Shown here piece after piece: positions 1 to 64,000 of a stretch of 64,000 nucleotides of DNA (position 1 is its first letter; the number at the start of each line of letters is the position of its first letter). The DNA comes from Strigamia acuminata (Eukaryota > Arthropoda > Chilopoda > Geophilomorpha > Linotaeniidae). The stretch covers positions 5,419,875 to 5,483,874 of the forward strand of contig OX442315.1 in assembly GCA_949358305.1 (NCBI GenBank), written 5' to 3'. The notes under the pieces were generated by a model. It was not told the DNA's origin, made no database searches, and saw nothing but the letters and a program-made list of their open reading frames with translations. The translations under genes were made by a program, and so were the position numbers.

Positions 1-69
1 CAGCTTTTCTCAATTTCTTCAGAGAATTGCGAGTACCCTGGGATCCACGAATTCCAGAAGGAATTTTAG

Positions 70-849
70 TGGTGGATCCAGAAAATCCACACATATGTGC
101 AGAAACTAGAAGCTATAATAGCCGACACGTATCAGCACATGATGTCTCATATTCTGGACATGAGACGGCGCGTAAATTTAAATAACGAAGATAAAAAATT
201 CGTTGATTTCAGACAAAATGATTTAGTCTGGCGAGAGTCTCACGTACTCTCGAGTGCTGCAAAGACAATAGCAGCAGGAATTTCCCCAAAAAGGGACGGA
301 CCATATGTAATAACTAAAATATTACAAGGTGGCGCCGTTGAACTGCGTCGACTCGCCGATAACAAAATTTATCCGGCCGTGCACAGTTCCAAACTAACGC
401 CATATTTCCCAGTTTTTAACCAGGAAATTTGGCTGGAAGGGGAAGAAGTAGGTCAAAAGACCGAAAAAATTATTAATACTTTGGATGATGAAGAATTGTC
501 CAAAATTCCGGTTGAAATCGCACCAACCGAAGAAACACGAAAATCCAAGTCGGCTGACGAAAATGAAAAAATACACGACCGACTTGAAAATATCAAAATT
601 GGCGAAGACCTACAAAAAGAAATGTTTTTAGAAAAAGAAACATCAAAAAATAAACAAGACAACTCATCTGACACCGTCGACGACGAAGACTCAGATGACA
701 ATCTAAATAAGTTAGATTGTTCGAGAAAGTCAAAGTACAATCTTCGACCCAGACGCTCACAAGTCAAAACTAGACTTTCCGTTTCATCTTTTGACTTGAC
801 TAAAACCCGCGATCATCCCTATGACGTAGGGAATGATCCTCGACCATAG
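70..849 (+). pseudogene. Ty3/Gypsy integrase C-terminal tail (partial)
   Basis: This is the 3' end of a pol gene entering from the left edge. The integrase GPY/F module is visible around 280-330 (KRDGPYVI, then a hydrophobic strand and a V-H-x-S-K-L-x-P-Y ending). It is followed by a long acidic/lysine-rich tail ending in a YNLRPR motif near 735-745, typical of retroelement integrase tails. The frame is open from 70; an in-frame TAG at 67-69 separates it from upstream sequence in the same frame, so the copy is interrupted or uses another frame upstream. No ATG is expected because the product would be cleaved from a polyprotein. It is followed in the same element by the spliced ORF at 1084 and by the LTR at 3827. 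Confidence 0.75.
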
Positions 850-1083
850 AGTCGTAGTAGTAATTAGTGACGTCATAAGACGGCACTAAAAAACAAGGAA
901 GTTATTCCGAGAATCAGTTTTTATCACTTCTCGAAGTAACTTCAACGCAACCACATCGTGTCCGTTACGTTTACTCCAAACAAACCTGCAAAAAATCTGT
1001 GAGTAATATTTTCATTGGAAAATAATTATATTAGTCCCTTTCTGGACTAAAAAACACGTATAAATTTTACTTTCAGTAGTAAA

Positions 1084-3769
1084 ATGTCCGACGACACGTT
1101 GGAGATCGACGCTAACGAAGAGTTGGCCGAAGCGCAGGCCAACGGCGCCGAAAACGCAAATAACCCACCCGAACTTTCGTTACAAGCACGTGTAAGTTCT
1201 TAAAAAACGTTATTAAAAAGTGTTTCTTTCATAAACTCGAAGAAATTACGAGTTTCACGGAAAAAGACACTTTACAAATTTGAAAAATTCAAAGATGGCG
1301 CAGCCATCACGTGACTACGCCCGACGCCTCACAGCCAAAAAGAGGGCGTCACCATAGCAACCGACTCGCTTGCTTCAAGCGCGTCAGTTCAAACTGAAAA
1401 TACTATTTTATTCAGTATTACGAGAATAAAAAATATTCTCGAAACTAGATTAATTGTATTACTACAATTTGTCCTTGATGGACATAAAAATATTTACGTC
1501 TTGTAAATAGAAGATTATTTAATAAATAATTTCTTTTATAGATTGAGCGTGATCGAGAGACACCGTACGCTCTTCCCGATCATGTCCCCACGCAGAGCCC
1601 GTTTGCGTGGCGAGCAGCACTGCCACAGGAGATCGTTGAGCTCAAAGACGAGCACACCACGTGGTGGGAGCTGCGTCACACGTTCACCCGTGCGATAATA
1701 CGAAGGATGGGGACCAACCGACGTCTTAGAGACCACATGGACGTTCCCAATCGACACAACCTGAAGTGGCCAGTGTGGAGAGATCCGCCCGGTCCACTTC
1801 ACTCCAGAATGCTGGCAGCCCAGTATCCGCCCACAATACGCGAGCACAACGATTGTGCGAAGTACTATAAAAAGTACACGAATAAGTTCGATTTCGTGTA
1901 CAAGCTATTTCAAAAACTGGACTCCAACAAAGATCCAGTTGTGGATAAATATGTAAAATCCATAAAAGAGGGGAAACCTCAACTCCCCAGAAGCCAATAC
2001 GAGCTTCATCAGCTCACCATGGGCGGATGTTTCGTGAGCGAACCAGGATTCATCAGGACCCCCGAATTTCTAGCTGCAGCCCGGGAACGAACAGCAAGAG
2101 AACATCAGGCAGCTGTCAAGGCCATGAACGACGAGGAAGAGGCCAGCCGAGCAGCACGAGCGAAATCGAGCCAGACTCTCCCATCTGGCGACGGAGCCAG
2201 CGCCGCCAAGGACACTCACGCGGAGCGAGCCGCTTCCGCCTCGAGCACCCAGTCTCGCGAGTCTCAACGCGACGTGAGTGAGAGATCTTCTCGCACTCAA
2301 CGAGAACCACATTCTCGATCTTCACGTTCACACTCTCGACGTGGACGTGAAACTCCAGCATCCAAATCGCGTTCGCGACATAACTCTCGCCCGCGATTAC
2401 CGTCTTCAACGTCGGATTCCGAAGTCACTGTTCACGCAGTGGGTGACTTCAGGCGGGTAGCGCAAACGGAAGAGCCTACCACGCCTTACGCACTCTGGAG
2501 AGTGATTGGTGATACCAAAACCGATCCTAGTGTGCCCGTGCCTGGCCACACTAGCAACCAAGTTCCGAGTGTACCCGCTTTCGAGCCGGCTCCACATTTC
2601 GACGAATTTTTCGAGGTGCAGTGGCGTCGATTCGGTGCCAGTCCAGTCGCAGCAAGACATGCTCGTGGATGTAGACGCGTATCAAGACGCTCAGCTCCGC
2701 GAGGCCATCAAGGACTGGCAGAGAGTGGCTCAGTGCATGCGTCAACTCGGCGCAAAGAACTTGACCCCTGAGCAGTTGGCCTCGTTCCAACGAAGTTTAG
2801 TCTCTGGACTAACCAGGATTTTGTACCCTGGCGTGTTCACACACGATGGTCAATCTTTGGCCGCCGCCACTTACTTGTGGACGACCCCGATGGGCTTGCC
2901 CACCAATTTGTTGGAGACTTGGTACTCCATTCGGCTGGACCCTCCAACAGTGAGAGCCGAACTGACTCGTCAAATGTTGGCATTGGGAGAAAACCCCCAA
3001 GCGGCATTTACCCGCTTACGTCGGGAATGGCAACATGCGCAGATCGCTCACTGCCAACGACGACTGACCAATCCGCCAGTCTCTCCCTCGGCCACTCACG
3101 CTTCAGCCGCCGCTACGCTCAGTGTCCTCAAGATGACGCTGGGAACCCCGCCAAACCCAGATTGGGATGTCAACCAAGGCGCAAGCACTTCGCGTGCTCC
3201 CTGTGGAATTCCAGGAACTGTCCCTCTCCGACTTCCCGGAGTTGGGCGAGGCGTGATTCTGGACATTTCGAGAAAGAGCTCGGTGACCAGTATGTCTTCA
3301 CCAGCATACTCTGAGCGTTCAGCTCATACCATCGAGCAGGAGCTTCCAGACGAACCAGCCGTCCGAACTCCGACTCCTGATACGGCCTACCGGAAGTTAA
3401 TGAGGTTCTACCCTCATTTCAACTTCACGGTCGCGATACGAACGCTGCTGAAAAACAGCCACTCGCGTACTCTCCTGGCTGGAAGCCCATATTCGGGCGC
3501 CGGACGATGCAGTGATGCATCAGCGCCTACTACGCGCTCGGATAGAGCCCACAGACAACCAAGAATACGTGGAGCTCGGCTTTGTAAACAACGCCAACGC
3601 CCAGCTTATCCAGCAAGTATGGTTGCACGTCAATTCCGGCACCCAGTCTGGCCCGACTGCTAACATGCCGCTGTGCACCGTGAACGAACGCAGTAATCCT
3701 CGAGACAACTCGACGGATATGCTGCCACACTCGCCCGGCAGCGTGGTCCAAGACATGGATCACGCTTAG
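1084..3769 (+). pseudogene. spliced extra ORF of the Gypsy element, between integrase and 3' LTR (frameshifted)
   Basis: Exon 1 runs 1084-1191 (ATG, 36 codons) to a strong donor GTAAGT. The intron is 1192-1541, ending TTTTATAG, and exon 2 starts at 1542 in phase 0. A further 5'-leader intron 999-1076 (GTGAGT...TTTCAG) is likely. Exon 2 stays open to 2771 and encodes a basic Ser/Arg-rich stretch (about 2200-2400). Sequence that looks continuous then resumes in the next frame near 2650 (a helical region to about 3490) and again in the third frame to the stop at 3769, so two indels have broken it. I see no zinc knuckle, protease, signal peptide or membrane segment, so it is neither a standard gag nor an obvious env. 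It sits where env lies in errantiviruses. Family not recognised. Confidence 0.5.
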
Positions 3770-3812
3770 ATTAGAGAAGTCAAAAAGATTTCTCTCCTTT
3801 TTGGACTTGTTT

Positions 3813-3826
3813 AAAAAGGGGGGAAA
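3813..3826 (+). other. polypurine tract of the plus-strand Gypsy element
   Basis: The run AAAAAGGGGGGAAA directly abuts the TGTGG start of the LTR, the position expected for the plus-strand primer in reverse transcription. Confidence 0.75.
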
Positions 3827-4838
3827 TGTGGTGACCCTGAAGTGTTTTTATTTGTATTCGAAATAAATTTGTCACCACTAAAGAAATTGTATATTTTGTT
3901 CTATTTTGGTTTGACACACGCCAAACCAAATTGCTTAATTAGGAGAGGAGAATTGTCCTTGTATATTCTCACCCCTTTTTGGGGGAAAAAACCGAAGTGT
4001 GCCAAGCCTGCAGGTGCAGAATTGTCACACTTAAATAATTATTTAATATGGCACACGCCAAAAGTGTGACTTGAGAGCGGAAATCCCTCAGGCACACTTT
4101 ACCCTCTTTTGGGCTAAAACATTACATCAGAGTGATGATGATGATGTAATACATCCTGTATTGCACCAAAATCATCACTCTACGCACATTTCGTGCGCAG
4201 GACCAGAGAGTGCATAAAAGCCCCAAATTTTGGCGGCGAACTCACTCTCGACCACATCACCAACAAGAACACAACATCACTGCTATGAAAAGGATTCAAA
4301 ACCCAAGACTTCAAGTATTGATAGTGTTAGTTTGGTGAGTTGAGATTCATCTTTGCTGTTTCCACTGTATTGACGGTGGAACCAGCCTCATTTGCGCTTT
4401 GCGTGTAACCGCCATCGTCGGTTACCCGCACTTACACGAATCTCGGGTTACGCCCGAGAAAACCGCTCACTACCGGTTATTGTGAGTCTCGTCTGACTTG
4501 TTCCGAGACTCATCGTTGCTGGCATAGCACCAACGTTTGCCCGTGAACCATCGTAGAGACTGTGGACCACCGTGAGCTTTCCTCCGGAGTCCGCAGTTGA
4601 AACCATCGAACGAGCGACGAAATTTGTATCGGCAAGTTCGTCTCGCCATTTTTGGTGTACGTGACAAACTCTGTTTGTCGCGCGCCAAAATAAAGCCTTT
4701 GTTTGCCGAGAGCATTGTCGCTCTCGTTATATTTCATTTCTATCTTCTTTCTACTTAATTTCTAGTCAAATTATTAGAATTATTATTATTAGTATAATTG
4801 TAATTTCCACGAATAAAGTTACTTGTATTTTTATTACA
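3827..4838 (+). mobile_element. 3' LTR of the plus-strand Gypsy element
   Basis: The LTR starts TGTGGTGACC right after the polypurine tract and most likely ends ...TTATTACA at 4838 (TG...CA). A TATA-like CATAAAAG at 4213-4220 precedes a probable transcription start, and AATAAA signals lie near 4690 and 4812. The partner 5' LTR and the left target duplication are outside the window, so the right boundary is inferred from terminal TG/CA and the polyadenylation signal only. Confidence 0.65.
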
Positions 4839-4977
4839 TTCAAACGGCAGTTTTCATTCCATTAAAATTACCCCTAGACACTATTTTACAGGCACTAGAG
4901 TCTAAGTCCTATCAACGGCAGCTCAATTGCGGATCGACCAGTAAAGGTAAGTATTTTACAGGTCGAGAAACCCGGAG
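4839..4977. other. junction between two Gypsy elements
   Basis: About 140 bases with no gene. The minus-strand integrase frame loses family resemblance at about 4978 and stops at 4956, so the 3' end of that element, including its 3' LTR, was deleted or replaced here. Confidence 0.4.
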
Positions 4978-7900
4978 TCGCAACAAAATTCATCCCAATC
5001 CGTGTGATCTTTATTTACATAATTCTGCAACATTTTTGCCAATGTTGCATTAAATCTTTCCGTGAGCCCATTTGTTCTTGGATGGTATCCGGAAGTGCTC
5101 TTGTGGAGGGATTTGAATAATGCAGATATCTCCTTAATCATCTCATTTCTGTATTCCGTCCCCTTATCACTCAAAATCTCTCGTGGGCTTCCTTCTTTCA
5201 GCATGACTTCATAAACAAGGGCATTCGCTGCTTCAAGAGCTGTGCAAGCTGGTGCTGCTCTAGCTATTGCAGTGCGCGACAAATAATCCGTAATAACGAA
5301 AACATACTTGTTTCCTGTGTCAGATGTTGGAAAACTTCCTAATGTATCTATGGCTACTCTTTCGAACGGTCTCGACACTGTCGACCACGGTTGCATCAAT
5401 CCTTTTGGTGGCGTTGTCATAGTTTTTGCACTTGCACACGATGAACATGAGAGTACGTGATTCCTCACGTCCCTATAGATCTTAGGCCAGAAGAATCTTG
5501 TTCTTATTCTCTTCCACGTTTTGTTAAGGCCTAAATGAGCTCCTGTAAGACCGTCATGCATTTCAACTAATACGCACCTGCGTAAATGCTGCGGAACATA
5601 CAACAATTCTTCAGTGTTTAAGGAATCAAATTTCTTCTTCTTAAACAATGTGTCGCCTTGAAGTACGAATTGCTTTAGCGTTCGTCTTCTATTGCGCGGA
5701 AGTTGCTAATTTTTCTGCAAGGTTGTGATGATTTCCAAAATCTTCTGATCTTTGCGCTGCTCAGCAGGCAAATTGAGATTCTCGAGAGCTAGTGAAGGAA
5801 TTTCTATGACTTCTTCTCCACCAACCTCTTCTGGAATTCTACTTAATGCATCGGCATCTGTGTGTTTCTTGCCCGACTTATGCAGTACATCATAATCGTA
5901 ATCAACCAATTGCAGACTCCATCGTGCTAACCTACCATTTGGATTCTTGACGCTTTTCAGCCATTGAAGGGCTGAATGGTTCGTGATGATGGTAAACTTC
6001 TTCCCGTACAAATAAGGTCGATACTTCTCTATGCCAAACAATATGGCGAGACATTCTCTTTCCGTCGCATTATAGTTTTGTTCGGCTTGGCTTAGCAACC
6101 TACTTGCATAACATATAACGTGCTCCTGATTGTTGATCTTCTGCTTCAGGATAGCTCCCAGACCGTAAGCACTAGCGTCTGTCGATATAATAAATGGCTG
6201 TGCGAAATTGGGGTGAGCCAGCACAGGTACCGTTACTAAAGCTGTTCTTAGTTTTTTAAATGCTTCTTCATGAGGCGGTCCCCAGTCGAATTTCTCGTCT
6301 TTCTTCGTAAGGTTGACCAAGGGTTTGGAAATATCAGCAAATCCTAAAATGAATTTCCTATAATATGAGCACAAACCCAAAAATCCCCTTAATTGCTTGA
6401 CATTTAGTGGCACTGGAAATTTTGCCACAGACTCGAGATTTTGTGGATCTGGTGAAACGCCCTCTGAATCAATTACATGTCCGAGATACCGGATGGTGTT
6501 GGTCCCGAAAGTACATTTACTCAGCTTCACCTTCAAATTCGCAATTCGCAGTTTTTCGAAAACTGAGTCCAAGTCTTGTAAATGTTGTTCAAATGTTTTA
6601 GAAAAAATAATAAGGTCATCAATATAGGCTATACAGACCTTTCCCAAGAGGTTACCCAATACTTTATTCATCAATTTTTGAAACGCGGCTGGGCTGTTAC
6701 ATAACCCCATTCCGAGGACATTAAATTCATAGTGTCCGGTTGAAGTGGTGAACGCTGTCTTCTCTCGATCTTGTTCATTTATTTCAACTTGATGGTATCC
6801 TTGGATTAAATCCATCATTGAGAAAAACTGGGTCCCTGCTAGTTGATCTAACGTGTCATCTATTCTTGGCAGTGGGAACACCATTTTCTTTGTAATTGCG
6901 TTCAACCTCCTCCAATCTACACAAAATCTCCATTTACCGTCTCTTTTCTTGATGAGTAATACTGGCGCGCTCCATGGACTCTCTGATTCCCTTATGACTC
7001 CTTGTTCTAACAATTTTCTGGTTTCCTCAGCTTCTACTTCTTTTTCTGCGATTGAACGTCTATACGGCTGCAAGTGAATAGGCTCATGGTCACCTGTATC
7101 TATCTTGTGGCTAAAGTTGGTTACTCTTCCTAAATCTGTATCTGAAATGGCAAACCTGTCCTTATTCTTCTGGAGTAGCTGCTTTATCTGCTCTTGTTGA
7201 CTCTTATTCATCTTATCTTTGGCTATTGAAGAGTCAAAGTCAAAGCAATGTGCTTGCTTTTCATCCAACACTCCAATGCCTTTGGCAGTTGGGGAGTTAG
7301 AGTCAAAGCAATTTGCTTGTTTTTCATCCAATAACCCAATTTCAATAATATAATGTGCCTTACCAATCGCAGACTTCTCCTGTAGAAATATGGACTTCGG
7401 TGTTGGATTTGCCACTCGTATTACGCCTTTGCCGTTTTCAAACTTCGTTAGTGTTTTGCAACAGATAATTCCAAACCTATCGATTACATTACCTAAAGGT
7501 TCCAAAAACATTTCTGTTGTCAAGGCTGTACTTAAATTAACTGGAACTATACATTCGTGCATTGGTGGAATCGCTATATTTTTTGTCACTCTCGCTACAT
7601 AATTCTGATCCACATACGTTTTATTCATCGGGAAAACTGCTTCTACTCCGCTATTTCGGCCCACAAAGATTTTTTGTAAGTCATAATCGACGACACACCT
7701 CGCAAATGTCATGAATGGATCACCCAATAAAAGCTGATAATTGAAATCCTTAACTATCAAAACTTCAACTGCATACTGCAATTGTCCTATATGAATGTTC
7801 AAATTTATCTTGCCCACTGGAGTTATTAAATCATTACCTATTCCTCGCAATCTAATGTTTGGCGTAGGCGTGTAATTCAACTGCAAAGCTTCTGCTATTT

Positions 7901-8096
7901 CTTCACTCAAAAGGTTACTTTTTGCTCCAGTGTCCATGACTGCTTTTATCTCCAAATTCTTTACAATTACTGGGATTTCCAACAATGACTCCGAAATGTT
8001 TACGTCGATTATAGTGATGTTATCCTTTTTCCATCTTCTCTTCTTCTTCTTACTTCTATTTGGATGGTAACAATTTCTCTGTGGCCGTTCCGCTAG
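4956..8096 (-). pseudogene. Gypsy pol: protease, RT, RNase H, integrase (internal TAG, 3' truncated)
   Basis: The frame is open through the gag end (overlapping it in the -1 frame) and runs to the stop at 4956. In order: aspartic protease with DTGA (about 7925-7935), reverse transcriptase with YIDD (about 6625), RNase H starting STDAS (about 6180), integrase HHCC zinc finger (H..H...C..C, 5575-5430), then catalytic D (AIDTLG), D (LSDKGTEY) and E (LTERFNA). One in-frame TAG at 5706-5708 falls exactly in the RNase H-integrase linker; the frame before and after is the same. The next codons are CAA CTT. The protein ends abruptly after the DDE core, so the C-terminal integrase domain is absent. 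Either the TAG is a disabling mutation or it is read through; the truncation makes this copy defective regardless. Confidence 0.85.
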
Positions 8097-9475
8097 TTTT
8101 CCGCCTGCTGTTGGGTGTTAACTGTAGGATTAGGACCTTCTCTTCTACGTCTTCTTGGTCTTCCAGAATTACCACCTCTATCCTGTTGGTATCTTGGTGG
8201 ATTATAGAACTCGCAACTAAAATGATGATAGCATCCGCACGAACGAGTATTATTATTATTACTATTGTTGTTATTGTTAGTATTATAATTTTGACTACCA
8301 CCTCTATTAATACCTCCTTGAAAATTCTTGTATTGAAAATTCTGACCTCTTTGCTTCATTGGTGCATACCACTGGCTTCCTATTAAGATGGGTACTTCAG
8401 ACTCCGGATCCTCTGTCTCAAAAGCTAATAACTGTTGCCTCAACCTTGCATTCTCAGCTAAAAGCTCATCGTGGGTTAATGGGGTTACTACAGTTCCACT
8501 CAGTTTACCTGCTGTTACTGGAGTTACCTTTTCGTCCACTACCTTTTTGAAAAGTGACAGCAGTACATCCGTTGGATCCTTGACTTTCATAGTCTCATAC
8601 AACTTAAGTCTTTGTTCCATCTCTGCCAGTTTAGTCGGGAACACTGTCACCATCATTTGCTGCATCGCCGGCTTCAAACCTTGGTAAACATAATTAATTT
8701 TTTGTCCTTCAGTGAGTGCCGGCAACACAAAAGCACACTCGGCCAAGACTTTCTTCATATAGGCATCTGCTGTTCCTTCTGTGTGTCTCATGAAGTGAAG
8801 AGTATTTAAAACATTTTCCTGGCCCCTACGAAACTTTTTTTCAAGTTGTGGTTTCCACTCGGTCCAAGTCCATGTTGGATTCTTTTGTAATAACTCCACA
8901 AACCATGCCAGTCCATCAGTTTTTAACGCTAATGGTAAATGTTTAACTCTCTCATCATCAGTGCCTATTGTGGCTTCATACGCTACTAGCCATTGGTCGA
9001 TGTTTCCCTTTGTGGTGTCATAAGAAATAACATCCCGCTTTTGTATCATTACACTCTTAAAAAGGTCAGTTAGAACTGCTATTGGGTCCGCCATCTTGGA
9101 TTTTGCTCCTTTTGATGTGGATCCCTGAATATTAGTATTTACTAAAGGTGTTTGTATCTTTATTGGTGTTAATAATTCAAAAACTGATTGTAACAATTTG
9201 GGTTTTGTTAACTTCAAAGGTGAAGAAGAATCAAGTTCCTGTTGCGATAATGAGTCTTGGAATTGCTCTTCTTGATTTATCTCAACAACTGGTTCCTCTT
9301 GTTTTATTTCAACAACTTGTTCTTCCTCTTCAACTTCAGGTTTAGTGTGTTTTATTTTTCCACTCCCTCTTTTAGTTGAAACTTTAGGATTATCTACTGT
9401 CCTTTGTAGTTCTTGGTTTTGTAAATCTAGTAAATTATCCGTTTGTGTTTGTGTAAGCTTTACTGGTTTCTCCAC
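8093..9475 (-). CDS. Gypsy Gag polyprotein
   Basis: A 460-codon frame with an ATG at 9475 and stop TAG at 8093. The N-terminal third is acidic and low-complexity (glutamate/glutamine-rich). The middle has the retrotransposon capsid region (about residues 130-290; W-x-V-A-Y-E-A, L-A-W-F, W-T-E-W-K, then the R-x-G-Q helix). The C-terminus is Asn- and Arg-rich, with a short Cys/His patch (CGCYHH) instead of a classical CCHC knuckle. The pol frame overlaps the end in the -1 frame and the last codons before the stop are GGAAAAC, so a -1 shift would join Gag to Pol. Gag forms the particle in which reverse transcription takes place. Confidence 0.85.
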   Translation of the reverse strand: MEKPVKLTQTQTDNLLDLQNQELQRTVDNPKVSTKRGSGKIKHTKPEVEEEEQVVEIKQEEPVVEINQEEQFQDSLSQQELDSSSPLKLTKPKLLQSVFELLTPIKIQTPLVNTNIQGSTSKGAKSKMADPIAVLTDLFKSVMIQKRDVISYDTTKGNIDQWLVAYEATIGTDDERVKHLPLALKTDGLAWFVELLQKNPTWTWTEWKPQLEKKFRRGQENVLNTLHFMRHTEGTADAYMKKVLAECAFVLPALTEGQKINYVYQGLKPAMQQMMVTVFPTKLAEMEQRLKLYETMKVKDPTDVLLSLFKKVVDEKVTPVTAGKLSGTVVTPLTHDELLAENARLRQQLLAFETEDPESEVPILIGSQWYAPMKQRGQNFQYKNFQGGINRGGSQNYNTNNNNNSNNNNTRSCGCYHHFSCEFYNPPRYQQDRGGNSGRPRRRRREGPNPTVNTQQQAEN

Positions 9476-10086
9476 TGTTAAGCTTTGAAATGCACTATAA
9501 TTTTTATTTTCACTACTCTATAATGCACTTCACACATTCACTAATAACCACAATTCACCAACACACAATCCTGAAATAAATTTAATTTATTATCAACAAT
9601 CACCAATTTAAATTCAAAATATCACAACAATATCGCTAATTTCCTGAAAAGTAGACAATTATACTATTAATCATCAACAGAATCAATACTATTTATCAAT
9701 TTCCTGAAAAAAAAAAATATTTATTAAAACTTTATTAAATAAATTATTATCAAAATTATTTCCCTCTAAATATTTAATATTCAACAATTATAAACAACTT
9801 TAATAATTAAATCCAAAATATTATTCAATTCAATGTAATCTTATTAAATATTCAAACACTATACTGTCTTCAAACTCTGAGTCACTCTATGATTCACTCT
9901 TATTTCTATCTAATATGCAAATTATATTGCACTACTCTTAAATTTTATAAGAATTCTTATTTTTAACTTAGCTCTTTCGGGGTTTTTTAGCTCTAACTTC
10001 TCAATTTTAGCACATAACTGGCTGATTTTACTGTAAATTTTTACTTATTCACTACTTTTATCAACCAATTAGTGGGTCTCAAAAGA

Positions 10087-10104
10087 AAACCGCAATCTCC
10101 ACCA
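10087..10104 (-). other. primer-binding site of the minus-strand Gypsy element
   Basis: Three bases inside the LTR end, the minus strand reads TGGTGGAGATTGCGGTTT. TGG pairs with a tRNA CCA end and the rest would pair with an acceptor stem ending CCGCAATCTCCA. The tRNA identity was not determined. Confidence 0.5.
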
Positions 10105-10107
10105 CTT

Positions 10108-10596
10108 TGTTACGTGGCCAACTGGCCAATAATGACCACGTAACTTCTAACTTGTTTATTACTAAACATTATTTAATCACTAAGAGTGAAATGAACAATC
10201 AGAGTTTGAGTTGAAAACAAAACAGTATTCTTTATTCTTTAAATATAAATCATAAACTAAAGCATGAATACAAATTATAAAACTAAACCTAATTAAACCT
10301 GAAACACATATAAATTAAGAGATATGATTAACACTTTGATTTCAGTTCAGTTTGGAGGGAAACGATTACTTCATGCCAAATGCTGGCTGATGTGAACCGT
10401 TTAAAGCCCGGGATGGACTGAGTTCTCAGAGCCAAGGTGGCTCTTTTATATTGAGAAACCCCCCTCAATTAATCATAATTGAACAGGCCGTGATGCCATC
10501 ATCACGTGCGCTGTCTGGTGATAGATTTTGGTAACTCTAATAAGATTTGTGCTGGTTTGAGGCGATCGGCAGACGACGCGCCTCAACCGCATGACA
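10108..10596 (-). mobile_element. 5' LTR of the minus-strand Gypsy element
   Basis: On the minus strand it runs from TGTCATGCGG to CCACGTAACA (TG...CA, 489 bp). A TATA box (TATAAAA, plus-strand 10444-10450) lies upstream of a GC-richer start region. The outer flank ATAT is shared with the next inverted-repeat element. The solo LTR at 31687 has similar ends and is flanked by ATAT. Confidence 0.65.
10444..10450 (-). promoter_or_regulatory. TATA box of the Gypsy 5' LTR
   Basis: The minus strand reads CAATATAAAAGAG inside the LTR, about 340 bp before its end, the expected place for the U3 promoter. Confidence 0.5.
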
Positions 10597-10601
10597 ATAT
10601 A

Positions 10602-11358
10602 CAGGGTGTTTCGTTTAAGACTCCCCAGTCAATTTACAGAATAAGTATATGGTTTTTTAAAAAATCAAGCAGACTATTCTATAGCAAAGTACGGATGACG
10701 AATCCAATGGTGTAATCAAATTTCATGCCATACATGCAACAATGCACTTTTCATTTGCTAACTCGTTAGCTGGTTGAGATAGAGCAAAGTTCCCAATTAC
10801 AAAGTTGTAGAGCACCATCAAATTAGTACTATCCAACTTATCTTAGTCATCTTAAGTCAATTTTTTTCATTTTAAAATGAAAACAAATCAGCTAAAATAA
10901 AGCCAGCCATTGTGGCAAAAATTAAATTTCTACTGCAAAAGTACTGAATTTCTGCAATAAATGTATTCAAATTTGCATTATTATGCAAGTAAACAAGAAA
11001 AACCACTGTAATTTTTTTAATGCCTATATTATTTTATTTTCTAAGAATAAAAATTTTCAATTTGCTGATTTGATTTCCTTTTTTAAAAAAAAGAAACAGT
11101 TAACTTAAGGTGACTGAGATCAGTTGGATAGTACTAATTTTATGATTCTCTACAACTTTGTAATTGGAAATTTTGCTCTATCTCAAGCAGCTAACGAGTT
11201 AGCAAATAAAAAGTGCATTGTTGCATGTCTGGCATGAAATTTGATTACCACATTGGATTCGTCATCCCTACTTTGCTATAGGATAGTCTGCTTGGTTTTT
11301 TAAAAAAGCATATACTTATTCTGGAAATTGACCGGGGAGTCTTAAACGAAACACCCTG
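10602..11358. mobile_element. fold-back MITE, CAGGGTGT termini, TATA target duplication
   Basis: It starts CAGGGTGTTTCGTTTAAGAC and ends with its inverted copy. The arms are about 250 bp and very similar, with an AT-rich spacer. TATA flanks both ends. There is no coding capacity. It shares inner arm motifs (the CAAAGTTGTAGAG region) with the elements at 12521 and 21488. Confidence 0.8.
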
Positions 11359-11959
11359 TATATGAAAGTGAAAATGCAACATCTTTTTGTGGGAAATGCG
11401 GAAATCGAGATTTCTTTCGAATTTGTTTCCGGCATTTTTTTCGAAAATCGGATTTTTTCCCAGCGGCCCGGGGCCGCAGATGGGTGGGCGCCCTTAGCTA
11501 TTTCTTGTTTTGCTTGTACAGTCATGTTAAAAAAAACTGGACCCTCACTCGGTGCTGGCAATTGAAATTGTGAGTAATTTTGTATTTTGCCACTAGGTGA
11601 AACACCAGACATCAACAGGTGATAATACTTGTATATCAGACAGGGCAACTATAGTGGGCGCGACATGAGGGAGTGCGACAGCGCGGCTCGGCATACGAAC
11701 GGTATCAGCAAAAGCGACGTTGCTTTTGCATCGCTTTTGCATCGCTTTTGCTGATAAGACAGCGATACTGGAGAGCGACATAGCTTTTTGGCATGCATTA
11801 GTCATGTCGGAGTGCGACATCGCTGTCGCCCCTACTTGATTGTTGCTGTTATGTTTGTTTTCATTTTTTGTTTAATTATTTTGGTTTCAAAGATAAATTT
11901 TTTTTCATAAATTTTTTTTGTTATTATGATTAAATGTTTAATGTTTAAATGCCATGTGC

Positions 11960-12492
11960 CTACATGAAAATGCGCAGTGTTGACTGCACATCTGCGCGGC
12001 AGTAGGGGCACTTAGGAGTTCTCCTCTCTGTCCGCGCAATTGTCATTACGCGATCGCTGCAGGCACTACAGAATACGCATGAGCACAGGGCAGCATGACC
12101 GTACTTCTGTCTGTCAGGAGGCAGACAACACGCAGGCCTTGTTGTCCCCTGGCCTGGTTAGTGTCCTCGTCCTCGTCCTCAGCGGGGTCTGTAGCAGCTA
12201 AGTCTGCCACACTCGCCACCACCTCGGTGTCCACAACATTGGTACGGCATGTAGCAGCTCGCGCAGCCGCCTGCTGGCCATGTACAGTGCCGCCAAAACG
12301 GGGTATCACACACATCATCCGGAGGAGCACATCGGGGATGCTTATCAAACTCGTACGATACTTCTCTGTGACACGCAATACCCTACGATCAGTAAGCGCG
12401 TCTTTCATAGCACGGTCGCGACGAGAAAGGACCCTTTTGAGAAACTGCGTGTGCAACGCCGAATGCAACAATTCTACGGCGTATCGCGTCAC
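11960..12492 (-). pseudogene. broken RING-finger protein ORF inside the inverted-repeat element
   Basis: An open minus-strand frame from 12492 has a helical basic N-terminal part, an acidic spacer (EDEDED) and then the first half of a RING finger (V-C-L...S-T-V-M-L-P-C-A-H-A). It runs out of frame at about 12060. The second half of the finger (F-C-S-A-C..., then CPYCRAD) follows in another frame to a stop at 11960. Together the two halves give a C3HC4 pattern with a single indel between the histidine and the next cysteine. RING domains are usually E3 ubiquitin ligases; whether this was element cargo or a captured host gene cannot be told. Confidence 0.55.
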
Positions 12493-12520
12493 GTTGCGAC
12501 GTGTTGCGCCACGTAGTATA

Positions 12521-12935
12521 CAGGGTGGTGCAGAAAGTCTGGTTCACAGTAAATAATTTCCAAACCGTTTTAGATGTTGATTTAGCAAAATGATTGTAAG
12601 GGTAGTAGTTTGGGGGAAATCCAATTATGACATCCAACTTGACCTGAGAGGTCATCTTCAAGGTCATCCATATTGTAACTCGAGAACCGTGACAGATAGA
12701 GGGAAAGAGTGAATTAGAAAGTTGTAGAGCACCAAATAATTAGTCTAGAACTGTTTTTAAAAAAATTATCTCTTACTGAAAAGTTTTGAGAAAAAAAGGT
12801 TTGAAACGTCAGTCAACTCAGCTTTGTAACCTAAAACTATTGAGGCAACCAATCTGATCCTCAATTAGAACACTTTATTGGGTCATACTTGTAAGTGGAA
12901 GAGAGGAAACACAAAAGCAAGGAAATAATTTATTT
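12521..12935. repeat. half of a CAGGGTG-family fold-back element
   Basis: It begins TATA-CAGGGTGGTGCAGAAAG and matches the left arm and the CCTAAAACTAT-containing centre of the element at 21488-22258, but the inverted right arm is absent, so this is a truncated copy. Confidence 0.6.
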
Positions 12936-12946
12936 TGTATACTGTA

Positions 12947-13380
12947 TACCGTATTACCCCGCCTATTGCTGCGTGCCGTTGGGCATGGGTTCATCACAGT
13001 TTTGAAATCGCGCGTAAAAAATCTATACCGGCATGCCGGTATAGAGCGAAACATGCCGGTATAAGTGAAAAAATTGGTGTTTTGTTTTTTATGTTTAAAA
13101 GAGCCCAGATGATAAATTATGTTAAAATTTGGGCCTGAAATTTAAGTTTTCTTGATATTCTGAAGATTACTTCTAAATTTTATGAAACCTTTATAGAAAT
13201 TTCGGCCAATTTTCTACATTTTGGACATCTAAATATGCGTTTTAAGCATATTTTGGGCTCAAAATTAAAAATAAAATTTGTACTCACTTACACCGGCATG
13301 CCGTTAAAAACGGGGTTTATCGGCATGCCGGTAATACTCGCACTACACCGGCATGTGGCAATAGGCGGGGTAATACGGTA
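12947..13380. mobile_element. MITE with TACCGTATTACCCCGCC termini
   Basis: The left end TACCGTATTACCCCGCCTAT is mirrored at 13358-13380. Inside are repeated CGGCATGCCG palindromes. A fragment of the same family lies at 21377-21473 and its terminal motif appears at 38720. Confidence 0.65.
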
Positions 13381-13589
13381 AGTGAATGTTGCTCTTCCCC
13401 ATGTCGCGCCCAGTACGCATCACCAGCAGACAAGGGTGTACAAGTATAATCACCCGTTGATATCTGGTTTTTAACCTAGTGGCAAAACACAAAATTACTC
13501 ACAATTTCAATTGCCAGCCTAGAGTGAGGGTCCAATTTTTTTGAACACGACTGTACATAAATCCGGCCCTGCAACTGGGATGCAGATGA

Positions 13590-13771
13590 TTCAGTGTAAG
13601 TATGGCACTTCTCCTATAGGGTAATTCAGCATTCCCATTGGCTGGAGGCCACATAACAATTGTATAACCTAGGTATAACTCTGTGAACTATTCTTTTGTT
13701 ATGTGGCATACAACCAATGGAGATGCTTTATATCCCTTTAGCCAATATGAGTGCCATACTTACACTGAAAC
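13590..13771. mobile_element. short inverted-repeat MITE
   Basis: CAGTGTAAGTATGGCAC at the left is mirrored by GTGCCATACTTACACTG at the right, with further complementary blocks inside (ATTGGCT, CCACATAACAA). It lies about 120 bp before the first DEG/ENaC exon. Confidence 0.6.
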
Positions 13772-13891
13772 AGACTTTATGTTAGCTGCACATGTGCTAA
13801 TACTGATGCTGATAATTCGAAAACAATCAAAATGATCCTAGCACTTAGATATAAAAGCTTTTGAAATCAGACGGTAAAATCTTTTTTTCAG

Positions 13892-16366
13892 ATTACCTTC
13901 CCTGCCAAACGAACAAAAAAATCACTGCCTTTCAGATGAATTGGCCTGCGATTACTATCGCCAAGTAAATGATATAGAAAGAACATTCAATGCACTTTTT
14001 GATTGCCATTGCCCAACAGAGTGTGAAAAATCCGTGTTCACTTCGCATTATTCTTTCAGCGACGCGAGAGAAAAGTCATTAGAAGTCTATTCATTTAGCA
14101 GTCGGATTCGTGCATTATCCGAATACTTTTTCTACGACTTTATTGCTCTTCTGTGTGACATTGGTGGTTTCATGTGTTTTTATGTGGGTGCATCTTGTTT
14201 GTCAATTGTCGATCTCATTGTACAAATCATTCGTAGGCAAAACAAAAAGGTTTCGCTCTTTTTGAAGAACACAAATCGGTTTGAAATTGCTGTGATTTCT
14301 AGAGTAAAAAAAATGTTAAATCAAGAACAACAACTACAAAGTACAACTAAGAAACAATTTAATTTTTTTGTCAAATTAAGATCAACTTTCATATGTGTTT
14401 TGTGTGGTCTCTGTTTGTATTTAATCTATGAACAAATCAAGGCATTTACAGCATATACTACGTATGTGACTATTGAACTTGAACAGGAAGAATATATACA
14501 AATACCAGATCTTGTTGTGTGCACAGAACCAGAAGCTATCTATAAAGAAAAAGAAATAATTAAAATAGAGAAACAGCTGAATAATTCGTGTGTGGAAGAT
14601 ATCGATATTTTGGATTTACTTGATGAACCATCCAGATTTGCAGCAAATGCTACGCTCTTGTGGCAAGAAACTGAAGACATGGAGGATTATGATAATGCTG
14701 AAGTAAGAACTTGCTTGTGCTAAAAGTCTATATCGTTAAGATGGGTTTCCACTTTTTACTCTTTCTAATCACTTGGAGAGTATTATGTGCTATATTTTGG
14801 AATTTATTACATATCAGGTGATCAATGATGTCATGTAAAAGTTTTCACATGTTGTCAATTTTATAAAATAGAGTTAAAATTCTCACACTCAAAATTTAAA
14901 CTTAAAATACAATTAAACTACAATTGTTAAAACACAAGTATTTTAATTTTTGAATGAAGCTAGTATTCTTCGTGGCTTGGGTACTCGCCCACGCACAAAT
15001 ATTTTCCTCTTTTGTAGTCAAGAAACTATGGTGCATTAAAAATATTGTTTTTTTAAGGTGATAGCAAAGGAAATAGGCGAGTATTCAAACCTCCTACTGG
15101 AATACCCACAAAAGTCAATCATGACAACTGTTTTTGGACAATGCGTTCTCTTGCAATCAGGTACCTATAATAATTTTTTTTAACTCACTACTGTTCACAC
15201 GACAATCTTCAGATCGGGGCTGGCATACGGTCAATCAGCGCCCACTGCAATTGTTTTTGAGTGCTCCATCTTTCATTGTTTTCAATGCTAGTTAATAGAT
15301 TTTGGGCGCATTAATGCGGTTGCATCGCTCGAACCTACCTTGAGTCGGCCCTGACTATAAGAAAATAAAAATTGAGATTATTCATGGTTTCTCATTTGTA
15401 TACAATCTGGTCAAATCAGAAATGATTAATACGCGATTCCATTTTGTGTAAAACAGGAAGTAACCACGATTTAATATTTTAGCTAAGTCAAAATACGTGC
15501 CACGTGACAGTGGAATATACTTATATTATCAATCGGGAGGATTACGATGCAACTCTCATTCTAAAGTACGAAACAATAATTAAGCATGCGTGAAATTATT
15601 TAAAATCGGTTTAACAGTTACACTTTATCCCTTCAGTTTTTTTTTGTCCAAACCCACAACACGATCAATACGAAAATGTTTGCGATTCAGCCTCATGACT
15701 CATTGATGATGGTGCAATTTACGAAGCAAACAGTTAATCCAAAGCAACATGATAATGCAATGTCGCCCACTTTAATAACACAATATATTGTATTGTAATT
15801 GTAGATAGTAAGGATGAACTCGCCAATAAACCCATGCGTGTCGAAAGAAGTGTTGCAAAGTTGCGAAACTGATTGTCTCGAAAAGAAAATGTCGGAAGAA
15901 AACATCAAGTGCAGGTGAAACAAGTGTTTTGCAATGACTTTCATTCAAACTGTTAATTCTTTTTATTGAATCGTAACCTCAAAGATTGCCCTTCATGGAT
16001 TCAACAACTGTACCTCTATGCAACACATCGGCTTCAGCTAAGCAATCCAGAAAGTCCTATTTGAATGTTTATTCCAATGTCGACGTTATTCGTGACTGCC
16101 ACTGTCATCCCGCTTGTAATCAGACGGTTTACACGCAATTGAGTGAATACGTGCAAATTTTCGAAGTAATGAATTTTATACTTTCAAAACTTCGGATGGA
16201 AAGCAATATAAACGAAATATTTAAGCAGAAACTTGTTAAGCCGTTTGCAAAATTCATCAGTGACTGTGGCTCAATTTTAGGATTTCTTCTTGGAGTGTCA
16301 GTTGTCTCTTGCTTAGAATTATTGCAAACTCTGTGCCACTTCATCGATAATAAAATAAATAGATAA
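13892..16366 (+). CDS. DEG/ENaC channel, partial duplicate: TM2, linker, second TM1, extracellular domain, TM2
   Basis: Exons with matching phases are 13892-14702, 15058-15160, 15483-15565, 15805-15914 and 15985-16366 (stop TAG). Exon 1 encodes the end of one extracellular domain (DCHCPTEC), then a TM2 with the GxS selectivity motif (VGASCLS). A basic cytosolic linker of roughly 60 residues follows, then a new TM1 (CVLCGLCLYLIYEQI) and the IPDLVVCTEP motif that follows TM1 in this family. The last exon has DCHCHPAC and a second TM2 with GVS. The 811-nt first exon has no stop or intron between the two halves. The apparent stop after AEVRTC lies in the intron (donor GAA|GTAAGA). Exons for the first TM1 are not found upstream in the window, which is filled with transposons, so this copy may be a 5'-truncated gene. 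AATAAA lies at 16512. DEG/ENaC subunits are amiloride-type sodium channels. Confidence 0.85.
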
Positions 16367-16799
16367 TAGATTAAAATGGTTTTTGAAATTCACGAAGTAA
16401 ATGCCAAATGTTAATTCCTTTCGATAATTCAAGCTCACTATTACTTTGACAAATCTCACTATTTGAAACTATGTATAGTAGAACATTAGAAAATGTATCA
16501 CAGTTAGTTTGAATAAATATATTTAAATTCCAGTGATTTCAAAAGCATTCCTTGCGACTGGATTGAAGCGTCTTCCCCGAGTCTCTATATGCAGGGCAGG
16601 GTTCTCAAACTTTTTAACATTACGGCACACTTTTTACGAAATCAATCTACAGTGACCCATTGAATATTTTTCGGTAATTCATATTGACTAATTTCTTACC
16701 CAAAATATAATAGAATGATGTTGTATTTGAATTCAAGGCCATTGTGTTTGTGAAGTTGGGTTCCAATCAAATTTTAACAAACACTTCTGAAAATGCGGG

Positions 16800-17740
16800 C
16801 TTTTAAAGAAATTCGAAGGCAACAGAATTCTGTTAGGGAGTATTTTTTTGGGGGTAAGGCGGTAGCTGCCAGTCAACCAAAAATAATGCAGATGCAGCAA
16901 AATAGACGAGAAACACCGATGATAGTAAAATGCACACACGAACTAAAATTGGTATTTTTAAATCAAAAACTGCAGTGTTGAAATGCAAAGTAAAGCAAAC
17001 TGAATAAAACCAATTAAAACGTTGATATTTTGGGAAGAATATTTTATTTTTTGCTATTTCACTGCTGCCACCTTACGCCAGTTTGAGCATTAAAGAATCA
17101 ATATATGACGCTTTCCATGACGTAATGCACGTCTTTATCTCGGCATTGATTCAATCCGTATCCGCTTGAACGTACGCGTTGTTCGTTGCTCTCTTAATCA
17201 ACTTCGCTACGAGGTAAGCAAAGTTTAATACTAATAACTCCCTAATAAAGTTTCTCTCATAGAACGTTCACTTTGTTTGAAAAACTAGAAATCTCTTCAT
17301 TGATTAAAACAAAAATAACAGCCCTTGAATTATTTTTGCCCGTTCTGCCCCTAAATTTACAAACGTGTGGAAAAATATATATATCGGTGAATTAAACACG
17401 GTGTGGTTTCCTTTCTTCGTGCTTCACGGACTTAAGGCAGCTGGTGTACATTTGTTAGTGCAATTTTGATGCGGTGTACTCTGTTTAGCCCGGACGTACA
17501 TTACATAAAGTTGTATTTCGGCACTCCATGGGTGTATGGGGTTGTATTTTGGGACCTTTGTTCGGGCTTGTATGTCGGCGCTGGGGTTTCTTCATTTCGT
17601 CGCCCTTCATTTCGTCGCCAAAAACGGCGACGAACTGACACGACGACGAAATGAAGGGCGACGAAATGATGTGATTAAAAACAAAAAAAAAAACGAACAG
17701 AAGGGCGACGAAATGTCTAATCCGAAATGCCTAATGGTTT
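16800..17740. other. intergenic, no gene seen
   Basis: Short open frames only. A 25-bp piece (GCGGGCTTTTAAAGAAATTC) at 16797 also occurs at 29516 after the second DEG copy and marks the duplication edge. 17590-17670 holds inverted CGTCGCCCTTCATTTCGTCG blocks. Confidence 0.5.
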
Positions 17741-17742
17741 GT

Positions 17743-17837
17743 TTAGGTTAGGTTAGGGCAGGTCAGGTCAGGTTAGGTCAGGTTAGGTTAGGTTAGGTCA
17801 GGGTAGGTCAGGTTAGGTTAAGTCAGGTCAGGTTAGG
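17743..17837 (+). repeat. degenerate TTAGG/TCAGG telomere-like tract
   Basis: About 19 pentamers alternating GGTTA and GGTCA, flanked by GGCGACGAAATG motifs. TTAGG is the ancestral arthropod telomere repeat; this is an interstitial, partly decayed block. Confidence 0.75.
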
Positions 17838-18879
17838 CGACGAAATGATATGGCGATGAAATGAAGGGCAACGAAATAAAGTGACTCCTCGGCGCTTACA
17901 TGTTGCATGGATGTGGTGCACAATCTCCACAACTGGAAGCGGCATTGTACCGACAACACTGTTGGTATGCAATGATCATTTAAATTTGCATTTATTCAAT
18001 ATTATTAATTTATTTTTATGTTTTTATAGTTATTTGTTCATTTTTGTTTCAGTATGAATTTTCAACTTGCACTTTTAAAATTATTTCTGCAACTTGGAGC
18101 GCGTGATTGTATTCTTAAAAAGCTCACTACCGTCTTCACCCGAAAAACAGATGTTTTGGAAACATTGTGGAAAAATTCGAATACAACACCATTTCAGCTC
18201 TAACACCATATTCGATTATAATACCATGGTGTTATATCCAGATTTTAAATAATTAAGAAATAAGATTAAACTTAATAAAGAACAATAACTTAATTGAATC
18301 ATCTTTTGCTTTGGGAAAACAAAGGATAAGTCACATGACTTGTCTTTGTGCAACTTTTGGACAATTTTATAGAAAATTAATCCCTGTTGGCCTAAAAATG
18401 AAAGTTTATTGATTGGATTGTTATATTTGAATACAACACCATGGTGAAGGCAGTAGTGGAAACTAGGTGCATTTTTCCTCGTAATAAGTTTAAACTTTTC
18501 ATTTGAATTACAGTGTTTTACTGAAAGAGAAAATAAATTACAGAAACAGAGCAATTGATTATGAATGTTGCGTGTGTTGTGTAGCACTTATCGTAATTGT
18601 ATGATGAAAAGTTATAGTGGGAGGACCTTCAATATTTAAATTTCTAAAATTCTATCAGCAAAACCATTAAATTTAATTGGAATTCAAATGAATTTTTTGT
18701 AGGATAGATGTTGACTTTAGGTTCACTTAACTCGATACGCTTTCTGAATCCACCCCAGTAAGGCTCTAATAGACAAGCCTGTTTACGCTGTCTACGACAA
18801 ATCGTTGTCGACGAACCAATGATTCTATAAGAAATTTACTTAGTAGTTTATATAGCAAGTCGACAGTACAATTTTCAGA

Positions 18880-19525
18880 GGTAATATTCCGAGCGTCGGG
18901 ATAATTAGGTCAGCACGAATCTTCTTGCCTGATAAGAAGATGATTGCTGACCTAATCCCGACAATTACTCAAGCGCGAGGTGTATTTTATACGAGAATTT
19001 ACTGATAGAAAACAATGTAACCACGAATGAGATTAGGCCTGACAAAACAATCCTTCTGCCAACCAATCCTGACGCGCGTAACAAACCAAATTTGACATTT
19101 GATACTTGGTTCGTACAGCCGCAACGGGTGGCGCCAGTAGCAAGAGAACAAAATTCTCAAAATCGATAATTATGCATGGCGAAAGGAATTTCTTCCCGGT
19201 AAGAACCAATGAGGCGCCAAAAGCGGTTTGTTACGCACGTTGGGATTGGTCGGGAGAACGATTGTTGTTTTGTTATGCGTAATCTCATTTGTGGTTATTA
19301 ATAGACGTAGCTAGTGGTAAATTCTCACAGGTAATATACCGAGCGCGACGTGTAATTGTCGGGATAATTAGGTCAGCACAAATCTTCTTGCCTGATAAGA
19401 TCACGAGTGCCCGTTGGGGCACGAGTGATCTTATCTGACAAGAAGATGAGTGCTGACCTAATCCCGACAATTACTAAAGCGCGAGGTGTATTTGATACGA
19501 GAATTTACCGATAGAAAATAACGTA
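18880..19525. repeat. compound inverted repeat: two palindromic units around a third
   Basis: Units at about 18885-19010 and 19326-19510 are near-duplicates. Each is palindromic around ATCTTCTTGCCTGATAAGA, with AATTAGGTCAGCAC mirrored by GTGCTGACCTAATT-type arms. Between them 19021-19293 forms another palindrome (AACCACGAATGAGATTA at one end, inverted at the other). No coding sequence. Confidence 0.65.
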
Positions 19526-19684
19526 GATAGTGAAAATGAGATAGTGAACATGAGATAGCGAAAATGAGATAGCGAAAATGAGATAGTGGAAATGAGATAG
19601 TGGAAATGAGATAGTGGAAATGAGATAGTGGAAATGAGATAGTGGAAATGAGATAGTGGAAATGAGATAGTGGAAATGAGATAG
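19526..19684 (+). repeat. 14-bp minisatellite (ATAGTGGAAATGAG)
   Basis: About eleven head-to-tail copies, the first four with A or C variants, the last seven nearly perfect. Confidence 0.9.
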
Positions 19685-19973
19685 ACAAAGCTAGTGGTAA
19701 ATTCTCAATGAAATGATTTTATTACGAACTCACAAGTCAGAAACCATCAACGTCAGGGCAAAATTTCCATTTACAAAGTTGTAGAGCACACTTTAATTAG
19801 TATAAAACACATGTCAACTTTATTACGTGCTACTAACCAAAGTGAAAAATATTACCTGCTTGTAAACACACTTTTGAGTATTCCCACCTATTTGTCTTTT
19901 CATGCATTTAAGTACTCCCCTTGTGAGTTTTATATACAGGTATTAAAAGTCTGATTTGGGTTTAAAAGGTACA

Positions 19974-22900
19974 ATGATGCATTATAAAAGGAAAACAGCA
20001 GAAATTCGAAGACTTACTGAAACATATGTGCAGTTGAAATTGGAAACTTTAACATTTTCACCTGTTGAAACCAAAATGCACAAAAAAGTGGCAAGAATTT
20101 ATAATATTTTTCGATTATCTGCTGGCACACTCACACTGTGTTTGTGCATATTCCAATGTTTGGATCAAATCATTTATTACGCTCAAGGACCCATAAAAGT
20201 TCAGGCTGACATTACTGAAGAAACTGCTGGTGATTTTCCGGCATTATATCTAACTACAAGTTTTACGGATCAAAGCATGAAACGTATGGAAAAAGGTCTC
20301 GTAGGTAAGTTATTTTGTATTTAAAATATAGTGTTTAACCTAGTATTTAACTTGGTATCTTGAAAAATCTAGCATGCCCCCATGGTATATTTCATTTAGA
20401 CAATAAAACTGACCTCTATGAAGTATTTAAAATGAAAAATTTTACAAAGATGATAAAAAACATCACTTTTTCAAGAGTTAGTGCAAGTAATCAGTAACAA
20501 TAGAGACGTTCTGCCAGGCGTTAGACGGGAACGGCTGACGATTGGAATGCCGAAACGTCATCACTTTTTGTGCTGACGTTATGCAACGGAGCCAAGCTTC
20601 GTGTTGTGCGCGCGTTTGCAACGTGTAATGGCGGGTCCAGAGGTCGTGAAAACAATGGCAACGGGCAAGCCAATGGGTGGGCGGAGCTTACTCTACAAGT
20701 TGCCATTTCAGTCCTACGCCTGGCAAAACCTCTCTAATGACACTCTCACGTGACTGAATAACTCGACAGAATGGGTTTCAGCTACCAGTGCACGTGCAAG
20801 GGCAGCAAATTTCTCACTACAATATTCCTTACTATCCAAGTGTCTTTCAATATCTATTAATTTTTAACTTTTGTTTGCAAAAATATTTAAATTTATCTTG
20901 CAGGGATCAAGACTGTATTCCGATGGATTCAAAACACAGGAAACATTCTTATTTAACTCGATGTGTTCAAGAATAGAAAATGGTCAGTAATGCCATGAAC
21001 CAAGGATAACATGGACAAATATCCGTGTGTTATTTCCTATTGATTCGTTATTCTGTATGCTGATTGGAAGACAACAATCACAAGTCGTGCATTGCATGTC
21101 AATTAAGCTTGTTTGTACCCTGTTAGCCCGCTTTATGCTGGTGGCACACTAGGCGCGATGCAGCGCAAATCGCGTCGCAAAGCGATTTTGACATCATCAA
21201 AAATGACGTCAGGTCTCATTGGATTGGCTGCGATGAAAATCGCAGACCAATTCGCGCCACATTGCGTCTAGTATATCACCAGCATTACTGTAAGCAGCAT
21301 GCCATTTTTTGAAATTTAAGAACCGGGATGAATACAATTTTATGCTTGTTTAGGCTCAATTCTTAATGAAAAAAACTCACACCGGCATGCCGGTAAAAAA
21401 TGGGTTTATCTGAATGCTGGTAAAACTCGCACTATACCGGCATGCGGCTTAAAGCGGGGTAATACGCTATCGTTTACGCAGTTTATACAGGGTGTCCCAA
21501 AAGTCTGAACCTCCCCAAGTAATTTCCAAAATACTTGAGATATCAGAAAACTGAAGAAAAACTCATAGGGGAAATCTTTCATTGCGAATCTGATGGGATC
21601 CTCAAGTTTGACCTCAAAGGTCATTTTCAAGGTCATTCACTTGCTAACTTCTAAACCAATCAGGTTAGAGCAAAATTTCCAATTACAAAGTTGTAGAAAA
21701 CCATCTAAATAGTCTAGAACTGTTCTTAAAAAAATTATTTCTTACGGAAAAGTTTTGAGAAAAAAAGGTTTGAAATGTTAGTCTACCCAGCTTTGTAACC
21801 TAAAACTATCATGTGGAATCTATTTCCAAAATAAATTATTTCCTTTCTTTTGTGTTTCCTCTCTTCTACTTACAAGTATGACCCAATAAAGTGTCCTAAT
21901 TGAGGATTAGCTTGGTTGCCTCAATAGTTTTAAGTGACAAAGCTGAGTTACAAAGCTAAGTAAACTAACATTTCAAACCTTTTTTTCTCAAACCTTTTCC
22001 TTAGGAAATAATTTTGTTAAGAACAGTTCTAGACTAATTAGATGGTTCTCTACAACTTTGTAATTGGAAATTTTGCTCTGACCTGATTGGTTTAGAAGTT
22101 AGCAAGTGAATGACCTTGAAATTGACCTTTGAGGTCAAATTTGAGGATCCCATCAGATTCACAATGAAAGATTTCCCCTAAGAGTTTTTCTTCAGTTTTC
22201 TGATATCTCAAGTATTTTGGAAATTACTTGGGGAGGTTCAGACTTTTGGGACACCCTGTATAAATAGAGGGAGATATACAGAAACACCCCTAATTGTGAG
22301 TACGGTTATAGCAATGGTAAAAAATGGTAAAACATACTTTGGAAGCGCCTACAGTCAGCGCACGGTATCTTGATGCTAAATTCGTACTGCGCATCCCATT
22401 CTGCGCAGACGATTTTCTAATTCCTGTTGTTATTTAGCAGTATTAAGCCTATTATTAGGCCTAATAATGCTAAAATAAAGCAAATAAACTATACTCTTGT
22501 TCGACTCAAGAGTATACCCTTCTCCCATTGGCCGAGCCGCATTACTCCTAACTCCAGTCTGTATTACCATAGAGTAAAGAATCTATGGTATTACTACCAC
22601 TAGGAGAAGTAGTTCTTATTTTTATTATTATTATTACTACATTTTTGGATCACTACACCAGTGGCCAATGGGAGAAGGATATACTCTTGAGTCGAACAAG
22701 AGTATACAATAAACTTATCATTAAAAAATAAATCACACAGTATGATCAAAATATTGTTGTTTATTTACTTTATTTTAGCATTGGTAGACCAAATATTAGG
22801 CTTAATCCTGCTAAATAACAACTGGAATTAGAAAATCCTGCGCAGAATGGGATGCGCAGTACGAATTTAGCATCAAGATACCGTGAGCTGACTGTAGTTG

Positions 22901-25900
22901 CTTTTAAGCACAGAAATGTTGAATCCCCCAAGTGATCATTGGTTCCACTACAGCTACAGTTGTTAATGATAAAGTTTTAAAAGATTATTAGCTTTTAGTA
23001 AATACAGAATGAAAGAAAAATTGAAATACCGTATTTTATCAATTATGAGTCGCCCTCGAATTGTAGCCGGCCTTAAATTGTAGCCGCGGCTGAGACACCA
23101 AGAATACCGTATTTTTGCAAAAGTACAGTAATGTTTCCGTATTTAACCTGACGAACGATAAACATACGCTTCGTTCGTGACGTTCTGACTTTGTTGATTA
23201 CATTAAACAAATGTAACAAACGAAAAACCGAAATTGTAATTGCTGACAAAATTATCAGTTTTAAATAAGAGCCACGGCTCTTAATCGATAAAGTATGGTA
23301 GCGTTGAATATTGAAGTTGTATAAAAATAATTATTCGTTTATTGTTTTTTATACTTAGTAAAAGAAATGAAAATTGGACCAGAAAACCGTATTAAAATTC
23401 AATTTCAGACTAATATGAGTTTCCAGGATTATCATGTACTGATGGTAAGTAAATTAACACGAGTAAAGTGGTAGATAGAATGATAACAAATGACATCAAG
23501 TTGTGGTGAAACACTAAATGAATAACAAAATGCATTTATGTTTTGAAAATCAATAAAATAAGAATGCGAGTGCAACTTACTACTACTGTGCTGCTCTGAA
23601 ATATTTTTAAAGTAAATTTTTTAACGAAGATCTAACTGAAGATCTATGTTTCTTGGAAGTTGAGAGCGAGTTAATGTGCGACTGTTATTGTGAAATGTGG
23701 TAATATGAGTGATTTTATTACAGGCACTGAGATGGTCAGCGTCACAATATAAAACAATGGTCAAGAATGGCCAATGGAGTCCGAGACACTCCAAAAACTG
23801 TTTTATGACAATTAATATTTTCAAATTTTATATTCTAGATAACCCTAACATCTAAAACAAAAAAAAATATTGCCACGATTACACCACCATATCATCTTGG
23901 ACACTTATTTAAATCCAATGCGGTCACATTTACACTCAAAAGGGTAAGTGGCTGTTTTCACGCAAAGAGCCCAGCTTTGAATTATCTATGATGGCAGACA
24001 TGTTGAGCGTTTTCTGTAATTTGTTGCATTTTATTTTTTTACTTTTGTACAAACATTGAACAGGGAAATTGTGTTTCATCTGAAGCACTAGCTGCGTTCA
24101 AAAAATCTAAAACGTATGCAAAACTCGTTTCGTGTCTGTACATGTGACGTCATTCCCATTGATAACATGGGAATGACGTCACATGTACAGACACGAAACG
24201 AGTTTTGCATACGTTTTAGAGTTTTTGAATGCAGCTACTGTAAATGGGGATGCTAACTGCAAAAATGTAAAAAAAAATTCTCATCCCAACAGCTGATGAT
24301 CAGTTGTTTACCTGAACCTATGGTAATAGATTTTGCTACAAAAACTTAAATTGCATTTAAGAAGCCATGTGGATATGACATAGTCGTAACAGTGATGTTC
24401 GACCTGTATTTGTGTACAGTATTATATTTTAAATGGAAATTTCAAAGAATTTGTTTTTATTCTACACAGTACAAATTTCTTAACCGGAAGTCGGCTGCCT
24501 GTGTTGACGAACGCAAAATGGAACGCTGCCGAAGTCAGTGTTATTCTGATAAAATCGCTTTACAAAATTTTACTTGCCAGTAAGTTTAACATTTTCACTT
24601 GCCAGTAAGTTTAACATTTTCACTTGCCAGTAAGTTTAACATTTTCACTTGCCAGTAAGTTTAACATTTTCACTTGCCAGTAAGTTTAACATTTTCACTT
24701 GCCAGTAGGTTTAACATTTTCACTTGCCAGTAAGTTTAACATTTTCACTTGCCAGTAAGTTTAACATTTTCACTTGCCAGTAAGTTTAACATTTTCACTT
24801 GCCAGTAAGTTTAACATTTTCACTTGCCAGTAAGTTTAACATTTTCACTTGCCAGTAAGTTTAACATTTTCACTTGCCAGTAAGTTTAACATTTTCACTT
24901 GCCAGTAAGTTTAACATTTTCACTTGCCAGTAAGTTTAACATTTTCACTTGCCAGTAAGTTTAACATTTTCACTTGCCAGTAAGTTTAACATTTTCACTT
25001 GCCAGTAAGTTTAACATTTTCACTTGCCAGTAGGTTTAACATTTTCACTTGCCAGTAAGTTTAACATTTTCACTTGCCAGTAAGTTTAACATTTTCACTT
25101 GCCAGTAAGTTTAACATTTTCACTTGCCAGTAAGTTTAACATTTTCACTTGCCAGTAAGTTTAACATTTTCACTTGCCAGTAAGTTTAACATTTTCACTT
25201 GCCAGTAAGTTTAACATTTTCACTTGCCAGTAAGTTTAACATTTTCACTTGCCAGTAAGTTTAACATTTTCACTTGCCAGTAAGTTTAACATTTTCACTT
25301 GCCAGTAAGTTTAACATTTTCACTTGCCAGTAAGTTTAACATTTTCACTTGCCAGTAAGTTTAACATTTTCACTTGCCAGTAAGTTTAACATTTTCACTT
25401 GCCAGTAAGTTTAACATTTTCACTTGCAACAAGAACCAAACACCTGACGGCTGGGCAGGGCTAATACTGATACTGATAATCAGAAAACAATCAAAATGAT
25501 CTTAGCACTCAGATATAAATGACATTAACCTTCTTATAATAGCTTTTGAAATCAGAAGTTAAATTTTTTTTTCAGATTACCTTCCCTGCCAAACGAACAA
25601 AAAAATCACTGCCTTTCAGATGAATTGGCATGCGATTACTATCGCCGAGTAAATGATATAGAAAGAACATTCAATGCACTTTTTGATTGCCATTGCCCAA
25701 CAGAATGTGAAAAATCCGTGTTCACTTCGCATTATTCTTTCAGCGACACAAGAGAAAAGTCATTAGAAGTCTATTCATTTAGCAATCGGATTCGTGGATT
25801 ATCCGAATACTTTTTCTACGACTTTATTGCTCTTTTGTGTGACATTGGTGGTTTCATGTGTTTTTATGTGGGTGCATCTTGTTTGTCAATTGTCGATCTC

Positions 25901-28900
25901 ATTGTACAAATCATTCGTGAGCAAAACAAAAAAGTTTCGCTCCTTTTGAAGAAAACTAATCAGTTTGAAATTGCTGTGATTTCCAGAGTAAAAAAAATGT
26001 TAAATCAAGAACAACAACTACAAAGTCCAACTAAGATACAATTTTATTTTATTGTCAAATTAAGAACAACATTTATCTGTGTTTTGTGTGGTCTCTGTTT
26101 GTATTTAATCTATGAACAAATCAAGGCATTTACAGCATATAATACGTATGAAACTATTGAACTTGAACAAGAAGAATATATACACATACCAGATCTTGTT
26201 GTGTGCACAGAACCAGAAGCTATCTATAAAGAAAAAGAAATAATGAAAATAGACAAACAGCTGAATGATTCGTGTGTGGAAGATATCGATATTTTGGATT
26301 TACTTGATGAGCCATCCAAATTTGCAGCAAATGCTACGCTCTTGTGGCAAGAAACTGAAGATATGGAGGATTATGATACTGCTGAAGTAAGAACTTGCTT
26401 GTGCTAAAAGTCTATACCGTTAAGGTGGGTTTTCAATTGCGATTTTTTCACAAATCTCACGCGAGCTTTAGAAAGCAATAAAAAAATCGCACGTGTTTGC
26501 ATTTTCAACTCAGCGAAAAATGCAACACGTGCAATTTCTGATGCGAAGACAAGTGATATGTCGATAAGTCACAAATAGTGGACTTATTGAGTCTCCGTAC
26601 TCCAGTTTAAAGTGTATGCTAATTTGTGATGTTACCCGTGCATCAGTCAGATCAGCCATTTGACTTTGAAAAAGTATTTGCTTTAATTCCAATGGATTGA
26701 AATGCCCGAGGCTGTTTTGGACCAAAAATTGTTTTAAGATGGAAACACAGGAGCGGGTAAGATTTAAAAGCTTGCTTTTACTTGAAAAAGCGGCCAAAAA
26801 CTCGCCCGCTTGCGCAAACACAAGCTTGCGTTTTTATTCAAAGCTTCGCTTTGAAGTGAGCTTGTATGCACCAGCTCCGAGTTTGATTTACCAGCTTCAA
26901 CCTTGCTGGTGTTTTGGTCATGTAACTTTGACAGCCAGTTGCAATTGTGAGGAAATTCTTGGAGGAAATTTTGGCGGGAATTTCTGGCTAGCTACCTAGC
27001 TACTGTAGCTTGAGTTTGCCAGTTAAGCTGGTAAGACAAAAGCGGGTCAAGGGAGCTTGTAAATGACATCTATGCAACAAGGGAGCACTAAAATACCTAA
27101 CTAAACAAAAAAATCCTCTCTCCACACATCGGCCCTGGCCCTAAACACTGTATTCTTCGTGCCATGGGTACTCGCCCACGCACAAATAAATATTCTCCTC
27201 GTTTCTAGTCAAGAAATTAAACTACAAACTACAAACTATGATACATTAAAAATATTGTTTTTTTTAAGATGATAATAAAGACATTCGGCGAGTTTTCCAA
27301 CCTCCTACAGGAATACCCACAAAAGTCAATCATGACAACTGTTTTTGGACAATGCGTTCTCTTGCAATCAGGTACCTAATAATTTCTGTTTAACTCACTA
27401 CTGTAGTCCCCTAATACAGGGGTTCCCAAACTTTTTAGCATCGCGCCCCACTTTTTAAGCAAGGCGATGTTCTGCGCCCCACTTCATCTACCAGTGCATT
27501 AAATTTTTAAAAAATATACTACTAAAAAGAAAAAAAGAAATTTTTATACAATTTTGCATAAAACTTTGTATAATTTTTTATATAATTTTATATACTTTTG
27601 GTTAAAAATTTACAAAAGTTTGCAAAATAAGCTTGTTTTATTTAAGCAAGCACCAATAATCAGCTGGCGCCTCACCATTTGGGAAACCCTGCCCTAATAG
27701 TTCAAATGAGACAATCTTATTTAATGAATAAAATCAGGGCTGGCATAAGGCCAATCAGTGGCCGGTGCAATTGTTTTTGTGCGCTCCATCGTTCATTGTT
27801 TTCAATGCTAGTCAATAGATTTTGGGCGCATTAATGCGGTTGCATCGCTCGATCCTACCTTGAGTCGGCCCTGAATATAATAAAATAAATATTGAGATTA
27901 ATCATGATTACTCATTTCATTACTTATTTGTATACAATCTGGTCAAATCAGAAATGATTGATACGCGATTCAATTTTGTGTAAAACAGGAAGTAACCAAT
28001 TACTCCGTATTTAATATTCTAGATAAGTCAAAATACTTGCCACGTGACAGTGCAATATACGTATATTATCAATCGGGAGGATTAAGATGCAACTCTCATT
28101 CGAAAGTACGAAACAATAACCCTTGGAGGCATAAGGCTATACGGATTTATAGACAAGCTCTTTCTTCAATATAAAAAATTTTTTTCCTATCTATTTTTTT
28201 TGCTGAAATTTTGCGATTTTGTTTATATTATACTGAACCTTAACTCAGGTGAAATTCTAAGTCATTGGTCATTTATTTAATTAATTATGCTAAACGCAAA
28301 TTTTCTGCCCCTTAAAACTCCAGCAAAACTATTATGCTGGCTTTGCTGCTTAAGAAAAAGCGTTTCAGTTATTAGCTTTTTGCATTTACCAGTAGTGTTT
28401 AAACCAACCACTAGTTGGTAAAAAAATATATTTTTTCACTGTTCATAACTAGCGCCTTCTATAAAATTAGTTTCAAACTTTCAAAAATCGAAATGGCGCT
28501 TTACCTAATCCGTAATGCCTTACTATACCTGAACGGCACAATTTACCCTTATGCCTACGAGGGATAATTAAGCATGCGTGACATTATTTAAAATCGATTT
28601 AACAGTAACACTTTATCCCTTCAGTTTTTTTTTGTGCAAACCCACAACAGGATCAATACGAAAATGTGTGCGATTCATCCTCATAACTCACTGATGTTGG
28701 TGGAATTTACAAAGCAAACAGTTAATCCAAAGCAACATGATAATGCAATGTCGCCCACTTTAATAACACAATATATTGTATTGTAATTGTAGATAGTAAA
28801 GATAAACTCGCCAATAAACCCATGCGTGTCGAAAGAAGTGTTGCAAAGTTGCGAAACTGATTGTCTCGAAAAGAAAATGTCGGAAGAAAACATCAAGTGC

Positions 28901-29354
28901 AGGTGAAACAAGTGTTTTGCAATGACTTTCATTCAAACTGTTAATTCTTTCTATTGAATCGTAACCTCAAAGATTGCCCTTCATGGATTCAACAACTGTA
29001 CCTCTATGCAACACATCGGCTTTAGCTAAGCAATCCAGAAAGTCATATTTGAATGTTTATTCCAATGTTGACGTTATTCGTGACTGCCACTGTCATCCTG
29101 CTTGCAATCAGACGGTTTACACGCAATTGAGTGAATACATGCAAATATACGAACTTATGAATTTTATACTCACAAAACTTCGGATGGAAAGCAATATAAA
29201 CGAAATATTTAAGCAGAAACTTGTTAAGCCATTTGCAAAATTCATCAGTGACTGTGGCTCAATTTTAGGATTTTTTCTCGGAGTGTCAGTTGTCTCTTGC
29301 TTAGAATTATTGCAAACTCTGTGCCACTTCATCGATGATAGAATAAATAAGTAA
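19974..29354 (+). CDS. DEG/ENaC channel with two concatenated subunits (full-length candidate)
   Basis: Exons: 19974-20304 (ATGATG start, TM1 CLCIFQCLDQIIYY, FPALYLTT); a probable exon 20904-20982; 23409-23444; 23839-23943; 24470-24579; 25576-26386 (end of ectodomain 1, TM2 with GAS, linker, second TM1, IPDLVVCTEP); 27269-27371; 28023-28105; 28793-28902; 28973-29354 (TM2 with GVS, stop TAA). Phases agree from 23409 to the end. The 20304/20904 and 20982/23409 junctions do not fit in phase, so a small exon is missing from my model or there is a lesion. Predicted topology is cytosolic N-terminus, four membrane segments, two cysteine-rich ectodomains and cytosolic C-terminus. The fusion exon is about 92% identical in protein to that of the 13892 copy, with frame preserved. 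Introns hold many MITEs and a donor-site minisatellite. TATATA at 19931 and AATAAA at 29496 are possible ends. Confidence 0.8.
21138..21284. mobile_element. short MITE in an intron of the DEG/ENaC gene
   Basis: TGCTGGTGGCACACTAG at the left is imperfectly mirrored by CTAGTATATCACCAGCA at the right; GCGATTT/AAATCGC blocks pair inside. Confidence 0.5.
21377..21473. repeat. fragment of the TACCGTATTACCCCGCC MITE family
   Basis: It repeats the CACCGGCATGCCGGTAAAAA...GGGGTAATACG end of the element at 12947-13380. Confidence 0.55.
21488..22258. mobile_element. complete CAGGGTGTCCC fold-back MITE, TATA target duplication
   Basis: It starts CAGGGTGTCCCAAAAGTCTG and ends with the exact inverse at 22258; TATA flanks both sides. 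The arms extend about 330 bp each and include GGTCATTTTCAAGGTCATTC-type blocks. Same family as 10602 and 12521. No ORF. It lies in an intron of the DEG/ENaC gene. Confidence 0.85.
22345..22900. mobile_element. nested palindromes, one fold-back element within another
   Basis: The outer pair is CGGTATCTTGATGCTAAATT (22362) and its inverse ending near 22885. The inner pair is TATACTCTTGTTCGACTCAA (22489) and its inverse near 22705, with a CCCATTGGCC block pairing inside. Confidence 0.7.
23097..23265. repeat. dispersed repeat copy 1
   Basis: Begins AGAATACCGTATTTTTGCAA and runs through an AAACGAAAAACCGAAATTGT segment; a close copy lies at 43489-43655 in a TRAF-like gene intron. Confidence 0.7.
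24089..24237. mobile_element. near-perfect 70-bp-arm palindrome
   Basis: Arms from GCTGCGTTC to ATGTGACGTCATTCCCAT and back, loop of a few bases around TTGATAAC, flanked by TA. It would fold into a very stable hairpin. Confidence 0.75.
24576..25425 (+). repeat. 25-bp minisatellite, 34 copies, each containing a consensus splice donor
   Basis: The unit GCCAGTAAGT-TTAACATTTTCACTT repeats head to tail for 850 bp = 34 units. The first unit is the real exon end: coding sequence ends TTGCCA and the intron begins GTAAGT. Every unit restores CCA|GTAAGT; two units read GTAGGT. It fills most of the intron before the fusion exon. Confidence 0.95.
26420..27240. other. intron of the second DEG/ENaC copy, expanded relative to the first
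   Basis: The matching intron of the 13892 copy is only about 355 bp (14703-15057). About 500 bp here has no counterpart and looks like a transposable insertion with GCTTGC-rich inverted pieces, but I cannot define ends. No gene seen. Confidence 0.45.
27417..27691. mobile_element. hAT-type MITE, 8-bp target duplication CCCTAATA
   Basis: It starts CAGGGGTTCCCAAAC and ends GTTTGGGAAACCCTG-like (ATTTGGGAAACCCTG). CCCTAATA is repeated exactly on both sides. The homologous intron of the other DEG/ENaC copy lacks it, so it inserted after the duplication. Confidence 0.9.
28120..28563. mobile_element. MITE with CCCTTGGAGGCATAAGG-type ends, ATAA target duplication
   Basis: Left CCCTTGGAGGCATAAGG, right CCTTATGCCTACGAGGG, flanked by ATAA on both sides. 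The first DEG/ENaC copy has the empty site (ACAATAATTAAGC at about 15573). The CCC/GGG ends and A/T-only 4-bp duplication resemble piggyBac-type elements. Confidence 0.85.
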
Positions 29355-29554
29355 TGGATTAAAATGGTTTTTGAAATTCACTAAGTAAACGCAAAATGTT
29401 AATTCTTTTCAATAATTCAAGCTCACTTATTACTTTGACAAATCTCCCTATTTGAAACTATGTAGAACATTAGAAAATGTATCACAGTTAGTTTAAATAA
29501 ATAAATAAATAAATGCGGGCTTTTAAAGAAATTCGAATTTCTTGCAATGCTTAA

Positions 29555-29936
29555 CCTTCCCATAGCCAAGCCTAGTTTCCACCATTGCTAGCTGTGGTCG
29601 GTCAAATCGGCCTTCTTTTAAAATGCTTCTGCGCATGTGCAGAATCACATTTTTCCTGGTAAAAGCACATGTTTTAGGACTAATTTCAATACGCCACCTA
29701 GTGCAAACAGATGGCAAAGCAGTGTACGGCGTTCCCATTAAGGGTGTTTTATGTTATAAATATTCAATTATCTTAATAATAATTGAAAAACTATTTGTAT
29801 TTAGACATTATAAAATAAGAAAAAAATGTTTTTGAGGAATAAAAGTTAACCTCATTAATTAATTATCAGAAAAAAAAGAATTACAGTGATTTTTCCACTT
29901 CTGTAATTTTTTTGACCCACCATGGCTATGGGAAGG
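29555..29936. mobile_element. piggyBac-like MITE with TTAA duplication
   Basis: TTAA-CCTTCCCATAGCC at the left and GGCTATGGGAAGG-TTAA at the right. No ORF. It is inserted just 3' of (minus strand) or inside the MAM-like exon. Confidence 0.85.
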
Positions 29937-30309
29937 TTAATATTCCCACAGTGGACACACAATCATTCAAATTACCCAAAAACTCATAAGGCATATAAAA
30001 GAAATGTGTATAATTTCTCAAATTCACATTAGGTATTAAAATCTCTTGCGAAGAAATATTGCCAATTTCAACCAAAAGTTTGCCATATTCATTTTCAATA
30101 GTGACAGCAACACAAGTCCAATTGTTTCCTCTCCTTTCCAACCGTGGAAAAACCCGGTCCATATGTGAGTCTTTGAAATCAATCAAATAATTCACAGGAA
30201 TCCTTAAGTCAAGCGTCATTTCCAAGTAAACTGAATCACGCGTTCTAACCTTAACTATCATCTCAGATTGGATGAATTCACTGGACACAATTGAAGCATT
30301 GCAAAATTC
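29937..30309 (-). CDS. exon of a secreted or membrane protein, MAM-like (partial)
   Basis: A minus-strand acceptor (TTGTGTTGCAG) precedes an open frame from 30309. It contains NWTC followed by a V-A-V-T-I-E...LLVEI...ILIPNVNL pattern, like the second half of a MAM domain (W, strand, aspartate/asparagine-rich strand, cysteine). Four N-glycosylation sequons (NAS, NWT, NIS, NYT) suggest an extracellular protein. The frame runs into the TTAA MITE at its 3' end, so the exon is probably cut by that insertion. A possible upstream exon is the open minus-strand frame 30646-30428, but the junction phase is unclear. MAM assignment is by pattern only. Confidence 0.4.
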
Positions 30310-30775
30310 CTGCAACACAATATCCCATTATTGGTGCGATTCTGCAAGCCATATCCGTGTAATTTTCACCCAGTATTATTTTTCTCACACTCCAATGTGT
30401 TTATCACCAAACCACCTTCTATTTTATTCATATAGCGTCTTCTGTCCGCTTCTGAGTGTGGCCACTTGTACCAACCGACCTTGGAATTGAACTATCGTCC
30501 ACACCGTTCAGTAAAACGCCAGTCCTGACCTCTCCCGGCTTATCGGACGAAACATACCACCAAGTTTCAGGCAAACGACTCAGCATTGGGTACTTCAGAA
30601 CGGTTAAAACGCCTTTTGTGAAGTTGGCAACGTGATCAAAATTCAAAATTCAAAATTTTTTTGTAATGTTATGTGTGGTGTTTAGACGCAATGAACCACT
30701 TTAGTTGATGGTGTAAGGTTTATTCAACACCGGTCAGGTAATTATATCAACTCTGACAGGTGCATAATATAACTA

Positions 30776-31156
30776 TACTCAAAACCACCACAACATTGAT
30801 CTATTTCAGCCTGTTTACGTCTAACTGTGTACTGTGTTCTGCTACGTGGAAAAGTTGTACTGTATTTTCAATGAGTTTAAGTATAAAAAGTGATTAGATT
30901 GATGGATTTTATTTAATTGGTAATAAAATGTTTATTTTATTTGCTAAATAACCTTTTTCCCTTTTTAATCAATCAATTAATATAAGTATAGTTCGTTGGT
31001 TTCTTTTGGCAGGTAAACAAAGGTTTTGTTTTTTATTGGTTGTTTATGCCTAGTTAGAATACAATTCTGGTGTTACGAGCTACTTTTTTGTGCCACTACA
31101 CCAGTGATAGGGCTTGACCAATAGGGAAATAGATCAACGTTGTGGTGGTTTTGAGC
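30776..31156. mobile_element. MITE with ~30-bp inverted ends
   Basis: ACTCAAAACCACCACAACAT at the left is inverted at the right end (ACGTTGTGGTGGTTTTGAG with one difference). No ORF. Confidence 0.7.
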
Positions 31157-31686
31157 ATAGGGCTGTCACTCTGTGGCAGAATACAACAACACGACATAAT
31201 GAAGAAAAAAAGTTACAAGAGTAGCGTTCTTGATTTCCAATTATTACAAACTCGTAATGATTAAATCTAATTTGAGAATAATAGTATCATCCACTAAATA
31301 TAATGGTTTAAGTTTGTCCAACGAAATAAAACGTGATTTTCTCCAGCCTACATTTACTGAAGTCACTGGTTTGTCAAAATGATCGTCACCTTCAATGAAA
31401 TCAGATGTCCATTGCTTATAATGATGATCTTTATGTTCCAACTGATCCAACAAACTCAAATTTGCAGAATACTCAATGGGCCACTTAAGAACTGCATCCT
31501 TCTGACCTTTCATCACTTGAAGAAAAGTCGACAAATGAGTTCCTAGCCCATCACGATGCCCATTTGGATCTAGTTCTAGTCGCATTTTATAACCATTCTT
31601 ATTGGAATAAAAAGGATCACTGTAAACGGTAAAGCCCAATTTTGCCTGAGCTTGACAGTTTGCAAACTTCTCTACTTTCCAGATAT

Positions 31687-32188
31687 TGTTACGCGGTAGA
31701 GCCGTACCGTGTATCGGCTGGCTCTGCTCGCTCTGTTTAGGCATTTAATGCAATGAATTCTCACTAGACGGCGCTGTGCACCTAATAAGATGCACAGACC
31801 GTTCAACTTAGTTGATAGGGGGAATAGGAGTTTACTTAGTGAGTCGATTAAGCCAGAGAGCTCAGATCTCTTTTGATTCTCAAACTGTTACCTTCACCTA
31901 CTACTGCCAGCCGGTTGACGGTCAGGCAGGACTAGGTTTCTTAAACTGAATTGAATTGACAACAGCATCATCCTTATTTAGTTATTTATTTGATTTGAAT
32001 GAATGATTTATATTTTAGGTTAATAAATGAACAAATGTAATAAGAGCTGTTGACCGAACATTTACATGAGTAAATGTCCGACTTTGAATAATAAAGCCAA
32101 TAGGCATTTTACATATAAAACCCTGTGTCATTCTTGATTAACTTCATGTCACGTAGGACTAAATCAATCCCCATTTAGCCACGTAACA
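31687..32188. mobile_element. solo LTR inserted in the MATH exon, ATAT duplication
   Basis: TGTTACGCGG...CCACGTAACA, flanked by ATAT on both sides (31683-31686 and 32189-32192). It has AATAAA near 32090 and a TATA-like ACATATAAAA near 32112, suggesting plus orientation. No internal region remains, as expected after LTR-LTR recombination. Confidence 0.85.
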
Positions 32189-32608
32189 ATATATTCAAAT
32201 GAAGAGAGATTTGATGGCAGTTCTAAGCTCAACGTGCTCAATTCTTGGCTTTGTTTGACATCTACAATTTATTTATCTCCATTAAAATCAACGTTTTAGA
32301 AACTAGAAAAAATGTAAAAAAAAAATTACAGTGCAGTTTGCCACTGTCCAAATGTGATTTCTCCACGTCATCAACTTTATTGTTTAACATCTTTTTATTG
32401 TCAGCTGAAAAAAAATGTTAAATTTAGTTTGTCATATGATATAATTACGGAAGTTGTGTTATTGGCTATATTATACGTACTGCAGACATCAGCAACACTT
32501 TCTAATCATTTATATTTGTCCCAGTTATATAAAATGGTGCTCTGGGCACGTCCACTTGTATTTTTAATCTCTATTGATATATTTTAGTTTTAAAAGTATA
32601 ACTATCGG

Positions 32609-32763
32609 CAGGGCTGGACTGGGAACAAATTTAGTGCCGGGAAATCTGGATGTTCGGGCCACAATTAATCAAGTCGGGACGGGCCACAGCAAGCCATGAC
32701 GGGCCACAGCGGCCACGAGCCACCGAGAAGTTCTCAGTATCCCGCCAGGTCAGTCCAGCACTG
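32609..32763. mobile_element. hAT-type MITE, 8-bp duplication ACTATCGG
   Basis: CAGGGCTGGACTGGGAAC at the left, TCAGTCCAGCACTG at the right; ACTATCGG repeated exactly at 32601-32608 and 32764-32771. It lies in an intron of the inactivated TRAF-like gene. Confidence 0.85.
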
Positions 32764-35700
32764 ACTATCGGTGATTTTGAGTCATTTGTTGGCTCTTTAA
32801 CATTAAGCATGTTTGTTAAATTTTACAAACATGAAAATCACTTTTCAATGTATTGGATAAGCACTAGTGGGTTTAGAGAAGAGAGGACAGTGTTATCATT
32901 AATTATAAATTCAAAATTCAAAAATTTTCTGTGCTTGATCGAATACTTTTTTCCCAGGTTTGTTGTAATCGAATACTTTTTTCCTCAAAGGTGTCAACAA
33001 AAATATCTATAAATTTTGGTATATTTTTTTCATATTGCCACTAAATTGTAGCATTTGGCTTGGGCTTTTCAGTTAATAAGATAATTTGTTTATAAATTAT
33101 TAGTTAGACTGCAAAATACTTTTTGCCAGGGGTTGTATGTAACAGTTTAATTTTGAATAAAACACTTATTAGTTGATTGTCAAACCAATCAGTCATTCAT
33201 TTCATTCCTGATAACACAGATGTAAAGAAACTGTCAATAATGTGAGCGTATTTAATCTTACTAGAGATGACATAATGGTCAACTTAAGTTCAATCGGTAC
33301 TAGCAGGCGTGATGCACTTACCGACAGTTTTAACCAATTGATCTAAAAATAAAAAATGACAGAATGTTTTGTTAATCACTGAAACATATTCTATTGTTTG
33401 AATTGAATAACTTACTGTTTGCTGTTATCAAAGTAGCTAATTTGTTTTCAATTTCCTGCGTTTTATCAGATTGTTCAGTTAGTTGGTCTACAACAATTAT
33501 CCAAATGGTCAAATCAAATCCCAAAATTTATCCAATTCTCGACACAATATAGAAATTGTACCTTTGCTTTTTGCATAACCATCCTCAAATGTATCTAAGA
33601 ATGATTTAAATCGCAATTAAAGTGCTGAGAAATAGATAAGAAGGCAACATTTTACCCAAAGATTTTTCCAACTGCTTGTGTTCATTCGTCAGACGATCCA
33701 TTTCGACTTTGAATAAATTCTTGCTTTCATCTAAAACAAAGCGATCAACTTGGTTTGGCGCTTCAAATGAAATGACTTACCCAAATTCTTAACCAACTCA
33801 TCCAACTTATCAATACAACTCATCAGTTCGCTTTGTTTACGTTCAAGGTCAATTATCCTCTGTTTATACCAATCAATTTCCATTTCCGGACATTTCACAG
33901 TTTCTTCCGAATTATCTGCTCAAATATTATGCATTAAATGATACAATGAAGGAAACACTTTAATGTTACCTTGGATTGATTTTGTCTTCCCACAACACTC
34001 GTTCTGTTCAGCTCTACGATTATTAACGCTCATATTATCCAATTTACACTAGAAACTCAAACAAACTAAATTTTATCTCACTTGATTAAACATTCTATCT
34101 TCTCCATACCATACCTAGTTAACACTAGAACGGCCAGACCGGTCATTTTGATTGTTTAAAACAGCTGTAGCAATAAACCCAATGGGTTACAATTTTATTT
34201 TTACGTTAGCAAACATGGCATTTTTCTTAAATAATACTCATAATAAAAAAGGAAAGAATTAACCTAGAACAACTGAAACAAGTCAAAATGACCGGTCAAA
34301 ATAACGTGAACAATTCGTGCACAATACGTGCAAACAAGGTTTTGGTTGTGACTGGATATGGTCTTATCCACTACAGTCTGGGAATTGACATGCAATTTTG
34401 GATAGATGGTATAGAATTAATTTAACAAATAATTGCGCAAAGTAATTCGCTTGGAAATGAGAGAAATAAGGGCGACTTGTATTCAAAATGGTTAAATTTT
34501 GCCGCGACTTGTATTCGAAATAGTTAAATTTTGCTGCAACTTGTAATCATGGGCGACGTTAATTCGAAGAACAACGATAACTGTGTTTGCAAATATTATT
34601 CTACCTCAGTTTGCATAGTCAGCAATAAATTCATCATCAACTCCACGTGAAGCTGGACATTATCGTTGTCGTGGCGTTCAAGTTCCAATCGAGTTCCCTG
34701 CAATGATAATGTTAATAATCATTGCATTGTATCGTTTGTTTGATTGTAATAAACGACCCACTTAAAATTTACAACCAATTGAAGAGAACTTGCACCAACA
34801 GAAATTCCGGCCACATTCTTGCACATGGATCTTCATCTGGATAAAATGTGTGTTTATTTACACCTTTTTTTAGTAATATTCATGTATAAACTTACAGTCT
34901 GACGGATATATTTCCTGTTGCAGAAGTCGCAATTGATTGGATACATGTCACATTTAGCGTAATGCCCCTAGTAATAAAAAAACAGGAAACAAATTATGAA
35001 ACATTTTTGTGACAGAAAGAAGTGATGTAATATTTAATTTAATTCAATACAAAGAAATCAAATCCTAATTTTTAAGAGATGTGGTGTTAATCGATAATAT
35101 AAAAATTACTTTAATGTCATCTAAATCCAGTGGAATATTGCAGTAACAACAAGCAGGGTCTTCCAAAACCGAGACACCGCCAACTTTGTCCTAAAATAAG
35201 AAATAATTGAAAAATTAATTTAAAAACATCCGTAGTAGTACTCTACTCAGGGCGCCAGGGCGAATGATCATTGAAAGCAATGAACGACGGTAGAGTTACC
35301 ATCCATTCTCTTTAAGAGTACATCTAGCACTCTTATTGAAGTGTCAAAAATTAAAAATTGATTTTATGCCGTTTTTTTTTAATCAATTCTTTATGTACTC
35401 TTTTAGACATCATAGAATATGGTAACCCTACCAATGGGGCGCACAAAAGCAATCGCGCAGGCGCCCATCAGCCTTGAGTCGGCCCTGGCTGTACTTACAA
35501 AACACGCCAAGTTGGAATGATCGAGAGAACAAACTAAGTGCCCATTTAATTCTACTTTTGAAACACATCTGCGACAGTACACGTGACCACAAGCCTGTTC
35601 TGTTACATTTCGGCTCTTCAAACCACATCTAATAAAGGAAAAAAAAAAAGTTTCGTACGTAAATTGATTTGACAAACATTAAAACTTGTTATCGATTAGT

Positions 35701-35883
35701 TTTGCCAGTGACGCACTGAAAGTTGCACTTGGTTTCCGAAACAACTCACTCGCTGACCAATTTGTTGTATCAACGTCTAAAGAATTACCTCGAGCGAATG
35801 ACAAATCTAATAAAAGAACGTACAAAACAATACTCATCACGGAATTACCTGATACAACTGGCGATCTCTGACAGCGAGTCCAT

Positions 35884-36837
35884 GACAACTGAACACAAAC
35901 GCGAAGCGTGACAACACACAAGACTCTCGACGCTTAGTCCAGATATCTGCCGTTAGGGCGAGCCACCTGATGGTGCAATTGGAGCAGTTCCATGACTGCA
36001 CGCTCGATACATTGATGAATGCCTCACTTCTCTCCGAATGTGCGTGTCACCTTTGTAAATTGCAAATTTCAGTAAAAATAAGCCGTCGTTTAATTTCCCA
36101 GTGAAGAATTCAGCACATGGATGCTGGGGATGGCGAAACCGTTTTGAAAAAGGCGCGCATTACGGCGCGGTGCGATGCAGTGAAGCACCACGGGGTTGCT
36201 TCTAACATTCGCTGCAGCAAAGTTCCAAAATAGGCAGACCATTGCACATGTGGACTTTAAGCCACATCAGTGTGATATATCGCACTGCGATTTTTACATT
36301 TCCAAAATGGCACTGCGGTTTTTATAAAAAACCACACCACGATTAACCGCAAGTAAAAATGAAAATGTATGATCTTTCAAACTAAATCATTAATACAAAT
36401 TTTATTTTCAAAATGACAGAATATTCTGCATAATTTAATAATTTTTCTTTACATTTACTAAAGATTTCCGTTTCACCTTTTTGTGCAGCACCGAAGTGAA
36501 GAATAAATCACAATAATGTTTAAAGGTCTTGTTACGAGTTTCTCAGGTGGAATTGTGCAAATTCTGAACCAAAATTAGTGTTTCTTTTTGATTGGAGCCA
36601 TTACGCTGCTTTTCCAAAGAAAATGAAGCAATTGAACAATGAAGGCGTCTTATATCTGACCGAGCTTCTGAGGCACGTTATCTGGACGTTACGTTTACCC
36701 GGCGCCAATTTAAAACCCGGCGTTAATACGGCCCGGGCGCGTATTGAATTTTAGGCCGATAACTGCCAGGCGTTAAAACGGGGCTGGCGCCTTAATGAAC
36801 CCGGCTATTAAACGGGGCGGTACGATATGATGGTCCA
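35884..36837. other. upstream region of the TRAF pseudogene, no gene seen
   Basis: 35940-36020 is similar to 37780-37875 (a GGCGAGCCACCTGATGGTGC-type segment), part of the same duplication as the RING relic. 36680-36830 holds GGCGC-rich repeats typical of transposon ends. No open frame with family resemblance. Confidence 0.4.
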
Positions 36838-37464
36838 TGTATGTATCGTTCAATTAAATATATATTAATCATTAGTGGAAGTTAGTATTGTTTCATTAAT
36901 GTTTCTGGTGCAGTTTTCTTCCGTTCTTTCGTTTGGTGTTTAGTTTTTAACGATCCGAGCTTTCTTTCTCGAGATATTTGCATTTTAAATAAATGTTCGT
37001 CCCAATTTGCCAAGTTTGATTGCACTACTGTAGTCATACCAGAATTTCACATTGTGTGGATTTCTGCAGCGGTACTGGTACAGATATTTTTCGTACCATA
37101 CCACTTTATTTTAGATAAAATTTCTCAAATGTAGCAAAATTTTACAAAATCAAGCAAAAATTTACATAATCTATTAGCAAAATTTTACAAAACCTAGCAA
37201 AATTGCACAAAACCTTGCAACATCTAGCTGAAAAAATTCAAAAAGTACCACGATCTGAAATTCAGGAATGACTAGTGCAATCAAATCTGGTGAATTGGGA
37301 CACAAATTGATTAAAATTGCAAATATCTCGAGAACGCAGGCTCGGATCGTCAAAAAACTAAACACCAAACGAAAGAGCGGGGAAAAACTGCACCAGAAAC
37401 ATTAATGAAACAAATACTACACACAACTAACGATTAATATATATTTAATTGAACAACACATACA
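36838..37464. mobile_element. fold-back element with ~200-bp arms
   Basis: TGTATGTATCGTTCAATTAA at the left is mirrored near 37445-37464 (TTAATTGAACAACACATACA). The arms include a TCTCGAGATATTTGCA block and its inverse at 37320-37335. No ORF. Confidence 0.7.
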
Positions 37465-37599
37465 TTTTTTTAGACTCCCGTGGCAACCCTCCTCGCATTG
37501 TGGGCCACCTGGTAGTACTCCTTTTAAAGTGCCAAAAATAAAAAATTGATCTTTTATCGATTTCTCTTCAACATCTTAATCGATTCTTTATGTACTCTT

Positions 37600-37884
37600 T
37601 TAGACATCATAGAATATGGTAACCCTAGCGACGGGGCGTACAAAAGCAATCGCGCAGGCGCCAATCAGCTTTAAGCCGGCCCTTGCTGTACTTACAAAAC
37701 ACGCCAAGTTGGAAAGATCAAGAGAACAAACTGGTTGACCACTAGATTCTGCTTTTGAAAGACATCTGTGACAGTACATGTAGTCCAGATAGCTGCCGTC
37801 AGGGCGAACCACCTGATGATGCAATTGGCGCAAGTTGCATGACTGCGCGCTCGATGCATTGATCAATGCCTCGCTTCTCATCAT
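37600..37884 (-). pseudogene. relic of the TRAF RING exon
   Basis: The frame ends with the same segment as the 35628-35499 exon and its intron (YCHRC, VCSLD, SNLACF, then the read-through into the intron). The first zinc-binding half, including the CGH, is missing, and the flanks match the 35403 and 35940 regions. It is a partial duplicate of the exon. Confidence 0.65.
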
Positions 37885-38167
37885 TGCACATGTGGATTTT
37901 AAGGTACATCAGCATCATAACCGGTGCATCTAACATAACAATGATATTCCTCATGCCATGTGAAGTCCGTGCGCCACTCACAAATTCAATAATTTTTAAT
38001 GTGAAAAAAAATTACCAGAGGAAATAAATTATGTTTAGTTAAAACAGAAGTAAAACTAGTGTTCCATTAATTGCACTCCAAAATTAAAGTATCGAAGAAT
38101 AATACATATATTTTTTAATGTTGTGAAAAACGTGTTACAATTACAGCGTTCAAAATTGCCGATTAAT

Positions 38168-41100
38168 TTAACTGGTGACAGTTAAATCTAGTTTGATAAA
38201 AAGAGTATCATCCACTAAATATAATGGTTTAAGTTTGTCCAACGGAATAAACATTGGTTTTCCCCAACCTCCATTTAATTCAGTCTGTGGTTTGACAAAA
38301 TAACTTATGCCTTTAGTTAAATCAGATTTAAAGCGGCAAGTATAATTATCCTTATGTTCCAACTGATCCAACACACTAATTTCTGCAGAATACTCGACCG
38401 GCCAATTAAGAATTGCATCATTCGAACCTTTCATCACTTGCAGACAAATCGATAAATGAGTTCCTTGCGCATCAGCAATACCGTTCGGATAGAGCATAAG
38501 TTTCATTTTATAACCGTACTTATTACTATAAAAAGCTTCACTCTCGACATGTGTCTGAGTGCCCACTTTTGCCTTCGCTTGAATCTTTGCGAACTTATCC
38601 ACTTTCCAGATGTATTCGAAACCGGAACGATTCAATGCTAGTTCATTCTTCAAAATTGACAATTCTTGGTCTCGTTTCATACACATCGTTTCCATTCCAT
38701 CTAGATGAATGAATACAAATACCGTATTACCCTGCTTCAACCTAACCTAACCTAACCTAACCTAACCTAACCTAACCTAACCCAACCTAACCAAAATTTT
38801 TTTTTGCGTTTTTGCAAAATAACGCAAGCAGTATTTTTAAAATAATGCGTTGCGTTATCGTGAAAAAAATAATGCTCTGCGCATAAGCCTACCTTCTACC
38901 ATCACTAGGGCTTGTTTGGTGCCCAGTTTTTGAACTTTATCTCGTTGAATCAACGTTGTAATGCGATAATTGTCGTTGATTTTGAGTTAAATTAACAAAT
39001 CTTGAATTTTTTGAATATTTCGAAAGGCTCTGCGCTCTTGCGCTTATTTTCATATACCCTTCGACAGCGCTTACCTATCGCACCCCCTGTGTTTGTAACT
39101 TGCGCCAGCAAGTCGTCTTGTTTTCGTTGAAGAGCACCTACAATTCACCTCTATCAATATCGATAGTAAAGAAGCGCGGAAAGAAATTTACCAAAACGTT
39201 TGTCACTTTCCAGACATGACTTCTTTACTGCATCAATTTTAGCATTTAACCTGTTTTTATTTTCATCTGAAATGGAAAATCAAAATTTATGTGTGACATA
39301 TAAGATAATTACCGTATATCTTCCCATTGTTCACGCTTCACAGGCCTCTAATACCGCCCCGGCTTCCAATTATCCGCGGGGCTAAAATATTTTGTGCAAA
39401 TAGCACACGGACCGCCAATTCCATCTGGGTGCGCGATTAGAGGCCCAAAATTTTCGATGCAAAACATTTCATTTATCACTATTTTTGGTAAATTTCGTTG
39501 AATAAACGTTTAAAAAAACCCAACATCGGCCTCTATTGCTACAAGGGCCTACAATTACACGCAAGGACATTATTTTTATTTTTCAATTTGCACACGAGTG
39601 TGCCATTAGAAGATATAGGGTATTACTACTAAATAATAAAAACTTCCTATTACTTTTCTGATTGAAAAAATAAATGTCAAAAGACGGTGAAAACATACTT
39701 GCCGCGACATTATTTACTGCAACATCAATGTACCACGACAAGCCATCCCCAAAAAATAGCACTGTTGAGGACTACAGTCGAACCTCATTATAACAAGCTG
39801 TGATATAACCAGGTTCACCGTTACCATTGGGCTAACTAGGCTGCAGCCCAGAGGCACTGGGCAGAGAGGGGCACTGGACAGAGAGGGGTGCTGGGCAGAG
39901 AGGGGTGTCGGGCAGAGAGGGGTGTCGACTAGAAAAGAGTGCCAGGCACTTCCTACAAGAAGTTTTCATGAGAGTTCATATATAAGCTGAACTTACTGTA
40001 TAGGCCCGTTCCTACACATTGTTGATAGTTTGTAAAACACACCGGCGCCACAGGTCAGGAGGTGCTCATTTTTTCTTAAAGATGCATTTTTAGGTCCGAA
40101 AATGGATTTTTTAGTCCGAAAATGGATTTTTTGGTCCGGAAATAGATTTTTAGGTCCAAAAATCCATTTTTAGGTCCAAAAATCCATTTTTAGGTCCAAA
40201 AATCCATTTTTAGGTCTAAAAATCCATTTTTAGGTCCAAAAATCCATTTTTAGGTCCAAAAATCCATTTTTAGGTCCAAAAATCCATTTTTAGGTCCAAA
40301 AATCCATTTTTAGGTCCAAAAATCCATTTTTAGGTCCAAAAATCCATTTTTAGGTCCAAAAATCCATTTTTAGGTCCAAAAATCCATTTTTAAGTCCAAA
40401 AATCCATTTTTAGGTCCAAAAATCCATTTTTAGGTCCAAAAATCCATTTTTAGGTCCACCTGGAACAAAGGCCGGGGTCCTAATTAAGCGCCGGGGTCCT
40501 TAACAATCAAAAGTTTTTGCAAAAAATCACCTAAGAGTAGGCGCGGTCCCGAATAAGCACCGAAGGAACCAAGCCGAATAAAGTTATAAATGCCTAAAGT
40601 GTTTATTCGAGACCTGAACATTTTTATATGCTTATTTTTGAGCAGGCCTGTATGATCACTCGTAGAAGCGAATGCAAATGCGATAGTGCAGTTTGGCAAT
40701 TTTTTTTACGATATTTTGCATTTGCGATATATCACTTACTTGTTAGAATAAGTAATCACAATATCGCAAGATATCGCAATATTGCAAAATATCACAATAT
40801 CGCAAGATATTGCAATATTGCAAAATATTACAATATTGCAATGTATCGCAATTTATTGCAACACATCGAATGGCATGGCAAAAGAAACTAAATTTATTTA
40901 AAAACAAATTGAAATTAAAAATGTGAAAATGCACTTACCCACAGATTTAACCAATTCAGCTACGAAGTATAAAAATTATGCAATTAATTAATCACAAAAC
41001 AATTTCTTACGTTTGATTAACTTACTATTTGCTGTAATCCAAGCGCCTATCTGATCTGTATATTGCTTCATTTTACCAGATTGCTTATTATGTTGTTTAG

Positions 41101-44100
41101 TCAGTAAACCTATGCCAAAATCACAAGTGAGGCTCAAATATACAAAAAATTAAGAAAACCTACTTAATGACTTCTGTTGGTCAGCCATGTCTTTCTCAAA
41201 CTCCTTCATCTTTGTATTCAGTTCTTCAATTTCTTCAGAAACAGAAAAAAAGTTCACTTATGCAGCACGTACAGTTATGTTAAAAAAAACTGGACCCTCA
41301 CTCTAGGCTGGCAATTGAAATTGTGAGTAATTTCGTGTTTTGCCACTAGGTTAAACACCAGACATCAACAGGTGATAATACTTGTATAACCTTGTCTGAG
41401 GGTCCAGTTTTTTAAACACGACTGTCGCATTCCGGATAGACATTTTTTCTACTTTCACCCCATACAATACGTACTCTTAGCAGTGCTGACGATGAACGTT
41501 TGCGAATTCATCTCTGTCATTTTCATTGTTTGATCCAACGATTCTTTAAGTAAAAAAAATGTTTAAGAAAAATTTTGAATTATCACAAATTAATTAAGGA
41601 TCACTACCATAATTAAATGGCAATTGAGTGTCTTGTGAGTGACTGTTTCGCGATATAAATTCTTCCATCTTCGCGTTTAATTTTATTTCCAGATCATTGA
41701 ACTGCTGTTTTCTTTCCACACCGTCGGTTTCTACAGTCTTCTTCAAATCATCTGCATGCATATGTAAACACAGCACAAATAAGCCTTTTCTCAAGAATAA
41801 TTTCTATGTAACCGAAGTGGCTACGTTCATGTCCGACGTGAACGTATTGTTTTCATGACGCGCCATGATTGGTTGAGAGATGCATTGAAATACATTGATG
41901 AAAATCCTCATTTCGTCGACTTTGCTAAAAACGGATAAGGTCAGGTCTGGGGGGGTCAAGGGAGAAGCTAAAACCTCGAGAACATCGAATTTGAGAAAAC
42001 TTACGTCGAGAAAACGAATCGACATCAATAGGTCTCAGCCAATCACAGCGCGTCATGAAAATAATACGTTCACGTCGGACATGAACGTAGCCACCGCCTA
42101 ATTTTTACCTAAGGTTTTTTCGAGATGTATTATCCGCTGTTTGGAGAAATTAATTACCTTTTCTTGGCGTTTTAGTGTTTCTTCCAAATTATCTAGTGAA
42201 ATATTCCCAATTAAATAATGTAACGGACAAAACTTTTTAATTATACCTTGGACTAATTTCAGTTTCGCACAGCACTCGTTCTGTTCGGCTCTACGACTAC
42301 TAACGCTGCTCTTATCCACTTTACACTGCACTCAAACAAACTAAATTGTATCTCACTTGATTAAACCTTCCATTTTCTCAACACCAATACCTGAACACTG
42401 TTAATCACATCCTTATGAGCCATAAGTTCGTTAAATGAGCGTGCTAACATAGATGCATTACTCAATTGCTGAAACACAAACAAGTTGAACCAAAAATACC
42501 GCACTTCTTTGATTAAAAGTCGCGGCTTTAAAATTCTACATTCAATTCTCATAATCTTGATCTCAGCAAAACGAGATTTCATTATTACGAGATACAATAA
42601 AAAATGTACAATTTACATTACGAGTCATAACGTGATTTGTACGTTTTTTATTGTTTCTCCTAACGACTAAGACCTTTAACGTTCACTTTGTGACCAGCTG
42701 CCCCACAGGCTAATCACTCACCCGCGATACAAGGCACTTAGTGCAGCTCTCGTGCACCTCGAGTTTCTCGTGCGCAGCCTGTTACGTTCCTTTGTGCTAT
42801 AAAGCACATTGTAAAATTTTTTTTACCCTAAAAAATGCCGGTTTTTTTCAAAAGCCAGGCTGATAGCGCGTCTGATCTCGTACAAGATCTCGTCGTGGGA
42901 CTTTCGGATCTCGTCTCGGAAACCGAGACTTGAAAACGGCCCAGATACTGGAAGTATAGAATTGAGGGCGACTTGTATCCGAATTAGTGAAATTTTGCCG
43001 CAACTTGTAATCGAGAGCAACGTTAATTCGAAGAAATACGATAACTGTCTTTGCAATTATTATTCTACCTCAGTTTGCATAGTCAGCAATAAATTCATCA
43101 TCAACTCCATGTGAAGCTGGACATTATCGCCTTCGTGTCGTTCAAGATCCAATCGTGTTCCCTGCAATGATAATGTTAATAAAATCATTACATTCTCTCG
43201 TTTGTTTGATTGTAGTGAACGACCCACTTGATATCGACAACCAATTGAAGAAAACTTGCACCAACGTAAATTGCGGCCACATTCTTGCCGATGGATATTC
43301 ATCTGGATAAAATTTCTGTTTATTAACACCCTTTTCAGTTAATCAGTTATTCTTGCATAAACCTACTTTCTGGCGGATTAACTTCCTGTTGCAGAACTCG
43401 CAGCTGATTGGATACTTTTCACACTTAGCATAATGGCCCTAGTTACAGAAACAAGTGATATACAGTGCACTCTGTGTAGACCGGACATAGAATACCGTAT
43501 TTTTGCAAAAGTACGGTATTGTTTCCGTATTTAACCTCTCGAACGATGAAAGTACACTTCGTTAGTAACATTCAGACTTCGTTAGTTACATTAAACAAAT
43601 TTAACAAACGAAAAACCGAAATTGTAATTGCTGACAAAAATGGCAGTTTTGAATACGCGGTTTAAAAAATATCCCTTTTATACAATGGAATTAAATCCTA
43701 ATGTTTTTATTTAAATCCTAAGAGTTTTGCATTAATTAATTTTATGAAAATTACTTTAATGTCATCCAGATCCAGTGGAACATGGCAGTAACAGCAAATA
43801 TCATCTTCCGAAAACGAGAGACCCTCAAGTTTGTCCTAACACAGGAATTTAATAAAAAAATTAATCGAAAAATATCTCTAGTTGTTCTGTACTTACAATA
43901 CACGCCAAGTTGGAATGATCGAGCGAACAAACTGGGAGACCACTTAATTCTGCTTTTGAAATACATCTGCGGCAGTACACGTGACCACAAGCCCTTTCTC
44001 TTAAATTCCGACTTTTCAAACCACATCTAATGAAAAAATATACACAAGTTTCCATTTAAATTGATTTGCGAAGCACACAAATTATTATGGATTAGTTTTG

Positions 44101-44263
44101 CCAATGACACACTGCGAGTTACACGCTCGATTTACAAAAGTTCCCACTCACTGACCAATTTCTTGCAACAACTTCTCGAGCGAATTACAGATCTAATAAA
44201 AGAACGTACAAAATAGTACTTATTACAGAATTACCTGATACAACTGGCGATTGCCGAGTCCAT
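38168..44263 (-). CDS. TRAF-like RING, zinc-finger, coiled-coil, MATH protein (intact)
   Basis: Sixteen minus-strand exons, all with GT/AG and matching phase: 44263-44235 (ATG), 44026-43897 (RING: CIRC, ACGHVYCRRC, VCSLD), 43835-43755 (CCYC), 43438-43367 (HYAKC...CEFC), 43302-43228 (HRQEC...CKFSSIGC), 43161-43069, 42468-42391, 42325-42247, 42192-42109, 41751-41608, 41543-41475, 41232-41164, 41109-41026, 40959-40939, 39266-39192, 38700-38168 (MATH, FEYIWKV start, stop). They sum to 1716 nt: 571 residues. From 42247 on every internal exon is phase 1-1 and a multiple of three, so coiled-coil units can be added or skipped without shifting frame. TRAFs trimerise through the coiled coil, bind receptor tails through MATH and ubiquitinate through RING. 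Introns hold MITEs, telomere-like repeats and minisatellites. Confidence 0.85.
38738..38792 (+). repeat. interstitial telomere repeat (AACCT)n
   Basis: About eleven copies of CCTAA/AACCT, one with a C-for-T change. It lies 37 bp upstream of the MATH-exon splice acceptor of the TRAF-like gene, next to a TACCGTATTACCC motif. Confidence 0.9.
40085..40458 (+). repeat. 20-bp minisatellite (TTTTTAGGTCCAAAAATCCA)
   Basis: About 18-19 tandem copies; the first three differ (GTCCGAAAATGGA form). The unit is itself nearly palindromic. It lies in an intron of the intact TRAF-like gene. Confidence 0.9.
40755..40865 (+). repeat. short tandem repeat of CAATATTGCAA/ATATCGCAA
   Basis: Roughly twelve degenerate 9-10-bp units in the same intron. 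Confidence 0.75.
41267..41427. mobile_element. 160-bp MITE, deletion derivative of the 11519-13553 element
   Basis: Left CAGTTATGTTAAAAAAAACT and right AGTTTTTTAAACACGACTG ends match that element, with the adjoining AACACCAGACATCAACAGG block but none of its centre. Confidence 0.75.
41817..42094. mobile_element. MITE with ~60-bp inverted ends
   Basis: GTGGCTACGTTCATGTCCGA at the left is inverted at the right (TCGGACATGAACGTAGCCAC); the arms continue through ACGTGAACGTATT and the CATGACGCG block. It sits in an intron of the intact TRAF-like gene. Confidence 0.85.
43489..43655. repeat. dispersed repeat copy 2
   Basis: Close copy of 23097-23265 with the same ends and a handful of substitutions, in an intron of the intact TRAF-like gene. 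Confidence 0.7.
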
Positions 44264-45170
44264 GACAACTGAACACTAACTCGAATAGCGCGACAACACA
44301 CGAAGCTTAGTTTAGCTGATTGCCGTTAGGTGGAGCCACTTGATCGTGTAATTCGGTAGATGCCGCATGCTATAAACTCTAGTAAATCGCATTAAATAAA
44401 TCATGAAAACGACACTTACGTATGTTTTTTCGCCGCATCGCTGGCAGAAAGGGTGATTATTAAAATCTATCTTCTGAATACAACCTCACAAAGCGCATCT
44501 TATTAAAAATTAAATAGAAAATAAATTCAGAAATGATCGGGTAGTTTTGCCATGCCGGTCGACACACTTTGTGCCAGGATGAAGTGGTTATGGTGAGATA
44601 AATTATTATCGATCCACAAATTTGTTTCGTAAAAAGAACAAGCCAAACTACTAAAAACAAACCTGGTACAAAAGCTAAGTTTTGACTTAAAGTTCAAAGT
44701 TAAAACCAAACCGTCAAGTACTCCAGACCACATGGAGCAATCACTAAAACCTGACGCCCTAAACCAGGAACGTGCATTCAATAAGAATGAAGACTGAGTA
44801 AAAACGAACGTATCAAGTAATTAAAAATCATCACTGAATAAAACATTCAAATTTTACTTTAAGAACTACAGAATGCACTACGAAATTAAATTATCTTTAA
44901 ATGTCTCAAGGATTCCGTTTCACCTTTTTATACGACTCCGAAGCGATGAACATTGAATTCCCCTCCGACTCCGATGGTACGTCAAGCTTAAATATTCAAT
45001 TTTTTAATTCAAAATCCTAATCACCACGTTTAAACTTTTAGGGAAATTTGAAAACCTAAAACCGGTTCTCGCGCCCAGCTCAGAAATTGCGGCAACAAGC
45101 CAGGAATCGTCGAGTTGTCCGTGTATGCATAAAGACAATAATAACAGAAATCTGTGAACCGAACGGGCGA
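44264..45170. other. intergenic, no gene seen
   Basis: Upstream of the TRAF-like gene and left of the Copia element. Open frames of up to 84 codons show no recognisable features. Confidence 0.4.
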
Positions 45171-45390
45171 TTTGTTGTTGTTTATTGAATGTTGTATTCC
45201 TGTCCGCCAGGTGTCTTTGTCACCTGTGCACCTGTCACTGACACTGACCAATCAGTGACCCGAATTGTATTTGGTGCTCCACGCACTTTTTAACATCTGT
45301 TTAAGATTAAAACCATCACTGTTAATATTTTCACCTAACAACCACGCGTCTCCATTTTTATGCCTCCAACATATTAGAACAAAAACTACA

Positions 45391-45420
45391 GGTTATGGGC
45401 CCAGCACGCTTCCACTGCGC
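45391..45420 (+). other. primer site of the outer Copia: internal initiator tRNA-Met half
   Basis: The LTR is followed at once by GGTTATGGGCCCAGCACGCT and ten more bases complementary to the 5' half of initiator tRNA-Met ending in the anticodon loop. Drosophila copia primes in this way from a tRNA half rather than the 3' CCA end. Confidence 0.8.
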
Positions 45421-45511
45421 TTAAAAATCATCAAGTTTTGTACCGGAACATTCGAGGAAGTTAAAAACGAATTTAACACGAACATTCCACAAAAAACAGA
45501 ACTAAGAAACG

Positions 45512-46633
45512 ATGGCGAACGGCGGCGGAAATTCAGCTCGAATCGAGGCGTTGGGAAAGGAAAACTTCGACACATGGAAGATCCAGATGGAAGCAATTTT
45601 GGATCAACGGGACCTACTCGTGCACGCGGAAGGTACGTCGAAACGACCAGAAACCATCGAAGGAAACGCGAAACGCGTGAAGGAGATCGAAACGTGGGAG
45701 AAAAGTGATCGAACAGCCAAAAATGACATTTTGCTAAATATAAAACAATCGGAACTTCGAATGGCCAAAAATTGCAACACCGCGAATGAATTATGGAAGA
45801 AGTTGCACAGTGTGTACCAATCGAAAGGACCGGCAAGAAAAATCACGTTGTTAAAACGACTCGCAACACACAAAATGGCGGACGGAGAAAACGTGGAGAA
45901 TCACTTAAAAGAATTCTTCGAGCTGGTGGATAAGCTACTAGACATGGATTTCAAGATGCCCGAAGACTTCACGACGATTCTACTACTACTAAGCCTGCCA
46001 AACTCTTACGACAACTTCAGATGCGCAATAGAATCGCAAGACAAATTGCCTTCACTGGAAGTTTTGGAGGGAAAAATCAAAGACGAGTCGATCGCCCGCG
46101 GAAAAGGAAAAGAAGACGTGTCGGACGCCATGATGGCCAGAAAAACGTTCCAAAAACGTAAGCAACCAAAGAAATACGGCGACGAAAATTCGAATTCGAC
46201 CGAGAAACCAGCTTTTAAATACAAGTGCCACGGTTGCGGAAAAATTGGCCACAAAATCGCCGATTGTCGAAGTAAAAGCAAGAAGGAAAGCGCATCAAGA
46301 GCCGAGAAATCCAAGTACGAATTATTTTTCTGCGAGCAAATCGAGACAGCACTGATAAGCGAGACGTCACGACCGAAAAATTGGTGTTTGGACAGCGGCG
46401 CCAGCTCCCACATGTGCTCGAACGATTCAACATTTTCGACGATCGAATTCCTGAAAAACCAAAAACTGAATTTGGCCAGCAAAGCGAGTACAAAAATCGA
46501 CGGAAAAGGAACCGCGAAAATTGTCGTCAACACCGGGAACGGAAATGTGAAGCTGGATTTGGCGGAAACTCTTTTGGTACGAGATTTACGAACGAATTTG
46601 ATGTCAGTCGGGAAGATCACAGAACGGGGACAC
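45512..46633 (+). CDS. outer Copia gag and protease (5' part of split gag-pol)
   Basis: Starts at ATG 45512. The Gag domain fills residues 1-220 (F-D-T-W-K near the start, as in Copia-type UBN2 gag). A CCHC knuckle CHGCGKIGHKIADC lies near residue 239, and the protease motif CLDSGASSHM near residue 292. The frame is cut at 46633 by the inner element; it would resume at 53659. Confidence 0.9.
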
Positions 46634-47111
46634 TATTGAGTTGTGGTGGAAATATTGTGTGTTTGGTTGTTTGTCGCCATATTGTATAGTTTGTGAATAT
46701 TTACATTACACACTTTCCGGATATGTGTAATGAATGTGCTGCTATTTAATGTCTCGATGTCGCGTTCAATCGATCTCGATTTTTATTAATGCTGGTTCTG
46801 TACCGCGGTTGAACGTTTCCATTTAGCAGCATGCGCTGATAACATCGTCTGCTCAAAAGAGCGAGTCCTGTATTGTTATTATTGCTTAGTTATCGATTAT
46901 GAATGTCATTGCTTTTATTTTATAATGTAAAGGACAAATCATTGAAATCCAACAATGATTTATCCTATTTTTCCGAGTGCAGTTGTTAGCCTCGAAGCGT
47001 GTACACTTTTATGTGATATTAAACATGGCGCACGCATGTCGGTGTCGCGCACCTGTTTAGACACTCGTCAACTCCTTTCTAACCGATGTTTTGGCCAGGA
47101 AATCGCTTTAT

Positions 47112-47825
47112 ATGGTAGCAGAGGATGGTTCTCGACGGCCTGACCAGTTTGTAAAGGATTTCCGACCTTTTTGGACGCGAGACGAAGCCAAGACGTCGCC
47201 CGACTTCGCCGCAAACGCGAACCGACCGACGCAGACGGATTTTCTTCGCCAAATCGATTGGAAACGATCGGCAACGTGTGCGGACATTACTACGGACATT
47301 TTAGTGTGTAAGCAGCTTTATTTCGAAATTTTTCTGTGCGAAATAAGCACTTTTTCCGACGTCGTTGTGAAATTCTCCTGCGGCGGCCATTTTGGATTCG
47401 GCCGTGAAGCGAATCGCAGCCCAGACGTGCATCTGAACCGATACACGCCAACACGACGTTATTTTGCCGAGGCAATCAGTATTGCCAGCGAGACGACGCC
47501 CATTCACGTCGACACGACGGAGTTTCGACGCAAAACGACCGATATTTGTCGTAGGATCGTCGAGGACGAAGATTTGTTCTGTGGCGACCATTTTGATCGT
47601 TTTTCATCGCCATCGACGGTGAATATTCGTTTTGGAGCTGTGTTTACGTGTAAGTCCACGTACACAGCCATATTTAGCACGAAGAGCCGTGATTTACACC
47701 CGACGTGGAATTACGAAGGCGCGGACGTGCGCAACGACGATTTCAAGAGGAAACCCTGGTTTTGCACGCAGGGTGCACCAGTTGAGAGGGTTTCTCCTCA
47801 CATTAGCACCCCGGCGTGCGTGTGA
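47112..47825 (+). other. long open frame in the inner Copia leader
   Basis: An ATG overlapping the primer site opens 237 codons ending at 47825, upstream of gag. The product has no domain I recognise. The region is unusually GC-rich in third positions and both strands carry other open frames, so it may be chance. The leader from primer site to gag is about 1.2 kb, long for a Copia element. Confidence 0.25.
47113..47130 (+). other. primer site of the inner Copia: initiator tRNA-Met 3' end
   Basis: TGGTAGCAGAGGATGGTT starts two bases after the LTR and matches the complement of the 3' end of animal initiator tRNA-Met including CCA. Confidence 0.85.
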
Positions 47826-48311
47826 GTTAATTCGACACGTGAAGCCGACGTTGAACACACCGTGGGAACCGATTACGGCGCAAGGATCCCGTAATTGGCC
47901 AACTTCACATCTAGACTGTTTTGATTTATTTGCATACTTTCGTGAAACTCTGTATAGTTTTAAGTTTTTGTTGTTGGTCCCTTGTTAGATTCGGTGCTAC
48001 CCTACGTCCAGTCGGGCACGTAGCACTGTATTCTTGGCTGGGCTTATCCAGGGCCCCCAACCATCCCGCGACCCCAGGAGGTCGGACGGAAGAGTTGGTG
48101 GATTGCCAGTCAAGGTTTTCCAATCTCACTTATTGAGATTCCCCGGGTTGAAACTGTATTTTCGCCTTCCTTTTTGGTTTTTGGGACTAGAGACAATTGT
48201 GCATTGTGTGATTAAGTGCTCCTGTGAAGTGTGTGTGCGGAATAAATTCCGAAATTGTGTTCTCTCTGTGCATAACCAATTATTATTGTGCATTTTCCTG
48301 GTGTCGTCGTG

Positions 48312-51300
48312 ATGGCTTCAAAGCACGACGATTACAAGGATATTAAAAAGCTCGATGGCACGAACTATGCCACCTGGTCCGTGCAGGTCCAGTTATTGCT
48401 CAAATACAACGGCGTTTGGGGACATGTTAGTGGCTCTGAGCCACCACTGGCTGCAACAGCCACTGCAAAAGAGAAGCGAGAGTTTAACGCTCGAGAGGAC
48501 AAGGCAATGTCCACTATCTGCATGAGTTGCGCTGAGCCGCAGCAAGTGATAGCTGTTGCCTGCCCCACCGCTGCGAAAGTTTGGGAAGCCCTAAAGGACG
48601 CTTATCAACCGACGACGAGGGCACGTCGTGCTCGGTTGCGACGTGAATTCCTCAACATGAAACTTCGAGATAATGAGGAAATGCTAGTTTTCACCGGGCG
48701 GGTCGACCGCAAAATCGTCGAACTGAAGGACGTTAAAATTGAGGTCACCGATGAATTCCAGGCATTCCAATATTTAGATCTTCTGCCCCCACAATACGAG
48801 GCTGTGAAACAGACCGCGTATCACTGGTCGGATACGGAATTCACAGCGAAAAACGTTAAAGAACGTTTACTTGGCGAGTACAATCGCCTTTATGAACAGA
48901 CCAATGAATTTGGCGTCCCACCTGTATTGGCAGACAATACTACCGCTTTCTATACTAAAGGGAAATGGAAACCTCGTGGAAAAACCCCAAATTCCCCCGG
49001 AACTTCGCGTGGAACATGTTTTACTTGCGGTGGGTCGGGACACTTCGCCAGGGAGTGCCCATCGCCGCCGAAACAGCAAGGGACTTTCCCCGCCAGCGCT
49101 GGCTCGCCAGCCCAATTGAATCGTGGAGGCACCCGTGGCAAAGGACGAGGCAGAGGGGGTCCACAGAGAGCAAATCTCACACAACTGGACCCCTATACAG
49201 ATGAGCCCTACACTTTGTATTCTGCGGTGTCGGAAGAGAAGCCCACAGTGCCCTTATCTCTTGTGTCGCACGGAAACTACGATTCACAGTGGTACGTGGA
49301 CACGGGAGCGACCGACCACTTTTCCTTCAACCGGAATTGGTTTTCAAACTTCAAACCGTTGTCTAACTTCAGCGTTCTACAAGGAGAAGGAAAATCGAAG
49401 ATTGAAGGTGTGGGCAACATCGTCCTCACTTCGCTCTATGGACAAAGAACGAGGAAAATAACTTTGACGAATGTATTCTTCGCACCGAATTTTCGGAAAA
49501 ACCTTATTTCGCTCGGGCGCACCGATGAGGCTGGGTTGTGCACAATTGTTAAAGATGGGAAGATGAGTATTTTCAAAGATAAAATCGAGGAACCATTGAT
49601 TTCGGCAGTTCGGACTAGCGACAGGCTGTACAAAGTCAACTGCCGGGTCGAGGTTAATTCTGTAAACACAGCTGCATTAACTGCGCAACAGGATACAGCT
49701 GCTGTCCTCGATTTAATCAAATCATCCGTGAAGGATGAAAAATTTGTACAACCGCTACTAACCATTTTAGATTTTAAGTCAGCTTTACTAAAAAGTTTCT
49801 GTAAGCCGGATATGGGAAAATCCGCATCTAATTTGAGTACGCAAGTAAGCGAGCCAACCAAAGCGAATGCGCCTGCGGCGATTAATTTACAGAAAACAGT
49901 GAATGAGGTTCAGACACCTCCTGCTATTGTTCCCGAAGCTAATGCGACTGCGAAAGTTAACAAAAGCGGGGATACTGGGATCAAAATGAGAAAGAAAGAA
50001 ATATCCCAGAGTATGGACACGTGGCATTCCAGAATGGGCCACCATAATGCTAAAGGCATTATTAAATTAACCGAATCCGAGGACGTTTTTGGGATCAATT
50101 TGTCTAACAAAGAATTATCCACTTGTGACGCATGTGCCCGTGCTAAGAGCACTAGGGCGAGTTTTCCCCCGATAATTACCATTTCCACTAAGGGAGTATT
50201 AGATTTAGTGCACATGGATGTTTGGGGGGCATCACAAGCTACTTCCTTGGGTGGGGCTAATTTTTACTTTATATTGGTTGATGATTATTCACGTTATATG
50301 TGGATCATAACGATGAAGACCAAAGGGGAAGTTTTGGGCCATTTTAAACGTTGGTTGACGGAAGTCGAAAGAACGACATCACGGAAAGTGAAATGCATTA
50401 AAACTGATAATGGAGGAGAATTTATTTCGCGGAATTGGGATGATTATGCATCCAAAATTGGTTTGAAATGTATTCGTACGAATACATATAGCCCGGAAAT
50501 GAATTCTGTTGCAGAACGTGCAAACCGTACCATTGTCGGTGGCGTCAGAGCTTTAATGTTGGAAAATGATTTCCCCTATCCCCTTTGGGCTGAATTAGCG
50601 ACGACCATAGTTTACTTAAAGAACCGATTCCCCCATGAAGGGCTTGGAGGAAAAGTGCCCTATACCGTGTTTTTCGGCAAGAAATTGTCTTTGCGACACA
50701 TCAGGTGTATTGGGTCGAAGACATTTGTACATATCCCGTCCCAGGTCAGAAAGGGCAAACTGGAAGGAAGGGCTTGGGCGGGAGCACTCATTGGATACGC
50801 AATATCAACTAGGGGCTACAGGGTTTGGGATCCTGTACGGAATCAAGTTTTTGCGTCCAAACATGTCCGAATTTTCGAAGACTCATATTGGTATGAGATT
50901 GGCAAACGGCTACAACAGCCCATCAAGCAACCGCAGGGTGGCCAATTCAAACATTTTGGGGATTCTTCCTCGGACACCGAGGGAGATGATGATGATTCCG
51001 TTGCCCCTATCCCTGAAATTGTTGAGGAAGTGCAAGAGGCACTACCACCTCCTATTCCGCCCCCTGTTGAACCCCCGGTTCCGAAGGAGAAGCCTCCTTT
51101 ACCCACAACCCCAAAGCCTGTTTTCAGACCTGAATTGAGGCCGCTTGTAAAACAAGCGATACAACAGCCTGCGATAGAAACTGTTGAAGGTGACTTGGTT
51201 GGGGATGCTGGTGCTGGGGATAATCCAGTTGAAGAAATTGGTGGGGCGAAGGGGGATAACGGCGATGGCGAGAATTACTTCAATGTTTATCCTGACGACG

Positions 51301-53159
51301 ATGAGGAGGTTGATCTTCCTCCTACGATACAAGCTCGTCGTGGTTCGGGCAAAAAGGGAAAGAAGGTCAAAGATCCTTTGTCGCTGCCGCTGGATATGAC
51401 TAAGTGGAGACGGGTCCAGTCTGTCCGGAAAGCCGGGGCAACGGCTGGGAAAATTGATGTGGTTTATTTCTCGCCCAATGAAGACAAACTTAGAAGTCGG
51501 ACTGACGTTGCGCGATGGTGCGACGCAGAGGGTTACCACTACGACCCAGATCTTTTTGACTTCAAAACCTTAGAGGGTGAAGAACCCGAACTCCCTTTTG
51601 CCGGTTTCTGTGCCGTAGAGCCTGATACCTACGAGGAGGCAATGAGGCACACCAACAAACGGGACTGGGAAAAGGCGATGAAAGAAGAGACAGATATCTT
51701 CGACGATCGAACTGTCTATAAAGAAATTGATAAGCCCGAAGGAGAGTTGCTTTTGGGATCAAAATGGATTTATAAAATGAAAAGGGACCAGTCGGGTGCA
51801 GTCGCGCGCTACCGGGCTCGCTTGGTAGCACAAGGCTTCAAGCAGAGGCCGGGCATTGACTTTACGGAGGTATTTTCCCCCGTAGTCAATTTCGTCCTCG
51901 TTATAGTGTTTTTCTGTACCTTGGTGATACTGAAAGGTTGGAGAGATGTCCACCTTGACATCAAGGCCGCGTACTTGTACGGGGACCTTGATAAGGTCCA
52001 ATTCATGGAGATTCCCAAGGGCTACAGAACAGCCGAAAACCAACATAAGTGTTGGATGCTGTTGAAGTCATTATATGGACTACATCAGAGTGGACGGATG
52101 TGGTACCAAGCCCTCCACGACCGTCTACTCCAACTGGGATTTGTGCCCTTGTTGGGTCTTAACTGTGTTTATGCGTTAGACAACGACGCAATTCTTATCT
52201 TTTACGTGGACGACATAGTTCTCTTCTCCAAGGATGACTACGTCGAGGAATGCGTTGTTCGATGGATTAGGGAATCCTTTGACACGGTTGATTTGGGTCC
52301 CGTGACCCTCTTGTTAGGCATAGCCTTTGATAGGTCTGGGGGCCAAATTAGGATCCATCAAAGGGCATACATAGAAAAACTTTGTAAGTTGTATGGGGTC
52401 GACTCATGCCTTCGGATTAGAGTACCTGGGACGCCAGGAACGATTATTCAGGGCGTGACGGAAAAGGAGCGGGTTGATTCCACTTTCCCCTATCGCAACT
52501 TAGTGGGAAGTCTCTTGTTCTTGGCGAGCAGGACAAGGCCAGACATCCTGTTCTCGGTCATTGTCCTCTCACAATACAATGAGAAACATTCGACGCGTCA
52601 CATTAGTATGTTATTGCAAATTTTGCGATATCTGGCAAATACGTCGGATTATATGATTAATCTTTCCAATTGCCGAAATGATAATCTAACTGTGTATACC
52701 GACGCGTCGTTTGCCCTCGATGCAGACAAAAGGAGAAGCTTCGGGGGTCACATAGTCTATTTGGGTGGCGTTCCGATCATGTGGAACTGCCATAAGCAGT
52801 CAATGACTGCGTTATCGATCATGGAGAGTGAATTTCTGGCCGTGGTCGATGGCGTAAAGGAGATTATATGGCTAGAGAGGCTTTACGATGCCGACATCAT
52901 GTTCAGCATCAATCGGAACACCCCATGCGTGTACGCGGACAGTATGCCCGCGATACAATACGCCAAAAACCGAATAGAGAATAGGGCGAATAAACATATC
53001 GACGTAAAGCTTCATTTCCTCAGGGACTGGTTTGAGCGCGGAACGTTTGCTATTAAGCATATTCCAGGGGCCCTGAATGTCGCCGATGTGATGACCAAAT
53101 GGTTACCCAAGCCCAGACTTAACACCTTGTGTGAGCATTTATTTGTAAGGCGCAAATAA
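48312..53159 (+). CDS. inner Copia Gag-Pol polyprotein
   Basis: One uninterrupted frame; the ATG at 48312 (start MASKHDDYKDIKKL) is preferred over the in-frame GTG at 48288. Order: Gag (DGTNYATW, residues 1-220), CCHC knuckle CFTCGGSGHFAREC (about 235), protease VDTGATDHF (about 330), integrase HHCC (WHSRMGHH, CDACARAK, about 570-620) and DDE core (HMDVWG, TDNGGEF, VAERANR), a proline/acidic linker, reverse transcriptase (LDIKAAYLYGD, FYVDDIV near 1298) and RNase H (YTDASF, MESEF, YADSMPA). Integrase before reverse transcriptase is the Copia order. All catalytic residues I looked for are present. Length about 1616 residues. Confidence 0.95.
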   Translation: MASKHDDYKDIKKLDGTNYATWSVQVQLLLKYNGVWGHVSGSEPPLAATATAKEKREFNAREDKAMSTICMSCAEPQQVIAVACPTAAKVWEALKDAYQPTTRARRARLRREFLNMKLRDNEEMLVFTGRVDRKIVELKDVKIEVTDEFQAFQYLDLLPPQYEAVKQTAYHWSDTEFTAKNVKERLLGEYNRLYEQTNEFGVPPVLADNTTAFYTKGKWKPRGKTPNSPGTSRGTCFTCGGSGHFARECPSPPKQQGTFPASAGSPAQLNRGGTRGKGRGRGGPQRANLTQLDPYTDEPYTLYSAVSEEKPTVPLSLVSHGNYDSQWYVDTGATDHFSFNRNWFSNFKPLSNFSVLQGEGKSKIEGVGNIVLTSLYGQRTRKITLTNVFFAPNFRKNLISLGRTDEAGLCTIVKDGKMSIFKDKIEEPLISAVRTSDRLYKVNCRVEVNSVNTAALTAQQDTAAVLDLIKSSVKDEKFVQPLLTILDFKSALLKSFCKPDMGKSASNLSTQVSEPTKANAPAAINLQKTVNEVQTPPAIVPEANATAKVNKSGDTGIKMRKKEISQSMDTWHSRMGHHNAKGIIKLTESEDVFGINLSNKELSTCDACARAKSTRASFPPIITISTKGVLDLVHMDVWGASQATSLGGANFYFILVDDYSRYMWIITMKTKGEVLGHFKRWLTEVERTTSRKVKCIKTDNGGEFISRNWDDYASKIGLKCIRTNTYSPEMNSVAERANRTIVGGVRALMLENDFPYPLWAELATTIVYLKNRFPHEGLGGKVPYTVFFGKKLSLRHIRCIGSKTFVHIPSQVRKGKLEGRAWAGALIGYAISTRGYRVWDPVRNQVFASKHVRIFEDSYWYEIGKRLQQPIKQPQGGQFKHFGDSSSDTEGDDDDSVAPIPEIVEEVQEALPPPIPPPVEPPVPKEKPPLPTTPKPVFRPELRPLVKQAIQQPAIETVEGDLVGDAGAGDNPVEEIGGAKGDNGDGENYFNVYPDDDEEVDLPPTIQARRGSGKKGKKVKDPLSLPLDMTKWRRVQSVRKAGATAGKIDVVYFSPNEDKLRSRTDVARWCDAEGYHYDPDLFDFKTLEGEEPELPFAGFCAVEPDTYEEAMRHTNKRDWEKAMKEETDIFDDRTVYKEIDKPEGELLLGSKWIYKMKRDQSGAVARYRARLVAQGFKQRPGIDFTEVFSPVVNFVLVIVFFCTLVILKGWRDVHLDIKAAYLYGDLDKVQFMEIPKGYRTAENQHKCWMLLKSLYGLHQSGRMWYQALHDRLLQLGFVPLLGLNCVYALDNDAILIFYVDDIVLFSKDDYVEECVVRWIRESFDTVDLGPVTLLLGIAFDRSGGQIRIHQRAYIEKLCKLYGVDSCLRIRVPGTPGTIIQGVTEKERVDSTFPYRNLVGSLLFLASRTRPDILFSVIVLSQYNEKHSTRHISMLLQILRYLANTSDYMINLSNCRNDNLTVYTDASFALDADKRRSFGGHIVYLGGVPIMWNCHKQSMTALSIMESEFLAVVDGVKEIIWLERLYDADIMFSINRNTPCVYADSMPAIQYAKNRIENRANKHIDVKLHFLRDWFERGTFAIKHIPGALNVADVMTKWLPKPRLNTLCEHLFVRRK

Positions 53160-53658
53160 CCAAACAAAGGGGGATATATTGAGTTGTGGTGGAAATATTG
53201 TGTGTTTGGTTGTTTGTCGCCATATTGTATAGTTTGTGAATATTTACATTACACACTTTCCGGATATGTGTAATGAATGTGCTGCTATTTAATGTCTCGA
53301 TGTCGCGTTCAATCGATCTCGATTTTTATTAATGCTGGTTCTGTACCGCGGTTGAACGTTTCCATTTAGCAGCATGCGCTGATAACATCGTCTGCTCAAA
53401 AGAGCGAGTCCTGTATTGTTATTATTGCTTAGTTATCGATTATGAATGTCATTGCTTTTATTTTATAATGTAAAGGACAAATCATTGAAATCCAACAATG
53501 ATTTATCCTATTTTTCCGAGTGCAGTTGTTAGCCTCGAAGCGTGTACACTTTTATGTGATATTAAACATGGCGCACGCATGTCGGTGTCGCGCACCTGTT
53601 TAGACACTCGTCAACTCCTTTCTAACCGATGTTTTGGCCAGGAAATCGCTTTAGACAC

Positions 53659-56637
53659 AAGGTGATTTTCGATGATAAATCAGCAGAAGTGATAAATCCG
53701 AAGGGAGAAATCGTATTCACCGCCGAAAAAAGGAACGGACTGTATTACATCGTCGACGAGACCGAGGATGCTGCGACTGCAGCGGAAATCGAAGTCGGAA
53801 CCGGATCAAAACCTGCAAAACCCGCAAGTACGAAAATACAAGAATGGCACAAAAGACTTGGGCACCTGAACGAGTCAAGTCTGAAAATACTAAACGAAAA
53901 GGTGGACGGAATGAATTTGGAAAAGGACGCCAAGCTGCCAACTTGTGAAACTTGCATCGAGGGGAAGCACGCAAGTACGAAATTTCCTGACTCCACGTCA
54001 AAAAGCGAAAAACTGCTGGAACTTGTACACTCGGACGTTTGCGGACCAATGCCAACAAAGTCCATGAACGGATCAAGATACTTCGTGACCTTCACCGACG
54101 ACAAATCGAGGTGGTGCAAGGTGTATTTTCTGAAGCACAAAAGCGAAGTTTTCGAGGCATTCAAATCATTTAAAACGTTTTGCGAGAGGGAAACTGGTTG
54201 CGCACTAAAAGTTTTACGATCGGACAACGGGAAGGAATATGTAAATAAGAAATTCGACACGTATTTACAAGAAAACGGCATAAAGCGCCAAACCAGCGTC
54301 GAACGAACCCCGGAACAAAATGGCGTCTCGGAAAGAATGAATAGAACTTTGATCGAGATGGCACGATGCATGTTACTGCAAGCAAAATTGCCTAACTCAT
54401 ATTGGGCGGAAGCAATCAACACTGCATGCCACATCCGAAATAAATGCCCGACTAGAAGTTTGGAAAATGAAATCCCGCATCAAGTCTGGACCGGAAGAAA
54501 ACCGAATGTCGACTATTTTCGAGTTTTTGGAAGCAGAGTCTTCGCGTTGGACAAGAAACCGAACAAGGGGAAGTTCGAACCGAAGTCAAAAGAATGTATT
54601 CTCATCGGATATTGGGACGGATCGAAGGCGTATCGCTTGTGGTCAAAAAGCGAAAACAAAATTATAAAAAGTCGCGATGTGAAATTTGTCGAAAAATCGG
54701 AAAATGAAACGAATGAAGAATGTGAAGAAAACGATAATAACAATAATTTTAATGACATTCTCACCGATTGCAGAACAGATCAAATCGAGAATGGAACCGA
54801 AATTTCCGAGGACGAAGTCGAGAGCGCAGGCGAGAACGAGCCCGACAATGAGGACGAGAGAGAGACGCAACACGAAGAAGCCGAACCTCGTCAGAATGAA
54901 AACGCGCAAATAATTCCACGACGATCCTCGAGAACGCCAAAACCTTACCCAAATCGAAATGGGGACCCACCCAGAAAGAAATACACCAGAAAGAATCCGA
55001 CAACAACTAATGAAGTTTTGGACGAAATTGCACAGATAGCGATTCTCGACGATCCAACGACAGCGGCCGAAGCTTTGAATGGAAACGACCCACAAGAATG
55101 GATGAAAGCGATGAAGGAAGAGTACGACGCTTTAATCGAAAACGAAACGTGGGAGGAGTGCGACCGACCAAAAAATAGAAACGTAATCGGATGTAGATGG
55201 GTCCTCCGCACGAAATTTGAAGCAGACGGGTCAATCGAACGCAGAAAGGCCAGACTGGTCGCCAAGGGATACGCACAGCAGCCAGGCATTGATTATTTTG
55301 AAACCTACGCGCCCGTCGCACGACCGGGATCAATTCGAATGATGATGGCAATCGCAGCCGAGTTGGGATTGACCGTACACCAAATGGACGCGATAACGGC
55401 ATATTTGAACGGCGAAATCGAAGAGGAAATTTTTATGGAATTCCCCGAATATTTGGAATTTATTGCTGGAATAAAAATCAAGAAAGGAAAAGTCTGCCGG
55501 ATGAAAAAGGCATTATACGGATTGAAGCAGTCGGGTCGCCAGTGGTACAAAAAACTGGACGAGAAGTTGCAAAAGCACGGACTGAAGCCAACAAACGCAG
55601 ACCCATGCGTGTATTACCAAACGAATGGAGAAGTCATCACGCTCGTCGCAATCTACGTGGATGATTTTATCATCGCAACGAACTGCAAAAGAAACTTGGA
55701 GAAATTAAAATCGAACCTGAAGAGCGAGTTCAAAATGAAGGATTTAGGACAAATTCACTACTGCTTGGGAATCGAGTTTAAACAGGACGAAAAGACGAAA
55801 TCAATCACGATGGCGCAGAAAAAATACGTTAAGGACATACTGAATCGTTTCGGAATGCAAGACTGCTCGAAAAACACAACTCCACTCGACGCAAATCAGA
55901 AATTGCAGAAAAACAAGAAAAAAGAGGATGGGACCGACGAAGAGCTACTGGATCCAGAGAAGTTCCCGTACCAAAGTTTAATCGGATCACTCATGTACCT
56001 CGCCGTTTGCACTCGACCCGATATTTCCTACACCGTCAGCGCATTAAGTCAATATAATACGTGCTTCACCGGAACTCATTGGACAGCAGCAAAACGCGTC
56101 CTAAGATATTTGAAGCACTCATCGAATCTCGGGCTAAAATTCGAAAAGACCGGAAAAGACTTAGTCGGCTACACGGATGCAGATTGGGGAGCAAACTTGG
56201 ACGACCGTCGCTCGTACACCGGCTACTGTTTTAAACTCGCGAACGCGACAATATGCTGGGAAGCAAGAAAGCAGAAGACCGTCGCAACCTCGTCGACCGA
56301 AGCAGAATATATGGCGTTGGCCGACGCGTCAAAAGAAGCAATCTACTTGCGAAACTTCCTAGACGAAATTAAATACATCAACAAGAAGAAAGAAACGACC
56401 CTCATTTATAGCGATAATCAGGGGGCACACAAATTGGTGCGAAACCCAATTTTTCATTCCAGGACCAAGCACATCGACATTCGCCACCATTTCGTTCGAG
56501 AAACATGTGAGCGGGGAGATATCGACATAGAATTCCTGGAGAGTGAGAAGATGGTCGCCGATGTGTTGACCAAGGGGCTTTTTAAGCCAAAACACGAAGA
56601 ATTGATCGCCCAATTTGGATTGAAGGAAATTGTTTAA
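53659..56637 (+). CDS. outer Copia integrase, reverse transcriptase, RNase H (3' part of split gag-pol)
   Basis: Resumes right after the GACAC duplication. Integrase HHCC (WHKRLGHL, CETCIEGKH), DDE core (HSDVCG, RSDNGKEY, SERMNRT), acidic linker, reverse transcriptase (YVDDFIIA near 55660), RNase H (YTDADWG near 56175, STEAEY, YSDNQGA) and stop at 56637. No stop or shift within this part; the insertion is the only visible lesion of the outer element. Confidence 0.9.
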   Translation, partial: KVIFDDKSAEVINPKGEIVFTAEKRNGLYYIVDETEDAATAAEIEVGTGSKPAKPASTKIQEWHKRLGHLNESSLKILNEKVDGMNLEKDAKLPTCETCIEGKHASTKFPDSTSKSEKLLELVHSDVCGPMPTKSMNGSRYFVTFTDDKSRWCKVYFLKHKSEVFEAFKSFKTFCERETGCALKVLRSDNGKEYVNKKFDTYLQENGIKRQTSVERTPEQNGVSERMNRTLIEMARCMLLQAKLPNSYWAEAINTACHIRNKCPTRSLENEIPHQVWTGRKPNVDYFRVFGSRVFALDKKPNKGKFEPKSKECILIGYWDGSKAYRLWSKSENKIIKSRDVKFVEKSENETNEECEENDNNNNFNDILTDCRTDQIENGTEISEDEVESAGENEPDNEDERETQHEEAEPRQNENAQIIPRRSSRTPKPYPNRNGDPPRKKYTRKNPTTTNEVLDEIAQIAILDDPTTAAEALNGNDPQEWMKAMKEEYDALIENETWEECDRPKNRNVIGCRWVLRTKFEADGSIERRKARLVAKGYAQQPGIDYFETYAPVARPGSIRMMMAIAAELGLTVHQMDAITAYLNGEIEEEIFMEFPEYLEFIAGIKIKKGKVCRMKKALYGLKQSGRQWYKKLDEKLQKHGLKPTNADPCVYYQTNGEVITLVAIYVDDFIIATNCKRNLEKLKSNLKSEFKMKDLGQIHYCLGIEFKQDEKTKSITMAQKKYVKDILNRFGMQDCSKNTTPLDANQKLQKNKKKEDGTDEELLDPEKFPYQSLIGSLMYLAVCTRPDISYTVSALSQYNTCFTGTHWTAAKRVLRYLKHSSNLGLKFEKTGKDLVGYTDADWGANLDDRRSYTGYCFKLANATICWEARKQKTVATSSTEAEYMALADASKEAIYLRNFLDEIKYINKKKETTLIYSDNQGAHKLVRNPIFHSRTKHIDIRHHFVRETCERGDIDIEFLESEKMVADVLTKGLFKPKHEELIAQFGLKEIV

Positions 56638-56979
56638 GAAATATTGTTTTTAATATTTGAATTGTTTGTGAATGAATACTTTAATTTTTTAAATGTCTGA
56701 ATTGTTTAAGAAAAATGTTTTGAATTTTAAAATGTAGGAATATTGCCATTCAGGGGAAGTGTTGTTTATTGAATGTTGTATTCCTGTCCGCCAGGTGTCT
56801 TTGTCACCTGTGCACCTGTCACTGACACTGACCAATCAGTGACCCGAATTGTATTTGGTGCTCCACGCACTTTTTAACATCTGTTTAAGATTAAAACCAT
56901 CACTGTTAATATTTTCACCTAACAACCACGCGTCTCCATTTTTATGCCTCCAACATATTAGAACAAAAACTACATTTGT

Positions 56980-57776
56980 GTGTAAGCACCTTTATCTTTT
57001 ACATTCTTTCTTATCTTAGGTATACTTATTAGTTCGACATAATTTTAGTTAAACGCGGAAAATGCGCATGAACGTAGTTTACCGGTAGTTACAATTTAAG
57101 ATTAGTCGTCTAAATAAAAACAGCTTTCTTTGAAATGATGCATTTTATTGATATTTAAATTATAAACAGCCAATCACGAAAATTTGTTAGTTTTTAGGTG
57201 TGTTTGTGTTTGAAATTTGGGCATGTTATTTTGGGCTGAAAATGTCGTGTTAGTGCTGAAAATGCCGTTTTAGGGCCAAAAAAAATGCCGTTGACACAGT
57301 GTGACCCCTGTAGGTTTCCACTAGACAGGGAAGAAAAGACTAGGCCGTTTTTCGGCTGAAATATTGCGAAAATTGGTGAAAATAGGTTGAAAATGCCAAG
57401 TGATGGTATGATCTTAGCTATGGGGTGGGACACATACTCCAGATTGTTGAGTTGCACTGCAAAAAAAAATAGATTTTTGTCGATAAAATATTTTGGAAAT
57501 ATAACTGAAATGCGATATTTCCAAACCCGAAAGTTATATTTTCCAAATTGTACAAACATCAAATTTCCAATGACTTTCCAACACTGAATGCAACCGTTTC
57601 AAACTACTTTTCATAGCATGATATATTAAATTTCCAAACAGTTAAACACATATTTCTCAACCAGTAAAGTTAAGATTTCCAAATGTAAAATATGAGTTTC
57701 CCATCAGTAAATAACAACTTTCCAAATATAAAATTTGATATTTCTTTTTTAATAAAAATTCTAAATTAGTTAAATC
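56980..57776. other. AT-rich spacer, no gene seen
   Basis: Short repeats of the type GCTGAAAATG and TTTCCAAA; no inverted-repeat ends or coding pattern found. Confidence 0.4.
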
Positions 57777-58143
57777 TCAATAAATCATTTCGGGAATGTC
57801 TTGCTCGTAGACGAATTTGATGACGATGTTGGCGATTTCCGTCGATGTGTCGGGAAGGGAAATCATGTTTTGTTCGTTCTCCAAGCTGCCTTCGCTCAAT
57901 ATCGCTAGGAAGTAGTCGCTGCTAGCTTTTAACAGCAATTTGTGGGCATTGACGAGTCCTTCTTCGCAGTTGAGAACGACTTTATCTTTATCGGGTATGG
58001 ACTCTCTTGAAGTGTATAGATAAGACATGAATAATTTGTGATGTGTTTCTTGCCGAGTTTTTTCGGCCGTCGATAAGTATCCGTTAGTGTCGCTCCATCG
58101 GACTCTTTTGTTGGATTTGATCGGCAAACTGCTGTTGTTTCCC
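57777..58143 (-). CDS. BTB/POZ-domain exon (truncated domain)
   Basis: An open minus-strand frame follows a likely acceptor (AAATTCACAG). It starts near GNNSSLPIK and leads into a BTB core: V-V-L-N-C..., A-H-K-L-L-L-K-A-S-S-D-Y-F, then a D-T-S-T-E-I-A...FVYEQDIP ending and TGA. The D-V-x-L / A-H-K-x-x-L pattern is characteristic of BTB, a dimerisation and cullin-3-adaptor domain. The frame stops about 20 residues before a full domain would end. No preceding exon was identified. Confidence 0.55.
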
Positions 58144-58550
58144 ACTGTGAATTTTGTAGGGCCTAAACCGAATTTTCGTCCTCTATTTTTTAGTGTTTGT
58201 TTATGTCGTGGTGTAATGTGAGCACGAATACAGTAAACCTGTATTCGTGGTGTGAGGCGCCGCCTGTTGTAGCAATATTCAAACTTTGGGTGACATTTTA
58301 GGCATTGTTGGCATTTATTCTTGATTAAAATTTATTACGAATAAAAATAAATTGTTTTTGTTAAATCTTAAATTAATTAATTAATTTAACCAATTTATTC
58401 TTAGTTTGGCATTGCGGTGTTGTTTATAAATGAAAAATAAATTTATTGATAAATCACAAATTTATTTCAAATTTATCGTCATAATAACTCGTATGTATAT
58501 TTAATTGAAAAGCATTTATTCAATCTGACTATTATTAGTATAAGCACAGT

Positions 58551-58922
58551 CACAGTCCATAGAAAGAATGGTCGGCTGACTCAGATTAAAGTCGAATCAT
58601 TCAGTATTTTACCACTAGGTGGCGTTGGAATCGCAACACGCTCTCCATTTTATCGTGTTACAACCCAAAATAAAAATAAATAAAGTAAATAATGATCCGA
58701 AATTTCATTTCTTGTTCTCTTAGGAAAATAAAATAAACATGTAATAAAAAATAAAACTAAAAAAAAAAAATTAATGCAAATATAAAACCATTCGCACTGG
58801 CCAATGAGACTCTCTGGTTAGAACCACATGCGTTTGCAACACGCTCTGGTGGCAGATTAGGTACTACAGTGCCACTCTCCAAAGACCAAAGGAGACAGTC
58901 GACCATTCTTTCTACGGACTGT
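58551..58922. mobile_element. MITE with CACAGTCCATAGAAAGAATG-type ends
   Basis: The left end is inverted at 58898-58922 (CATTCTTTCTACGGACTGTG, one mismatch). Inner CAACACGCTCT occurs twice. No ORF. Confidence 0.75.
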
Positions 58923-59149
58923 GATATAAGTAAACTGTGAGAAGACAATTTACTACAAATGACGACAAATTATAGTTGAGAATTTATTGTCATAACAAGT
59001 TTGATGTACATCACCCCATCTATGAAATAAGCTTTGGAAAATTCAACTGAATCCATATTCATAACATTTGATGCTTCCCAGCCCTGCGTGACCTTATTAG
59101 GTGGTATAGCTCTGGCTAGGCTTTCGTTACCAGATTTACAACGGCAAGC

Positions 59150-60580
59150 GGGATTTCATACTAAGGTCGAAATAACTAAGGTCGAAATTATTCCTTTTCA
59201 TAAAATATTTTCTTAGTCTCGTGTAACTAAGGTCGAAATGATTAAAGTCGAAATTACTTATACAGAAATGACTAAGGTCGAAATGAATAAGGTCGAAATC
59301 CTGTTTCTACCTTATTCATGAATAAGGTCGAAATGACTAAGGTCGAAATCCTTTTTTTTTATCTCATTCATGAATAAGGTCGAAACTCAAAATTTTTATA
59401 TGAATAAGGTCGAAACTCAAAAAACACAAAATTTTTATATGAATAAGGTCGAAACTCAAAAACACAAAATTTTTATATGAATAAGGTCGAAACTCAAAAA
59501 CTCAAAACACGAGAATTTCACACGATAATCTCGTGTCTTCTCTCGTTCTGTAATAACATAAAAAATGTTTTTTTTAAAAACACACGTAAAAAATAGTAAG
59601 AAACTCTATAAAAACTGGAAAAACACGTAAAAGATCATAAAACACCGATTAAAACCAAATAAAATATTAAAAACTATGAAAAACCGATTAAAACTTAAAA
59701 AAACCCTGAAAAATCACCAAAAAACCGAAAAAAAATGGGAAAAAAACATTAAAAACTGTAAAAATCGATTTAAAAATGAAAAAAACCCTAAGAAATCATA
59801 AAAAAAAATGATAAAAACGAGTTAAAACCACTTGAAAAGCATAAAAAACGGTGAAAAACCGAAAAAAAATGGCGTCAATGTGCTGCAGTGAAGCACCGGG
59901 TAAATGCGCTAAGCAGCCTGCCGGCGCGCATTTTCTAATAGATACGGTGTTTTGGGCCGTGTTTTTTCTATTACTTGATCAGGCCAGTGTGTTACCAGTA
60001 GTAACTCAGTTTATAGTGCCAATTACCGTTCCAAAAAAAAATGAAATCAAAATCAAAATGAAAACAAATTTATTTAGGCTAAAATGAAGTTATTTTATTA
60101 CTTATTTACATAATAAATGAGAATATGAGAAAAGGTTAGTTCTAGAAGCTCTGGTTTCCTGAAAATACAAAAACATGTGATAAAAAACATTTTTTATGTT
60201 ATTACAGAACGAGAGAAGACACGAGATTATCGTGTGAAATTCTCGTGTTTGAAAGTTTTTGAGTTTCGACATTATTCATATAAAAATTTTGTGTTTTTGA
60301 GTTTCGACCTTATTCATATAAAAATTTTGTGTTTTGACCTTATTCATGAATAAGGTCGAAATTACATATACAGAAATGACTAGGGTCGAAATGAATAAGG
60401 TCGAAATCCTGTTTCTACCTTATTCATGAATAAGGTCGAAATGACTAAGGTCGAAATCCTTTATTTACCTTATTCATGAATAAGGTCGAAATTACTTCTC
60501 TTGAAATGACGAGGGTCGAAATGACTAAGGTCGAAATCCTGTTTCGACCTTATTACATTTCGACCCAAGTATCCCATCCC
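59150..60580. mobile_element. 1.4-kb palindromic element built of AAGGTCGAAAT repeats, 8-bp duplication
   Basis: CGGCAAGC lies at 59142-59149 and 60581-60588. The ends are imperfect inverted copies (GGGATTTCATACTAAGGTCG and its counterpart). Subterminal AAGGTCGAAAT units are repeated more than ten times in one orientation on the left and inverted on the right. An inner inverted pair of about 65 bp (ACGAGAATTTCACACGATAA at 59510 and its inverse at 60240) surrounds an A-rich centre. No transposase seen. The 8-bp duplication fits hAT-like elements. Confidence 0.8.
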
Positions 60581-60617
60581 CGGCAAGCATTAGGATCCTT
60601 ACTTCCACTCTGATCCA

Positions 60618-61648
60618 TTATACTAACCTCAGCAGTATACTGGCTATATAACTGCCTGCTACTACATCCTTTATTCTTTCGTAAACGTCATTGGTAATTT
60701 TCCAGATGAATTGAAATGACGAATGTTTTGAATTTGATGCTAGTTTGTTTTCCAACTCTGTTATTTCTTGTGATGTTTGGTTGTATAATTTTTCAATTTT
60801 ACCTAAATGAGAGAATGTAATTATATGCAACTGGAAATTAATTCATTTAGCAAACAAGCTTAGATAAATTACAATCAAATTTGCAATGCGCCCCTTCTAG
60901 GGTTTCTCCAAATCGGGACTTTTGGTAAAATCGATATTTTGATATTTGATATACAAAAAACCGGTAAACCGGTATTTTTCGGTAATAAAGTAAAATAAAA
61001 TAGCTACAATGTTAATTATTTTTATTTTAATCGTAATGTCTTAATTGTAGATTTTGTTTATTTTTTTTTAAATATCATTAAATATCATTAAATATCGTTT
61101 GATGAATGTAGGGTTGTTACTTGTTAGATTATCAGGTGTTTGTTTTATTAGTTGAAATTAATTTTTTTTTTTTAAATTGATAAATTGAGAGTTTTTAAGT
61201 TAAGAAATTCGATAAACTCTCATTTTAAAAAATCAATTAATTTCTAACTTTTACAGATAAAAATAAAAAAATTCACATTTTTAAGTTATAAAAATCAATA
61301 ACTTCGCATTTTTATGTTTAAAAAAATGTTATTCAACATGCGTTATAAATGTCACTATTGCAGCGACCTCTAATGAAGATATCGGTACCAATACCGAACT
61401 AAAGACGGTATTCAATATTCAGTATTTTCTTTAAAAAATGCCGGTTTTTGATACCGGTAAATACCAGTAGAGAAACCCTATCTTCACCCATCCAGTGACA
61501 CTTCACACACCAAAATTGTGTTCTAATTCATCTATCTTCTTTTGTTGTCTCACCATCTCTTGTTCATATGAATCAATCTTCATGTCTTGAATTTTTAGAG
61601 AATCCTCCAACATTTTCACAGTAATAAATTGCTGCTCCAGTGTGAAAA
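60618..61648 (-). pseudogene. third TRAF-like gene fragment: coiled-coil exon and start of MATH
   Basis: A minus-strand exon 61648-61511 encodes a coiled coil (LEQQFITVKM...KKIDELEHNF) with the same phase-1 boundaries as the other TRAF-like genes, though its donor is GTGTGT. The next exon from 60802 encodes more coiled coil and then FQFIWKI, the start of a MATH domain, but resemblance stops near 60670. No RING or zinc-finger exons follow because the Bel/Pao LTR begins at the 61648 end. Probably a relic cut by insertions. Confidence 0.6.
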
Positions 61649-62253
61649 CTGACGTTTTACTGTTCACATTCCCTTTAATGTGTTGATTTTATTTGTTATT
61701 TAGTATTTTATCCCACATTTAATATTTGTGTATTTTTATTTCCTTTTGATGTAATGTTTCAATGTCATTTACTTTATTTCATATTTCTTAACTTGATAAC
61801 TTTGCATTGGTGTTTGTGTATTTTTTATTCAATTGTTCTAGTATTTTAATGTCATTTTATTTGATTTATATATTCCGATTTGGATGTATTCCTTTTAGTG
61901 TTCTATCGTTTATTATTCTGTAAAACTCAATTTAATATTTCGTATTCAATTTTAACATGTTTATCTTCACATTTAGTGTCATTAACCTTTTATTTAAAGA
62001 GGGTTAAATTATTGTCACATGACCTGGCTTCAGCTCTCCTTCTAGGAATGCAGCTGAAGCCAATTATCGGATTAGTGGTGCTCCAATAGGAGCGTTTTTG
62101 TATATATCTTTTTGAAGACAATAAAGTTTAACCCCAGTGAGTGTACAAAATTCATGGTGGAAGCAAGCTGCAGATTTATTTCAAAACATACAGTTAAATT
62201 ACAAAGAAGCCAGAGACTTTAGAAAGACCAACTAAAAGCGATTGGAATCTACA
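61641..62253 (+). mobile_element. 5' LTR of a Bel/Pao element
   Basis: It ends at about 62253 (TCTACA), just before the primer site. The start is either TGTGAAAACTG at 61641 or TGTTCACATT at 61661. TATA-like GTATATAT near 62099 and AATAAA near 62120. Confidence 0.6.
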
Positions 62254-62256
62254 TTT

Positions 62257-62275
62257 TGGTGCCGAAACCCGGGAG
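62257..62275 (+). other. primer-binding site of the Bel/Pao element
   Basis: TGGTGCCGAAACCCGGGA directly follows the LTR. TGG pairs with CCA and the remainder with an acceptor and T-arm sequence ending TCGGCA. Confidence 0.75.
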
Positions 62276-62298
62276 TACCCCAAACTGCAAGTAAAAAA

Positions 62299-64000
62299 AT
62301 GCCTCCGAAATTTGAATTGAAGAGAAGGGCCTTGACCACAGCCATCCAGGCTGCAGAGACATTAATGGCCGCCATCACAACTGCCTTTGCTGGCGTGCCG
62401 GTGGTGACCAAAGACGTGCTCAGCATCTGGACAGATCAACTGGCGGGGAAAATGCTCCGCGTTACAAAAGCCAGTGATTTGGCCATGGACTTGGCAAAAA
62501 ATGACCTTGAGGTGGACGAGGTGAGCAACGCGATCGACGCCATAGAGGACCGCGCTGCATCAACTAGAGCCGCCATTATGACGTACACTGCTCGGAATTA
62601 TCCAGTTCAGCCCGCTGTGCCGCAAAATTTACCGCTACCATTGAACCCAACAATTAACAATTCTATAAAACGAAAACCGTTGGAAGTGCCAAAATTTGAC
62701 GGTAGGCGGCCAGAGGATTGGAGTGGGTTCTGGAGAACATTTAGCGTGCAGTATGGAGACGATACACAGTTGGACAATATAAATAAGTTGCTTCACCTGC
62801 GCACGTATCTGCACGGGGACGCTTTGAATGACATCAAAGCGTTAGAAATTACTGTACCAAATTACCTGGTTGCAGTTGATCGCCTAAAAAAGAAATATGG
62901 CGATAAACTTTTGCTTGAAAATCGATTTATAAATAATTTATCCGTTTTGCCTGCAGTAAAAGACGAAAAGGATCATGCTGGACTGCAGCGTTTGCACCGT
63001 CACGTCGAGATAAACATCAAGAATTTGAGCAACATCGACGTGGGCCTCGAGGAGTATCAAAGGACGCTGTTTCCCACACTGGCCACAGCAATCCCACGCA
63101 CACTAATGCGTGAATATGATCGAGAGAACGCTGCGGAACGATCGGTCCCCCGCCTCATGAACTGGCTGCACGATTTCGTGACGAAAGAAGCACAATACGA
63201 AATGATGGCGAGCCAATCAAAACAGACTGCATCACATCAAAAATCGAACGTGACTCCCGACGCTCCGAGCTTCAAGAAGGAGAAGAAACGATTCGACAGG
63301 AAAGACAAGAGAGTCCAAGAAAGCTTCGCGTCGATGATGTCGATTGCTGTCAAATCCTGCCAATTTTGCGAATCGAAGAGCCATGATCGAAAAGTCTGCC
63401 CACTCAACGCCGAGGAGCGAATGGCAAAACTAAAAGCAAAAAACGTTTGTTTTCGGTGTCTCGGACGAACACCGCACCCGACCAAAGAATGCCGCACGTC
63501 AATGAAGTGCTTTCGATGCGAGGGACAGCACCACACATATTTGTGCACCAAGCCAAAATCGACAGCAAACAACGAATCAAGTTCCGACAGACAAATTGAG
63601 GTGACTGAAATTAAACAAAATGCAGTTGTCAGCGTAAACCGACCAGCTGTCGAGTTTTTGATGATTCAAATGGCACAATTAAGCGGAGAGAAGCTGCAAA
63701 CCAGGGGTGTCTGCTACATAGACGGCGGGGCGCAACGCACGTTTATTCGCGCCGACGTGGCCCAGAAATTAAAATTGAAAAAATTGGGCACGGAGAAAAT
63801 AAACCTCGCCACCTTTGGTCAGCATCCCAAGATGGAAGTGAGAAACCGAGTCCAGGTGAAGATACAACCGATCAATGGAACATCTCCAGCCATATTAATC
63901 GACGCAATTGAAACGCCACGATGCACGACCACTTCAACTGAAATTCCGACCCCCCAGTTAAGCAGCAAATTAAAAGACTTGGGAATCCAAGTGAACTGCA
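62299..64000 (+). CDS. Bel/Pao Gag-Pol polyprotein (5' part, runs off the window)
   Basis: The ATG at 62299 opens a frame that stays open to the end of the window (567 codons). The Gag-like region (V-P-K-F-D-G-R, W-S-G-F-W, DUF1759 type) covers residues about 125-300. Two zinc-knuckle groups follow near 355-425 (CQFCESKSHDRKVC; CFRCLGRTPHPTKEC; CFRCEGQHHTYLC). Then comes the start of the aspartic protease with DGGAQRTFI in place of DTGA (DUF1758 type). Reverse transcriptase and integrase must lie to the right. DGG at the protease site departs from the usual DTG/DSG; whether it is functional is unclear. Confidence 0.9.
   Translation, partial: MPPKFELKRRALTTAIQAAETLMAAITTAFAGVPVVTKDVLSIWTDQLAGKMLRVTKASDLAMDLAKNDLEVDEVSNAIDAIEDRAASTRAAIMTYTARNYPVQPAVPQNLPLPLNPTINNSIKRKPLEVPKFDGRRPEDWSGFWRTFSVQYGDDTQLDNINKLLHLRTYLHGDALNDIKALEITVPNYLVAVDRLKKKYGDKLLLENRFINNLSVLPAVKDEKDHAGLQRLHRHVEINIKNLSNIDVGLEEYQRTLFPTLATAIPRTLMREYDRENAAERSVPRLMNWLHDFVTKEAQYEMMASQSKQTASHQKSNVTPDAPSFKKEKKRFDRKDKRVQESFASMMSIAVKSCQFCESKSHDRKVCPLNAEERMAKLKAKNVCFRCLGRTPHPTKECRTSMKCFRCEGQHHTYLCTKPKSTANNESSSDRQIEVTEIKQNAVVSVNRPAVEFLMIQMAQLSGEKLQTRGVCYIDGGAQRTFIRADVAQKLKLKKLGTEKINLATFGQHPKMEVRNRVQVKIQPINGTSPAILIDAIETPRCTTTSTEIPTPQLSSKLKDLGIQVNC

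What the first reader, a model, noticed from the sequence alone, without database searches (positions are those of the whole stretch)
13892..29354. Two DEG/ENaC subunits fused in one polypeptide, with the fusion inside a single exon
Seen: an 811-nt exon (25576-26386, and 13892-14702 in the duplicate) runs without stop or intron from the end of one cysteine-rich ectodomain through a GxS-containing TM2, a basic linker of about 60 residues, a second TM1 and the post-TM1 IPDLVVCTEP motif. Later exons complete a second ectodomain and a second GxS TM2. Known: DEG/ENaC subunits have two membrane segments and assemble as trimers. Inference: a natural concatemer with four membrane segments would have to form a trimer using 1.5 chains, or pair with a single subunit, which constrains stoichiometry. 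Both copies keep the frame with about 8% protein divergence, suggesting constraint. I know of no described naturally fused DEG/ENaC channel, but could not search.
Basis: partly seen in the sequence, partly recalled or inferred. Interest (0 to 1): 0.9.

Follow-up and report, generated by a model that had tools for sequence, protein, structure and literature searches.

The report
Naturally fused two-subunit DEG/ENaC channel family
A centipede genome appears to carry hundreds of gene copies in which two sodium-channel subunits, normally separate proteins that assemble in threes, are written as one continuous protein, which raises the question of how a two-in-one protein builds a three-part channel.

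Summary
Gene B (window 19974-29354) has 12 exons, GT-AG introns, consistent phases and a 790-aa frame without stops; each half alone matches Pfam ASC. "Copy A" is also complete: its exons 1-6 lie upstream of the window, across a 24.8-kb intron. Both belong to a local cluster of five intact fused genes, one only 49-50% identical to the others. Three genome searches give a union of 318 stop-free exons running TM2-linker-TM1 in one frame, a lower bound. Sampled distant genes show TM1-[TM2-linker-TM1]-TM2: two units, no third seen. The linker is about as constrained as the halves. Sampled half-2 TM2s replace the second Gly of GG by Ser/Asn, suggesting one fusion origin. The genome is very likely the centipede Strigamia acuminata. 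Most likely these are tandem sensory cation-channel subunits. Expression and stoichiometry are untested, and other arthropod proteomes could not be searched. The paper listings seen report no natural DEG/ENaC fusion. New variant of a known kind.

The parts
19974..20304 (+). Gene B exon 1: start (MM), N-terminus, TM1 of half 1, FPALYLT
20400..20476 (+). Gene B exon 2 (phase 1 to 0)
20904..20982 (+). Gene B exon 3 (phase 0 to 1), partner of exon 8
23359..23444 (+). Gene B exon 4 (phase 1 to 0), partner of exon 9
23839..23943 (+). Gene B exon 5 (phase 0 to 0), partner of exon 10
24470..24579 (+). Gene B exon 6 (phase 0 to 2), cysteine-rich, partner of exon 11
25576..26386 (+). Gene B exon 7, the 811-nt fusion exon: ectodomain end, TM2 (GAS), basic linker, TM1 of half 2, IPDLVVCTEP
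25859..25915 (+). TM2 of half 1 (hydropathy peak, residues 358-376, GASCLS)
25916..26050 (+). Basic linker between the hydropathy peaks (residues 377-421), presumably cytosolic
26051..26107 (+). TM1 of half 2 (hydropathy peak, residues 422-440)
27269..27371 (+). Gene B exon 8 (TVFGQC)
28023..28105 (+). Gene B exon 9
28625..28720 (+). Gene B exon 10
28793..28902 (+). Gene B exon 11, cysteine-rich
28973..29354 (+). Gene B exon 12: ectodomain end, TM2 of half 2 (DCGS...GVS), stop
13892..14702 (+). Gene A exon 7, fusion exon; exons 1-6 lie outside the window at C3:5404639-5408970
15058..15160 (+). Gene A exon 8
15483..15565 (+). Gene A exon 9
15637..15732 (+). Gene A exon 10
15805..15914 (+). Gene A exon 11
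15985..16366 (+). Gene A exon 12 with TM2 of half 2 and stop

Best explanation
Shown from sequence: the window holds two members of a very large family of centipede genes whose single reading frame encodes two complete DEG/ENaC subunits in tandem (TM1-ectodomain-TM2, basic linker, TM1-ectodomain-TM2). The simplest origin is two neighbouring subunit genes whose last and first exons merged into one exon, with loss of the stop codon between them, followed by extensive tandem and dispersed duplication.

Inferred: each chain is a pre-assembled heterodimer of two non-equivalent subunits (half 1 keeps GG-x6-GxS in TM2, half 2 has G[S/N]-x6-GxS). Fusion fixes their order and one-to-one ratio in the membrane. 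Since solved relatives are trimers, the third place is probably filled by one half of a second fused chain or by an ordinary single subunit; three chains forming two tethered trimers is the alternative. Family size and clustering suggest a sensory (chemo-, acid- or thermo-sensing) receptor repertoire.

The confidence below is for the fused polypeptide as a made channel subunit. Within it I give about 0.6 to 'third place filled by one half or a single subunit' and about 0.55 to 'sensory repertoire'.
For: Complete 12-exon frame of 790 aa and the same exon phases in both halves; both halves match Pfam ASC alone. Five intact fused genes locally, A-D 89-91% identical to each other, E 49-50% to them. 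318 stop-free junction exons as the union of three searches; among listed rows that span TM2 to TM1, stop-free are 134 of 136, 122 of 126 and 128 of 133 (hits; tallies in 53, 68 and by eye for the rows with stops). Order TM1-J-TM2 in distant loci, with a stop after the second TM2 in the four genes read. Linker pn/ps 0.49 pooled over A-D, as in the halves (0.46, 0.52), and dN/dS 0.20-0.32 against E. GxS kept in 13 of 13 half-1 and 13 of 13 half-2 TM2s, with GS or GN in 13 of 13 half-2s; four more genes agree. Linker net basic in 13 of 14 parsed. Nearest solved structures are the centipede channels BRTNaC1 and PDPNaC1, PDPNaC1 a homotrimer (abstract). An engineered two-unit ASIC1a fusion gave measurable acid-gated channels (passage).
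Against: No transcript or protein evidence. A linker AUG is present in 6 of 14 parsed linkers, so a separate second subunit is possible in some copies. Linker of L026 is not net basic (8 to 8). Half 1 of the window family lacks the cysteine after TM1 (FPALYLT) and scores lower in Pfam, so it could be a degenerate partner. Whole-gene dN/dS among A-D is 0.39-0.57, with two half-2 pairs at 0.71-0.72; linker pairs range 0.12-0.72 on 1-4 synonymous changes each. Short-fragment trees do not cleanly separate half 1 from half 2. The published ASIC fusions also show smaller products on blots, so function of the intact dimer is not fully proven there.
Confidence: 0.88

Rival explanations
1. Two overlapping transcription units share exon 7: subunit 1 ends early by an alternative poly(A) site, and subunit 2 starts at an AUG in the linker, so no fused protein is made.
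For: A linker AUG exists in A, B, D and E (VKKM in A, B and D) and in 6 of 14 parsed linkers; AATAAA or ATTAAA occurs in 2 of 14.
Against: 8 of 14 parsed linkers have no AUG before TM1, including gene C of the same cluster. No in-frame stop ends subunit 1 in 5 of 5 local genes. The linker is constrained as protein. The open frame persists in exons only 18-23% identical to B.
Confidence: 0.07
2. Nested within the best explanation: the fused chain is made but works as a double-barrelled complex. Three chains give six subunits, that is two trimers (one of half 1s, one of half 2s) tied by three linkers.
For: Arithmetic is exact for a trimer-forming family, and the two halves carry different, conserved TM2 signatures in the genes sampled, as expected if each half assembles with its own kind.
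Against: No direct evidence; the linker is short (25-52 residues in the parsed cut), which may not span two neighbouring trimers. An engineered two-unit ASIC fusion works without such a design being known.
Confidence: 0.2
3. Nested within the best explanation: two fused chains form a four-subunit channel, as K2P channels form from two two-pore chains.
For: One paper reports ASIC1a tetramers after cross-linking (passages).
Against: Solved DEG/ENaC structures are trimers (recalled), including the nearest centipede relatives (three chains per entry; homotrimer in the abstract listed).
Confidence: 0.1
4. Non-functional relics: the fused exons are pseudogenes spread by duplication.
For: Some copies carry stops or are partial (6 of 142 rows not spanning and 2 spanning with stops; similar rows). 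Gene A has a 24.8-kb retroelement-bearing intron.
Against: 384 of 395 spanning rows over the three overlapping searches are stop-free. Splice sites are intact in all five local genes. dN/dS is below 1, 0.25-0.34 in the halves against E.
Confidence: 0.03
5. Assembly or gene-model artefact that joins two neighbouring genes.
For: The assembly is one individual and no annotation of it was available here.
Against: The join is inside one exon with no intron to mispredict, and recurs in 318 places.
Confidence: 0.01

Closest known systems
BRTNaC1 and PDPNaC1 (Scolopendra DEG/ENaC channels; PDB 8ymr-8ymx, 9jf7)
   Same: Nearest solved relatives by sequence (BRTNaC1, E 2.7e-15 for half 2; PDPNaC1, 3e-10 for half 1); also centipede proteins; ectodomain end and TM2 align.
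   Different: Single-subunit chains of 431 and 421 aa; PDPNaC1 assembles as a homotrimer (abstract listed). Here 785-791 aa with four TM segments.
Insect pickpocket (PPK), ASIC and ENaC channels
   Same: Pfam ASC domain, TM topology, GxS motif, ectodomain cysteines (motifs recalled).
   Different: One subunit per chain as far as known (recalled). Heteromers form by separate chains rather than by fusion.
Engineered ASIC concatemers (PMC4529235, PMC10329638; passages read)
   Same: Subunits joined in one chain; a two-unit ASIC1a fusion gave functional acid-gated channels, three-unit ones too.
   Different: Laboratory constructs; the natural proteins have diverged halves and an inherited linker.
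K2P potassium channels (recalled)
   Same: Natural fusion of two 2-TM subunits in one 4-TM chain.
   Different: Two chains complete a four-subunit pore; two does not divide three in DEG/ENaC.

Membership tests
DEG/ENaC | Pfam ASC (PF00858) match | tested here: met
   Half 1 37.7 bits, half 2 62.1 bits, cut-off 23.6
DEG/ENaC | Two TM segments per subunit with a large ectodomain between | tested here: met
   Hydropathy peaks near 42-67, 358-376, 422-445 and 759-777 of B
DEG/ENaC | GxS motif in TM2 | tested here: met
   13 of 13 half-1 and 13 of 13 half-2 TM2 sequences; 4 and 4 more
DEG/ENaC | Conserved ectodomain cysteines | tested here: inconclusive
   C38, C40, C44 of the junction exon invariant in 13 of 13; full disulfide pattern not mapped; half 1 of the window family lacks the post-TM1 Cys
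DEG/ENaC | His-Gly motif before TM1 (recalled) | tested here: not met
   No HG before TM1 in either half of A-E (sequences); the two first exons of ordinary genes in L022 read lack it too, so perhaps not defining in this lineage
DEG/ENaC | One subunit per polypeptide | tested here: not met
   Two units in one frame
DEG/ENaC | Trimeric, amiloride-sensitive cation channel | not testable with these tools
   Needs expression and recording
Natural tandem DEG/ENaC fusion (proposed) | One exon encodes TM2, linker and TM1 without a stop | tested here: met
   318 places
Natural tandem DEG/ENaC fusion (proposed) | Exactly two units, no third | tested here: met
   Full models of the five local genes; TM1-J-TM2 order for four genes in L032/L033; downstream TM2 found in 7 of 8 distant J loci, upstream TM1 in 5 of 8. 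Not examined in the other copies
Natural tandem DEG/ENaC fusion (proposed) | Fused mRNA and protein exist | not testable with these tools
   No transcript data held

The most novel reading that the evidence does not exclude
A centipede lineage replaced free assembly of DEG/ENaC subunits by hard-wired pairs and expanded them into one of the largest ion-channel receptor families of any animal, a previously unrecognised sensory receptor class of several hundred four-TM tandem channels with a non-standard architecture (two tethered trimers, or an obligate fused pair plus a shared third subunit acting as co-receptor).
Probability: 0.35. Interest if true: 0.95.

Novelty: new variant of a known kind. 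Interest (0 to 1): 0.88.

Why it matters
DEG/ENaC channels are built as trimers, so a natural chain with two subunits poses a sharp stoichiometry puzzle that experiments can settle. If the hundreds of copies are expressed, they would be a very large ion-channel receptor family that I did not find described. They would also give natural fixed-pair heteromers in which subunit order and gating can be studied without artificial linkers. The difference between half 1 (GG) and half 2 (GS or GN) in TM2 gives a specific pore residue to test.

Tried and rejected
Artefact of joining neighbours: rejected, since the join lies inside one exon and recurs. Copy A as a partial or dead duplicate: first suspected because no exons 1-6 lie in the window (tblastn), rejected when they were found in L010. 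Three-unit fusions: looked for at close junction pairs; L028 and L032/L033 show a last TM2 and a new TM1 between junctions; other close pairs were not fetched. Single fusion origin by tree: fragments of about 100 aa give weak support; 12 of 13 half-2 TM2s group at 0.90, L021 falls elsewhere, half 1 is not one clade; the GS/GN signature is better evidence. Stand-alone second subunit: disfavoured (that script stopped with an error after 14 of 17 junctions, so its counts are of 14). AlphaFold2 of exon 7 alone: mean pLDDT 45, not used. Exon ends were off by one in my first model, corrected; exon 7 end and exon 8 of gene E were wrong or missing and corrected.
Full report
WHAT THE WINDOW IS. The window is C3:5419875-5483874 of a 237,517,015-base genome in 157 contigs. 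Strigamia acuminata (Chilopoda, Geophilomorpha) is published at 237.5 Mb, 158 scaffolds, longest 67.0 Mb (passages of PMC10556566); here C1 is 66,985,994 bases. I take the source to be that centipede, an inference from these figures. The nearest solved protein structures are also from a centipede.

THE OBSERVATION. Both 811-nt exons are real and open. I built gene B by hand from open frames and splice sites: 12 exons, 19974-29354, all introns GT-AG, all phases consistent, 790 codons and a stop. The phases of exons 3-6 and of the start of exon 7 (0>1, 1>0, 0>0, 0>2, 2>) recur in exons 8-11 and 12, so the two halves share the intron layout of one ancestral subunit gene. Each half alone matches Pfam ASC (37.7 and 62.1 bits against a cut-off of 23.6). 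A and B differ at 48 of 527 residues over exons 7-12, with dN/dS 0.41 (bootstrap 0.26-0.66).

THE LOCAL CLUSTER. DNA around the window shows that copy A is complete: exons 1-6 lie at C3:5404639-5408970, and intron 6 is 24.8 kb and contains a Ty3-type element. With three further genes there are five intact fused genes, D(-), C(+), A(+), B(+), E(-), of 791, 790, 790, 790 and 785 aa, between C3:5361048 and 5497517, all with GT-AG introns. A-D are 89-91% identical to each other; E is 49-50% identical to them. Two more close junction exons lie at C3:5596227 and 5616783 (not fetched).

CONSTRAINT ON THE LINKER. Pooled over the six pairs of A-D, pn/ps is 0.46 in half 1, 0.49 in the linker and 0.52 in half 2. 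Single pairs scatter: whole gene 0.39-0.57, half 2 up to 0.72, linker 0.12-0.72 on few changes. Against E, dN/dS is 0.20-0.32 in the linker, 0.29-0.34 in half 1 and 0.25-0.31 in half 2 (dS there is 1.1-2.3, near saturation, and the linker has only 52 codons). The linker thus evolves like translated protein in one frame with its neighbours.

THE GENOME-WIDE FAMILY. Following mostly long open frames from the first Pfam search, I fetched 13 places; 8 hold exons that run from the ectodomain end through TM2, a linker and TM1 in one frame. Aligned with A-E they share nine invariant columns although the eight are only 18-23% identical to B. In 7 of the 8, the exon begins one base before the LPF/MPF/FPF-like codon after AG, the same phase-2 acceptor as in the window (L020 is the exception). 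Three genome searches with different junction exons gave 142, 141 and 151 matches; I tallied the 142, 141 and 150 rows listed. Rows spanning TM2 to TM1 were 136, 126 and 133, of which 134, 122 and 128 are free of stops; the union of the latter by position is 318: C1 120, C3 80, C6 57, C8 38, C5 8, C4 4, C11 3, C135 3 and one each on C9, C30, C32, C50 and C76. Each search scored only 136-150 of 1316-1936 candidates, so 318 is a lower bound; some hits on small contigs may be haplotype copies, and most were not read beyond the hit.

TWO UNITS, NOT THREE. With small profiles for TM1 and TM2 I looked at the surroundings. Seven of the eight distant junction loci have a separate TM2 exon downstream in the held DNA (not L024); an upstream TM1 exon was found in five (L020, L021, L024, L025, L028). 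L032 and L033 hold four compact genes, each TM1-J-TM2, with a stop soon after the second TM2. Ordinary single-subunit genes also occur (L022, L030 and L031 show TM1 then TM2 without a junction exon).

ONE ORIGIN, TWO DIFFERENT HALVES. In TM2, half 1 has GG-x6-GxS in 13 of 13; half 2 has G[S/N] instead of GG in 13 of 13, keeping GxS. Among 14 TM2 sequences from loci where I saw no junction exon, 13 have GG; two of the 14 are the same exon, so 12 of 13 distinct. The four genes of L032/L033 agree (GG in half 1, GS in half 2). A shared change across subfamilies that are otherwise very different suggests a single fusion, though repeated change is not excluded. In ASIC1 numbering this second Gly lines the pore constriction (recalled). 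The fragment trees agree only in part: 12 of 13 half-2 TM2s group with support 0.90, L021 does not, and half 1 is not one clade; the TM1 tree is weaker still.

HOW IT PROBABLY WORKS. The linker is net basic in 13 of 14 parsed, which fits a cytosolic loop, so the chain would have four TM segments and two ectodomains, as in a laboratory concatemer. Solved relatives are trimers. A two-unit ASIC1a concatemer has a reported acid response (2ASICFP, pH0.5 6.35; passage of PMC4529235); the same paper argues for tetramers. I judge a trimer completed by one half of a second chain, or by a single subunit, more likely than two tethered trimers, and a four-subunit channel less likely. Clustered copies in the hundreds resemble sensory receptor families; BRTNaC1 and PDPNaC1 are centipede antennal thermo- and acid-sensing channels (passages). 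These steps are inferred.

RIVALS. Separate start of half 2: a linker AUG is present in 6 and absent in 8 of the 14 junctions parsed, absent even in gene C; canonical poly(A) signals lie in 2 of 14 linkers. Pseudogenes and artefacts are disfavoured as above. No transcript data were available, and this is the main gap.

LITERATURE. I saw listings of seven full-text searches on this point: 20 of 126 papers listed; 15 of 72; 4 of 4; 7 of 7; 2 of 2; 10 of 22; 8 of 66. No title or start of abstract listed reports a natural fusion of two DEG/ENaC subunits. The main text of the S. maritima genome paper has no occurrence of ENaC, pickpocket or sodium channel.

Noticed in passing
window 24567-25427: Minisatellite of 34.5 copies of a 25-bp unit, 99% matches; the unit contains tgcca-gtaagt, the splice donor of gene B exon 6 at 24579, so the donor is followed by about 33 tandem copies of itself.
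   Followed up: partly
window 4959-9517 (-): Ty3-type LTR retroelement frames (reverse transcriptase, RNase H, aspartic protease, integrase zinc finger) inside the 24.8-kb intron 6 of gene A.
   Followed up: partly
window 45176-56974 (+): Copia-type element frames (gag, RVT_2, integrase) between 100% identical 215-bp direct repeats at 45176-45390 and 56760-56974, hence probably young.
   Followed up: no
window 62236-63999 (+): Frame with DUF1759 and DUF1758, typical of Bel/Pao elements (element type recalled).
   Followed up: no
window 31247-31744 and 38171-38746 (-), 57780-58331 (-): Duplicated TRAF-type MATH-domain genes and a BTB-domain frame.
   Followed up: no
window 15733-15804 vs 28721-28792, and 15915-15984 vs 28903-28972: The introns between exons 10-11 and 11-12 of genes A and B are almost identical (0 of 72 and 1 of 70 differences) while those between exons 8-9 and 9-10 differ by 13% and 10% of aligned bases, suggesting recent gene conversion (where exon 7 is called E6).
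   Followed up: no
window 21482-22264, 24086-24240: Inverted repeats (86% and 94%), probably foldback or MITE-like elements in introns 3 and 5 of gene B.
   Followed up: no
L022, L031, L007, L008: Conventional single-subunit DEG/ENaC genes in tandem in the same genome, several with GxC instead of GxS in TM2.
   Followed up: no
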